Below the pieces are notes generated by a model that was not told the origin of the DNA, made no database searches, and was given only the letters and a program-made list of their open reading frames with translations. Positions 1-43,403 of a DNA stretch of 43,403 nt are shown in pieces. Location: assembly GCA_030645455.1 (NCBI GenBank), contig JAUSNA010000062.1:1-43403 (forward strand), read 5' to 3'. This DNA comes from Candidatus Levyibacteriota bacterium. GTDB taxonomy: Bacteria > Patescibacteriota > Microgenomatia > Levybacterales > GWA1-39-11. How positions within the stretch are numbered: the first letter of the stretch is position 1; every line of letters begins with the position of its first letter. The translations under genes were made by a program, and so were the position numbers.

Positions 1-1269
1 ATCGTTAAGGGACGCTTTTTTTTCCGCCAACTCTCTTTCACTCTCTCTGATTTGTCGTCTCAGTGAATCAATCCTATCAAAAGACGTTGTGTCTCCTAGT
101 TGTGGCTGACTAGCCTCGAGGGATCGCAGCTTAGCCTCTGCGCTATCTCTTCTTGTGGTAGCCGACCTAAGCTGGGATTGCCATGTTTCAATTAATCGTT
201 CGTTGGGGCCAACTTTTCTGGTTTCCTCCCTGAGAAGTTCCTTATAATGTTCAAGTTCCTCGGCATTGCCCGCTTCCTGCGCTGCGGCAATTCTTGAGTT
301 ATAGTCATTAATAAAATCTTGATTTGGAGGAGTTTTTTCACGTTCATCTCGGATTTTTTTAGTATAGTCGTTTACCGTGTCTTGTTCTGTGTTTAGGGTC
401 GCATGTGCAGCAGCCAGAGCGACGGGTGTTTCGCTTGTCGGCATGGTAATTGTCTGATTAGTTTGTCTTTCGAGTTTATCAACTTGCACTCTTAGTTCAT
501 CTATGTGTCCTTGAATATTAATAATATCTTCCTGTGGAGCAGTTCCTTGGGTTTTAAGGTCTTCCATTTTTCGGTAAAGAGTTCCCTCAAACCCATTTTC
601 ACCTTTTTCGTATGAGCGTAATTCAATCTTTACTCTATTAAGTCTATCTTGGGCGTGGGTTGCTTTCGTTTCTTCCTCGTTAAGCTCGGCTTCTGCATCT
701 TTCCATGCCTGGTATGCATCCAAGAATGAGGAGTCGAGCTCTCCGTCGCGGGCGTGATCGTTTACAATTGATTTTAGCTTTGGAAGAAATGCAGGGCTTT
801 GTATGAGCTCAGTAATAAATGTATTGAGGTTGCCTTTTTCTGATAAATCTTTTGATATAGCGGCATTTGATTGTAGGCGTTCTTTTACAATATCCCGAAT
901 CCGGTCTTGCTTGCCTGCATCCAAGGCACCAAAGCCTTTGTCAGACAATTCTTCCAGAAGAGTTATCTCTTCCTTTAACTCATCTACAAGATTTTGTTCT
1001 GATCTGCCTGATGCATCAGTTACAGAATCTACTTTAACTTCTCCCGTTGTATCGTCTATCTTTGTGCCAAAATTGTTAAGAACTTGTCTTAATTTATCAT
1101 TTTGAAGAGGGGATTCGGCTTCAAGCTTCGTAAGGCTTTCCTGATAAAAGCCTTTTGCGGTTTTTTTCCTTACTTCGTTGTAGAGTGCCCCCTTGAGGTC
1201 TGTAATGTCGGTGAGCTTGTCTCCGGCGACTGCATGACCAACAAGTTCTTGGGGTGTTGCTATAGACAT
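1..1269 (-). CDS. Coiled-coil protein of unknown function, 3' end outside window
   Basis: This is an open minus-strand frame missing from the ORF track because its stop lies beyond position 1. It starts MSIATPQELVGHAV and runs at least 423 codons. The sequence is strongly charged and helical, with long Glu/Lys/Arg/Gln-rich heptad-like stretches, for example around LRRQIRESERELAEKK near the window edge. I see no signal peptide or membrane segment. The ATG lies one base after the upstream gene's stop, and a GGGAGGG Shine-Dalgarno-like run sits in that gene's 3' end, so translation is probably coupled. It is the distal gene of the pilin cluster, which suggests an envelope- or secretion-linked structural role, but no family was recognised. 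Confidence 0.8.
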   Translation of the reverse strand, partial: MSIATPQELVGHAVAGDKLTDITDLKGALYNEVRKKTAKGFYQESLTKLEAESPLQNDKLRQVLNNFGTKIDDTTGEVKVDSVTDASGRSEQNLVDELKEEITLLEELSDKGFGALDAGKQDRIRDIVKERLQSNAAISKDLSEKGNLNTFITELIQSPAFLPKLKSIVNDHARDGELDSSFLDAYQAWKDAEAELNEEETKATHAQDRLNRVKIELRSYEKGENGFEGTLYRKMEDLKTQGTAPQEDIINIQGHIDELRVQVDKLERQTNQTITMPTSETPVALAAAHATLNTEQDTVNDYTKKIRDEREKTPPNQDFINDYNSRIAAAQEAGNAEELEHYKELLREETRKVGPNERLIETWQSQLRSATTRRDSAEAKLRSLEASQPQLGDTTSFDRIDSLRRQIRESERELAEKKASLND

Positions 1270-1270
1270 A

Positions 1271-1669
1271 TTATTGAATCCCTCCCTGTTGTTGTTCTTG
1301 AGGTGTATTTTGTCTTATTGCGTTAAGTGCCTCTTCAACCTTATTCAATTGAGCTATGTCTTCAGTTCTTTGGGTTTCTTCCTGTTCGGAACTCTTAGCA
1401 TCGGCATCGGCAACTCCTAGCTCTGGGGTGTTGGCGTCTGACTGGGAAATAAATAGTTGCTCAAAAATCTTCCATTTCTCTGCGACCTCAGTTAGTAGGA
1501 GTGTGGCCTCCTCATCTGTGACAATTTGGTTTAACCGATCCTGAAGGTAGCCCGCTATTTGTGCCGCGTCGGATTCTGCTATCTGGCCGTTTTGCAGTGC
1601 TTCAGTGAGACGGTTTGTGAGAGATATTGCAACTTTATCACGATAGGTTAAGAAGGCATTTTGATCCAT
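1271..1669 (-). CDS. Small conserved helical protein of the pilin cluster, function unknown
   Basis: This 132-aa protein has no signal peptide or membrane span. The N-terminal ~75 residues look like a compact all-helical domain (MDQNAFLTYRDKVAISLTNR onward). The rest is a low-complexity Glu/Gln/Ser tail ending QEQQQGGIQ. The N-terminal domain resembles a DUF family I associate with Patescibacteria (possibly DUF5663, from memory only). It lies about 40 bases downstream of the 98-aa pilin and 1 base before the coiled-coil gene, so it is probably in the same operon. The start is supported by a weak GAG motif upstream. Function unknown. Confidence 0.75.
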   Translation of the reverse strand: MDQNAFLTYRDKVAISLTNRLTEALQNGQIAESDAAQIAGYLQDRLNQIVTDEEATLLLTEVAEKWKIFEQLFISQSDANTPELGVADADAKSSEQEETQRTEDIAQLNKVEEALNAIRQNTPQEQQQGGIQ

Positions 1670-1711
1670 ATTCTCATTGAAGCATACTGGCTATTTAAAT
1701 TCAAGGAAAGC

Positions 1712-2008
1712 TTAGATCGTGGGGTTTTTGATTTGGTCAACGCCTGTAAGTGCTGATATCAAGCTTACAATAAAAAAGGAAAGAAAGATAATGATAAGGC
1801 CTATTATGGCATATGTCACCGTCTTTTTGGCTCCATCAATCTTTTGTTGATCTCCTTTGGAGGTAATATACATGATTCCTGCATAAATAATCAAAAAGAG
1901 TGCAACGATACCTGCAAATACAAGAGCTGCATTGACAACGTTCTTTATGATGATAGGAATGCATGCAAGGGTTGCGACATCGCCATTTTCAAGACAGGCT
2001 GTCCACAT
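1712..2008 (-). CDS. VirB2/TrbC-like type IV secretion pilin paralogue
   Basis: This 98-aa protein has two hydrophobic helices (roughly residues 20-50 and 64-88) joined by a short polar loop. The loop carries the motif ITSKGDQQKIDGAKK, which is shared with the next three genes as ITS-x-GD-x(3)-[VI]-x(2)-A-[RK]. This is the layout of CPR T4SS_pilin proteins related to VirB2/TrbC. No cleavable signal peptide is obvious, unlike the 2012 gene. The start lies 3 bases after the preceding stop, so it is translationally linked to that pilin. The likely role is an inner-membrane or pilus-forming subunit; the exact assembly is inference. Confidence 0.8.
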   Translation of the reverse strand: MWTACLENGDVATLACIPIIIKNVVNAALVFAGIVALFLIIYAGIMYITSKGDQQKIDGAKKTVTYAIIGLIIIFLSFFIVSLISALTGVDQIKNPTI

Positions 2009-2011
2009 AGA

Positions 2012-2419
2012 TTATTTGAAGTCTGCAATGTTTGGTAATTTTAGACTGAAGAGGCTCAAACCGAAGAGTCCAAGCACCAAGTTGAGTATGAAGAATGCAA
2101 GAAAGACAATTATAAGTCCAATAACTGCAGCGATAATCTGATTGCGGGCAGCTTCAACGCCTCCCTTATCTCCACCGGAGGTGATCCATTTAATGCCTCC
2201 CCAGATAAGGAAGAACAGGGCGATAAGAACCGCTATGATAAAAGCGATAGTTATGACAAATCCCAAAACGGCGCCAAGGTCATTAAATCCGCAAAGAACG
2301 CTAAATTGTCCTGCTTTAGGACATGGGTTGAGATTGTCGTTTGTCGCTTGTGCAAATACTTGGGGGGCACTCATGAGAAGTGCCGGAAAAGCTGAGGCAA
2401 AACCTAGTATTTTTTTCAT
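2012..2419 (-). CDS. VirB2-like T4SS pilin with signal peptide (candidate major pilin)
   Basis: This 135-aa protein has a classical signal peptide (MKKILGFASAFPALLMSAPQ, ending VFAQA) and then a short segment with two Cys (NPCPKAG and SVLCGF). Two transmembrane helices follow, separated by WITSGGDKGGVEAARN, the shared pilin-loop motif. Signal peptide plus two TM helices matches VirB2/TrbC pilin precursors. It is the only gene inside the cluster with its own strong promoter (see 2429-2457), which fits a major subunit needing high expression. An AAGAAG Shine-Dalgarno-like motif lies just before the ATG. Two Cys near the mature N-terminus could form a disulfide (inference). Confidence 0.85.
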   Translation of the reverse strand: MKKILGFASAFPALLMSAPQVFAQATNDNLNPCPKAGQFSVLCGFNDLGAVLGFVITIAFIIAVLIALFFLIWGGIKWITSGGDKGGVEAARNQIIAAVIGLIIVFLAFFILNLVLGLFGLSLFSLKLPNIADFK

Positions 2420-2428
2420 TACTTCTTA

Positions 2429-2457
2429 TTGTTATCAGGTTTAAAAATGAATGTCAA
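2429..2457 (-). promoter_or_regulatory. Sigma70-type promoter of the 135-aa pilin
   Basis: On the minus strand TTGACA (2452-2457) is followed by a 17-base spacer and TAACAA (2429-2434). The hexamer ends 9 bases before the ATG, so the leader is only a few bases long. The -35 is a perfect consensus, so this internal promoter should raise expression of the pilin above the rest of the cluster. Confidence 0.65.
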
Positions 2458-2480
2458 GAGGCGGGCGGTGTATGGCAATA

Positions 2481-2825
2481 TTAAAGTGACACATTAAAGA
2501 TATCTATTTTGAAGAATGAACCCATGAGGGAGACGAGAAAAAATGATAAGAATGCGATGAGTAGGCCAACGATAGCGTAAATAATTGTCTTTCTTGCACT
2601 TTCGACTTTTGTTTTATCGCCCTCGGAGGTGATCCAATTGAGCCCTCCGTATACTAGAAAAGCAAGAGCTAGAAGGACGCAGACTACCAATAAAATCGTT
2701 ACGCCAAATCCGATTATTTTGCCGCCGTCTCCCGAAAGTCCTCCCGTGGGAACACCCGAAGGTGCCTGGATTTCTTGGCTTGTTCCGTCAGGACCGGGAA
2801 TTTTAATGGATAAAAGTTTATTCAT
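2481..2825 (-). CDS. VirB2-like T4SS pilin paralogue
   Basis: This 114-aa protein has a ~40-residue polar N-terminus rich in Gly/Pro, then two hydrophobic helices around the loop WITSEGDKTKVESARK. The hydrophobic core (VYGGLNWITS and IIYAIVGLLIAFLSFF) is clearly paralogous to the 1712 and 2012 proteins. There is no classical signal peptide; the N-terminus (MNKLLSIKIPGPDG) is polar. It starts 7 bases after the stop of the large 2832 gene and belongs to that transcript. Probably a minor or alternative pilin or a membrane platform subunit. Confidence 0.8.
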   Translation of the reverse strand: MNKLLSIKIPGPDGTSQEIQAPSGVPTGGLSGDGGKIIGFGVTILLVVCVLLALAFLVYGGLNWITSEGDKTKVESARKTIIYAIVGLLIAFLSFFLVSLMGSFFKIDIFNVSL

Positions 2826-2831
2826 AGAAAA

Positions 2832-4223
2832 TTAACTAAAACCGGGAATTTTCAAAATATCCCCAGCTATTACTGATAGTATCACAAGAGAGAAAATAAT
2901 GAAAAACAATCCAACAATTGCAGAGGTTAGTGTTTCTCGAGCGCCTTTAATTATTTCGGGATTGCCTCGGGAGATCATAAGTCTATAACCGGAGAATATT
3001 ATTAGGAGAAGGGCACCGAGCCCGGCAATTGCAAGCACTATTGAAAAGAGGCGGGTAATAAACCCAACGGGAGTTAGTTGGATGGGGCCAATCGCCGTAT
3101 CGATTGATTTGCAGTCGAGAGGATTAGTAACGTAGGGCATTTCTTTATTGCAGGGAAGTGGTACGGGGTTTTCTCCAGACCCATTGATAAGATTTAAAAG
3201 GTTGAATAATTTTTTTCCATCAACCCCCCTGGGGTCTAATAATGGTTTTTCGCAAAGATTTTTTTTAGGATCGGTGCCGATTGTACAGGTAATATGCATA
3301 TAGGTAAAACCTCCCTGGCAATCATCGCTTCTGATGTCATTTTCGCTATTTTGCTCGTTTATCTTAAAGATATATTTTCCGGGAACGGTAAATCCTTTTT
3401 GAACAAGATCTTTGCTGTCGGCCCCAGAGTAATGCATCGTATCTTGTTGCGGGAGGGGGAATTGGAATGTGCGGGGGTTGATGGATTTATCTAGCCAGTC
3501 GCATTCCTCCTTTTTGTATCCCGGCCCTTCAAGAACTACCTGATAATTGTTTCTATTTTTTCCATCAGGTTTAATAACACTTTGTTTTATTGCAACTTCA
3601 AATTTTGTCCCGGGGACAAGGCCGGTGTTGGGAGTAATGGTAACCTCCGGCGCTCCATGATTAACATAAAATCCGGCGCGTGCAATCGCCACATAGTTAT
3701 CAGCTTTATCGTAAATAGTTATGATGTGAAAGCTGCCCGCATGGAAATAGTGCTCATTTTTCGGATTACAATCACCCTTTTTATAGAGGTCGCTTTTTCC
3801 CTTGCCACAGACGGTGATAGTGTCGCCTTCGAATACATCACCAACATCGTTTAGTCTTTTCTTGACCATATCCTCGTCCTTAATTCCATTTGCCGTGAGT
3901 AGTTGTGTGAGTTTTTCTTGTGGAAGGGATGCTATTATGGGGTTGCCGATACAATAATCGTTTCTCAAACAAACTTTGTAGTCACCCGTCGAAAGATCAA
4001 GACCGGGAAATGCCACTTTTACGCTTGGGGTAAGATCAGAAATATAATTTTCTGGTTGTTCATTTGTGGGGAATTGCGGCGGGTCGGTAGTAAACGTATT
4101 GACATCCTCGACAACAGTTGTTGCGGGAGTGGCGGAGTTGGGAGTTGGTGTTTGTGCATAGAGTGGAGTACCAAACCTAAAGAAAAATGCAGTAAAAAGA
4201 AGTAGTGTGAGCAGTTTTTTCAT
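2832..4223 (-). CDS. Exported protein with large ectodomain fused to a pilin-like two-helix membrane domain
   Basis: This 463-aa protein has a signal peptide ending LYAQ, a Thr/Pro-rich linker, then about 330 residues of soluble, beta-rich sequence with many Cys (YCIGNP, VCGKGK, CTIGTD, LCEKP). The C-terminal ~85 residues are two hydrophobic helices around the loop MISRGNPEIIKGARET, a divergent copy of the pilin motif in the three following genes. The order signal peptide, ectodomain, pilin domain suggests a surface- or tip-located pilin-like subunit held by the membrane domain (inference). It is the first gene of the operon, with a promoter just upstream. The ectodomain family was not recognised. 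Confidence 0.8.
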   Translation of the reverse strand: MKKLLTLLLFTAFFFRFGTPLYAQTPTPNSATPATTVVEDVNTFTTDPPQFPTNEQPENYISDLTPSVKVAFPGLDLSTGDYKVCLRNDYCIGNPIIASLPQEKLTQLLTANGIKDEDMVKKRLNDVGDVFEGDTITVCGKGKSDLYKKGDCNPKNEHYFHAGSFHIITIYDKADNYVAIARAGFYVNHGAPEVTITPNTGLVPGTKFEVAIKQSVIKPDGKNRNNYQVVLEGPGYKKEECDWLDKSINPRTFQFPLPQQDTMHYSGADSKDLVQKGFTVPGKYIFKINEQNSENDIRSDDCQGGFTYMHITCTIGTDPKKNLCEKPLLDPRGVDGKKLFNLLNLINGSGENPVPLPCNKEMPYVTNPLDCKSIDTAIGPIQLTPVGFITRLFSIVLAIAGLGALLLIIFSGYRLMISRGNPEIIKGARETLTSAIVGLFFIIFSLVILSVIAGDILKIPGFS

Positions 4224-4231
4224 GTGATTCT

Positions 4232-4260
4232 ATGATACCCTAAATTTGTTGGATTGTTAA
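4232..4260 (-). promoter_or_regulatory. Promoter of the pilin cluster
   Basis: The minus strand reads TTAACA (4255-4260), a 17-base spacer and TATCAT (4232-4237). The -10 ends 8 bases before the ATG at 4223, so the transcript should begin at or next to the start codon. No Shine-Dalgarno is present. Confidence 0.6.
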
Positions 4261-4309
4261 ATTGTTTCATTGTTAATTTTAGCAATCATGCAATGGATAA
4301 GTGTACCAA

Positions 4310-5644
4310 TTAGTCCGACAGCTTGTACCCTTTTCCCTTTATTGTGTGGATATATCGGGGGTTTGCCGGGTCTTGCTCAATTTTTTTTCTGAGGCGGTAA
4401 AATATTTGGTCAAGCGCCTGGTCGGTTACTCCTTCTTGTGATTTTTGATCTCCCCAAATGGACTGAATAATTTCATCTTTTGAGGTAAGGCGCTCTTTAT
4501 TTTGAATAAGGAACCGTAACAGCCTAAATTCTGAAGGGGAAAGCCTGTCCGTTATCGGACTTCCTCCGACAAGCACCTCATTTCTTTCTTCGTCGTAGGT
4601 TATTTTCTCAATGCTTTCAACAGGAACAGTCGTAATATAATTGGCAAAAAGCGGGATGGTAATGCCATCCTTCCCAAACAATCCTGAGGCCGTAAGGTAC
4701 GGGTGAAGGTCTGAGATATCATCATATGAAATATTTTTTTTGAGAGCTATCTGCTCTGATGGTAAAAGAGCATTCCATATTTCATATAATGCTCCCTGTA
4801 TGGTTGGCCTTTTGAGAAGATATTCTTCAATATTTTCAATTCTATTTTCCTCGCTAATTATTGCCTCATATGATAGTTTTGCGATTTTTGCGTGACCTCC
4901 TGAAAGCTTTATGATTTCTTGTTTAACTTTTTCATCAAGAGATTTTCTCGCCGCTTTTTCTATATAAGAAAGCCGAAAATTCATACCCACCTCGTCAAAA
5001 AGGGTAGTGTAGATGACGTTTTCTGCAACAAGATCATGATAATCCGCAAGAAGTAGGGGATCTATCGTTTCTTCCAGGGGTCTTGTGAGTGAAAAAATAC
5101 TCCCAAATCGGTATTTGGCGTGGTTTCGAAGAACCCGAAGATTTGTAAAAAATTGAGAGGTGATGGTGGGAATGAGTATGTCAAATTTATCGAATAACAA
5201 GTGAATGGTAAGTTTTTTTTCAATAGAGAGATAATCAAGGCTCTTTTTGAGAGACTGAAAAAGGATCATCTCATCGGGTACTTCAAGTCCCTCCTTTAAG
5301 TACTGGTTTATTTCTTTTGATTCTTCGGCAAATCTTCTTTCCCCCAAGGAAAATGCGAGGGAGATCAGGATAAATTTAGTAATGTCGGCAAGAGGACGTC
5401 CTTTTATTTCCGAGCAATCGATGTAGACAAAATGTAGATATTTTTCGTATTCCCCAAAATTTTCAAAGCGTGCGTCTTTATTGTAGGAAAGAAGGCGAAA
5501 TATATTGCTTTTTCCGCTTCCCGGAAGACCAACCAATTGTGAAGAAAGTCCTTTTTCAAGATATGGAATAAATTGCTGAATTTCCTTTTTTCGTGTCGCA
5601 GCAGGATAAAGCGAATCGAAATATTTAAGTGGTGTAAGTTGCAT
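4310..5644 (-). CDS. P-loop ATPase fused to a C-terminal OmpR-type winged-helix DNA-binding domain
   Basis: This 444-aa protein has an N-terminal NTPase domain with Walker A GLPGSGKS (residues ~39-46) and a likely Walker B LLFDKFD, followed by helical sequence typical of AAA/STAND-type switches. The last ~95 residues form a winged helix of the Trans_reg_C/PhoB type (LSPSEFRLLRFLIQNKERLT, RLRKKIEQDP, YIHTIKGKGYKL). There is no receiver domain, so control probably comes through nucleotide state or ligand binding. It lies between the pilin cluster and the 1067-aa gene, divergent from the latter, and so is a candidate regulator of both (inference). The start is supported by TATTAT ending 7 bases upstream. 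Confidence 0.85.
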   Translation of the reverse strand: MQLTPLKYFDSLYPAATRKKEIQQFIPYLEKGLSSQLVGLPGSGKSNIFRLLSYNKDARFENFGEYEKYLHFVYIDCSEIKGRPLADITKFILISLAFSLGERRFAEESKEINQYLKEGLEVPDEMILFQSLKKSLDYLSIEKKLTIHLLFDKFDILIPTITSQFFTNLRVLRNHAKYRFGSIFSLTRPLEETIDPLLLADYHDLVAENVIYTTLFDEVGMNFRLSYIEKAARKSLDEKVKQEIIKLSGGHAKIAKLSYEAIISEENRIENIEEYLLKRPTIQGALYEIWNALLPSEQIALKKNISYDDISDLHPYLTASGLFGKDGITIPLFANYITTVPVESIEKITYDEERNEVLVGGSPITDRLSPSEFRLLRFLIQNKERLTSKDEIIQSIWGDQKSQEGVTDQALDQIFYRLRKKIEQDPANPRYIHTIKGKGYKLSD

Positions 5645-5651
5645 ACTCTTA

Positions 5652-5657
5652 ATAATA
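5652..5657 (-). promoter_or_regulatory. -10 element of the ATPase/winged-helix gene
   Basis: TATTAT on the minus strand ends 7 bases before the ATG at 5644; there is no Shine-Dalgarno. No convincing -35 was seen at 17 bases. It fits the leaderless pattern of this window. Confidence 0.45.
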
Positions 5658-5723
5658 CACCAATATAAGATGTTTGTGAGAGGCCTGTGAGCTTGTTATC
5701 AAGTAGAACTGGTGTCAATTTCC

Positions 5724-5729
5724 TAGAAT
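5724..5729 (+). promoter_or_regulatory. -10 element of the 1067-aa gene
   Basis: TAGAAT is followed by exactly 6 bases and the ATG at 5736, with no Shine-Dalgarno between. It is divergent from the winged-helix gene's -10, only 66 bases away, so the short shared region could hold that regulator's operator. Confidence 0.45.
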
Positions 5730-5735
5730 TGGCAT

Positions 5736-8700
5736 ATGGAAAATGAATTGACACCAAGGACAAATGTCCCGTATCCTGTAAGAAGGAATACTATGGATGA
5801 TAATGTCGAGAAAAACGAGGAGTCTTTGGATGAGGCGGTAGGAACGCCAGTTGAAAAGAGTGAGGAAGAAAAAAAGGCACAGCAGGAGAAGGAAAAGAAA
5901 GCCAAATATGTGGCGGTATCAAAAGAGCAGCAGGATAAGACCCGTAAGGCCTGGGAGGAATGGAATAAAAAAATCCAAGAGATGGGCCAACAAGTTCCGG
6001 AGCGCCACAAAGAACAAGTAGAGGGTTTTATTGAAAAGGGAATTGAGCCAAGGCATATTATGGCCGGAGGTGCATCTGACGGTGGGCCATTTGCAGCTTT
6101 TAATGCTGAAAAATATAAAGGCACAAGGCTTGAGGAGGTTGCGAATGATCTTAAGGAAGCGGGAAGAAAAGAGGAAATAACAGAGGAGAGGCTCGGGGAA
6201 ATTAAAAAAAGGGTAGACACGATGACCCAATTGGGGCAGATATCGGAGGATGAAAACCAGCGGTTCAATAGCGATATCAACGAGATTATTATAAAAAATC
6301 AAAATCAGTCACCAGAATCGGGTAGTCAAGGATCGGGACCGGAAAGCACTAATGCAGTAGGCGCAGACAATTCAGTGGAGGGTCAAAAAGCACGCGACGA
6401 TGTTGCTTTTAAGCTGTCTAACGAAAGGCAACTGATAAAGGACCTGGGGACCCCAGGAGTAAATGACAATGAAATACTCCAAAATATTTTCCAGCAACAA
6501 GATCATATATTGGCGGGTTTTGATAAAAAACAGTTTAACGATAAGCAGAAGGAGTTTTTGGAAATATTTGGTGATAAGGTGCCAACAATTGAGGAGAAAA
6601 AAAAGAAACTCAACGACTTTTTGGATAACGTTGTTGCTATAAGAAAGAAAAATTATCTTGAGGGAAAAGTTGAAGTGCCAAGAGAAATTGAATCCATCCA
6701 GGACCTTGCACGCTTTATCATGCAGCGTCAGGAGAGTGATCTGTATGGTCTTGGAGGAAAGTACGCACTTATTGAGCGGATAGAAAACGATAAGGGGGAG
6801 TTGGAGGAGAGATTTAGGGCCGACAATTTCTTAATTTGGGTAAGAGATCAAATTATACAACTTCATGATGATAATAGAACCGGGGAGATGCAGCCTTTGT
6901 CTCAGGTGGCTATCGAAACACAGATAAGAACAGTTTCGATATATATGATGAACCGGTTTCGCGGTCAGTATTTTAAAGACGAGCAAACGCAAGAGATCAT
7001 GAATGATTTGGCGGATACGGCTGTTAATATGTGTTATCTTTTTGGTTTTTTCAGAAATATGGATCTTGCATACCAGCAGGTGATGAATAGCGATGAAGAC
7101 TTGCCAAAAACAATTGTTGGGATCCATGCAAAAAATGACGTCACACATGCTGATAATTGGGCAACCTTTTTATCAATGCCGGACCGCTTCGGACAAGCAA
7201 AAAGGGACGAAAAGGGTGGCGTTATTCGCGACGAAAAGGGGAACGTTGTTTATGATAGAGATTCTCGCGTGGGGGATGCAGAGCTTGTAGCAAATGATAT
7301 TTATTACAATCTTTCTGATATTAAAGAGCTAAGGGATATAGCCGGGTCAAAAGGTGCATTGGTGACTAAAGACGGGTTCAAAAGGACTTTGCTTTTACAG
7401 CAAATGGCTGCCGGAAAGAAGCATGAGTGGGACGGCGGCCCTGACACGCAGGAGGGATTTTATGATAAGGAGAAGGATAATTTTTACGTATTCAATCCGG
7501 ATACTAGGAAAAAGGATTATATTTTTAACAACGACGGGTCAATTAATGAAAAGAACTATATGACATTTGTGAATTTTCACAATGCTCCCACTCCGGATAA
7601 GACTACTATGGATTTTGTAAGAGATCTAATTCGTCTTACTATTGCCGAAAAAGTAGGAATAGAGTCGGGGTTTGCCAAGGACGGGGTAGAGCTTGCTGAA
7701 AGAAAAGCAAAATATGAGAAAATAAAGTCGGAGAAAAGCCCTGATGATGCAGAAAAAGACTATAAAAGACGAGTAAATGCTGCCCGCATTAACGCCAAAT
7801 TTGCGGAGTATTCATCATTCATCCAGCAGAGGCCATTAATGGTTGCTGCGAGAAATGATGTAAATAGGCGTGGGTATGACGCGTCGACCAAGCTTGATAT
7901 TAATTATATTATTCGCCAGTCAGGGTCCGGAACGGCAGGTCCGATTGGAAATACAGAATTTCTTAAGCACCAAATTTTGAAAAATTTTGGGGTTGATTTT
8001 GTTGCAGGGCTAAAGACTGAGAGTAAGAGATCCCCATACGAGATATTTAGAGATATACGCCATGTCATGAATGACTCTTCACTGAGTCAGGATCAGCGGG
8101 AGGATAAAAAGACAGCACTGCTTTCCGAGCTTAGGTTCCAGGCCAATGCCGCTCTTGACTATTCCTCAAATGCTATTAAGCGTTCGTATGATATTTTCCA
8201 TCAGGTCATTGATGCGCAAAGTTTGGATTTGAATAAAATTGTTACAAGAAATTTTTTGGAAGGCATTAAATATAACACAGCAGAATTTGAAAAACAGATA
8301 AAGGATGAATTTATAAAGCCGATGAGGTACGCATTTGCTTCAAATTCAGCACTTAAATACGGGCAGTTGTATAGGGGTTTTGAAAGACTGGACAAGAAGA
8401 CTAATATGCCAATTTACAGAGAGAAGACTCTTGCCGATCACATGTTTGGAGATGAGGTAATGGATGACATTCGGCAAGATGCGAAAAAAAATAAATTAGA
8501 CGTTGTTAAATATGATGAAAATGGCAACAAGATAGATCCCTCAACAATGACAGAGTACCAAAGATACCAGGAATTTTTGAACAGCAATGATGCAAGGGGA
8601 AGAATTGTGAAAAATATTGCCAGGGCCCGGCTTGCGGCAGAGCTTCGAAAGCACCGCAACCGGTGGGGTCCCTCAGAAAGATGGAATGCCGACATGATCA

Positions 8701-8939
8701 ATAAATTTCTTCTCGCTCTTGAAACCATTAAGGAATATGAAAAAGATGGGAATGGGGAGATTGTGCAAACGAATAAGGGGTTTTTCTCAAAGAAGGATAT
8801 TGCTTGGATAAGACAAAATAGTGGGACAGGATATAAATCAATGATATTGAAAGAAAGTATAACCAGCACTGCATCGGGGGTAGGAAAAGGGTTATTCGAA
8901 AGTTTTAAAGATTTTCTCGACAATACCTTTAAAAGTTAA
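5736..8939 (+). CDS. Large charged cytoplasmic protein of unknown function, secretion-region neighbour
   Basis: This 1067-aa protein has no signal peptide and no membrane span. The first ~230 residues are highly charged and probably disordered or coiled-coil (EEEKKAQQEKEKKAK, then a Gly/Ser/Pro-rich linker near 190-215). The remainder looks globular and helical, with Tyr/Asp/Asn-rich stretches (for example NFYVFNPDTRKKDYIF). No catalytic motif or known family was recognised. It is convergent with the VirB6-like gene, the two stop codons abutting within TTAATTAA, and divergent from the ATPase regulator. The context suggests a cytoplasmic partner of the type IV secretion-like apparatus, but that is inference only. 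Confidence 0.8.
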   Translation: MENELTPRTNVPYPVRRNTMDDNVEKNEESLDEAVGTPVEKSEEEKKAQQEKEKKAKYVAVSKEQQDKTRKAWEEWNKKIQEMGQQVPERHKEQVEGFIEKGIEPRHIMAGGASDGGPFAAFNAEKYKGTRLEEVANDLKEAGRKEEITEERLGEIKKRVDTMTQLGQISEDENQRFNSDINEIIIKNQNQSPESGSQGSGPESTNAVGADNSVEGQKARDDVAFKLSNERQLIKDLGTPGVNDNEILQNIFQQQDHILAGFDKKQFNDKQKEFLEIFGDKVPTIEEKKKKLNDFLDNVVAIRKKNYLEGKVEVPREIESIQDLARFIMQRQESDLYGLGGKYALIERIENDKGELEERFRADNFLIWVRDQIIQLHDDNRTGEMQPLSQVAIETQIRTVSIYMMNRFRGQYFKDEQTQEIMNDLADTAVNMCYLFGFFRNMDLAYQQVMNSDEDLPKTIVGIHAKNDVTHADNWATFLSMPDRFGQAKRDEKGGVIRDEKGNVVYDRDSRVGDAELVANDIYYNLSDIKELRDIAGSKGALVTKDGFKRTLLLQQMAAGKKHEWDGGPDTQEGFYDKEKDNFYVFNPDTRKKDYIFNNDGSINEKNYMTFVNFHNAPTPDKTTMDFVRDLIRLTIAEKVGIESGFAKDGVELAERKAKYEKIKSEKSPDDAEKDYKRRVNAARINAKFAEYSSFIQQRPLMVAARNDVNRRGYDASTKLDINYIIRQSGSGTAGPIGNTEFLKHQILKNFGVDFVAGLKTESKRSPYEIFRDIRHVMNDSSLSQDQREDKKTALLSELRFQANAALDYSSNAIKRSYDIFHQVIDAQSLDLNKIVTRNFLEGIKYNTAEFEKQIKDEFIKPMRYAFASNSALKYGQLYRGFERLDKKTNMPIYREKTLADHMFGDEVMDDIRQDAKKNKLDVVKYDENGNKIDPSTMTEYQRYQEFLNSNDARGRIVKNIARARLAAELRKHRNRWGPSERWNADMINKFLLALETIKEYEKDGNGEIVQTNKGFFSKKDIAWIRQNSGTGYKSMILKESITSTASGVGKGLFESFKDFLDNTFKS

Positions 8940-11207
8940 TTAACCGGAGTTTTGTGGGGGACTTCCACCACCGCCTTCACGTCTTCTTTTTTCATCCTCA
9001 TCTGCACGGGCAAGCCCTGCATCAATAGATCTGTCAGATGCGCCACCGCCACCGCTTGAAGGTCCTTCTCCTCTTGCATCTCCTAGCGCTTCATTTACTC
9101 CCTCGGCAGCTCCTTCGCGTGCTGCTGCCTCCACACTCTCTGCGGATGGTCCTCCAAGTGTGATATTAATTCCACTTCTTCCCCCGCTGCCTCCACCATT
9201 TCCAGTCGCGCCGCTTGATGGTAGGGGTTCTGTTGATCCCTCAGTTGCTATGATCCCACTCTGAGAACCAAGGGTAGTGCGCGCTTGGTTTCGGAAGCTC
9301 TCCATTGCTTGTTTTACCTCCGGGGTGTCGTGGTCCGGAACGATTCCCTGCCTCATTGCCATTCTTCTTGCTTCAGCCTCAACTTGTGCATCTGACACAG
9401 GAGTTAGTGAAGGAGAGTGCGTAGTAGGTTGGGATGATTTGCTTCTAAATAGTCCAAACCTTTTTTTTGCTTGACTTGGCCCAGTTGCAATTGGAGAAGC
9501 TTCCGATTCGGGTTCTCCCCGCATCCTTCTTTCGTGTGCCCTTCTGGCATTCACTTTTTGTTCAATCCTTTTCCCTATGGGAGTTTTATTGAGCTTGAAT
9601 GCCCTTGCAACTTTTCCTCCCACCTTCATTGTCTGGTCATCAATTGTGCTGCGCAAAATCCCTTTGCTTCCATCTCTTTTTTCACCCATTAATTCTTTCC
9701 ATGCTCCTCCGATAGGTTTTGACACGTATCCTTGACCCTGTCCAATGGCTTTGCCAATGGCCGCTGTGTATTTCAACTCCGGAGCTTTCAGGGTGCTTTT
9801 AGTAATGGTTACCGCCTCCGGCATGATGAGGATGATGCCAAGTCCTAAAATGGAGGCAATAGCGTCACCGCTACTAGTGCCCGGGTTTCCAATGAGGGGC
9901 GGAACGAAGGTTCCGCTGGTGTTAAATGCCTGATCCTGCATGGTTTTTCCTATCATAAAAAGTACGACTACTGCTGGAAACGCTGCAAGGTTAGCAATAA
10001 GACTTCTTATCCAGGGGCCGACTCCTCCGGGGGCGCCGGGGAGTAATCCCCCAATTATCCAAAAAGGTGCAAAAATAACATCCAGGAAGATAAAAATGTA
10101 GGCTTTAATAAGCATGAACCATACTCTAAAAAGTGAGGTAAACACAGCAACCGAGATAATTAAGTAAGCAATTGCCATGGCAATAAGGCCTAGTATTTTT
10201 GTTCCCCCAACAAGCCCTACGATTGCTCCTATCGCCCCACCAATCAGTCCCCCAAATCCACCAAAGAGAGAGCCCCCAATAAAAGATCCGATTATTCCCG
10301 TAACAACCATTCCAATCCAGCTTCCAATACTGCCGGAGAAAAGAGAGCTTACCATTCCTCCAACCCCTTGAGCGGCGGGAGCTGCAATTCCATTAATTCC
10401 TCCAAGACTCCCCATAGCACTTACGGGATTCGTATCGATATTTGTCATTGTAGTTAACCCTTGGCTTTCAAATATATGAATAACAAGATAAATACCGACG
10501 TACATCATGTCTATCAAAAAACCAGCTATGGCATACGAGAGAGTAATAAGTACAAGTCCGATTATTATTTTTGGAATTTGGTTTTGTATTGTCATAATTG
10601 ACCTTGCGTCAATGTTAACCCTGAACATGATTCCAAGTCCCAATAAAATGAAGATAAATACAAACAAAAGATACGTTAAGTTTCTAAATGTTTTCCAAAT
10701 ATCAAGAACCGGTGTGAGTCCGACAAAGCCGATTCCTTTCCCAAATCCGGTTACTGTTGTCCCACCGCCTTCTTCAGCCGGAAATGCTGCAAGAGAATTT
10801 TTTGTTATTCCAAAATGTGACGCTAGATACTGACCATAATGAGATGTTGAAACAGGGATATTAAATGTTCCCCCAATCATGCCACCCATAATAGAAGCAA
10901 GGCCTGCACCGTTCTCAACATACCCGATTTTTTTCGTGACAGGGTCTATTCCAAGGCACTTTTCATCAGGGTTAAGCATATCTACTCCCCCAACAAAACA
11001 TGTAGCGGTTGATAGAACTTCAATAAATACATTCTGTGTGTATGTATGAAAATTTTGAGGGACGTCAGGATTGGTATTGAGGGGATATGCAGTAGTTTTT
11101 TCTTGAGGCACATCATTCGCAATAGGGACTGAGGTTTGTGCGTGAGAAGTATTAGCGAAAATGAAGAAGATGGGAAAAAATAATAGAGCAGCGAATAACT
11201 TTTTCAT
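8940..11207 (-). CDS. VirB6/TrbL-like polytopic membrane protein
   Basis: This 755-aa protein starts at the ATG giving MKKLFAALLFFPIFF; the ORF-track start is a GTG two codons earlier. A signal peptide ends SHAQ. About 150 exported residues follow, then a set of membrane helices (YLLFVFIFILLGLGIMF and IIIGLVLITLSYAIAGFLI), a very Gly-rich hydrophobic stretch (residues ~260-340), further helices to about 480, and a ~270-residue soluble tail that is basic first and then Gly/Ser-rich and acidic. Multi-helix core plus long tail is the layout of VirB6/TrbL inner-membrane channel proteins of type IV secretion systems. It resembles the proteins called VirB6-like in CPR genomes; sequence similarity to classical VirB6 is weak. 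Confidence 0.7.
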   Translation of the reverse strand: MKKLFAALLFFPIFFIFANTSHAQTSVPIANDVPQEKTTAYPLNTNPDVPQNFHTYTQNVFIEVLSTATCFVGGVDMLNPDEKCLGIDPVTKKIGYVENGAGLASIMGGMIGGTFNIPVSTSHYGQYLASHFGITKNSLAAFPAEEGGGTTVTGFGKGIGFVGLTPVLDIWKTFRNLTYLLFVFIFILLGLGIMFRVNIDARSIMTIQNQIPKIIIGLVLITLSYAIAGFLIDMMYVGIYLVIHIFESQGLTTMTNIDTNPVSAMGSLGGINGIAAPAAQGVGGMVSSLFSGSIGSWIGMVVTGIIGSFIGGSLFGGFGGLIGGAIGAIVGLVGGTKILGLIAMAIAYLIISVAVFTSLFRVWFMLIKAYIFIFLDVIFAPFWIIGGLLPGAPGGVGPWIRSLIANLAAFPAVVVLFMIGKTMQDQAFNTSGTFVPPLIGNPGTSSGDAIASILGLGIILIMPEAVTITKSTLKAPELKYTAAIGKAIGQGQGYVSKPIGGAWKELMGEKRDGSKGILRSTIDDQTMKVGGKVARAFKLNKTPIGKRIEQKVNARRAHERRMRGEPESEASPIATGPSQAKKRFGLFRSKSSQPTTHSPSLTPVSDAQVEAEARRMAMRQGIVPDHDTPEVKQAMESFRNQARTTLGSQSGIIATEGSTEPLPSSGATGNGGGSGGRSGINITLGGPSAESVEAAAREGAAEGVNEALGDARGEGPSSGGGGASDRSIDAGLARADEDEKRRREGGGGSPPQNSG

Positions 11208-11301
11208 AACCACGGATAGCAGTCCGCAGATTTAGGCGGGCAGCAATTATCAGTATGGGGAAATCTTGTTGAAAAATCAAGATAATATGGAATTGATTAA
11301 G

Positions 11302-11330
11302 TTGACAATTTGAGGCGCCGAGAGTACCAT
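11302..11330 (+). promoter_or_regulatory. Sigma70-type promoter of the DUF5667 gene
   Basis: TTGACA (11302-11307), a 17-base spacer and TACCAT (11325-11330) stand 10 bases before the ATG at 11341. Initiation 7-10 bases downstream of the -10 would put the 5' end at or next to the start codon. No Shine-Dalgarno is visible. Confidence 0.65.
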
Positions 11331-11340
11331 ATGAAAACTC

Positions 11341-11943
11341 ATGAAGCGAGCAGTTTTCTTTGGCATTTTCTTACTTTTTACTGCATTTTTTGTCCGTTTG
11401 CCTGCCGTTTCACACGCGCAAGAAGCTGTTGTAGAGACGGATACGTTGGTTGGAATAGATATTAATGCAACAGAAAGTGCTGCAACAGGACCCGCAAGAA
11501 TAAATTACGAACTTCCTTACCCCGGCATGCTTCCCGATCACCCCCTATATATATTGAAGGTAGTAAGAGATGGGATTGTTAAAATGTTGATAAATGACCC
11601 GGTAAAGCGCGCGCGCTTTAGCCTGCTTGCAGCCGAAAAGAGGATGAATGCCGGAAAAATGTTGGTAGAAAAGCAAAAGGATGGACTTGCAGTCGAAACT
11701 ATTTCAAAGGCAAATAACTATCTTGACGATGCGCTAAAAGCGATCAATAGTGAGTCTTTGGAAGAAGCAGATAGTATTGGAAAGAAACCTTTCCTGCAGC
11801 AATTTCACTCTGCAACAATGAAACACCTGGAAATATCTTACGACATAGAACCGTTAATAGATAAAGAAGCTATAGACCAATTTAATCGTGAGCAAAAAAG
11901 AATAGAAGTTTTTGTGAAAACTGCGGAACTTTTATTATTGTAG
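11341..11943 (+). CDS. Exported DUF5667 domain protein
   Basis: This 200-aa protein has a signal peptide (MKRAVFFGIFLLFTAFFVRL, ending SHAQ). A DUF5667-type domain follows from about residue 55: YELPYPGMLPDHPLYILKV, then VKRARFSLLAAEKRM and further helices. The motif of a Pro-rich entry followed by LPDHPLY-x-LK-x-V is characteristic of this exported helical family. The biochemical role is unknown; it is probably periplasmic or surface-located. It stands alone, divergent from the VirB6-like gene, with its own promoter. The family assignment is from motif memory. Confidence 0.75.
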   Translation: MKRAVFFGIFLLFTAFFVRLPAVSHAQEAVVETDTLVGIDINATESAATGPARINYELPYPGMLPDHPLYILKVVRDGIVKMLINDPVKRARFSLLAAEKRMNAGKMLVEKQKDGLAVETISKANNYLDDALKAINSESLEEADSIGKKPFLQQFHSATMKHLEISYDIEPLIDKEAIDQFNREQKRIEVFVKTAELLLL

Positions 11944-12072
11944 AACAATAACATACATACGTTTTTGAGACATTTTTTTGTCCATAAAAAGTAAGTTTTT
12001 CCAAAGAAATGTATTTTCACGCGAATTGAACTTAGTAATTTTCTTGCTCTAATTTGATACACTTATTAATAG

Positions 12073-12101
12073 TTGACACAACAAATCTAGTGGTTTACAT
12101 T
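12073..12101 (+). promoter_or_regulatory. Sigma70-type promoter of the nrdR-nrdJ operon
   Basis: TTGACA (12073-12078), a 17-base spacer and TACATT (12096-12101). The spacer carries NrdR box 1 and the start-site region carries NrdR box 2, so NrdR binding would block RNA polymerase. Unlike most promoters here it gives a leader of roughly 145 bases. Confidence 0.7.
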
Positions 12102-12125
12102 AGTTACTGACACTAAATATTGTGT
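12078..12125 (+). promoter_or_regulatory. Pair of NrdR boxes (operators)
   Basis: Box 2 is ACACTAAATATTGTGT (12110-12125), a near-perfect 16-base NrdR palindrome. Box 1 is the weaker ACAACAAATCTAGTGG (12078-12093). Their starts are 32 bases apart, about three helical turns, which is the spacing known for NrdR operators. Box 1 lies in the promoter spacer and box 2 over the expected start site. This indicates autoregulation of nrdR and repression of the class II reductase when dATP/ATP status is high. Confidence 0.8.
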
Positions 12126-12189
12126 TTGCACTTTTCACGGTGCAGTACTTTTACAAAAGCGCTTATAAGTCAAAATGTAAAACTTAAAA

Positions 12190-12253
12190 GCTTTAATTTT
12201 TACTTAATACTTTAATTTTTGACTTTTGACTTTTAATTTTTGACTTAATTTTT
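12190..12253 (+). repeat. AT-rich short tandem repeats in the nrdR leader
   Basis: Degenerate units such as TTTAATTTTT and GACTTTTGACTT recur up to the nrdR ATG. No Shine-Dalgarno is visible in them. This may be simple sequence drift or an unstructured leader. Confidence 0.4.
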
Positions 12254-12703
12254 ATGCATTGTCCATATTGCAATTCAAACGATACGGAAGTCTCAGAAAC
12301 CAGAGTCGCGGAAGACGGCAGTAATATCCGCAGGAGGAGGCTTTGTGGTGGATGCAAGAAGAGGTTTACAACATACGAGAGGGTTGAAAACATCATGCTT
12401 TTAGTAAAGAAGAAGGACAGTAGAAGCGAGCGGTTTTCAAGAGACAAATTACGGGGTGGGATATTAAAATCGGTCGAAAAGACAACGGTGACGCTTGAGC
12501 AGGTCAACAAAATTGTGGACGAGGTGGAAAAAGAATTGCTAAGCGCTGATAGTGTTGAAGTAGACAGCAAGAAAATCGGAAGGTTGGTTGCTGCCCGACT
12601 TAAAAAAATAGATAAGATAGCATACATAAGGTTTGCAAGCGTTTTTCAGCACTTTGTTGATATAGAAGATTTTGAAAGAGAAGTAAAAAAGCTATTGAAG
12701 TAA
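12254..12703 (+). CDS. nrdR: Transcriptional repressor NrdR
   Basis: This 149-aa protein has the normal NrdR length. An N-terminal zinc ribbon has Cys3, Cys6, Cys31 and Cys34 (MHCPYC and LCGGC) and the conserved RRRRLCGGCKKRFTTYE segment. An ATP-cone domain follows from about residue 46 (VKKKDSRSERFSRDKLRGGI). NrdR senses ATP/dATP through the cone and represses ribonucleotide reductase genes by binding paired NrdR boxes, which are present upstream. It precedes nrdJ, so it regulates itself and the reductase. Identification is secure. Confidence 0.95.
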   Translation: MHCPYCNSNDTEVSETRVAEDGSNIRRRRLCGGCKKRFTTYERVENIMLLVKKKDSRSERFSRDKLRGGILKSVEKTTVTLEQVNKIVDEVEKELLSADSVEVDSKKIGRLVAARLKKIDKIAYIRFASVFQHFVDIEDFEREVKKLLK

Positions 12704-12835
12704 GTACTAAATACTAATTTCGAAGCACGAAACAAATTAGAATAACCAAAACATAAAATTAAAAATAATTTGGAAATTGTAATTTAGATATTGTTTCGAA
12801 TTTCGATATTCGGATTTAGAATTTTAATAAATAAT

Positions 12836-15226
12836 ATGGAATTAACAGGAATTAGACAAAAAGTATTTCTAGACCGCTACGCCTTAAAAGATAAAGACGG
12901 AGAGCTCATTGAAAAGACTCCGGAGGAAATGTGGAAAAGAGTTGCGTGGGGAATTTCTCAAAATGAAAAGAAAAAAGATCAAGCCCATTGGGAAAAAGAG
13001 TTTTATAGAGTCATGGATGAATTTAAATTTGTCCCAGCAGGCAGAATTCTTTCAGGAGCAGGGACAAATTACCAGGTAACGTATTTTAATTGTTTTGTTA
13101 TTCCTTCCCCCAAAGATTCCAGAGACGGAATTTTAGAAAGTCTTAAGCAACTGGTTGAAATTCAAAGCAGAGCGGGTGGAGTAGGGCTAAATTTGTCTTC
13201 TCTTCGTCCCCGCGGGGCCAGGGTTAAAAAAGTAAATGGCACTTCATCGGGTCCTGTCACGTGGGCCGGACTTTTCTCATACGCAACACATGACGTTGTA
13301 CAGCAGGGAGGAAGTAGGCGTGGAGCAACAATGCTTATGCTTTGGGATTGGCACCCTGATATTGAGGAATTTATTACCGTTAAAGAGGATCTGTCAAAAA
13401 TTAACGGCGCGAATTTGTCCGTTTGTGTTTCTGACAGTTTTATGGAAGCTGTAAAGGCAGATGCCGATTGGGATTTGGTATACCCTGACATTGATGACCC
13501 TGAATATGATGCGAAATGGAATGGGGAAATTACCGAGTGGAGAGCCATGGGGAAGGCTGTAAAAGTTCACAAAACTGTAAAAGCCAGGTATTTATGGGAT
13601 CTTATTTGCAATGCTGCTTGGAAAAGCGCTGAGCCTGGACTGCATTTTATGGAGCGTTCAAATAAAAGAAGTAACACATGGTATTTTGAGCACTTGATTG
13701 CTACCAACCCTTGTGGAGAACAGCCATTGGGCGCATGGGCTGTATGTAATTTGGGTGCAATGAATTTATCAGCATATGTAAAAGATGCGGACCTTTCAGC
13801 AGAAAAAGCTGGGTGGTTTGATTTTGAGTCTTTTGGTAACGACGCAAAGGTAGCAATGAGGCTTTTAGATAATGTAATTGACCAGACATATTACTTTTTT
13901 AAAGAGAACGAAAAGTGCGCAAAAGAAATCCGCCGCACCGGGCTTGGTATCATGGGGCTTGGGGATGCTCTGATCAAAATGCAGCTTCCTTACGGGTCTG
14001 ATGATTCGATGCCTGTTATCGAAAAGATATTTAAAGTTCTTCGCGATAGTGCATATGAGGCATCCGCCGATTTGGCTGAAGAGAAGGGTTCCTTCCCAAA
14101 ATATGTGAAAGAGAAATACTTGGAAGGGTATCATATAAAGGCTTTACCTAAGAAAATTCGTGAAAAAATTGAAAAGCAGGGAATAAGAAATGCTGTTCTT
14201 CTGACCATTGCCCCGACAGGTACGACATCTCTTGTTTCGGGGGTTTCCTCAGGTGTTGAGCCTGTTTATGAGTTCTCATTTTTGAGGAGATGGAGAGGTG
14301 GAGAAGAGATTATTTACCATCCATTATTTGAAGAATGGAAAAAAGCGCATCAAGAGGCGGAAAAGCCTAGATATTTTGTAAGCGCAAATGACCTGACTCC
14401 ACTTGAACACGTAAGAGTGCAGGCAGTTGCCCAAGAATATATTGACTCTTCAATTTCAAAGACTGTCAATGCGCCAAATTCCCACACGATTGATGACGTA
14501 AAAACGCTTTACATGATGGCATATGACATGGGACTAAAGGGCGTCACATATATGAGGGATGGATCACGACAGGGAGTTTTGGAGAGGGTAGATGAGAAGA
14601 AAAAAGAGGACGTTAAAGAAGCGCAAAGTATGCCAATCCGGAAAAGACCTTTGGCACTCTCGGGAGTCACACACGAAACCCAGACCCCTCTCGGAAATAC
14701 CTTCATTACGATAAATCACGATAGTGAAGGTAAACCTTTTGAGCTTTTTATCAATTCCGGAAAATCAGGAAGTGATGTAATGGCAATGTCTGAGGCGTTG
14801 GGACGCATTATGTCTATGGTATTAAGAATGCAATCTCCCGTTGAGCCCCGCGAAAGAATTCGTGAAATGATAGATCAGTTGACCGGAATTGGCGGGGGAA
14901 GATCTGTCGGATTTGGACCCAATAGGGTCAGATCCCTTCCTGATGCGGTTGCAAAAGTTTTGGCCGAGCATTTTGAATTCCGGGTGAACGGACATGTAGC
15001 AGACAAGCTCCCCATGAAAGCGATCATGGCAGATACCGCAAAAGAGTCAGAAAAAGTAGAAGTAAAAGAAAGTCCAAGCGTTGTGACGCAAGCACCACTT
15101 CCTATTGTTGCAGCATCGCTTCAGGCTCATCCGAATGCGGATCTTTGCCCCGAGTGTGGAGCTGCCGCATTTGTTCACGAAGAAGGATGTGCCAAGTGCT
15201 ACGCGTGTGGACACGCAGAGTGCTAG
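12836..15226 (+). CDS. nrdJ: Adenosylcobalamin-dependent (class II) ribonucleotide reductase
   Basis: This 796-aa protein reduces ribonucleotides to deoxyribonucleotides using AdoCbl as radical source. Visible motifs are the active-site segment NPCGEQPLG (~residues 290), APTGTTSLVSGVSSGVEPVY, GGSRRGAT and FNCFVIPSP with the N-terminal redox Cys. The C-terminal zinc-ribbon tail has LCPECG and CAKCYACGHAEC, typical of the NrdJ_Z type. There is no N-terminal ATP cone. The ORF-track start adds 15 residues encoded by AT-rich spacer; I chose the ATG giving MELTGIRQKVF, where homology should begin. It is transcribed with nrdR and followed at once by a cobalamin riboswitch and pduO, which makes its cofactor. 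Confidence 0.95.
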   Translation: MELTGIRQKVFLDRYALKDKDGELIEKTPEEMWKRVAWGISQNEKKKDQAHWEKEFYRVMDEFKFVPAGRILSGAGTNYQVTYFNCFVIPSPKDSRDGILESLKQLVEIQSRAGGVGLNLSSLRPRGARVKKVNGTSSGPVTWAGLFSYATHDVVQQGGSRRGATMLMLWDWHPDIEEFITVKEDLSKINGANLSVCVSDSFMEAVKADADWDLVYPDIDDPEYDAKWNGEITEWRAMGKAVKVHKTVKARYLWDLICNAAWKSAEPGLHFMERSNKRSNTWYFEHLIATNPCGEQPLGAWAVCNLGAMNLSAYVKDADLSAEKAGWFDFESFGNDAKVAMRLLDNVIDQTYYFFKENEKCAKEIRRTGLGIMGLGDALIKMQLPYGSDDSMPVIEKIFKVLRDSAYEASADLAEEKGSFPKYVKEKYLEGYHIKALPKKIREKIEKQGIRNAVLLTIAPTGTTSLVSGVSSGVEPVYEFSFLRRWRGGEEIIYHPLFEEWKKAHQEAEKPRYFVSANDLTPLEHVRVQAVAQEYIDSSISKTVNAPNSHTIDDVKTLYMMAYDMGLKGVTYMRDGSRQGVLERVDEKKKEDVKEAQSMPIRKRPLALSGVTHETQTPLGNTFITINHDSEGKPFELFINSGKSGSDVMAMSEALGRIMSMVLRMQSPVEPRERIREMIDQLTGIGGGRSVGFGPNRVRSLPDAVAKVLAEHFEFRVNGHVADKLPMKAIMADTAKESEKVEVKESPSVVTQAPLPIVAASLQAHPNADLCPECGAAAFVHEEGCAKCYACGHAEC

Positions 15227-15232
15227 GTTTTT

Positions 15233-15325
15233 ATTTTATACAGGTAATCACGGTGTAAATCCGTGAGTGTGCCGCAACTGTCAAACTCAGAAAACTGTAT
15301 AAAATCTACCGCCCGAGCAAGGCTT
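15233..15325 (+). ncRNA. Compact cobalamin riboswitch upstream of pduO
   Basis: The core GTGCCGCAACTGT and a CACGG-TGTAAAT-CCGTG hairpin (P4/L4-like, GGTG-x-AA-x2-CC) are classic cobalamin-aptamer elements. They are enclosed by a perfect 11-bp P1 stem, ATTTTATACAG (15233-15243) with CTGTATAAAAT (15295-15305). Downstream CGAGCAAGG, reminiscent of the L13 loop of class II (env8-like) aptamers, lies against the pduO ATG, so control is probably translational. The aptamer is short (73 nt between P1 ends), and I do not see the L5 partner that the second riboswitch has. It begins 6 bases after the nrdJ stop. Confidence 0.75.
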
Positions 15326-15880
15326 ATGACTATTTATACAAAAAAAGGAGACAAAGGAAAAACGTCTTTAGGCAGTGGTGTAAAAGTTTGGAAAAATTCA
15401 GAAAGGGTTGAGGCGTATGGGACGATTGACGAATTGAATTCTATTTTAGGTGTCGTTTCGTCTGAATGTGTGAACATAAAAAAGGGATATTCGAGTTTTC
15501 TTGCTGAGATAATTCATCAAGTGCAAGACGACCTATTTTCTATTGGGTCATACCTTTCCAATCCCGCAAACTCAAATTTAATTGAATTATTATCTCAAAG
15601 AACTTTAGTTTTTGAAAAATATATTGATGAAATGACTGAAAAAATGCCTGAACTCTCAAATTTTATTCTTCCCGGAGGAGGAAAGGTGGGAGCACTTTTT
15701 CAAAACGCCCGGGCTGTGTCAAGGAGATGCGAAAGAAATATTGTTGCGTTGTCCAGAAAAGCAACAATCAACGAAGACGTTTTGCAATATATTAACCGAT
15801 TGTCTGACCTGCTTTTTACCATGAGCAGGTGGGCCAATCACAACGAAAAAAATAAGGAAATTATTTGGAAGAGAAGATAG
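15326..15880 (+). CDS. pduO: Corrinoid (cob(I)alamin) adenosyltransferase, PduO type
   Basis: This 184-aa protein transfers adenosyl from ATP to cob(I)alamin, making the AdoCbl needed by NrdJ. Visible motifs are the ATP loop TKKGDKGKTSLGSG at the N-terminus, VEAYGTIDELNS, FILPGG, RAVSRRCERNIV and the C-terminal INRLSDLLFTMSRWAN, all in the PduO family order. The ORF-track start at 15263 would translate the riboswitch itself; the ATG used here, after the aptamer, gives MTIYTKKGDKG. With no corrin-ring synthesis genes in the window, it points to salvage of external corrinoid. A second riboswitch follows directly. Confidence 0.93.
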   Translation: MTIYTKKGDKGKTSLGSGVKVWKNSERVEAYGTIDELNSILGVVSSECVNIKKGYSSFLAEIIHQVQDDLFSIGSYLSNPANSNLIELLSQRTLVFEKYIDEMTEKMPELSNFILPGGGKVGALFQNARAVSRRCERNIVALSRKATINEDVLQYINRLSDLLFTMSRWANHNEKNKEIIWKRR

Positions 15881-15886
15881 TTGAAA

Positions 15887-16016
15887 GGGTGAATTCCGTT
15901 TAAATCGGAAACTGTGCCGCAACTGTGAGTTTTGCTTGATGATAATGGAGGTCCGCTACCGTTAAAATCGGCTAAACGAGTCAGAACCCCGTAAAGTCTT
16001 TTCGAGCAAGAAGCTT
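15887..16016 (+). ncRNA. Cobalamin riboswitch upstream of the zinc-ribbon protein gene
   Basis: It contains a TTCCG-TTTAAAT-CGGAA hairpin (P4/L4-like), the core GTGCCGCAACTGT, a B12-box-like GAGTCAGAACCCC, and GGGT/ACCC closing pairs (15887-15890 with 15986-15989). TTGCTTG (15932-15938) can pair with CGAGCAA (16003-16009), consistent with the L5-L13 kissing interaction of cobalamin riboswitches. That second segment overlaps the AAGAAG Shine-Dalgarno-like sequence just before the ATG, so ligand binding should block translation of the 16017 gene. The pairing scheme was drawn by eye. Confidence 0.82.
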
Positions 16017-17297
16017 ATGATTACTGAAGCAAGACCATATTTACCAACCCCAAAAGAAGCCAGTTCTTGGCAAGACTTACGGAAAAATGCATCTATTAAT
16101 GGTGCTCATGATGCGCTTATCCCCCAGGAATATGCAGGAGTGACGAAAAGTGCCCCTTTTGCATTTGATTTAGGCCGCGAAAACCAACTGGCTCAAGAGT
16201 ATGGTAAAAATTACCAGCAATATTTTTTGGAGAATGCGCATTACTACGCAAAAGAGTCATATGGGAGAGTTCCGATAAGCGAGTACGAGCACAAGATCAT
16301 GGCAGGAAAAGATGGCAAGCCAGAATTAGTTTTGGGGCCTGAAAATATTTCAGCAAGAGACAGTTATTTGGTACCTGTTCTTGATAAGACAAAGCCCGAG
16401 TGGTATCAGCGGCGCTCTATGGGAGATGTGGTGTGGGTTGAAAATATGGAAAAGATGTTGGAGAACGCTGAGGATGGTGACACCTATGTTGATTTTAGTC
16501 CGACAGAATACAACGTTGACGTAGAAGAGAGAAAAAAATGGGGATACGGATACCATAGTTTTGTCAGACTTCATAAAGTGGTGACTGAGGACGGTCAAAA
16601 AAAGCTTGTGTCTAGAGCAATTAGAAATTATTTAGATGCGCCCGAACAAACAGCCCTTTTTGAGCAATTAACAGGCGAGGTATTAGACGCTTCTCAAATG
16701 CTTGGAAGAGTAGAAAGAGTAAATCCGAATTATTCTCAAGCGTATGTCAAAGCATTGGCTTCTAGATTGTATGATTCAACGCCTATCGAGCGGAAAATTA
16801 TTCCCCCATCTGAATATTTACAAAATATTAAAAGCGAGGAAGAAATGAATATAGCTCTTAAAAAAATTGATGCATGGCTTGAGGTGGTTTATGAAATGAT
16901 GGAGAGAGGGGAGGATACCCACGATATACTAAAAAAATTCCGCGGATGGGAAAATGCATTGAGAGATTACGTAAATGAAAAAAGTTCTTTGGAAAAATTC
17001 AGTAAAATGTCACGACAAGACATGAAAGTTGCACTCTATCAGGAGAGCGATCAAGTCAAGGATCTTTTGGAAAGAGCTTATGAACCAGGGACAAATGGCT
17101 GTGGGGCAGGGTCAGGATTTTCCGAAACAGAGAGGAATATGACATCAATGACATATGAATCTATGACCAAAACAACCGAGGGGGCATGCCCTGAAATTAA
17201 ATGTAAAAAATGCACATGGAAGGCAAATGAGCGAGAGGTTGACGATATAACTAAAGGAAAACTTAATAAATGCCCCCGGTGCGGTTGGAAACCATAG
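16017..17297 (+). CDS. Unknown protein with C-terminal zinc ribbon under cobalamin riboswitch control
   Basis: This 426-aa soluble protein has no signal peptide or membrane helix. The N-terminal ~250 residues look globular (for example YGYHSFVRLHKVV, DGDTYVDFSPTEYN); residues ~255-350 are helical. A Cys-rich tail follows: GTNGCGAGSG, then ACPEIKCKKCTW and, 18 residues on, KCPRCGWKP, which form a four-Cys zinc ribbon. No family was recognised. It is the last gene of nrdR-nrdJ-pduO and has its own cobalamin riboswitch, so it should be made when AdoCbl is scarce. Possible roles are corrinoid capture or processing, a B12-independent bypass, or a reductase accessory factor; none is supported by a motif. 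Confidence 0.8.
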   Translation: MITEARPYLPTPKEASSWQDLRKNASINGAHDALIPQEYAGVTKSAPFAFDLGRENQLAQEYGKNYQQYFLENAHYYAKESYGRVPISEYEHKIMAGKDGKPELVLGPENISARDSYLVPVLDKTKPEWYQRRSMGDVVWVENMEKMLENAEDGDTYVDFSPTEYNVDVEERKKWGYGYHSFVRLHKVVTEDGQKKLVSRAIRNYLDAPEQTALFEQLTGEVLDASQMLGRVERVNPNYSQAYVKALASRLYDSTPIERKIIPPSEYLQNIKSEEEMNIALKKIDAWLEVVYEMMERGEDTHDILKKFRGWENALRDYVNEKSSLEKFSKMSRQDMKVALYQESDQVKDLLERAYEPGTNGCGAGSGFSETERNMTSMTYESMTKTTEGACPEIKCKKCTWKANEREVDDITKGKLNKCPRCGWKP

Positions 17298-17319
17298 ATT
17301 ATTTTGATTAGTTTTTCTG

Positions 17320-17325
17320 TACAAT
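17320..17325 (+). promoter_or_regulatory. -10 element of comF
   Basis: TACAAT is followed by 6 bases and a GTG at 17332, the same spacing as several ATG starts in this window. This favours GTG at 17332 over TTG at 17335. Confidence 0.45.
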
Positions 17326-17331
17326 ATTTTT

Positions 17332-18039
17332 GTGTTGGATTTTTTTGTTTCACTTTTGTACCCGAAGAAATGTGTAAGGTGTAAAAAAAATGGGGCGTAC
17401 ATTTGTGATAATTGTTTTGCGGGAATATCCTTTTTGGAATATCAGTTGTGCGCAATTTGCCAGAAGGGGTCAATTGATGGATTAACTCACCCAAAATGCA
17501 GGACAAAATACGGAATAGATGGGATAATTTCATCCATTGCTTATAAAGGTATTGTCAAAAAACTCCTCTATCAATTTAAATACCCTCCATATCTTTCGGA
17601 TCTCAAACAAATTCTAGGTAGACTTTTTTACGAAGGGCTCATTCAGCAAGAATCTTTTATGAAATATATAGAGGAAAAAAGCGCGGTGATTACTTCTGTG
17701 CCGTTGCATATTTCCCGTGAAAAAAAGAGAGGATATAATCAGTCCGAATTGTTGGGTTTGGAATTATCAAAAAGACTTAATCTTCCGTTCTCTTCAGGTC
17801 TGCTTATCCGAAAGGTTAGAACAAAACCCCAATTTGAGCTTACAAAAGAAGAGCGGAAAAGTAATATCTTGGGAGTATTCATAGTTGCTCCAAAATTTGA
17901 AAAACAAATAAAAGGGAAAAGAATTATTCTTGTTGATGATATTTCAACAACGGGAAGTACCTTGAGGGAATGCGCGAAAATATTAAAAAAGAGTGGTGCG
18001 GAAAAAGTTTTGGGAGTAACCCTCGCCCATGAGGGGTAG
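17332..18039 (+). CDS. comF: ComF family phosphoribosyltransferase-like protein
   Basis: This 235-aa protein has an N-terminal zinc finger with Cys pairs CVRCKK, CDNC, CAICQK and a later Cys (HPKC), followed by a type I phosphoribosyltransferase fold. The PRPP loop is IILVDDISTTGSTLRECA near residue 200. ComFC proteins are linked to DNA uptake and to strand handling during transformation in competent bacteria. Length and architecture are normal. The last 57 bases overlap the convergent HTH gene at 17983. It starts with GTG, supported by the -10 spacing. Confidence 0.9.
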   Translation: MLDFFVSLLYPKKCVRCKKNGAYICDNCFAGISFLEYQLCAICQKGSIDGLTHPKCRTKYGIDGIISSIAYKGIVKKLLYQFKYPPYLSDLKQILGRLFYEGLIQQESFMKYIEEKSAVITSVPLHISREKKRGYNQSELLGLELSKRLNLPFSSGLLIRKVRTKPQFELTKEERKSNILGVFIVAPKFEKQIKGKRIILVDDISTTGSTLRECAKILKKSGAEKVLGVTLAHEG

Positions 18040-18285
18040 GGCTATCTTGCTATTCATAAGATTTTCAATTCGTCGTTCTCTTTTAATTTGGAAATATGCT
18101 ACATCTGTTGGAGAGTAAAAACGAGTCACTCTATTTTTGTGAACCCTTTTTTCATTGGGTAGTTTGCCGTATGCTGCTGCCTGTTGTATTCCACTCTCCG
18201 TTAGACCTGTTAAAGCTGCTACATCCTTTGTTTTTAGAGTCCTTTCGAAGTCTCCGATTGGAATAAATGAGTATTCAGTTTCCAT
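17983..18285 (-). CDS. Small helix-turn-helix (MerR/excisionase-like) protein
   Basis: This 100-aa protein has a MerR/HTH_17-like DNA-binding region: LKTKDVAALTGLTESGIQQA (helix-turn-helix) followed by a wing-like RVTRFYSPTDVAYFQIKRER. The tail overlaps the end of comF on the other strand, so its last residues may be poorly constrained. The start lies 14 bases from the direct repeat at 18300, just outside the integrated element. Before insertion it would have followed ssrA directly, so its original expression may have depended on ssrA read-through. It could be an excisionase-like factor or a host regulator. Confidence 0.65.
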   Translation of the reverse strand: METEYSFIPIGDFERTLKTKDVAALTGLTESGIQQAAAYGKLPNEKRVHKNRVTRFYSPTDVAYFQIKRERRIENLMNSKIALPLMGEGYSQNFFRTTLF

Positions 18286-18299
18286 TTATTAATAATTAA

Positions 18300-18310
18300 G
18301 GTGTGGAGAT
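18300..18310 (+). repeat. Left attachment-site repeat of the ssrA-integrated element
   Basis: GGTGTGGAGAT is identical to 23146-23156, where it forms the 3' end of the tmRNA gene (opposite strand). It marks the left junction of the element carrying the serine recombinase. An exact 11-base match at this position is unlikely to be chance. Confidence 0.75.
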
Positions 18311-18430
18311 CCCGCTAGAAAGTTGGAACCACATCCAGGAGTATATCATGAGAGGCTACGAGTTTGTATATGCCTAGTGTTGAGGGTGAAAATTGTATTC
18401 ATTAATCACATGAAGGGAGTTGAACCGCTA

Positions 18431-18439
18431 TGCTATAAT
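18431..18439 (+). promoter_or_regulatory. Extended -10 promoter of the DUF3467-toxin-antitoxin operon
   Basis: TGCTATAAT (extended -10) ends 6 bases before the ATG at 18446. No strong -35 is present, which an extended -10 can tolerate. The spacing predicts a leaderless mRNA and identifies 18446 as the start rather than the ORF-track start at 18323. Confidence 0.65.
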
Positions 18440-18445
18440 TCACCT

Positions 18446-18706
18446 ATGGCAGATCAACCAAAAGTAAACATAAAAGTAAAGGTAGCCGACCAGGTACGAC
18501 CACCTCTATTTGCTAACGTTGTCAACATAACTACCACATCAGAGGGAGATGTTTTTCTAGATTTTGTGTCGGTGCATCCAAGTGAGAAGGATCAAGATGG
18601 ATCATCTTTAGGTACTTTGGTTTCAAGAATTGTGCTTCAAAAAAATGTGGCTAAGGATTTACAACTAATCTTGAATGCACATCTTGGACAGCCAAAAAAG
18701 GAGTAA
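18446..18706 (+). CDS. DUF3467 domain protein
   Basis: This 86-aa protein matches the DUF3467 pattern: a short lead (VRPPLFANVVNITTTSEGDV), then FLDFVSVHP, a loop, TLVSRIVLQKNVAKDLQLIL and a polar tail. Members are small beta-rich proteins of unknown function found in bacteria, archaea and mobile DNA. The start is fixed by the extended -10 six bases upstream; the longer ORF-track version would read through the promoter. It is first of three tightly spaced genes with the toxin-antitoxin pair (2-base gap to the next). Confidence 0.8.
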   Translation: MADQPKVNIKVKVADQVRPPLFANVVNITTTSEGDVFLDFVSVHPSEKDQDGSSLGTLVSRIVLQKNVAKDLQLILNAHLGQPKKE

Positions 18707-18708
18707 AT

Positions 18709-18963
18709 ATGCCATTAATTGATTACAACATACAAAAAGAAGAATCGAGTCTTCCTCAGGTGACTTCAAAAAATACCTTCCCGAATTATTATCAGTTGAC
18801 GTTTATTAGTACGGGTAGCCACGACAATAGTATTACCATCAAACAACAAGCCAAATTACTAGTCGAACATATGGATATTATTACTGAATCACGAAATTTA
18901 ATAAAGCAAAAAAAGGTGATAACGTGGGATGAATTACTCGAAAAAGATGCAAAAGAACAATGA
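18709..18963 (+). CDS. Probable antitoxin of a RelE-like module
   Basis: This 84-aa protein belongs to no family I recognise. It has a polar, beta-prone N-terminus and a helical acidic/basic C-terminus (ITWDELLEKDAKEQ) of the kind that wraps a toxin. The evidence for antitoxin function is position: it immediately precedes and overlaps a RelE/ParE-like toxin gene. A strong Shine-Dalgarno (AGGAG, 5 bases before the ATG) marks it as an internal operon gene. It ends with TGA. It has no obvious DNA-binding motif, so autoregulation may need another factor. Confidence 0.65.
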   Translation: MPLIDYNIQKEESSLPQVTSKNTFPNYYQLTFISTGSHDNSITIKQQAKLLVEHMDIITESRNLIKQKKVITWDELLEKDAKEQ

Positions 18964-19246
18964 AACATCTTACTCTATAATACTTCCATCTCAAGGACGA
19001 GGATCAAAAGAAATAACACTACTATTAAGGGAGAGAAAGCCACAATTGCTAAAAGCCATTAATAAGCTCAAGGTTCATCCAACTGATTTTTCCAAGCAAG
19101 GAATCGAAAAGTTACAAAATAGTAAGCTTGGCGATTATAGTATACGAGTAACTAAAAATCATCGCCTTTTTTATGATGTTGACCTTAAAAATAAAAGGGT
19201 GAATATCTTACGTGTTGGTAAACATGATCTTTACAAATTAGTTTAA
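18947..19246 (+). CDS. RelE/ParE superfamily toxin
   Basis: This 99-aa protein shows the RelE/ParE-like core: helical LKAINKLKVHP, then IEKLQNSKLGDYSIRVTKNHRLFYDV and the final strand VNILRVGKHDLYKLV. Conserved basic residues (the Arg of SIRV and of NHR, and the His in KHD) suit an mRNA interferase or gyrase-type toxin. The reading frame overlaps the upstream gene; starts at 18929 or 18947 are both possible. I chose 18947 because it shortens the overlap. The target cannot be told from sequence. It probably stabilises the integrated element. Confidence 0.75.
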   Translation: MQKNNETSYSIILPSQGRGSKEITLLLRERKPQLLKAINKLKVHPTDFSKQGIEKLQNSKLGDYSIRVTKNHRLFYDVDLKNKRVNILRVGKHDLYKLV

Positions 19247-19276
19247 AAAAACGTAAATCTACGATTTTTGAAATTT

Positions 19277-19927
19277 ATGACTTTTATCAGGTTGAAGGCC
19301 ATTTTAGATGTAGCGAAAAGAATACACATCTCTTCAATATCAAGAATCGATTTCGACAAGGAAGATAAAAAACACGCAATTTATTTACTCCAGGGTGGTG
19401 TTTTGACGGCGGTAAGCAATGCCTTCCAATTTAATCTAAACGGTTTTTATGTACCTACTACTCAGCAGAAGAGACTAATTGATGAAGCCATTGATCTTAT
19501 ATGGTTTTTCGATGAAAATTTAAAGAAACAAAGACAACTAAGAGCATGGTTTGCAGGTAGAATCGTTGAGCGTGTTCCAGGGAATGAAGGGAACCTAACT
19601 CTTAAACAACGAGCAGAAATAAATCTCTTGGATATAGATCGTATTCAAAAAATGGACGATCTACAAAAAACAATAAATCATATTGTCTCTGAAGTAATGC
19701 ACCCCACGATTAAAGCCATGAGGGCAAATAGTAGTAAAAGGACTCACTTATTTGATTACGACAATTTAACTCCCAAGAAGCCTCAATATAGCCCTGAGAA
19801 TTTTGGCAATATGTTTGTGGTCCCTTCACTTTTTTCATTGTTAATACCCATAAGGCATCTTCAAGTAAATAATGCACAATTTGACATATTGCGTTCTTAC
19901 GTAAGGGATATTGAGAATAATAGATAA
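19277..19927 (+). CDS. Element-borne helical protein, function unknown
   Basis: This 216-aa protein is mostly helical with many Lys, Arg and Ile and no signal peptide. The ATG used gives MTFIRLKAIL; the ORF-track start is an upstream TTG. The middle shows LIDLIWFFDENLKKQRQLR-like amphipathic helices, and a hydrophobic segment near the C-terminus (FVVPSLFSLLIPIRHLQ) may be buried. No family was recognised. It follows the toxin gene after about 30 bases on the same strand, and its base composition resembles the AT-rich element. It might be a defence or stress cargo protein, but no motif supports that. Confidence 0.65.
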   Translation: MTFIRLKAILDVAKRIHISSISRIDFDKEDKKHAIYLLQGGVLTAVSNAFQFNLNGFYVPTTQQKRLIDEAIDLIWFFDENLKKQRQLRAWFAGRIVERVPGNEGNLTLKQRAEINLLDIDRIQKMDDLQKTINHIVSEVMHPTIKAMRANSSKRTHLFDYDNLTPKKPQYSPENFGNMFVVPSLFSLLIPIRHLQVNNAQFDILRSYVRDIENNR

Positions 19928-19942
19928 ATTTCACCCCTTGTT

Positions 19943-20149
19943 TCAAGAGAATAATTCACCTACTTTTACTTTTAACACTCTAGCAAGTTTCTCAATAACC
20001 TTAATTGAGGGAGATTTTCTGCCTTGCTCAATATGTCCTATATGAGTCCTGCTCATGTTTGTTTTTTCTGCTAGTTCTTCCTGCGTTATGTCGAGATTTT
20101 TTCTTAGTCTTTGAATTTTCTTACCCAATCTTTCTTTTGTATTGGCCAT
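19943..20149 (-). CDS. XRE-family (Cro/CI-type) HTH regulator
   Basis: This 68-aa protein is nearly all one HTH_3 domain: ERLGKKIQRLRKNLDITQEE, then LAEKTNMSRTHIGHIEQGRK and SPSIKVIEKLARVLKV. This is the size of phage and plasmid regulators. I chose the ATG giving MANTKERL; the ORF-track start adds nine unlikely residues. It is convergent with the 216-aa gene and divergent from the 138-aa gene at 20257. It is a likely regulator of element genes, possibly of the divergent promoter. Confidence 0.88.
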   Translation of the reverse strand: MANTKERLGKKIQRLRKNLDITQEELAEKTNMSRTHIGHIEQGRKSPSIKVIEKLARVLKVKVGELFS

Positions 20150-20219
20150 ATCGTAATTATTGATAGCCAATAGCACTCAATCCACTAGCTTAAAGCGAGC
20201 ATTTAGCTTCAGATAGTGC

Positions 20220-20248
20220 TTGTGTTCAATTTCTCTTGGAAGTATCAT
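20220..20248 (+). promoter_or_regulatory. Promoter of the 138-aa membrane protein gene
   Basis: TTGTGT (20220-20225), a 17-base spacer and TATCAT (20243-20248) end 8 bases before the ATG at 20257. It lies in the divergent region next to the XRE regulator, so it may be that regulator's target. Confidence 0.5.
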
Positions 20249-20256
20249 TAACATAT

Positions 20257-20673
20257 ATGAAAATTCTTCCCTTGAAGAATCAAAAACAGCTAACCCCTAC
20301 CAACGTAATTTTATTTGTTATAGCCTTAATCTTATTTTTTGGTCTTTTTAAAAAAGAGATACCTGAGTGGACAAAATATTATTTACCTTCTATTGTCAAA
20401 CAAATAGATGGAAGTACTCAAATAATGTGCATGGAGAATAAGGAAAATCCCAAATGGAAAGCAGAAATGGAAAAAGTGTATCGAGAAGTCACTGAGAAAT
20501 GTTTTAAGGAGCAAAACAATCACTATTCATACGATTGCATGATGCTAGGATTTGATGCTCAAGAAGAGATTTCAATACCTCAAACTGTAACTAATGAAGC
20601 AATTTGTTATGAGCCAGTCTATAAATGGTGGTTTTATGCGTTTGGTAGATATTGGTTTAAATTAGGTTTTTAA
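20257..20673 (+). CDS. Small membrane-anchored protein, function unknown
   Basis: This 138-aa protein has one membrane helix near the N-terminus (NVILFVIALILFFGLF, residues ~18-33). The remaining ~100 residues are probably outside the membrane and hold five Cys (IMCMENK, EKCFKEQ, YDCMMLG, AICYEPV). The ATG chosen gives MKILPLKNQK; the ORF-track start is an upstream TTG. No family was recognised. It lies on the integrated element, divergent from the XRE regulator and convergent with the 20678 gene. Confidence 0.65.
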   Translation: MKILPLKNQKQLTPTNVILFVIALILFFGLFKKEIPEWTKYYLPSIVKQIDGSTQIMCMENKENPKWKAEMEKVYREVTEKCFKEQNNHYSYDCMMLGFDAQEEISIPQTVTNEAICYEPVYKWWFYAFGRYWFKLGF

Positions 20674-20677
20674 TTAT

Positions 20678-21196
20678 TCATTTAACAGAAATACTTTTAG
20701 CTACATCTAATAGTGTTCGTTTGTTGGAATTATAAAATTCATCTGTAACGTTAACATCAAGAACATATTGTACCTCAGCTTTATTAAATTCATCTGTTTT
20801 ATTAAAAAATACAATATACGATATTTTTCCATTTTTTAGCTCTTTTAAGAAAGAAGCTTTTCTGCCATCATTTAATATTATTTCGCCACGCTCGATGGGG
20901 TCATCTTGTTGAGAAAATGACCATGGTGTATATGAAGCGTAGGTAATAATTTCATTGTAAGGTTTTTCATCTAACAACACTTTACCATCACCATTTGTTG
21001 CAGTATAGCCTTCTTTCCATGATTTTGGGTAAGTAATTGAGAAACCAAATCTTATATTCTTGTATGTTTTCAAGTTTTTGTTGGGAGTAAAAGAAGAGAA
21101 TTGAGAACTTAATATCAAGAAAAATAATCCCAATACACAAGCTATTAGTAATAAAATTATCAACAGGTACTTTTTAATTATTTTGAGGTTAACCAT
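20678..21196 (-). CDS. Membrane-anchored PsbP-like domain protein
   Basis: This 172-aa protein has an N-terminal anchor or uncleaved signal (YLLIILLLIACVLGLFFLIL). The segment after it contains YKNIRFGFSITYPKSW, the start of a PsbP-like/DUF1795-type domain (a short loop followed by F-x-ITYP-x-SW), common in anchored proteins of CPR and Gram-positive bacteria. The domain fills the rest of the protein and is extracytoplasmic. A TATAAT lies 13 bases upstream of the ATG. Its role in the element is unknown. Confidence 0.7.
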   Translation of the reverse strand: MVNLKIIKKYLLIILLLIACVLGLFFLILSSQFSSFTPNKNLKTYKNIRFGFSITYPKSWKEGYTATNGDGKVLLDEKPYNEIITYASYTPWSFSQQDDPIERGEIILNDGRKASFLKELKNGKISYIVFFNKTDEFNKAEVQYVLDVNVTDEFYNSNKRTLLDVAKSISVK

Positions 21197-21389
21197 GTAA
21201 TTAGCCTAATTATAAGTGTTCGTACTGACAAATAACAATGTTAGTTTAGGGTAGGCGGAGTGCCTCTTCTAAGGCAAGGAATAGGAAGATCAGACCACAT
21301 CTCATCATAAATATTTTATTAGCCTCAAACTTTTTCAGGATATTTAACTGATTGCAAGATTAAAGTATATAAAATCGACCGCTTCAAAG

Positions 21390-21418
21390 TTGACAAAGTT
21401 AAGTACAAACATTAATAT
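21390..21418 (+). promoter_or_regulatory. Sigma70-type promoter of the small ORF-recombinase operon
   Basis: TTGACA (21390-21395), a 17-base spacer and TAATAT (21413-21418). Unlike most promoters here it makes an ~80-base leader before the first ORF, which suggests regulation in the leader. Confidence 0.7.
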
Positions 21419-21470
21419 ACTCACATACAGCAATTGTCCCGTAAAACGGACTAGCCCAACTAGAGGCATT

Positions 21471-21505
21471 ACTTTTCCCTTGACCTGGAGTGGTCAGGAA
21501 AAAGT
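21471..21505 (+). promoter_or_regulatory. Hairpin covering the ribosome binding site of the small ORF
   Basis: ACTTTTCCCTTGACC and GGTCAGGAAAAAGT form an imperfect stem with a 6-base loop that ends at the ATG of the 48-aa ORF. The 3' arm contains the only Shine-Dalgarno-like run (AGGA), so folding would hide it. This suggests translational control of recombinase synthesis. Confidence 0.6.
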
Positions 21506-21652
21506 ATGCCAATTACACCCTCAGAAGCCAGAAAAACCCTAGGTAATAAAGCAGAAAAAATGTCAGATAAAGACATTGAAAACCTTCTTATAGCATTGCG
21601 TCAGCTTTGTAGTGGTATTATAGATAGCGTAACTGAAGAAAAAATTACATGA
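21506..21652 (+). CDS. 48-aa ORF translationally coupled to the serine recombinase
   Basis: It is too short for the ORF track. The frame starts MPITPSEARKTLGNKAEKMS and continues as a predicted amphipathic helix (DKDIENLLIALRQLC). Its TGA overlaps the recombinase ATG as ATGA, which is strong evidence for translation and coupling. Promoter, leader hairpin and Shine-Dalgarno precede it. Small proteins placed like this may act as a recombination directionality factor or a regulator of the recombinase, but there is no homology to support either. Confidence 0.75.
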   Translation: MPITPSEARKTLGNKAEKMSDKDIENLLIALRQLCSGIIDSVTEEKIT

Positions 21653-23193
21653 AAGCACTTATTTATTGTAGAGTTTCTAGCCAAAGACAAGTAGATGAGG
21701 GTAACGGTTTAAGTTCTCAGGAGCAAAGATGTAGGGGTTATTGTAAGAATAAAAATTATATTGTCGAAAAAGTCTTCTCTGATGGGGCGGTCTCGGGAAA
21801 GCTTTTTGAAAGACCAGCAATGCGAGAACTTCTAAACTATGTTGATAATCATCCCTCAGAAAAATATGCAGTTGTGTTTGACGATTTATCAAGGTTTTCA
21901 AGAGATATGGAGGCTCAGTTACGATTAAGGACAGAATTTAATGCAAGGGAACTTAAGCGGGAATGTTTAAATTTTACGTTCGATGAGACTCCAGAAAGCG
22001 AATATGCAGAACTTGTGCTTACTGCTGGAAATCAATATCAAAGACAATCCAATAGACGGCAGGTTATACAAAAGCAAAAAGCTAGGCTTGAGAAAGGTTA
22101 CTGGGCATTCTATCCACCCCTAGGACTGTCAGCGGTAGCAGATCCTTTACACGGTAAACTACTTCAATCAATAGAACCGTATGCAACCATCATCAAGAAA
22201 GCACTTGAAAGCTATGCTGACGGGCTCTTAAGCACTCAAGAAGACGTCCAAGCTTATATTCTAGGTAAATATAGAGAACTAGGTATAAATAAGAAACTTT
22301 CGATGAATGGAACTCAACACATATTGAAACAAATTCTCTATGCAGGTTACATAGAATACCCTAAATGGGGTGTGGAAAGAAGAAAAGCTCAACACAATGG
22401 CTTTATATCGATCGAAACATTTGAAAAAGTACAATTAAGAATAAAAGCTAAAGGAAAGAAATGGACACGACATGATTATTCACAAGATTTTCCATTAAGA
22501 ACACACTTAATTTGTACTCACTGTAATAAGCCCTTAACAGCTTCTTGGAATACGGGAAGACACAAACGCAAATACCCTAACTATTTTTGCATTAATAAGG
22601 TATGTATATACAAAAACAAGGTCATAGGTAGAAATAACATGGAATCACAATTCGTGGAACTATTAAATAAGGTGCAGTTGGACAATGAGGTACTTGAAGT
22701 AGCTAGGATTGTTTTGTCAGACATGTGGAACTCCCGTAAAAGTAACTACGAGGAGATGAAAAGACTTAGCCACCGTCGCATTTCAGAAGTTGAGAAAAAA
22801 GTCAGTAGTCTACTCGAGCGGATAACCAAAACTACAAGCGATGAACTGGTTAGTATTTACGAAGGTGAAATTGAAAAGCACACAAAGGAAATTAAGGATA
22901 TAAAAAAGGAATTATTGGTAAATCCCTATGCTGATGAAAGATTTGGAACCGCTATAGACAATTTGTTCGCAACGTTAAAAAACCCTATAGATATGTGGAA
23001 AAACGATAACGTAAATAACAAAAAAGCGGTTCTATTTGCGTACTTCGGTGGCAAAGTGGAATACGATTACATTAAAGGCTTTGGAAACGCTAGTTTAGCC
23101 TATCCTATCAGTCTAATCGGTGGTATAGGAAGCAAAAAAAACTCTGGTGTGGAGATGGGGGGTAATGAACCCCCGTCCAAAAATCATATCTAA
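21649..23193 (+). CDS. Large serine recombinase (integrase) of the ssrA element
   Basis: This 514-aa protein has an N-terminal resolvase domain with catalytic Ser10 in IYCRVSSQRQVDEG and the conserved VFDDLSRFSRD. A recombinase domain follows (~residues 150-270), then a zinc ribbon (LICTHCNKPL and YFCINKVC) and a coiled coil (~350-425). It catalyses integration and excision at attachment sites. The last 15 codons, from the repeat GGTGTGGAGAT onward, are antisense to the tmRNA 3' end, so its C-terminus (SGVEMGGNEPPSKNHI) is donated by the host target site. In the excised circle the frame would instead run into left-end sequence. Confidence 0.9.
   Translation: MKALIYCRVSSQRQVDEGNGLSSQEQRCRGYCKNKNYIVEKVFSDGAVSGKLFERPAMRELLNYVDNHPSEKYAVVFDDLSRFSRDMEAQLRLRTEFNARELKRECLNFTFDETPESEYAELVLTAGNQYQRQSNRRQVIQKQKARLEKGYWAFYPPLGLSAVADPLHGKLLQSIEPYATIIKKALESYADGLLSTQEDVQAYILGKYRELGINKKLSMNGTQHILKQILYAGYIEYPKWGVERRKAQHNGFISIETFEKVQLRIKAKGKKWTRHDYSQDFPLRTHLICTHCNKPLTASWNTGRHKRKYPNYFCINKVCIYKNKVIGRNNMESQFVELLNKVQLDNEVLEVARIVLSDMWNSRKSNYEEMKRLSHRRISEVEKKVSSLLERITKTTSDELVSIYEGEIEKHTKEIKDIKKELLVNPYADERFGTAIDNLFATLKNPIDMWKNDNVNNKKAVLFAYFGGKVEYDYIKGFGNASLAYPISLIGGIGSKKNSGVEMGGNEPPSKNHI
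23146..23156 (+). repeat. Right attachment-site repeat, at the tmRNA 3' end
   Basis: GGTGTGGAGAT is the second copy of the 18300 repeat. On the minus strand it is the 3' part of the tmRNA acceptor stem and its tail (ATCTCCACACC), so integration preserved a working tmRNA. Confidence 0.75.
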
Positions 23194-23556
23194 AAACATC
23201 TACAAGCGTAGTTAATTAATAATTGTCGTTTTGCTATTAACCAATTAACAGGAAGAGCAATTCCAAGATTTTATTTTTTGGACAATAATCAAATCATTTT
23301 TATTGTCCTATCCCAAACTGTGTTTATACTCATGCCTAATCCGTTTAGGAAAAGAAGCGACATGAATACGCCTGCTTACGCAGCTGCAAACGCAGGGACG
23401 AATCCCCTTGAAGGCATAAGGTCAGCAGCGAACTGCTTAACCTTGCGGCTGATGGACGTGCCGTCAGCATGTATTTTTGATCCTTTTTTACGGCTTTGAA
23501 TCATTGCCGGCTTGCAGTTTTTAAAGTACAATTCTTGTCGATACAATTGCATCCCC
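23150..23556 (-). ncRNA. ssrA: Transfer-messenger RNA (tmRNA)
   Basis: The 5' end GGGGATG pairs with 3' CATCTCC to form a 7-bp acceptor stem followed by A. TATCGACAAGAATTG matches the conserved TCGAC region behind the acceptor, and the 3' part has the T-arm GGGGG-TTCATTA-CCCCC. The tag reading frame (23376-23429, minus) is probably AADLMPSRGFVPAFAAA then TAA, read from GCT after CAGTTC. It rescues stalled ribosomes with SmpB, whose gene is immediately upstream. CCA is not cleanly encoded after the discriminator (CACACCA follows), so CCA addition may be needed. Length about 407 nt. Confidence 0.92.
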
Positions 23557-23565
23557 AAGGCCATT

Positions 23566-23594
23566 ATTATACCAAAATAGGCCTGTAATATCAA
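23566..23594 (-). promoter_or_regulatory. Promoter of ssrA
   Basis: The minus strand reads TTGATA (23589-23594), a 17-base spacer and TATAAT (23566-23571), 9 bases before the mature tmRNA 5' end. It sits right at the end of smpB, giving ssrA its own strong promoter. Confidence 0.8.
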
Positions 23595-23596
23595 GT

Positions 23597-24037
23597 TCAG
23601 AACTCATTTTTGAGTTCACGTTCTTGGTCGCGATTGATGGCCTGTTGTTTTAAATCCTTTCTTCTTTCGTGTTGTTTTTTTCCTTTGGCTACTCCAATTT
23701 CCAGCTTAAATTTCCCATGTTTTTCATAAAGGGAGAGTGGAGTGACGGTATATTTTCCCGTATCCAGCATATTTTTTATTTTTAGAAGCTCCTTTTTGTG
23801 AAGAAGCAGCTTTCGAGTCCTGTCCTCCATGTATCCCTCAACTCTCGAGTATTGGTAAGGAAAAATTTTGGCATTAATAAGATATGCCTCGCCGCTCATG
23901 AGTTTTACATAAGCGCTTTTGAGGTCAACATGGTCAAGCCGAATGGCTTTAACCTCGGATCCTAAGAGCTGTATTCCTGCCTCGAATTTTTCTTCAACGT
24001 TAAATTTACTTGGTGCAGCTTTGTTGAATATTTTCAT
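23597..24037 (-). CDS. smpB: SsrA-binding protein SmpB
   Basis: This 146-aa protein binds tmRNA and delivers it to stalled ribosomes. Family signatures are NKAAPSKFNVEEKFEAGIQL, GSEVKAIR, YLINAKIFPY, RKLLLHKKE and KLEIGVAKGKKQHERRKDLK with the basic C-terminal tail. Length is normal. Its partner RNA gene lies directly downstream on the same strand. The promoter is an extended -10 ending 6 bases before the ATG, predicting a leaderless mRNA. Confidence 0.95.
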   Translation of the reverse strand: MKIFNKAAPSKFNVEEKFEAGIQLLGSEVKAIRLDHVDLKSAYVKLMSGEAYLINAKIFPYQYSRVEGYMEDRTRKLLLHKKELLKIKNMLDTGKYTVTPLSLYEKHGKFKLEIGVAKGKKQHERRKDLKQQAINRDQERELKNEF

Positions 24038-24043
24038 ATTTTA

Positions 24044-24052
24044 ATTATAGCA
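24044..24052 (-). promoter_or_regulatory. Extended -10 promoter of smpB
   Basis: The minus strand reads TGCTATAAT, ending 6 bases before the ATG at 24037. It has the same sequence and spacing as the promoter at 18431, though one is in the element and one in the core genome. Confidence 0.65.
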
Positions 24053-24147
24053 TCTAGGAATTTTTTTACAGCCTCAAGGATGAGAGAGAAGAGTGTGGCG
24101 AAAAACATTCAAATAGCCTCAAATGATATAGTTATATATAGTTATGT

Positions 24148-24175
24148 GTGAAAAGTAGTGTGGATAACTTTTCAC
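24148..24175 (+). other. Perfect 9-bp inverted repeat with a DnaA-box-like sequence
   Basis: GTGAAAAGT and ACTTTTCAC flank a 10-base loop. The loop and right arm contain TGTGGATAA (24159-24167), the exact complement of the DnaA box TTATCCACA. It lies in the ~257-base AT-rich gap between smpB and the 24295 gene. No second clear box was seen, so this may be chance or a terminator-like hairpin. Confidence 0.4.
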
Positions 24176-24294
24176 GGCGAGTTAAAATTATAGGATGTAC
24201 AATTAATGAGGTTTGAGGCTAGAAATACGAAAAATAATCGAAAAGCCTTTGTGACTGCTAATACTACCGGTACACCTTGTGTTTGTGGGTTATG

Positions 24295-26172
24295 TTATAG
24301 GTCAAAACTTGTGATGACGTTATTATTTAGAACATATCCAACGTCATTTTCTTCATCAATTGCAAATGAATTTGCATTTTTTATGAATGAACCCTCGTAT
24401 TGGGTTTGGAATTCCCCTTTATCGGTAAGTTTCACTACCCTCTGATTTTTCACATCCATAACATATATATTTGAAATATCCGGATCTGCATATAAGAGTG
24501 AGCCCGATGAAAATGGTGCCTGAAGACCTGTTACCTCAAAATCATCTTTCACACCTTTTGTGAAACGGGAAAGCGTTCCGTTTTCCTCAACTATCCATAT
24601 TGAGCCTGAAATGCTCATATGAGTAGGTTTGCTTTCAAATTTTGGTTTATCTGTAAAATAAGACGTCGATGTTTCGGATGGAGCTTTATATTTGAGAATA
24701 TCACTACCCTCAAGTACATATAGATTGCTTCCAAAAATATCAAAAGCTTCTCCCTTGTTAACCTCTTTTAGAACTACGGAGACATCTCCATTACCCTTGT
24801 CAATGCGTGTAACTGAGGATCCCATAGTGTATATAAATTTGTCATCAGACGCTACATAAGAGTCTTTTGCCTCAATATCATACGATTTACCTAGTTTTCC
24901 GGAAGTGTTAACGCGTACTACCTTTTCACCATCACCGTCCAAGATGACTAGTTCTCCTGCTCGTGCAGTAATTGATGTGATGCTTTTAATATCATCATTA
25001 GGTTTTAGAAACTCCTTTACATTTTTTGCACTACCCCCTCCACCTAAAGATGAAATTTTTTCATCAATTTGGGATTGTAGATTTGTTAATTTTTTATACT
25101 CACTACTCCCCTCTTTATATTTTGAAAGGGCCTCTTTTGTCATATTTGAAGCAGAAGAAAGATCTTCAAGCGCGAGCGTTTTGTTAAGAGTTGCAAGACT
25201 TGCTCCTTCGTCAAATTTTTTCTTTGCAGGTTCATAAATTTGACCGAATTCTGCCTCACGTTTTTGATCATTTTGGCGCGAGGATTGAATGGAAATGCCG
25301 CCGATAAGAATAGCGATCAGGACGAGCACTGCTCCTGCAATAAGTATTTTTTTATTTCTAAAATTTATGGATGGAAAGGGAAGTTTTGGAAGATGGCGTG
25401 ATTTTTTCTCATCATCTTGGTATTCTTGTTGTTTTTCATCAACGAGTTCTTCAATGTTGCGATTTTCATGTGCGGGCTTTGTCCATAGATTCTCATGCTC
25501 ATAACTTTTTTCATCGTCTTTGCTGACGGGCTCATTTTCTTCAGCTTCGGACAGATCGAATTCTTCCGCCTCGGGCTTTTCAGTACCTGAAAGATCTTTA
25601 TATTGAAGGATAATAGCGCCCTCCGTTCCTTTAGAGTGCTCATGAATAAGAGGAGTAATATTCTCTGCTATCTGGGATACATCGGTTGTTGTTAAATATT
25701 CAGACAAACTGTTGAGGGGAATCTTTTTTGCAAAATCTCCTGTTTGTAGAACAACTATGTCATCATGCTTTAATTTGCCGGAAAATCCATGAAGTTGCCT
25801 TTCAATGCCATGCGCTATCACTCCGGATTTACCACCCCTCCTTATCACTACTTGTCCTTCTGAGGCAATAACGATATAGAGAATATTGCTTACGATCGCG
25901 CCGACAATTATGGAGTATTTATATTCTTCTCCAATTGTTTTTGAAACGTTGCCAACCGCGTTCTTGATGTTGTCCAGAGATTTATCGTCCAGCGCAAAAA
26001 ATTCTCGTTGTAATTTTTCAAGAAGATCTTTTCCGTGTGTCGTAACAGGGGTTTTGCTTTGCTCATTTTCGATACTGAGCGTTATATATACATTGAGCGT
26101 CGTATATGCCTGCGCCCACGTTGTATCCGTGGAGTTGGGAACGATTTTTGAGAGCAAAATATCTTGGTTCAT
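24295..26172 (-). CDS. Membrane protein with degenerate PP2C-like cytoplasmic domain and exported propeller-like domain
   Basis: This 625-aa protein has an N-terminal ~185-residue domain resembling PPM/PP2C phosphatases in layout (YKYSIIVGAIVSNILYIVIA, then DDIVVLQTGDF and SLSEYLTT). The Asp-Gly metal motifs are missing (ASEGQV and LQTGDF), so catalysis is doubtful. An acidic linker leads to one membrane helix (KILIAGAVLVLIAILIGGIS, ~272-291). The exported part has a short coiled coil and repeated beta units (GELVILDGDGEKVVRVN, IYVMDVKNQRVVKLTDKG) like an NHL/beta-propeller. It is last of a three-gene operon and may relay an outside signal inward (inference). Confidence 0.7.
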   Translation of the reverse strand: MNQDILLSKIVPNSTDTTWAQAYTTLNVYITLSIENEQSKTPVTTHGKDLLEKLQREFFALDDKSLDNIKNAVGNVSKTIGEEYKYSIIVGAIVSNILYIVIASEGQVVIRRGGKSGVIAHGIERQLHGFSGKLKHDDIVVLQTGDFAKKIPLNSLSEYLTTTDVSQIAENITPLIHEHSKGTEGAIILQYKDLSGTEKPEAEEFDLSEAEENEPVSKDDEKSYEHENLWTKPAHENRNIEELVDEKQQEYQDDEKKSRHLPKLPFPSINFRNKKILIAGAVLVLIAILIGGISIQSSRQNDQKREAEFGQIYEPAKKKFDEGASLATLNKTLALEDLSSASNMTKEALSKYKEGSSEYKKLTNLQSQIDEKISSLGGGGSAKNVKEFLKPNDDIKSITSITARAGELVILDGDGEKVVRVNTSGKLGKSYDIEAKDSYVASDDKFIYTMGSSVTRIDKGNGDVSVVLKEVNKGEAFDIFGSNLYVLEGSDILKYKAPSETSTSYFTDKPKFESKPTHMSISGSIWIVEENGTLSRFTKGVKDDFEVTGLQAPFSSGSLLYADPDISNIYVMDVKNQRVVKLTDKGEFQTQYEGSFIKNANSFAIDEENDVGYVLNNNVITSFDL

Positions 26173-26173
26173 A

Positions 26174-26410
26174 TTAGAGTGAAAATACAGTTAATAGTAA
26201 TAGTATAAACGATATTGCAGCATGAAGGATAGCGATAATTCGAAATATCGTCGCAAACCCGCTCTGCTCCATCAGTCTATTAAAAGAAAAAATTTGGAAT
26301 GTCAAAACAAGTGCAAAGAAAACGTAAACGATAAGCAATATTAATAGAAAAACTTTAACAAAAGAGTCAACAGAATTAATGTATTGAAAAAAGTTTAATA
26401 AAATATTCAT
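26174..26410 (-). CDS. Small two-helix membrane protein
   Basis: This 78-aa protein has two hydrophobic helices (FLLILLIVYVFFALVLTFQI and AAISFILLLLTVF) joined by a short polar segment (NRLMEQSGFATIFR). It overlaps the end of the PH-domain gene by 4 bases and ends one base before the 24295 gene, so the three are surely one operon. Small proteins of this shape recur in Patescibacteria; the function is unknown. Confidence 0.75.
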   Translation of the reverse strand: MNILLNFFQYINSVDSFVKVFLLILLIVYVFFALVLTFQIFSFNRLMEQSGFATIFRIIAILHAAISFILLLLTVFSL

Positions 26411-27048
26411 GAGTGTAAATCCCCAATTATATCGGCAACCATTGAAGGTTTTGGCACTTTGTCATATTCGATATTACTCTCTGCTCCTGCGGTTTGCACC
26501 ATTACATCTCCGTAGTTAAAAAGTGATCTCACAAAGCCAATTTGTGTATAAGTTACATCTTCAATATTTTTGTTTTTTGCTTCAGATATTTGTCTGTATA
26601 GTATTCCATGAAGATCAATATCAATGAGACGGTGGGTTGTGATGAGTCCCGCGTGGAAATACCAAAGTGTGAAATTAACTATTACAAACCCAAAAAGTAC
26701 CAGATAATAAAACCCAATGAAAAGCGCAGCTGTATTGGGGGAAGGTAGTGTGAATGGAAGAGTTGTGGCAAGAAAAGGGAAGGTTAAAGGAAGAAGAACA
26801 AAAAAGATTGCTGCAAAAATCCATGGAAAATTTGTTATGAAATGACGTCTCAAAAGCAGCAATATTTCCTCTCCCTCTTCTCTTTCGGCGAAAGTTATGC
26901 CTTTGGGGTTTTTGCAAAACGAAGAATAAAAATGAAGTGATGATTTATGATTACTTTTTACAAAAGAGGATGTGTTGGGGGATGCCTCCTTGGTGTCATT
27001 TGTAGTGCTTTTACTAATTACGAATTCTCCGTTAAGTGACTTGTCCAT
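26407..27048 (-). CDS. Bacterial PH-domain (YdbT-like) membrane protein
   Basis: This 213-aa protein has a ~70-residue polar N-terminus, two membrane helices (FPWIFAAIFFVLLPLTFPFL and FIGFYYLVLFGFVIVNFTLW), then a bPH_2-like domain: YFHAGLITTHRLIDIDLHGI, EDVTYTQIGFVRSLFNYGDV and VMVQTAG. TTHRLI-x-ID and the GDV-turn are typical of this family. It opens the operon with the 2-TM and PP2C-like proteins. The function is unknown; PH-like domains of this type sit at the cytoplasmic membrane face. Confidence 0.8.
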   Translation of the reverse strand: MDKSLNGEFVISKSTTNDTKEASPNTSSFVKSNHKSSLHFYSSFCKNPKGITFAEREEGEEILLLLRRHFITNFPWIFAAIFFVLLPLTFPFLATTLPFTLPSPNTAALFIGFYYLVLFGFVIVNFTLWYFHAGLITTHRLIDIDLHGILYRQISEAKNKNIEDVTYTQIGFVRSLFNYGDVMVQTAGAESNIEYDKVPKPSMVADIIGDLHS

Positions 27049-27058
27049 ATGTTAGCTA

Positions 27059-27064
27059 ATAATA
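27059..27064 (-). promoter_or_regulatory. -10 element of the PH-domain operon
   Basis: TATTAT on the minus strand ends 10 bases before the ATG at 27048. A second TATAAT lies further upstream, so two start sites are possible. Confidence 0.4.
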
Positions 27065-27133
27065 CTTTCTGCTATTTGCGCTACATTATACGCCAATTGT
27101 GCTGCCAAGTACAAATAGCCTGAAAATTAATGG

Positions 27134-28846
27134 CTATTTCTTTTCGATATTGAAAAATGCAAACCCACTTTGGGGAATTGACAAGTATCCGGGCGCCCGC
27201 AGATTGAATGCACGTTTAAAATCTTCGCCGCTGAGGCTTACTCCATTTATTGTAACATTTGAAGTCGATCCGTTGCCCTGAGAAACAGAAACGCTATTGG
27301 CGGAAGATATGCCGCCGCTTCCTGCCACCAAATTGCGTAGCTCATCCATACTGTATGGATTGCCTCCCCAGCATGATGTTGTAACTGGAGTAATACGCCC
27401 AGTGTCAATGCCGCTTGTTTTGAGAGCTATTGCCGCATTGACAATATCGGCCATTTCTTCAGGTGAAAGCCAGGGGTTTGATCTGCCGCATTTATTTGAA
27501 GAGGGGCTGTAGGCTTGCGTATACCACGCCTTATAAAGCCAGGGTGAGCCACCAATTTTGTCATACGCATTTTCAGTAAAGTTACTTCCCCCGGAGGAAT
27601 TAGTAGTGTCCCATCCGATAGGAGAGGCAAACCCTCCATGCGTAGAAGCATAGTATGTAACAACATCTTCCAAAATTTGCCCTCGTGTTGATTCAACTGC
27701 CTGTCTCCATTCACTCGGGGGATTATCTGCTTTGCCGCTATTAAAAACCTGACATGCTTCACTTGTACATATCTCTTTTCCTTCCTGTTTGTATCGATAC
27801 GCGTAAGTTCGCGCAGCAACCGCTTGTGCTTTAAGCGCTTCCGGGTGCCAGCTTGATGGCATCTCTGCGATGCCCAAAAGATATCTTCCCTCAAAATCGA
27901 TTTCACCTTGTCCTGCAACTTTAATTGTTCCTCCTGTCTCTTTTCCTACGGGATCTTTTCCGTAGTAAGCTTTTAATATTGTTTTAAAGTCTTGTCCGCT
28001 CTGAGCTCTACCTCGGGCCCCGTATTGGCTCATGCCTTTTCTGTGAGTATGGGCTCCGAATGAAAATGCGGCAAAATAGCCACTGGGTGCGGAAGAACGA
28101 AAACCGGTAATTGAAGCGTTTGGATCATCGGCCAAATTGCTATCTCCAATTGTTGCGGTAAATCCGCCTGAACGGGCGTTGATAATCTCATTCTGTTTTG
28201 CCGTAAGCGTTGCGATTTTGCCTGTTAGATCTGATTGATAAGCTTTTGCGCCGTCAACAACTTTTTGTACTTCACCTCGCTGTGTGTCTAGAGTTATTTT
28301 TGCACTTGCCAGACGATTTTGTTCTTTTTCAAGACGATCTCTTCTTTGCTCAAGATCAACAATTTGAAGAGCAATTGTTGTTATTGTATTTTTATCCCTT
28401 TCGGTATAGCGCTGATGATAAGTGATAAGCTTTGTCATGTCATCGGCACCGTTACCTGAAAGAAAAATGATAAGAGGGTTAAATCCATAGTTTTTTATAT
28501 ACGAGTTTCTGACAGTGTGGTTAAAGATTACTTGTCTGTCGGATAAATTCTCGTATCCTTTTTCTATATCTTTCTTTTTTTTGGCAATGTCGGTTTCAAT
28601 ATTTCCTACCTGTGCGTCAATGTTGGTAAGCTGTTTTTTAAGACCGGTCAGTTGGCTTTCGAGCGGCTTTGTGGCATTTTGGGACATAGAAAGAGCGCTT
28701 TGAAGGTCTGCAATTTGCTTGTTGAGTTCGTCCAATTCATCAGAATGTGCAGTCTTGTGAAAGAGCTGGGCAGATAAAAGCACAAGAGAAATACTCATAA
28801 ATAGAATGAAAAGAGTGTGGAGATATTTGTGTTTTAAAAATTGCAT
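27134..28846 (-). CDS. Coiled-coil SpoIID/LytB-domain protein, probable peptidoglycan remodelling factor
   Basis: This 570-aa exported protein has an N-terminal signal/anchor (FILFMSISLVLLSAQLF) and a ~200-residue coiled coil like those of CwlO/PcsB-type cell-wall proteins. A SpoIID domain follows from ~residue 255: HRKGMSQYGARGRAQSGQDF, YLLGIAEMPSSWHPEALKAQ with the candidate catalytic Glu, AVAARTYAYRY, and STRGQILEDVVTYYASTHGG. SpoIID-domain proteins are lytic transglycosylases that cut glycan strands. The coiled coil may place or regulate the catalytic domain as in FtsEX-controlled hydrolases (inference). Confidence 0.85.
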   Translation of the reverse strand: MQFLKHKYLHTLFILFMSISLVLLSAQLFHKTAHSDELDELNKQIADLQSALSMSQNATKPLESQLTGLKKQLTNIDAQVGNIETDIAKKKKDIEKGYENLSDRQVIFNHTVRNSYIKNYGFNPLIIFLSGNGADDMTKLITYHQRYTERDKNTITTIALQIVDLEQRRDRLEKEQNRLASAKITLDTQRGEVQKVVDGAKAYQSDLTGKIATLTAKQNEIINARSGGFTATIGDSNLADDPNASITGFRSSAPSGYFAAFSFGAHTHRKGMSQYGARGRAQSGQDFKTILKAYYGKDPVGKETGGTIKVAGQGEIDFEGRYLLGIAEMPSSWHPEALKAQAVAARTYAYRYKQEGKEICTSEACQVFNSGKADNPPSEWRQAVESTRGQILEDVVTYYASTHGGFASPIGWDTTNSSGGSNFTENAYDKIGGSPWLYKAWYTQAYSPSSNKCGRSNPWLSPEEMADIVNAAIALKTSGIDTGRITPVTTSCWGGNPYSMDELRNLVAGSGGISSANSVSVSQGNGSTSNVTINGVSLSGEDFKRAFNLRAPGYLSIPQSGFAFFNIEKK

Positions 28847-28861
28847 AAGTTAGAAAATAAG

Positions 28862-28890
28862 TTCAATTCAGCCCTATTTAGTGATATAAT
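28862..28890 (+). promoter_or_regulatory. Promoter of tRNA-Ile
   Basis: TTCAAT (28862-28867), a 17-base spacer and TATAAT (28885-28890), preceded by TGA to make an extended -10. It lies 14 bases upstream of the mature tRNA. Confidence 0.7.
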
Positions 28891-28904
28891 AAATTCTTGA
28901 TTTG

Positions 28905-28979
28905 GGGCATGTAGCTCAGGGGTAGAGCGCTACTCTTATAAAGTAGATGTCCTTGGTTCAATTCCAAGCATGCCCACCA
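28905..28979 (+). tRNA. tRNA-Ile with anticodon UAU
   Basis: The acceptor GGGCATG pairs with CATGCCC, followed by ACCA, so CCA is encoded. The D arm is GTAGCTCAGGGGTAGAGC. The anticodon stem CTACT/AGTAG encloses the loop CTTATAA, giving anticodon UAU, which reads AUA (Ile). The T arm is CCTTGG-TTCAATT-CCAAGC. Most bacteria read AUA with a CAU tRNA modified to lysidine, so an encoded UAU anticodon is unusual. Confidence 0.93.
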
Positions 28980-28983
28980 AAAA

Positions 28984-31389
28984 TTATAAATTTCCCCCTA
29001 CCCCACCGTCTTTACTCGGTAATTTATCTTGAGGTGCATCACCCAAAACTTCAAATAATCTCGAACGTTTTGCAATTTCCTGGTCAACTAAATTCCGCGC
29101 TCTCCCGTATTTAAGACGCGATAGCTCCCGGATGAGTTCGGCAACTCTTGGGTTGGCCTTTTTCTTATCAGCCTCAACGTCTCGTGTAAGATCAATTGAA
29201 AAGGGAAGTGTTGGATCTCCATTGACCAATGTTTTAACATACGCATGATAGCGTTCGACATTTATAAGGTCCCCTTCATTAAATGTAGGCTGAAATTCGT
29301 GCTGTAGATATCCGGCGTCAGTAACACCAACCCTGAATGCACATTGTGTTCCAACGTTTCCAAAAATAGCGTTTTTTATATCTTCATCAATTTGGCCTAT
29401 AAATTGATTGGCCACAGTTAGATTTAACCTAAATTTTCTGGCTTCAGACAAAATAACTGCAAAATCCGGAGTTGCAAAATTTTGAAACTCGTCAACATAA
29501 AGAAAAAAGTCTTTCCGGTCTTTTTGAGGAGTATCTTGCCGGCTCATGGCTGCGACAAGAATTTTTGGAATAAGAATTAGACCCAAGAAATTGCAATTTT
29601 CTTCACCAATGCGCCCCTTATTGAGTGAAATAAGAAGGATTTTTTGATTGTCCATGACCTCCCTGAAATTAAAACCACTATCGCTTTGGCCAATAATATT
29701 TCTCATCATTTTATTGGTAACAAACCGCCCGAATTTACTAACTATATAGTCCAATGTCTCTGACTTGTGAAAATCTGAGGTTTGGGCAATCTGATCCGTC
29801 CAATAACGCCGTACCATCGGATCATCAACTTTAGGCAAAAGTTCTTGGACAAATGACATGTCGGTAAGGGCGCGGACTACCTCAACGAAAGTGTTTCCCT
29901 TCTCAGCCATTACAGTTAACATGGCGTTTCTGACTGAGTGTTCAAAGCGAGGACCGATAATACCTGTTTTTTGAGGATCGTAGAGTTTGTACATCATATT
30001 AATAATTGCTGAGGTGACAAAATGTTTTTGATCCTCAGTATCTGCTTCCAGTAAATTAAGTCCGATAGGGCGCTCTAAATCTGAGGGATCAAATAGCACT
30101 ACATCTTCAGCTCTTTGTGGAGGTATTAGCTCGAGTATGTCATCAACAAGATCTCCATGGGGATCAACAACCGCAACACCCTGACCATTTCTTATATCCT
30201 GCATGATCATGTCTTTTAGAAATTCTGATTTTCCGACACCGGTCTTACCAATAATATACATGTGTCTCCTTCTATCATCGGGCCCTATAAATACCGGTTT
30301 TTCCTGACCCCGAAATAGACTTTTCCCAATAAAAAGACCCTCCGTTGGCATGTTGGCCGGTGCAGGAGCGGTTCTTGCGGCAAGCCAATTTATATAAGGG
30401 CTTTCAACACTTTTGTTGGGAAAGTGAAAAACCGTTGCCAACTCTTCGGTAGTCAGAACCGTTCCCTTTGAAAAAAGTGGAATATGACGGTATATAAAAT
30501 CGACCATAAGCATACTTTTGAAAAATTTAGGTTCGTCTTTTTCGAACTCGTTATAGGGAGAAGCAAATTGAGTAAATGCGCCTTCAATATTTGAAAGATG
30601 CGCTTCTGCCGCTTCTTTAGATGATGATGTGACAACAACCCTTATAAATGTAGTAAAACCGGGTTTTGTAATTTTTTGCTCGATTGCATCGAGCTCTTTT
30701 GGATCTGTTGAGTATTTGGCGGTATCAGGGTTTGATTCCTGCTTTTTTTTGTCAGAAATAAAAGTTCTTCCCTCCTTTTTCCATGTATCACCGGCGTTTG
30801 CAATTACAAATTGAAGTGCTGCCGCCTCCCCTTCCTGCATTTTTCCCATGGTTGCAGTAAAAGTTGAGAGAGGGTCGAGTGCAAAATCTTTATAGGTTTT
30901 GATAGGTTTAAAACTTTCTTTTTTGAGGGTAAAACCTGCGAAAGCGACTTTTCCTTGGTTATCAAAAATATCATAGTCCTCAACTTCCTTTATTTGTGCG
31001 TCGGGATACGCTCCATTAATTTGCTTTTCTACCATGTCTTGGAACTTTTTTGGTACACCAACGTAAAACCGGATATCCTGAGGTTTTGCAACGATTTCAA
31101 ACGTAAGACTATCTCCTACTTTTGCGAATGAGAAGATTCCTTTCGGTGCCTTTAGCGAAGCAAAGCTTGAGAAAAGTTGCTCAGCAGCATCAATTTTTAT
31201 TTCATTGTCCCGCGGTAATGAGATTTCAAGAAGTGTTGAGTTGAGTGACTTATTGTGGCGCTCTTTTGCTCTTCTCCAGATACCATAAAAATAAATGCCA
31301 AGAGCAGTACCTCCGGCAACAGCACTTAAGAGAAGAATTACCAGCAAAAAGATAAATGTCGTGTTAAGTATTTCTTGAGTATTAAGCAT
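28984..31389 (-). CDS. VirD4/TraD-like type IV coupling ATPase
   Basis: This 801-aa protein has an N-terminal membrane helix (TFIFLLVILLLSAVAGGTAL), a ~330-residue domain and a C-terminal RecA-like motor. Walker A is IIGKTGVGKSEF (~residue 380), followed by GVAVVDPHGDLVDDILELIP; Walker B is FLYVDEFQNFATPDF and a sensor-like region is ANQFIGQI. This is the type IV secretion coupling-protein family common in CPR genomes. It may deliver DNA or protein to the pilus/VirB6-like apparatus encoded at 1-11 kb, although it is 18 kb away. It is preceded by a 61-aa gene in the same operon. Confidence 0.87.
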   Translation of the reverse strand: MLNTQEILNTTFIFLLVILLLSAVAGGTALGIYFYGIWRRAKERHNKSLNSTLLEISLPRDNEIKIDAAEQLFSSFASLKAPKGIFSFAKVGDSLTFEIVAKPQDIRFYVGVPKKFQDMVEKQINGAYPDAQIKEVEDYDIFDNQGKVAFAGFTLKKESFKPIKTYKDFALDPLSTFTATMGKMQEGEAAALQFVIANAGDTWKKEGRTFISDKKKQESNPDTAKYSTDPKELDAIEQKITKPGFTTFIRVVVTSSSKEAAEAHLSNIEGAFTQFASPYNEFEKDEPKFFKSMLMVDFIYRHIPLFSKGTVLTTEELATVFHFPNKSVESPYINWLAARTAPAPANMPTEGLFIGKSLFRGQEKPVFIGPDDRRRHMYIIGKTGVGKSEFLKDMIMQDIRNGQGVAVVDPHGDLVDDILELIPPQRAEDVVLFDPSDLERPIGLNLLEADTEDQKHFVTSAIINMMYKLYDPQKTGIIGPRFEHSVRNAMLTVMAEKGNTFVEVVRALTDMSFVQELLPKVDDPMVRRYWTDQIAQTSDFHKSETLDYIVSKFGRFVTNKMMRNIIGQSDSGFNFREVMDNQKILLISLNKGRIGEENCNFLGLILIPKILVAAMSRQDTPQKDRKDFFLYVDEFQNFATPDFAVILSEARKFRLNLTVANQFIGQIDEDIKNAIFGNVGTQCAFRVGVTDAGYLQHEFQPTFNEGDLINVERYHAYVKTLVNGDPTLPFSIDLTRDVEADKKKANPRVAELIRELSRLKYGRARNLVDQEIAKRSRLFEVLGDAPQDKLPSKDGGVGGNL

Positions 31390-31393
31390 AGAT

Positions 31394-31579
31394 TTACTTT
31401 ATAAAATTAATAGTACTGCCGTGAACGGATCCGCCAACGAGAGAAACAATTTTTTCCATCGCTTCTGTTGTCAGACTTTCGTGGTGTACTATCAATTCTC
31501 CCCATACTGATATTGGTAAAATTGCATCTGCGGCATAATCAACCACAACACTATTTTGCTCCTCAGAAAGCGCATTCAT
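31394..31579 (-). CDS. Small protein upstream of the coupling ATPase
   Basis: This 61-aa soluble protein (MNALSEEQNSVVVDYAADAI onward) belongs to no recognised family. The start is chosen at 31579 because TATTAT ends 8 bases upstream, while the longer ORF-track start would lie inside that promoter element. The stop is 4 bases before the ATPase ATG, so both genes form one operon. It may be a small accessory of the coupling protein (inference). Confidence 0.6.
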   Translation of the reverse strand: MNALSEEQNSVVVDYAADAILPISVWGELIVHHESLTTEAMEKIVSLVGGSVHGSTINFIK

Positions 31580-31587
31580 ACTACTTA

Positions 31588-31593
31588 ATAATA
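31588..31593 (-). promoter_or_regulatory. -10 element of the coupling-ATPase operon
   Basis: The minus strand has TATTAT, 8 bases before the ATG at 31579, with no Shine-Dalgarno. It fits the leaderless pattern. Confidence 0.45.
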
Positions 31594-31668
31594 CCATGAA
31601 TAGGTTCTACTCACAATTTCATCAACCTCACAAGCACGCTTTACCAGGCTTTCATTTGAGCTTAATTT

Positions 31669-31677
31669 TGATATAAT
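31669..31677 (+). promoter_or_regulatory. Extended -10 promoter of tRNA-Ser(GCU)
   Basis: TGATATAAT ends 9 bases before the mature tRNA. The same extended -10 precedes tRNA-Ile. Confidence 0.65.
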
Positions 31678-31686
31678 GAGACACTT

Positions 31687-31774
31687 GGAGGAGTCGCATA
31701 GCACGGTCCATTGCGGGGGGTTGCTAACTCCCTGAGCCGTAAGGCTCGCGCAGGTTCGAATCCTGTCTCCTCCG
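31687..31774 (+). tRNA. tRNA-Ser with anticodon GCU
   Basis: The acceptor GGAGGAG pairs with CTCCTCC, with discriminator G. Anticodon stem GGGGG/CTCCC encloses TTGCTAA, giving GCU (codons AGC/AGU). The long variable arm GAGCCGTAAGGCTC is typical of serine tRNAs, and the T arm is GCAGG-TTCGAAT-CCTGT. CCA is not encoded. Confidence 0.93.
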
Positions 31775-31860
31775 CAACGTACAAAATCGAAGATTTTTAC
31801 GTTGCTGAAACGTTTAAATTCTGGAGAATTTATTACGTTTCGCCTTATAATACAATGCCC

Positions 31861-32123
31861 ATGTATTATTATGTATACGTGCTTCTAAGTGAAAAAGACA
31901 AGAGTTTTTATATTGGATATAGCGCTAATTTGAAGAAAAGATTTGCCGAGCATAACTCTGGCAAGTCGAAGGCTACAAAATATAATTACCTTATAAGTTG
32001 TTTTTCTATGAAGCATTTACTAACAAAAAGGATGCAAAAAATAGGGAAGAGTATCTAAAAAGCGGGTGGGGTTTTAGGAGTATAAATAAAATGTTAGCGA
32101 ACGCACTTGGAGAGGTCGCATAG
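31861..32123 (+). pseudogene. GIY-YIG nuclease-like gene with an apparent frameshift
   Basis: Reading from 31861 gives MYYYVYVLLSEKDKSFYIGY then LKKRFAEHNSGKSKATKY, the N-terminal half of a small GIY-YIG (UPF0213-like) protein. The frame then fails at a run of five T (32001-32005). In the next frame the expected C-terminal half continues: FYEAFTNKKDAKNREEYLKS then GWGFRSINKML. One missing T restores the full ~87-aa protein. This could be real inactivation, a programmed frameshift or a homopolymer error. The restored ORF would overlap tRNA-Ser(UGA) by 15 bases. Confidence 0.75.
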
Positions 32124-32191
32124 TGGTCGAGTGCAGCGGTCTTGAAAACCGCCAACCGAAAGGTTCGAGGGTTCGAATCCCTCCCTCTCCG
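32109..32191 (+). tRNA. tRNA-Ser with anticodon UGA
   Basis: The acceptor GGAGAGG pairs with CCTCTCC, with discriminator G. Stem GCGGT/ACCGC encloses CTTGAAA, giving UGA (codon UCA and others). The variable arm AACCGAAAGGTT is serine-like, and the T arm is GAGGG-TTCGAAT-CCCTC. CCA is not encoded. It is the second serine tRNA within 420 bases. Confidence 0.93.
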
Positions 32192-32290
32192 CACCTCGAC
32201 AAGCTCAGTGCAAGCTGAGCGGGTTGAAGTGCTGGGTGGGATGAGAAGTTTACCCTGAGCGAAGTCGAACGGGAATCCCTCCCTCCCCGC
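32175..32290 (+). repeat. Duplicated tRNA-Ser 3' end flanking a REP-like palindromic unit
   Basis: GAATCCCTCCCTCTCCGC (32175-32192, in the tRNA) recurs with one change as GAATCCCTCCCTCCCCGC (32273-32290), 98 bases apart. Between them are CTCGACAAGCTCAG and CCCTGAGCGAAGTCGA, halves of the widely seen REP-like palindrome GTCGA-x-GCTCAGGG. This looks like a small palindromic element inserted at the tRNA end with duplication of the target. Confidence 0.65.
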
Positions 32291-32497
32291 CGTAGTCTCA
32301 AGGTTCTACCCGACCCGTTCACTACCTCTGAATAGGTTGATTTGGCTTGCTAAACTTTCTTTAAAGCAACATTTTATAGTTTTAGAGCCTAGAGAAATGA
32401 AAAATTATTGAAGTTGTTGGTGACACATAGTATTCTTTATCTTTTCTAAAATAGTTTATTTTACGATGGTAAAATATGTTATATATGATTATCGATT
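32192..32497 (+). other. 306-base gene-free stretch downstream of tRNA-Ser(UGA)
   Basis: The first ~100 bases are a short repeat element that duplicates the tRNA 3' end (see 32175-32290). The remainder is AT-rich, and I see no gene, RNA or clear promoter in it apart from weak -10-like sequences before 32498. Confidence 0.55.
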
Positions 32498-33130
32498 ATG
32501 ATGCTTGATACATGCTTAACGGTGTCCATTGTTGTTTTAGTGCTTTTTACAGCGATAAATCTAGTCGATTGGGGCCTATTGAAGACTGCTTCTACCTTAG
32601 TAACAACTATTGTTGCAATTCTGGGTTTATTGTATGTGAAAAGAACGTGGGAGTTTGAAAAGCAACCAAGGGTTCATGCCGTAGGTGTTTTTATTATTTC
32701 GACTAAGCAACAAACCAACAAAGCTAGAGATCAGTTAATTAAAGATTACCAAACGTTTCAACTTGTTAACATTGGTCGTGGCCCTGCGGGAAACGTAGTT
32801 CTTTCAGTGAGGAGAGATGAAAGTGGAAAGTTGCTTGAAGATTATTGTCCACATACTTTTGCAATACCAGCTAATTATGGAACATTTAGCATGAAAGAAG
32901 TCCTACATGTGCACGGTCAAAGGTTTGTTTCACGAGATCCATATGTACTAGAAAGTGATAACGGCGACTATATTTTTTACATTTCTTATAGGGATCATGA
33001 AGGTGTAACACGTTATACAAGGGTAAAAGTATCACGGGTAAAAAAAGCCGATGGATTACTTGGCGAGGTCATATCTAAATATAATTCCTCTTTAATGATG
33101 TGGAAGGTAATAGAGAATATTGATATCTAA
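32498..33130 (+). CDS. Membrane-anchored protein of unknown function
   Basis: This 210-aa protein has two closely spaced N-terminal membrane helices (VSIVVLVLFTAINLVDW and LVTTIVAILGLLYV), then ~160 cytoplasmic or external residues that look beta-rich (FQLVNIGRGPAGNVVLSVRR, YIFYISYRDHEGVTRYTRV). The pattern of two helices followed by an NIG-x-GPA-x-NV segment is seen in uncharacterised bacterial membrane proteins. The start could be either of two adjacent ATGs (32498 or 32501). It stands alone, convergent with the next gene. Confidence 0.7.
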   Translation: MMLDTCLTVSIVVLVLFTAINLVDWGLLKTASTLVTTIVAILGLLYVKRTWEFEKQPRVHAVGVFIISTKQQTNKARDQLIKDYQTFQLVNIGRGPAGNVVLSVRRDESGKLLEDYCPHTFAIPANYGTFSMKEVLHVHGQRFVSRDPYVLESDNGDYIFYISYRDHEGVTRYTRVKVSRVKKADGLLGEVISKYNSSLMMWKVIENIDI

Positions 33131-33189
33131 ACTCAATACAAAATAGCATCGCAAGATGTTCAGAGAAACATCGACTGATGAATACTTTT

Positions 33190-33942
33190 CTATTGAATAA
33201 ACCGACGGAGCGATATCAAAAAAAATGTGGTAGAAAAGATAGTCATAACACTAATTGTACTCCAAAATAGCGTTAAAGTTACTTTTTTACCATTTTTTAT
33301 TGCTTGAATAACAGAGACGACTATTAATATCAGTCCGAACAATATTGTTCCGACAATAACGATGACAATATTTTTATTTGATAGTATCACTGACATTCCG
33401 TTGGAAAACGTTGGAGCTTTATCATACTTACTTAATGATTCTGCCGATTTAATTCGATAATCAACGACTTTTCCTTCCAATAAAATGAGGTCGTTACGAT
33501 TTGGATTATCTTTTAGATATTCTTCTAAATAATTTAATTCAAAAAGGTTCTGATCCCTTGTCATTTTAAAATTATCTATACCAAGTAACATTCTTTGTTT
33601 AAATAAAGGAAAAAATCCTATAAACACGGACTCATTCATCTTTTCATTATCTTGTACTAGTTTTTCATCACTTTTTACCAATTTGTTTAGAGAATCTAAT
33701 CTTTGTTTAATTGTTTCTTTTGGAACATCCAGATTTGATCTGATTTCAGCAAAAGTGTCCGGCAGAGCGAAATATTCATCTTCTGATTTAATTACTAATC
33801 CATGTGTAATTCTCGCGGCGTCTCTGTTCTCGATGTATTTATTAATATCAAAGCTAATAAAGACTAAGCAAGCGAAATATGCGAAAGCTAATACGGTTAT
33901 TAAACAGAGTTTTATATATCGCCTAATATCGTTACCTTTCAT
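33190..33942 (-). CDS. Two-helix membrane protein with helical middle, function unknown
   Basis: This ~250-aa protein has an N-terminal helix (LCLITVLAFAYFACLVFISF), a ~110-residue helical polar middle (ETIKQRLDSLNKLVKSDEKL) and two C-terminal hydrophobic helices (IVIVIVGTILFGLILIVVSV and FWSTISVMTIFSTTFFLISL). The start is uncertain: GTG at 33966 or ATG at 33942. No family was recognised. The single-gene setting gives no functional hint. Confidence 0.65.
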   Translation of the reverse strand: MKGNDIRRYIKLCLITVLAFAYFACLVFISFDINKYIENRDAARITHGLVIKSEDEYFALPDTFAEIRSNLDVPKETIKQRLDSLNKLVKSDEKLVQDNEKMNESVFIGFFPLFKQRMLLGIDNFKMTRDQNLFELNYLEEYLKDNPNRNDLILLEGKVVDYRIKSAESLSKYDKAPTFSNGMSVILSNKNIVIVIVGTILFGLILIVVSVIQAIKNGKKVTLTLFWSTISVMTIFSTTFFLISLRRFIQ

Positions 33943-34077
33943 ATATTCTATACTTGAATATATCACTTTGATGGTAAAATACCAAGGGAGAGCAAAAAGT
34001 TATAGGGATATTTGGGTTCCAGACCCACATGCTCCGCACCAAATGGTATATTTTAAAAAACCAAAAGGTTTTGTATT

Positions 34078-34106
34078 TTGCAAAAAAGTTCTTTTGGTTT
34101 TACGAT
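34078..34106 (+). promoter_or_regulatory. Promoter of the TspO-like gene
   Basis: TTGCAA (34078-34083), a 17-base spacer and TACGAT (34101-34106) end exactly 6 bases before the ATG at 34113. This sets the start and predicts a leaderless mRNA. Confidence 0.65.
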
Positions 34107-34112
34107 ATACGT

Positions 34113-34589
34113 ATGTTCAAATTAAAATCGTTAATTTTTATCGCGTGTATTTTACTCCCCCTCACCATCGGTTTTTTGGGTAGTTATTTCACCATTGCTT
34201 CTGTCGAAACTTGGTATAAGACGCTTGAGCAGCCATTTCTTTCCCCTCCAAATTGGGTATTTGGACCGGTTTGGACAACTCTATATATCTTGATGGGGAT
34301 ATCAAGTTTTTTGATAATAAAAAGTGGAATTAATAAAAAGAATAAGAACGCACTTCAGCTTTATAGTCTGCAAATTTTAGTCAATTTGTTGTGGTCGCTT
34401 GTATTTTTTGGAATGCATTCCATTTTGGGCGGGTTTTTAATTATCGTTATTTTGTGGGTGTTGATTTTTTTGACCATCCGAGTATTCTATAAAATTAACA
34501 AAAATGCAGGGATTTTATTAATTCCGTACCTAATATGGGTTTCTTTTGCCACCCTTCTTAATTTCTTTTTTCTCATTCTTAATAGCTAG
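34113..34589 (+). CDS. tspO: TspO/MBR family membrane protein
   Basis: This 158-aa protein has five predicted membrane helices, the family's normal topology and length. Signatures are IGFLGSYFT near the N-terminus, WYKTLEQPFLSPPNWVFGPV, WTTLYILMGISSFLI, and later LLWSLVFFGMHS and LIWVSFATLLNFFFLILN. TspO proteins bind porphyrins and other hydrophobic ligands and act in stress responses. The ORF-track start adds 28 residues reading through the promoter; the ATG at 34113 begins MFKLKSLIF. Confidence 0.9.
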   Translation: MFKLKSLIFIACILLPLTIGFLGSYFTIASVETWYKTLEQPFLSPPNWVFGPVWTTLYILMGISSFLIIKSGINKKNKNALQLYSLQILVNLLWSLVFFGMHSILGGFLIIVILWVLIFLTIRVFYKINKNAGILLIPYLIWVSFATLLNFFFLILNS

Positions 34590-34590
34590 C

Positions 34591-34619
34591 TTGAATTTTT
34601 TTCAAAATTAGTCTATTGT
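34591..34619 (+). promoter_or_regulatory. Promoter of the DnaQ-GIY-YIG gene
   Basis: TTGAAT (34591-34596), a 17-base spacer and TATTGT (34614-34619) end 10 bases before the ATG at 34630. The -35 starts just after the tspO stop. Confidence 0.45.
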
Positions 34620-34629
34620 ATTCTTCCTC

Positions 34630-36051
34630 ATGAATTTTCATAACCTCGCGATTTTGGACGTAGAAACAACAGGGGCTGCAGCGCCCTATGACCGAATAAT
34701 CGAAATAGGAGTATTGCGGATAGAAAATGGCAATGTTGTTAAAAAGTTTGAAACGCTACTTAACCCCGAAGTGCAGATTTCTCCATTCATCGAAAACCTA
34801 ACAGGAATCAGTAATTCAGATCTTACAAATGCTCCGACCTTTTCAGAAATAAAAAGCGACTTGGTAGAATTATTGGAGGGATGTGTATTTGTTGCACATA
34901 ATGCGCGGTTTGATTATTCTTTCATCAAAAATGAATTTAAAAGAATTGGTATTCCTTATTCTGCAAAACAATTATGTACCGTAAAATTATCACGACTTCT
35001 TTTTCCGCATTTCTCACATCACAATTTGGACAGCATTATAGAAAGGTTTGAAATAAATTGTGAAAGACGCCATCGGGCTTACGATGACGCAGCGGTTATA
35101 TGGGAATTCATGCAAAAAATAAAAAATGACGTGCCTTCGGAAAAAATTGAAAAAGCTTTAAAAACAATATTAAAAAAACCCTCATTACCCCCTCTTTTGA
35201 AAAAGGATCAAATCGAAAAGCTACCGCAGAAGGCGGGCGTGTATCTTTTTTTTGGAAGTAACGAGTTACCATTATATATAGGAAAGAGCATAAATATTAA
35301 GGATAGGGTACTTTCGCATTTTATAAACGATACCGATTCATCAACAGAGATGGAGATAAGTCAGCAAGTTGAGAGAATCGAGACTATAGAAACGGGGGGA
35401 GAATTAAGCGCTTTAATTTTAGAATCGGAATTGATCAAAAAAATGCAACCTATATATAATAGGAAGCTTCGTTATACAAAAAGGCTCACATATCTAAAGA
35501 AAAAAATAACAAAAGACGGATATTTTTCGGTGGAGTTATGTAATACCGAAACATTCGATATGGGAGAGATAGATGAGGTGCTCGGAATTTTTAAAAGTAG
35601 AAAGGCAGCTCTTTTGCACATTGCAAACTTAGTCAAGGAATTTTCTCTTTGCGAAAATCTCCTCGGTATTCAAAAAACAATAAAGCCTTGTTTTTCTTAT
35701 AGACTTGGTTGGTGTAAGGGGGCGTGTTCAAAAAAAGAAAATTTACAAGTATTTAACGCCCGTTTTATTTTGGCTTTTTCAAAAACCAAACTAAGGGTGT
35801 GGCCCTTTAGCGGACCAATTGTTATTAAAGAAAAAAAGGACGATGTGGGGGAGGCACTTATTTTTGACAAATGGTGCTATCTTGGAAAATATAGCGAGTA
35901 TGTATATGAAGATCGGCGCGACAACACCACTCTTTCTGATCTTGATGTATATAAAATATTACAAACTTTTTTGAAAGACCCAAGGAATTCCAAGAAAATT
36001 ACAACCCTTAAGAATTTGGAAGAGATAAATCAAATGCAAAATTTATTGTAA
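34630..36051 (+). CDS. DnaQ-like exonuclease fused to a UvrC-like GIY-YIG domain
   Basis: This 473-aa protein has an N-terminal DEDDh 3'-5' exonuclease domain: ILDVETTGAAAPYDRIIEIG, FVAHNARFDYSFIKNEF and HRAYDDAAVIWEF. From about residue 200 a GIY-YIG domain follows (LPQKAGVYLFFGSNELPLYI, GKSINIKDRV) with ESELIKKMQPIYNRKLR. The C-terminal ~150 residues carry a Cys-containing segment (CFSYRLGWCKGACSKK), as in UvrC/Cho-like proteins. This domain order is known from bacterial repair proteins described as DNA polymerase III epsilon-like/UvrC fusions. It probably acts in nucleotide-excision or proofreading-type repair. It overlaps the end of the convergent 36043 gene by 9 bases. Confidence 0.88.
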   Translation: MNFHNLAILDVETTGAAAPYDRIIEIGVLRIENGNVVKKFETLLNPEVQISPFIENLTGISNSDLTNAPTFSEIKSDLVELLEGCVFVAHNARFDYSFIKNEFKRIGIPYSAKQLCTVKLSRLLFPHFSHHNLDSIIERFEINCERRHRAYDDAAVIWEFMQKIKNDVPSEKIEKALKTILKKPSLPPLLKKDQIEKLPQKAGVYLFFGSNELPLYIGKSINIKDRVLSHFINDTDSSTEMEISQQVERIETIETGGELSALILESELIKKMQPIYNRKLRYTKRLTYLKKKITKDGYFSVELCNTETFDMGEIDEVLGIFKSRKAALLHIANLVKEFSLCENLLGIQKTIKPCFSYRLGWCKGACSKKENLQVFNARFILAFSKTKLRVWPFSGPIVIKEKKDDVGEALIFDKWCYLGKYSEYVYEDRRDNTTLSDLDVYKILQTFLKDPRNSKKITTLKNLEEINQMQNLL

Positions 36052-36597
36052 GACTTTGTATTTCAAAAGCAATGTCCCTTTGTCGTTAAGCTTCTCACAG
36101 GTTTTAAGTTCTAATGAAACATTAATTTCTTCATCTTGTGCTGAGCCTGCCGAAGCATCTCCCACGATTCCATTTCCGGTTCCTAATATTTTTGGTTCCA
36201 ATGTCTGCCAGAATTCCGTCACAAGTTTTTGTTTGAAAAATTCTGTATTTGTATTTGCTCCTCCCACCAAATATCCTTCGTTAAATCCCTGACTTTCCAA
36301 ACGTTTAATTAAATCGGTTGGAGACTCATTTGTAAATTCCAATTGTCCGGAAATTTTCTCGTTATCGTATTTTTCCGGAGTCCTTGTGATGATGACCCGA
36401 AGTCTTCCCTCTCTATGTTTCATGTTTTCTTTTGCCGGCTCATAAGTTCTGTTACCCATAATAATTAATTTTGCATTTTCAATAATATCCATGAAATGCT
36501 TTTGGTCTTCAGGAGAAGTCCACGTGTGGTTATCTGATTCAGTTCCTCTCGTCGTTCTTCCGTCGAGAGAAGTAACCATAACAAGTATTAATTCCAT
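36043..36597 (-). CDS. RibD C-terminal/dihydrofolate reductase-like protein
   Basis: This 184-aa protein is a stand-alone RibD_C/DHFR-fold reductase: MELILVMVTSLDGRTTRG at the N-terminus, KLIIMGNRTYEPAKENMK, RVIITRTPEKY and NEGYLVGGANTNTEFF. The VTSLDG, GNRTYE and GGA motifs bind NADPH. Its natural substrate is unknown. The ATG at 36597 is chosen because TATAAT ends 6 bases upstream; the ORF-track version would start inside the methyltransferase gene. No riboflavin genes are nearby. Confidence 0.85.
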   Translation of the reverse strand: MELILVMVTSLDGRTTRGTESDNHTWTSPEDQKHFMDIIENAKLIIMGNRTYEPAKENMKHREGRLRVIITRTPEKYDNEKISGQLEFTNESPTDLIKRLESQGFNEGYLVGGANTNTEFFKQKLVTEFWQTLEPKILGTGNGIVGDASAGSAQDEEINVSLELKTCEKLNDKGTLLLKYKVLQ

Positions 36598-36603
36598 AGA
36601 GAT

Positions 36604-36609
36604 ATTATA
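36604..36609 (-). promoter_or_regulatory. -10 element of the RibD-like gene
   Basis: The minus strand reads TATAAT, 6 bases before the ATG at 36597, inside the last codons of the methyltransferase gene. No clear -35. Confidence 0.5.
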
Positions 36610-37384
36610 AGTTTTTTTTGTTTTTATTGCTTTTTTTCGACGCCTTCCTAGCAACGATAATATAATTTGATTCTCCAAATAATCTTAAAGTTGAGTCATC
36701 GATAGCTGTTACAATATTTGATAATAAATCAGAGTGATTAATTAAGCGCACAAGTTTGCCAGCTAGTGGATTAACAAAGAGTAAGTTTCTCAATATACCT
36801 TCGGAACCTTTTATTTTAATAAGAGTGAAATTATTAATTAGCAGTAGTTTTTTAAGTTGTTCAATTGAATATCTCCTGAGATGTCCAACTTTTCTGTCAA
36901 ACTCGTTTGTTAGTCCGAGTTTATATAGAGGAGCATGGATAGACGGAGTAGAGAGGATTAGAATTCCCTCTTCTCTTAAAATTTTTGAGATAGTTCTAAT
37001 TGCCAACGCATCGTCATTTATGTGTTCAATTACTTCTGTAAAGATAACCATATCGTAGGCTTTTTTGGGTAAATTAGTTTTTGGGAAATTTTCTTTAATA
37101 AATTTAACGTTCTTGAGATTTAGTTTGCTTGCCCCCTTTTTACAAGCTTGTATTGCATTCCCAGAGATATCAAGTCCAGTAACGGAATACCCTTTGTTAG
37201 CAAGATATAGAGAAATGGAACCAGAACCACATCCGATGTCTAGGATTCTAACTGTGTTTTTGCCTAGATGTTCATTTATGTATCTGAGCAGATGTCTATA
37301 GGTGAAATTACTATTTCTAATAATTTTAAAATTGGGTTTCACTCCCGAATGATATAGTTGATGGACTTTATATGTATTTTGCAT
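36605..37384 (-). CDS. Class I SAM-dependent methyltransferase
   Basis: This 259-aa protein has the class I methyltransferase core: VRILDIGCGSGSISLYLANK (motif I), GYSVTGLDISGNAI (acidic motif II), YDMVIFTEVIEHINDD and GILILSTPS. The arrangement is like UbiG/Methyltransf_11-type enzymes, but the substrate cannot be inferred. The ATG at 37384 is preceded by AGGA; the ORF-track start is a TTG five codons earlier. It ends in a Lys/Asn-rich tail. It is divergent from the exported C39-like protein, and both might act on envelope molecules (weak inference). Confidence 0.85.
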   Translation of the reverse strand: MQNTYKVHQLYHSGVKPNFKIIRNSNFTYRHLLRYINEHLGKNTVRILDIGCGSGSISLYLANKGYSVTGLDISGNAIQACKKGASKLNLKNVKFIKENFPKTNLPKKAYDMVIFTEVIEHINDDALAIRTISKILREEGILILSTPSIHAPLYKLGLTNEFDRKVGHLRRYSIEQLKKLLLINNFTLIKIKGSEGILRNLLFVNPLAGKLVRLINHSDLLSNIVTAIDDSTLRLFGESNYIIVARKASKKSNKNKKNL

Positions 37385-37419
37385 ATTTCCTATTGACAAA
37401 TAATTATGCTTGTTGATTA

Positions 37420-37425
37420 TATAAT
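37420..37425 (+). promoter_or_regulatory. -10 element of the C39-like exported protein
   Basis: TATAAT is followed by 6 bases and ATG at 37432. A TTGACA at 37393-37398 is 21 bases upstream, longer than ideal; TTATAT at 37417 would give 18. The spacing favours the second ATG as start. Confidence 0.5.
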
Positions 37426-37431
37426 ATGTAT

Positions 37432-39240
37432 ATGAGAAAAATTGCCCTGTTTTTCTTAATCGGATTTATTTATTTGGTATTTCCCAGAACATCGTTCGCA
37501 GCTTTAATTTTTGAAGATAATTTCGATCAATATTCCAATGGTAGTTTCCCTTCGAAATGGAGTGTATATAATAGTACATGCAATCCTATTTGGAAGGTAG
37601 AAACTGGAATTTTAAAAATAAAGAACGCGCCAGGATGTGTTACTCACTTAATTCCCAACACGTCAAACTGGCAAACCCCGTTGGATGATTACGTTGCCGA
37701 GTTTGATGTAAGGTTTATTAGTGGAATTGATAGGCACGTTTCCTACAGAATAAACCCAAACATACCATTTATTCGTGTGCTTCACTTTATTATACCTTCT
37801 GGTTTTGCGCTTGATACTGATAACCAAAACTACTTAACAAACATCGTTAAAGGTTATCAGAATAACGTTACATATCATTTTAAAGTTATAGTGACTAGTG
37901 AAAGAATTACAATTTACGAGTCGAACGGAAATACTGCGGATTTAGTCCTTACTAGAGATATATTCTTTACGAACCCCCTTCCTCCCGGGATGATAGGTTT
38001 GGGAAGTTCTCCTGGTGGTGGGAGTGGTATGACAGAGACTTGGTTTGATAATGTTAAGGTTACAACAATCGACAACTCTCTAGATGTTCCTCTTCTCAAG
38101 CAAACAGATCCATTATGGGCGGATGATATTTATGATTCCGCAGGCCTATGGACGACAGAGTCGCCAACCATAGGTAGGTGGGGGTGCGCAATTACTTCCG
38201 CTGCAATGGTTTTGAATTACCACAAGATCAATAAATTGCCTGATGGGACTTTGCTTAACCCAGGTACACTGAATTCATATCTGAAATCTACACCTGACGG
38301 ATATGTTAGAAACGGTTTGACTAATTGGCAGGCAATTACTGTAATGGCGACAAATGCAAAGCCTCAAAATCCATATTTTAATTTCAACTCTCTAGAATTT
38401 GCTTGGGGGAATGATAATCTTTCTGATCTGCAGGGCGATATAGATAATAATATCCCAAATATTTTAGAAGTAGATATGCCAAATGGTGGATCACATTTTG
38501 TTGTAGCAAGGGGAGTGGATGATGAGGAAGTCATTATAAATGATCCCGCTTTTGATCGTACTGATCTTGCTGAATATAGCAATTCTTATAAATCAACCAG
38601 AAGATTTGTTCCTTCAAATTCGGACTTGTCTTACATGATGTTTGTGGTCGATCCGCAGGTGGATATTTCTTTGAAAGATGGGCTTGGAAATACTATCGGG
38701 AATGTAGCTATGGAAAGCCCAATCGAGGATCCTTTAGGATTGCTTAACAATTCAAGTGGTCCGCTTAAGGTTGTTCATTTCAGCAAACCAGAAACGGACA
38801 ATTTTGTAGTTGAGATATCTTCGACTTCAACAAATGTATATCAACTAGACGGATATGTGTATGATGAAAATGGAGAGGTAAAACTATTTTCGAACAAGGG
38901 ATTTGTAAATTCTGGTAATTCGGATATGTTTGGGATAGATTTTGATAAATCGAATATCAATAACATTTCAATAAATAATCCGCAGAATACCTTGCAATCG
39001 TTAATAAGTGATTTGGATATTCTGATGCAGCTTGGTCATTTTACTAATAACGGTTCATATATTTCTATAAGAAATATACTTAATAATTCCCAGAGAATGC
39101 TTTTGGAAAATCCAAATGTATCAAAGAGACTTCTTGTCAACTTGAAGAAAATATTGATGGATGGGGAAAAAGACGGTATCGATGAGTTCGCAAGTCAGTA
39201 TCTTGTTGAGCAAATTACTCTTCTTCTTTCCGCATTATAA
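37432..39240 (+). CDS. Exported protein with LamG-like and C39-like cysteine peptidase domains
   Basis: This 602-aa protein has a signal peptide (IALFFLIGFIYLVFPRTSFA). A ~190-residue beta-rich domain with concanavalin/LamG-like character follows (FEDNFDQYSNGSFPSKWSVY, WFDNVKVTTID). Next comes a C39-like peptidase domain from ~residue 220: VPLLKQTDPLWADDIYD, Cys in RWGCAITSAAMVLNYHK, His in GGSHFVVARGV and Asp in IINDPAF. The last ~200 residues include a beta domain and a helical tail. It probably acts at the cell surface on peptides or peptidoglycan-linked substrates. The peptidase triad is visible; the substrate is unknown. Confidence 0.8.
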   Translation: MRKIALFFLIGFIYLVFPRTSFAALIFEDNFDQYSNGSFPSKWSVYNSTCNPIWKVETGILKIKNAPGCVTHLIPNTSNWQTPLDDYVAEFDVRFISGIDRHVSYRINPNIPFIRVLHFIIPSGFALDTDNQNYLTNIVKGYQNNVTYHFKVIVTSERITIYESNGNTADLVLTRDIFFTNPLPPGMIGLGSSPGGGSGMTETWFDNVKVTTIDNSLDVPLLKQTDPLWADDIYDSAGLWTTESPTIGRWGCAITSAAMVLNYHKINKLPDGTLLNPGTLNSYLKSTPDGYVRNGLTNWQAITVMATNAKPQNPYFNFNSLEFAWGNDNLSDLQGDIDNNIPNILEVDMPNGGSHFVVARGVDDEEVIINDPAFDRTDLAEYSNSYKSTRRFVPSNSDLSYMMFVVDPQVDISLKDGLGNTIGNVAMESPIEDPLGLLNNSSGPLKVVHFSKPETDNFVVEISSTSTNVYQLDGYVYDENGEVKLFSNKGFVNSGNSDMFGIDFDKSNINNISINNPQNTLQSLISDLDILMQLGHFTNNGSYISIRNILNNSQRMLLENPNVSKRLLVNLKKILMDGEKDGIDEFASQYLVEQITLLLSAL

Positions 39241-39243
39241 TTA

Positions 39244-39909
39244 TTATTTATAGTTTTTCAAAACTTCTGCAAGGGGGATGGGGTCGCTTATAAACACTTT
39301 GTATTCGTATTTACATGGGCAACTTATTGGTGATATAAATTCTTTAGATTCAACAAAGGATCGAATACTGTAATCAAAAACTACTATTTGGATGCTGGAA
39401 CCGACAGTTTTCAGTTGTCCATGAATTCCGCCAACCGGTCCATCTGCAGCAACCCCTTTAATAGTCTTAGTTTGATCAATTTTAATGTCATAGCCCCATC
39501 CATTTTTATCAAGTAGCTTCTCATAATAATCTCTGAAGTCTTGAGATTTATCTCGTTCCGCGTCGGAGTTAAACTCTATAGTGCTTATCCACTCTTTACC
39601 TGCTATATTGATATTTTGAATCGGATTCCCAAATCTGGTATACAAGAGGGTGTCTTTGTTTGAGTTCTGAATAGATTCCCGATCATTGCTATCAACTACT
39701 CTCCAGGGAAGATATGGGGCAACCTCCGGTGGAAGGATTGATGTGGAAGGGGTTAGGCTTGGAGTAGGGCTTTGTAACTTTTCATCTTTTTGAGGAGTGT
39801 CAGTTTGTTGTTGGAGGTTTTGTCTAAGCTTTAGCAAAATAACAACCAACTCGAGAATTAAAATTATCAAAAGAACAATGTTTAGAACAATTAAAAACTT
39901 TCTTTTCAT
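39244..39909 (-). CDS. Membrane-anchored exported protein, paralogue A
   Basis: This 221-aa protein has an N-terminal anchor (FLIVLNIVLLIILILELVVI), a Thr/Pro/Ser-rich linker, then a ~150-residue outer domain. The domain contains NIAGKEWISTIEF, a helical RDYYEKLLDKNGWGYD and KTIKGVAADGPVGG. The next gene has the same layout and the same motifs, so the two arose by tandem duplication. It ends with two Cys (SCPCKY). The family is not recognised; the function is probably extracellular. It starts 7 bases after the stop of its paralogue. Confidence 0.75.
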   Translation of the reverse strand: MKRKFLIVLNIVLLIILILELVVILLKLRQNLQQQTDTPQKDEKLQSPTPSLTPSTSILPPEVAPYLPWRVVDSNDRESIQNSNKDTLLYTRFGNPIQNINIAGKEWISTIEFNSDAERDKSQDFRDYYEKLLDKNGWGYDIKIDQTKTIKGVAADGPVGGIHGQLKTVGSSIQIVVFDYSIRSFVESKEFISPISCPCKYEYKVFISDPIPLAEVLKNYK

Positions 39910-39915
39910 AATTTA

Positions 39916-40539
39916 TTATATCTCTTTTTCATAGTTTTCCAATATTGTTGATATTGGCAGTGGGTTGCTAACAAAAACACGAACAATCGTAGTGCACGGA
40001 CAAGTATGGGTATCGGTTTGGGCTGTCAATACAAAAACCCGGACACCACCCCCTTCTTGTTTGACAAATGCCAATAGATTTCCGAGCGGGCCGTCAGCAG
40101 CAACCCCCTTAATGGTCTTGCCTTCAGCAATATCACTTGTATAATTCCAGCCATCTTTCGAGAGTGCATCAAGATAATGCGGGATAGGGCTCTTAGCGGA
40201 TTTTAGATCTTCAGTCGTATCGAAAACTTGAATGCTTATCCACTCATTTCCTGAAAGGGAAATTCCAGTGATTAATTCCCCTTTTTTAGTATGAAGAAAT
40301 GAATTTTTCTCTATACTTGCGATCGATTGCGGGTCAGTAATAAGCGCAGTTTTCCAACTCAGCCAGTCAGGTGCATAGGGAGGTTGTGGGTTTGGCGCAG
40401 TTGTAGGATCTGGAAAAAGGGAAGCTGTTGAAATAACGGTTGGTTTTGGGCTCAATAATCCATTTACAATAAACGCGACTTCATTTATAAGAACTATTGA
40501 TAGAATGACAATGAGTGTAATTAGTGATTTTCGTCTCAT
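39916..40539 (-). CDS. Membrane-anchored exported protein, paralogue B
   Basis: This 207-aa protein has an N-terminal anchor (LITLIVILSIVLINEVAFIV), a Pro-rich linker (TTAPNPQPPYAPDW) and an outer domain with SLSGNEWISIQVF, HYLDALSKDGWNYT and KTIKGVAADGPLGN. TIKGVAADGP is identical in paralogue A. It ends with a CPC motif region (HTCPCTTIV) like A. It is first of the two-gene unit, with a promoter just upstream. Function unknown. Confidence 0.75.
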   Translation of the reverse strand: MRRKSLITLIVILSIVLINEVAFIVNGLLSPKPTVISTASLFPDPTTAPNPQPPYAPDWLSWKTALITDPQSIASIEKNSFLHTKKGELITGISLSGNEWISIQVFDTTEDLKSAKSPIPHYLDALSKDGWNYTSDIAEGKTIKGVAADGPLGNLLAFVKQEGGGVRVFVLTAQTDTHTCPCTTIVRVFVSNPLPISTILENYEKEI

Positions 40540-40545
40540 ATTTAT

Positions 40546-40551
40546 ATAATA
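40546..40551 (-). promoter_or_regulatory. -10 element of the paralogue pair
   Basis: The minus strand reads TATTAT, exactly 6 bases before the ATG at 40539; no Shine-Dalgarno. Confidence 0.5.
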
Positions 40552-40607
40552 TCATCTACCTTTAGTGCTCTTCCAATCGACTATCAAAATCTGCAATAAT
40601 ATTAACT

Positions 40608-41447
40608 ATGGATAAGTTTTATGTCATCAAAAAGTCTGGCGAGAGGGAGGAGTATGACGAAGAAAAAGTGCGCCGCTCAATGAATAGAGTTGGTGTGCCC
40701 GATAATATTAAGTCTGAGGTTCTATCTCACATAAAGGAGAAATTTGAGAACAACCAGATGACAACTGATGATATTTTTAGGCATATTCTTGAATTTTTGG
40801 AACCTCGGGATAGAAAATCCTCTCTTCGTTTTAATTTAAGACAGGCAATTTTTGATCTAGGTCCTACAGGATTTCCTTTTGAACAATATCTGGCACAGAT
40901 TTTTAAGACTATGGATTATAAGGTTAGTACGAATAACATTATGAATGGCGATTGCGTAAGGCATGAAATAGATTTGTTGATAGAAAAAGAAGGACACCGA
41001 GAAATTGTGGAAGTAAAATTTCACAATCATCACGTTGTCAAGACAGACGTGCAGGTAGCACTTTACACTTACGCCCGGTTTTTGGATGTTAAAGAAAAAA
41101 ACGACATTGATAATGTTTGGCTAGTTACGAACACAAAGCTTACTTCTGATGCAATTTCATATGCCAACTGCAAAGGAATGCCTGTTATTGCTTGGAATTA
41201 TCCGGAAAAAGGTAACCTGCAGGATTTGGTTGAAGATCCCCAGATGTATCCGATAACGTTGCTTTCTTCGTTGTCGGAGTCCGAGAAAAAAAGGTTGATC
41301 GAAAAAAACGTAGTATTTTGTAGGGATCTATTTACAAAATCTGACGCAGAGCTTGCAGATCCTTTGATCAGAAATCAAAGTCTTCAGAAGGCCCGTGAAG
41401 ATGCGCTATTGGTCTGCCCTCTTCCATCTCCCAAAAGATCAGAATAA
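40608..41447 (+). CDS. ATP-cone domain fused to a PD-(D/E)XK nuclease-like domain
   Basis: This 279-aa protein has an N-terminal ATP-cone (residues ~1-90): FYVIKKSGEREEYDEEKVRR, SMNRVGVPDN and TTDDIFRHILEFLE. A restriction-endonuclease-like domain follows from ~105: FPFEQYLAQIFKTMDYKVS, CVRHEIDLLIEKEG with the catalytic-type Asp, and EIVEVKFHN supplying the E-x-K motif. ATP-cones sense ATP/dATP in NrdR and reductases, so this nuclease may be nucleotide-gated. The C-terminal ~60 residues are helical. It is a stand-alone gene before pyrB. Its target is unknown; DNA repair or defence is possible. Confidence 0.85.
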   Translation: MDKFYVIKKSGEREEYDEEKVRRSMNRVGVPDNIKSEVLSHIKEKFENNQMTTDDIFRHILEFLEPRDRKSSLRFNLRQAIFDLGPTGFPFEQYLAQIFKTMDYKVSTNNIMNGDCVRHEIDLLIEKEGHREIVEVKFHNHHVVKTDVQVALYTYARFLDVKEKNDIDNVWLVTNTKLTSDAISYANCKGMPVIAWNYPEKGNLQDLVEDPQMYPITLLSSLSESEKKRLIEKNVVFCRDLFTKSDAELADPLIRNQSLQKAREDALLVCPLPSPKRSE

Positions 41448-41517
41448 AATCCAAATATTTATTGTTGCGATAACGTATTTTATTTGGTAAAGTTAATTCC
41501 CGAAGGTCCTAAGTTTG

Positions 41518-42486
41518 ATGAAAAATACAAAGTCGACATTATCGGGGAAGTTTTACTCTGCAGACATAATCTCACTTGATCAATTCGATCCTGTAACTCT
41601 CAAAAAATTGTTTTCGCTCGTTCCCAAAATGGCATCAATTGCTAAAAATGCGCAGCCATCTAAATTGTTATCCGGAAAAATCGTGACCCTTCTTTTTTAC
41701 GAACCATCAAGTAGAACTTTTGCATCTTTTGCGGGGGCGATAAAGCAGCTTGGTGGGGAAACAATTGATATTCTAAATCCGTTGCAATTCTCCTCTGTCT
41801 CAAAAGGAGAAAATTTTGAAGATACAATACGTGTCTTTGAGGCGTATTGTGACGCAATTATTATTCGTCATCCGGAGATAGGAACTGCAAAAAAAGCAGC
41901 CTTAATCGCAGCATCGGTGCCAATAATTAATGCCGGAGATGGGAATGGTGAGCATCCTACCCAGGCGCTACTTGATCTTTATACAATTTATGAAAAATAC
42001 AAAAAACTAGATGGTCTTACCGGTGTTATGGCGGGTGACCCGCTTAATAGCCGCACAATCCATTCATTAATAAAGGGATTGTCATTGTATAAAAATAACA
42101 CAATATATTTGCTGTCTCCCAAAGAGTTGAGGCTCAACCGTGATGATTTTAATTCATATACAGAAAAAGGGGTAAAGCTTATAGAAATTTACAGTGAAAA
42201 AGAAATTCCAAAAAACGCTAACTTTTGGTATTGGACGCGTGTTCAAAAAGAAAGATTCAAAGACAAAAAAACATACGAAAAGGTAAAAGACAGTTTTTAT
42301 TTGACGTCAAATCTTATCAAGAATTTTGCAGGGAAAGATACAATACTTATGGATCCGCTTCCAAGAGTAGGCAACATAGATATGTCAGTAGACCAAGATC
42401 CAAGAGCCCTATATTTAAGAAATCAAATTAGGAATGGCATGTATGTGAGAATGGCTCTTCTCTCTCTCATTTTGAATAAAAAATAA
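41518..42486 (+). CDS. pyrB: Aspartate carbamoyltransferase catalytic chain
   Basis: This 322-aa protein catalyses carbamoyl phosphate plus aspartate to carbamoyl aspartate in pyrimidine synthesis. Signatures are FYEPSSRTFASFAGA (carbamoyl phosphate site), GDGNGEHPTQALLDLYTI, MAGDPLNSRTIHS, DPLPRVGNID and RNQIRNGMYVRMALL. The ORF track starts at a TTG one codon earlier; ATG at 41518 is preferred. It ends 3 bases before carA, so the two are one operon. No regulatory chain (pyrI) is visible in the window. Confidence 0.95.
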   Translation: MKNTKSTLSGKFYSADIISLDQFDPVTLKKLFSLVPKMASIAKNAQPSKLLSGKIVTLLFYEPSSRTFASFAGAIKQLGGETIDILNPLQFSSVSKGENFEDTIRVFEAYCDAIIIRHPEIGTAKKAALIAASVPIINAGDGNGEHPTQALLDLYTIYEKYKKLDGLTGVMAGDPLNSRTIHSLIKGLSLYKNNTIYLLSPKELRLNRDDFNSYTEKGVKLIEIYSEKEIPKNANFWYWTRVQKERFKDKKTYEKVKDSFYLTSNLIKNFAGKDTILMDPLPRVGNIDMSVDQDPRALYLRNQIRNGMYVRMALLSLILNKK

Positions 42487-42489
42487 ATA

Positions 42490-43403
42490 ATGGTAACCGG
42501 AAAATTAGTACTATTCGATGGAACTACTTTTTCGGGATCTTCATTCGGAAAAGAGATAAGTACCTCAGGAGAAGTTGTTTTTACCACGGGGATGGTTGGA
42601 TACGTTGAGGCATTGACAGACCCTTCGTACGCAGGACAGATATTGGTTTTTACATATCCTCTTATTGGTAACTATGGAGTTCCCGATAGCAAATATTTTG
42701 AGTCAGAAAAAATACATGCTAGAGCAGTTATTGTTTGTAACTATACTGACACTCCTTCACATCATGCCAGTAAGTTAAGCTTTGGAGAGTGGCTAGAGAA
42801 AGAGGGAGTTGCAGGTCTTGAAATATCTGACACAAGATTTATTACACAAAAATTAAGAACTTCTGGTTCAATGCTCGGTAAAATTGAGATAGGTGTGAAT
42901 GGTAGAAATATCAAACTATTCGACCCGAATAAAGTTAATCTTGTCTCCCAGGTTTCAACTAAAGACGTAACTGTTAGGGGTAGTGGAAAGAAAAAAATAG
43001 TACTCATTGATTGCGGTTCAAAGAGGAATATTGAAAGATCCTTATTAAAAAGAGGCGTCCAGGTGACAACCGTTCCTTGGGATTATGACATATTTGATAA
43101 GAACATTTCCTGTGATGGAATTTTGATTTCAAACGGCCCCGGAGATCCCAAAATGGCGACAAAAACGATTGAAATTATAAAAAAAGCTCTTTCAAAAAAA
43201 ATTCCGACATTCGGAATTTGTCTCGGCAATCAGCTACTGGCACTTGCTGCAGGAGGTGATACCTTTAAGTTGAAGTATGGTCACAGGAGTCAAAACCAAC
43301 CCTGTATTTTAGAAGGGGGAAAGCGATGCTATATTACAACACAAAATCATGGATATGCTGTGGGGAAAATCCCTCCCGGTTATAAAGAATGGTTTACAAA
43401 CGC
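42490..43403 (+). CDS. carA: Carbamoyl phosphate synthase small subunit, truncated by window edge
   Basis: It is missing from the ORF track because it runs past the window end. About 304 codons are visible, starting MVTGKLVLFDGTTFSG. The N-terminal CPSase small-chain domain includes GEVVFTTGMVGYVEALTDPS. The class I glutamine amidotransferase domain has ISNGPGDPK and the catalytic Cys in FGICLGNQLLALAAGG, then KLKYGHRSQNQP and TTQNHGYAV. It supplies ammonia to the large subunit (carB, expected just downstream). ATG lies 3 bases after the pyrB stop. Confidence 0.95.
   Translation, partial: MVTGKLVLFDGTTFSGSSFGKEISTSGEVVFTTGMVGYVEALTDPSYAGQILVFTYPLIGNYGVPDSKYFESEKIHARAVIVCNYTDTPSHHASKLSFGEWLEKEGVAGLEISDTRFITQKLRTSGSMLGKIEIGVNGRNIKLFDPNKVNLVSQVSTKDVTVRGSGKKKIVLIDCGSKRNIERSLLKRGVQVTTVPWDYDIFDKNISCDGILISNGPGDPKMATKTIEIIKKALSKKIPTFGICLGNQLLALAAGGDTFKLKYGHRSQNQPCILEGGKRCYITTQNHGYAVGKIPPGYKEWFTN

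Follow-up and report, generated by a model that had tools for sequence, protein, structure and literature searches.

A small ssrA-specific integrative element that probably splits the gene of its own large serine integrase

The closest described systems come from bacteria, archaea and phages. The ssrA-specific genomic islands of Dehalococcoides, which occur in tandem, carry a serine recombinase, DsiB, whose gene overlaps the att site with its 3′ end and borrows its stop codon from ssrA or a neighbouring island (McMurdie et al. 2011, PMC3146451). The same authors speculated that DsiB may reach full function in just two settings, the circle or a position behind a neighbouring island that has the 'requisite 3' gene fragment'; the passages that treat this point neither identify nor test such a fragment (PMC3146451). 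In the archaeal suicidal integrases (SSV, pTN3, pT26-2), attP lies in the integrase gene, integration splits this gene, and the missing part can come from a related incoming element; self-disrupting recombinases are called exclusively archaeal in the relevant sections of a review (PMC8371274). In phages with integration-dependent immunity and in phiRSS0, as presented in the pertinent parts of two papers, attP lies in a regulatory gene and integration alters or truncates the C-terminus of its product (PMC4557955, PMC3816273).

We analysed a window of 43,403 nt (contig JAUSNA010000062.1 of assembly GCA_030645455.1, Candidatus Levyibacteriota bacterium, forward strand), in which a 4.85-kb element resides between comF and ssrA (Table 1). 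The original prediction had placed an 11-bp repeat at both ends of this element, at the 3′ end of the tmRNA gene. We found exactly two copies of GGTGTGGAGAT in the window, and none of 100 shuffles of the window contained two copies by chance. The empty sites that the prediction called for also exist, as comF is directly beside ssrA and smpB in relatives (for example L177, L201, L176 and L193; in L177, comF ends at 1492 and the tmRNA starts at 1501). We looked at ssrA in relatives for an uninterrupted gene together with the same element genes, an arrangement that would speak against insertion, and did not find it. The short common core, the intact target tmRNA and the empty sites are what is expected of a large serine recombinase. 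Only the attL and attR junctions are present in the element's own assembly; the attP or attB junction is absent from it.

The orphan ORF outside the left repeat has no match in 98 related genomes and is perhaps a remnant of an older insertion. Being without relatives, it was dropped as a candidate directionality factor. Among the cargo genes, the 84-aa ORF could be the antitoxin of the adjoining toxin-like gene. Homologues of the XRE-type regulator are present in many other fetched element loci, in a tblastn comparison where rows other than the DUF3467 gene were counted.

Table 1. Coordinates of the element and its host flanks in the window
Feature	Position	Strand	Basis
comF-like phosphoribosyltransferase gene, host flank left of element	17332..18039	+	Pfam PF00156, PF18912; adjoins uninterrupted ssrA in relatives
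Orphan 100-aa ORF between comF and left repeat, outside element	17983..18285	-	No Pfam match
att core, left copy (attL)	18300..18310	+	Exact 11-bp repeat
Severed recombinase 3′ end: predicted 25-codon circle-form tail and TAG (18375-18377)	18300..18377	+	Same frame as recombinase
DUF3467 protein (cargo)	18446..18706	+	Pfam PF11950
84-aa ORF (cargo), upstream of toxin-like gene	18709..18963	+	ORF call; no Pfam match
ParE/YoeB-type toxin-like protein (cargo)	18929..19246	+	PF05016 just above cut-off, PF06769 below cut-off
219-aa protein (cargo)	19268..19927	+	ORF call; no Pfam match
XRE-type HTH regulator (cargo)	19943..20176	-	Pfam PF01381
145-aa ORF (cargo)	20236..20673	+	ORF call; no Pfam match
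172-aa ORF (cargo)	20678..21196	-	PsbP_2 below cut-off only
Large serine recombinase, integrated form, 514 aa	21649..23193	+	Pfam Resolvase PF00239
att core, right copy (attR), at ssrA 3′ end	23146..23156	+	11-bp repeat and tmRNA match
ssrA (tmRNA), intact target gene	23147..23556	-	Rfam RF00023, 121.3 bits; ARAGORN 23149-23556
smpB, host flank right of element	23597..24037	-	Pfam PF01668

The recombinase frame crosses the right repeat. Its 499 element-coded codons extend to 23145 and are followed by GVEMGGNEPPSKNHI, the last 15 residues, which are read from the core and the antisense strand of the tmRNA gene. When continued from 18300 instead, the frame reads GVEIPLESWNHIQEYIMRGYEFVYA and then a stop codon, which would give a 524-aa protein in the excised circle. 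The predicted circle junction is ...AACTCT-GGTGTGGAGAT-CCCGCTAGAAAG..., across which the recombinase frame is open, with TAG after 25 codons. Both tails had been proposed in the original prediction, and all its coordinates and residues held upon repeat search, ORF translation and Rfam/ARAGORN analysis. In the window alone, the left-end open run is unremarkable (0.22 of base shuffles reach 22 codons), and its significance comes from the comparison with relatives.

The left ends of related elements code for a conserved tail at the C-terminus, about [V][DE]xxxxxWNxIxxYIxRWYPxL; the circle tail of the window lacks the second conserved Trp (RGYE versus RWYP). Of the 30 related elements with 3 kb or more of upstream sequence, 20 have this tail in the same frame as the recombinase. 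We left out before this count L025, L026, L095, L115, L123 and L129 (<3 kb upstream) and L124, where a single giant open frame replaces the upstream sequence; L125 covers the contig stretch already represented by L068. The tail was not found in the other 10 elements. Six of these reach the contig end, unlike L067, L114, L122 and L127, and the reading frame across the core of L114 and L122 is not the GTG-GA[CG] frame. A profile made from five left ends and then used for a blind search of the other elements matched L028 (E 1e-10), L106 (5e-13), L107, L108, L105, L104, L111 and L113. A wider profile added L128 and a further one L126, exact core repeats added the tails of L068 (13 bp), L128 (12 bp) and L110 (9 bp), and fetching sequence further upstream as a test of the prediction revealed tails in L117, L120 and L121. 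The conserved tail is thus a means of locating the far end of such elements, used here on 24-kb elements.

In 14 tails only the recombinase's frame is open, and they score 2.72 per column with BLOSUM62 versus 0.18 (sd 0.29) in 1000 column shuffles, none of which reached this value; protein-profile finding favours protein-like conservation, and the open frame of profile-found tails is partly by construction. The dN/dS values were 0.10/1.56 (L106a/b) and 0.16/1.35 (L104/L108). Judged from this conservation and these substitutions, the tail is under purifying selection. A distant branch has another tail, detected without the motif (the L036/L039 tails score 89, the next pair 41, and wrong-frame controls at most 36), and in most of the distant tRNA-targeting recombinases a tail was not identified. 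In the AlphaFold model of L143 the tail is not placed (pLDDT 32-56), and a helix is predicted for the circle tail with low confidence.

The left-end frame might be imagined as a separate small gene acting in trans with the truncated recombinase, or its conservation as that of an attP DNA arm. The core offers a GTG start and GTG opens the conserved frame, and the first tail codons fall inside the expected attP length. We nevertheless regard this account as most improbable, because synonymous changes dominate the close pairs, the conservation runs at least 60 bp beyond the core, and in L143 and L111 tail and recombinase form one continuous frame.

These two loci contain naturally unsplit genes. 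L143 has an unsplit recombinase gene (533 aa) with phage genes on both sides, and over the body it is 71% identical to the tRNA-Ala-split gene of L140. Without a terminal repeat, its contig counts as a linear fragment and not as a proven circle. In L111, a tandem array, a decayed recombinase continues in frame into the tail of the next element. L139/L221 resembled a further unsplit gene but was set aside, as it adjoins unclear sequence. Scanning IMG/VR with one protein at a time gave no matches for the window recombinase or the L027 circle form, and only L140 itself for L140, whereas alignment-based searches succeeded. Phage and plasmid collections yielded distant integrases only, and searching viral records for the core as a pattern lacked specificity. 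Terminators on the tmRNA strand were found at both ends of L027, but the totals of the terminator scans did not exceed those of shuffles.

We next consider the target genes. Among 69 recombinase ORFs (L111b, L124 and L125 were left out before this count), 61 terminate on the antisense strand of a tRNA or tmRNA gene, 52 by ARAGORN and 9 more by Rfam, compared with a single one of 410 control ORFs, and that one is a serine recombinase too. In other genomes, each of the seven close homologues terminates antisense within tmRNA. Taken with the tail at the opposite end and the unsplit genes, these counts establish, at the level of sequence comparison, that the integrase gene contains attP in its 3′ end and would be split by integration, with an exchange of tails. 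The tail swap of the original prediction is also strongly supported by the empty sites, the matching frame of the far-end tail and its purifying selection.

The same architecture recurs at many RNA-gene targets, in many bacteria and phages. The window recombinase is matched by Pfam Resolvase only, and those of relatives by Resolvase and Zn_ribbon_recom, with Recombinase above the cut-off in L066 and below it in L143, L027 and L106. The putative serine nucleophile, S10, is invariant in the recombinase alignment. The conserved body ends GFGTAxLxxPxxLI, and only the last 25-45 residues are exchanged; the catalytic, recombinase, zinc-ribbon and coiled-coil parts are retained after integration. This limited exchange would suit a tail that is used but whose removal has no regulatory meaning, attP having drifted into the gene end because it must be near the integrase, and the tail-less protein working well enough. 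Such an account appears unlikely to us, given the purifying selection on the tail, the recurrence of the architecture at so many RNA-gene targets and the distant branch with a different tail.

We propose that the element in the window is small, integrative and specific for ssrA, and that its large serine integrase splits its own gene, a reading we consider probable. In the circle or the free phage, the gene would run uninterrupted across attP and end in the conserved tail of 25-45 residues. When crossover takes place at the ssrA 3′ end, or in relatives at a tRNA gene, the integrase gene would be cut within the core, its tail would remain at the element's far (left) end, and the recombinase would gain a short non-homologous tail and a stop codon read from the target RNA gene's antisense strand. 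The tail would be regained on excision, and also through a later insertion at this site that brings the left end of a second element behind the older gene, as seen once, in L111. It is fairly likely that the integrase proper is the form bearing the tail, and that tail loss weakens or changes it, integration thus turning down its own enzyme.

The tail exchange could alternatively be a directionality switch, where the tail-bearing form performs attP x attB recombination and the tail-less form is tuned to attL x attR excision, replacing or assisting a directionality factor. Tail exchange is perfectly coupled to the integration state, and no directionality factor was recognised among the window-element ORFs in a general Pfam scan. 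Nearly all integrated copies also retain an open gene body, and the tail-less protein may accordingly still have a function. However, in published accounts the studied serine integrases require an added directionality factor for excision. In addition, the integrated tails differ in length and sequence as dictated by the target RNA gene, and that of the window is predicted to be disordered, so only tail loss can carry information. We therefore find this switch doubtful. With a conserved circle tail and a merely antisense integrated tail, an off-switch or self-inactivation would fit at least as well as the excision form suggested originally.

The circle tail might also be a degron that makes the free-form integrase short-lived, with integration stabilising the protein, as in the mycobacteriophage integration-dependent systems, for which an attP inside the repressor gene is known from the passages concerned (PMC4557955). 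Some tails do end in small hydrophobic residues (L143 ...STLLAA, L128 ...LEFAG, window ...FVYA), but the conservation is centred on the WNxI...RWYP segment rather than the final residues, and we think a degron quite improbable.

More broadly, tRNA- and tmRNA-targeting elements and phages may, as a tentative possibility, form a wide unrecognised bacterial class in which rearrangement of the own gene controls directionality, the tail-bearing enzyme integrating and the tail-less one staying inert or reverse-only until excision or tandem superinfection restores the tail. Serine integrases are prized as one-way tools, and their direction control is usually ascribed to a separate protein. If our proposal is true, an integrase rewriting its own C-terminus on insertion would act as a switch that records its own state, built from a single gene and a single site, and would carry the 'suicidal integrase' principle, said to be confined to archaea, into bacteria and the serine family. 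Gene callers assign false tails (antisense tRNA) to the integrated copies; consequently, genome-mined integrases of this tRNA/tmRNA-targeting class would be cloned without their real C-terminus and might score inactive.

With the SPbeta, Bxb1, PhiC31 and A118 integrases, these recombinases have in common the domain order by sequence and the fold, as matched by Foldseek with a model of the free-form homologue L143. In those phages, attP is beside the integrase gene and not inside it, and the protein is unchanged by integration. In the immunity phages and phiRSS0, the rewritten protein is, as the passages on them describe it, a repressor-type regulator, whereas here it is the recombinase making the cut (PMC4557955, PMC3816273). 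A single serine recombinase was recognised among the ORFs of the window element, which thus does not match the DsiB family with its CcrB-like DsiB, companion DsiA and six-gene integration module. Unlike the DsiB account in the passages of PMC3146451, on whose description the likeness is drawn, the Patescibacteria and phage families have a conserved, selected tail at the opposite end, unsplit genes and many tRNA targets. The archaeal suicidal integrases of the SSV/pTN3/pT26-2 superfamily are described in the review as tyrosine recombinases split into Int(N) and the catalytic Int(C) (PMC8371274); here the recombinases are bacterial and of the serine family (Pfam Resolvase), lose only a short C-terminal tail and stay open in frame. 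With them they share an attP within the integrase gene, as seen from the 20 of 30 opposite-end tails and from L143 and L111. On these sequence grounds, the window system is a bacterial, serine-family counterpart of the archaeal "suicidal" integrases.

The 11-bp att repeat was found at only two sites in the window, and the coordinates of the original prediction proved to be exact (Table). We observed that the right copy forms the 3′ terminus of ssrA, an intact minus-strand tmRNA gene that is followed by smpB. Matches to ssrA were present in all 31 related genomes searched, 28 exceeding the family cut-off. Among the fetched loci of the same family as the window, L177 and L201 have the end of comF near the 3′ end of ssrA and smpB on the opposite side, and the same comF–ssrA–smpB order was seen in more distant relatives (L176, L193, L194, L182, L184 and L202); the order around ssrA is different in others, such as L175, L179 and L189. 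Because relatives have comF adjoining the ssrA 3′ end, the window, as judged by this comparison, holds an insertion between the two genes. A 260-bp segment with an orphan ORF separates comF from the left repeat; this ORF (100 aa), whose 3′ end overlaps the comF end in antisense, had no homologue in 98 related genomes. Farther to the left is an AdoCbl-II cobalamin riboswitch (49 bits).

The original prediction held that integration swaps the recombinase tail for antisense tmRNA. Of the integrated recombinase, 499 codons are element-encoded, and the core together with antisense tmRNA supplies its final 15 residues. Reading across the predicted excision junction would add 25 left-end codons to give 524 residues. 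In the window alone, such an open run was matched by 0.22 of base shuffles and is unremarkable by itself; therefore, comparison with relatives was needed to decide.

Recombinase homologues were present in 51 of the 99 related genomes searched, and all 7 closest homologues terminate antisense in tmRNA. In a set of 69 ORFs (the window recombinase plus recombinase ORFs from homologue searches), 61 carry an antisense tRNA or tmRNA at the 3′ end (ARAGORN 52, Rfam 9 more; L066 was scanned by ARAGORN only). The target genes are tmRNA and tRNA-Leu, Lys, Glu, Asn, Gly, His, Pro, Phe, Arg, Tyr and Ala, and no antisense tRNA/tmRNA was found at the recombinase end in L034, L044, L047, L053, L054, L060 and L116. 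Of 410 further ORFs in these loci that reach 250 codons or more, one ends in this way, and it too encodes a serine recombinase. The L060 locus has a group I intron in addition to its serine recombinase and a tRNA cluster, and a LOOT RNA (RF03000, 85 bits) lies within or near the ssrA element of L107.

Positions of features in the window and in fetched loci, with left ends read in the recombinase frame
Locus	Feature	Position	Strand	Remark
Window	AdoCbl-II riboswitch	15227-15305		upstream of ORF 16017-17297
Window	Orphan ORF	17983-18285		
Window	Left repeat	18300		left end reads GVEIPLESWNHIQEYIMRGYEFVYA
Window	Recombinase	21649-23193		
Window	Right repeat	23146		
L022	Left end			SVDISDLSWNRIQDYIFKWYPIL; located by core repeat
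L023	Left end			SVDSLEIDWNQIESYIWKWFPVI; located by core repeat
L027	Left end			SVDIDEISWNQIEEYIWKWYPIL; located by core repeat
L066	Left end			IVEEVSGSWNQLEALVFEWYGIL; located by core repeat
L106	Two left ends	9092 and 10095		single recombinase
L027	Terminator-like hairpin	10320-10339	minus	directly 3′ of tmRNA
L027	Terminator-like hairpin	6238-6257	minus	directly 3′ of tmRNA
L062	Terminator-like hairpin	732-751	minus	directly 3′ of tmRNA
L060	Group I intron	9604-9816		
L107	LOOT RNA	14540-14656		

The first tail profile was made from five left ends, those of the window, L022, L023, L027 and L066. Used blind, it detected tails in L028, L104–L108, L111 and L113, each with its V[DE] codon within the att core. 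A wider profile gave a tail in L128, exact core repeats gave tails for L068, L128 and L110, and another profile gave tails at L126 and at the left end of the prophage carrying L130. One subgroup of elements had no tail inside 16 kb upstream; further-upstream sequence, fetched as a test, held tails 21.8–23.9 kb off in L117 (two), L120 and L121, which resemble one another. A tail was thus found in 20 of the 30 elements having at least 3 kb of upstream sequence. Six of the ten misses are where the contig ends (L024, L109, L112, L116, L118 and L119), and the remainder are L067, L114, L127 and, with uncertainty, L122. From these sequences, we conclude that the left end of related elements encodes the missing tail of the recombinase.

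The alignments indicate that the conserved thing at the left end is protein. Fourteen aligned tails have 0 stops in the recombinase frame and 12–16 stops in each of the other frames. For the recombinase frame the score was 2.72 BLOSUM units per column, whereas 1000 column shuffles gave 0.18 (sd 0.29); this conservation is partly ascertainment, as most tails were picked by protein profile in open frames. This bias is smaller for core-found tails and for close pairs, where dN is far below dS (0.10/1.56 and 0.16/1.35).

For distant tRNA-targeting recombinases, in-frame continuations at upstream core matches were compared with no motif assumed. One outlier pair, representing a second and distant branch, scored 89, L036 (tRNA-Lys; VTQRVKVRNHIIPDLIKYFQLF) and L039 (tRNA-Glu; VTPRVEVRNHIIPDLITLFNLF); the runner-up pair scored 41, and wrong-frame controls reached a maximum of 33 and 36. 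The left-end continuation of L033 (tRNA-Glu) is VTQMFSNWNQIRASLEQWKPIL. No tail was found for most of the other recombinases of this kind.

The tail also occurs in natural unsplit genes. L143 comes from a 27-kb phage contig, and its 533-aa recombinase ends in ...VLVDISGESSNSFLDILRNWSDALNPYKSTLLAA and is flanked by replication genes on one side and tail-completion, terminase and portal genes on the other, whereas its close relative L140 (body 71% identical) ends in antisense tRNA-Ala instead. Because it has no terminal repeat, the L143 contig cannot be taken to be circular. The locus L111 is a tandem array, where a decayed start-less recombinase runs directly into the tail that belongs to the following element. 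Besides L106, two left ends were observed in L117, 21.8 and 23.7 kb upstream of a single recombinase ORF, and L122 has two uncertain candidates 9.5 and 12.2 kb upstream. Such paired left ends, ∼1–2.6 kb apart with one recombinase, suggest that elements accreted in tandem and that the older recombinase was lost.

The exchanged segment is C-terminal to the integrase-like body. AlphaFold modelled the L143 tail as a helix with low confidence (pLDDT 32–56) and the integrated tail of the window as disordered (pLDDT about 32). In the simplest reading, the free form probably makes the full-length integrase, and integration probably strips a useful tail, so that activity would be lowered or changed; the tail-less form may be inactive, biased towards excision or unaltered. 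A tandem newcomer may restore the tail to an older copy, an arrangement that L111 displays. Of the two intrinsic-terminator-like hairpins in L027, one is at the left end and the other within the recombinase coding end, which looks as if the element supplied a replacement tmRNA terminator inside its own gene; totals of terminator-like hairpins showed no excess over shuffles.

In Dehalococcoides islands, according to McMurdie et al. (2011; PMC3146451), dsiB always overlaps its att site, and those authors proposed that full function of the gene might require the circle, or a position behind a neighbouring island that supplies the 3′ fragment. A review (PMC8371274) describes self-disrupting integrases as exclusively archaeal, and the archaeal ones there are tyrosine recombinases. 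Titles and abstract openings of the open-licence literature revealed no bacterial serine integrase described as having a tail both conserved and severed; therefore, the element is best filed as a previously unreported variant within the large serine integrases. Judged by sequence and by Foldseek, the enzyme has the same domain order and fold as the SPbeta, Bxb1, PhiC31 and A118 integrases. The element integrase would work in the manner of the suicidal integrases, but it lies outside that tyrosine family.
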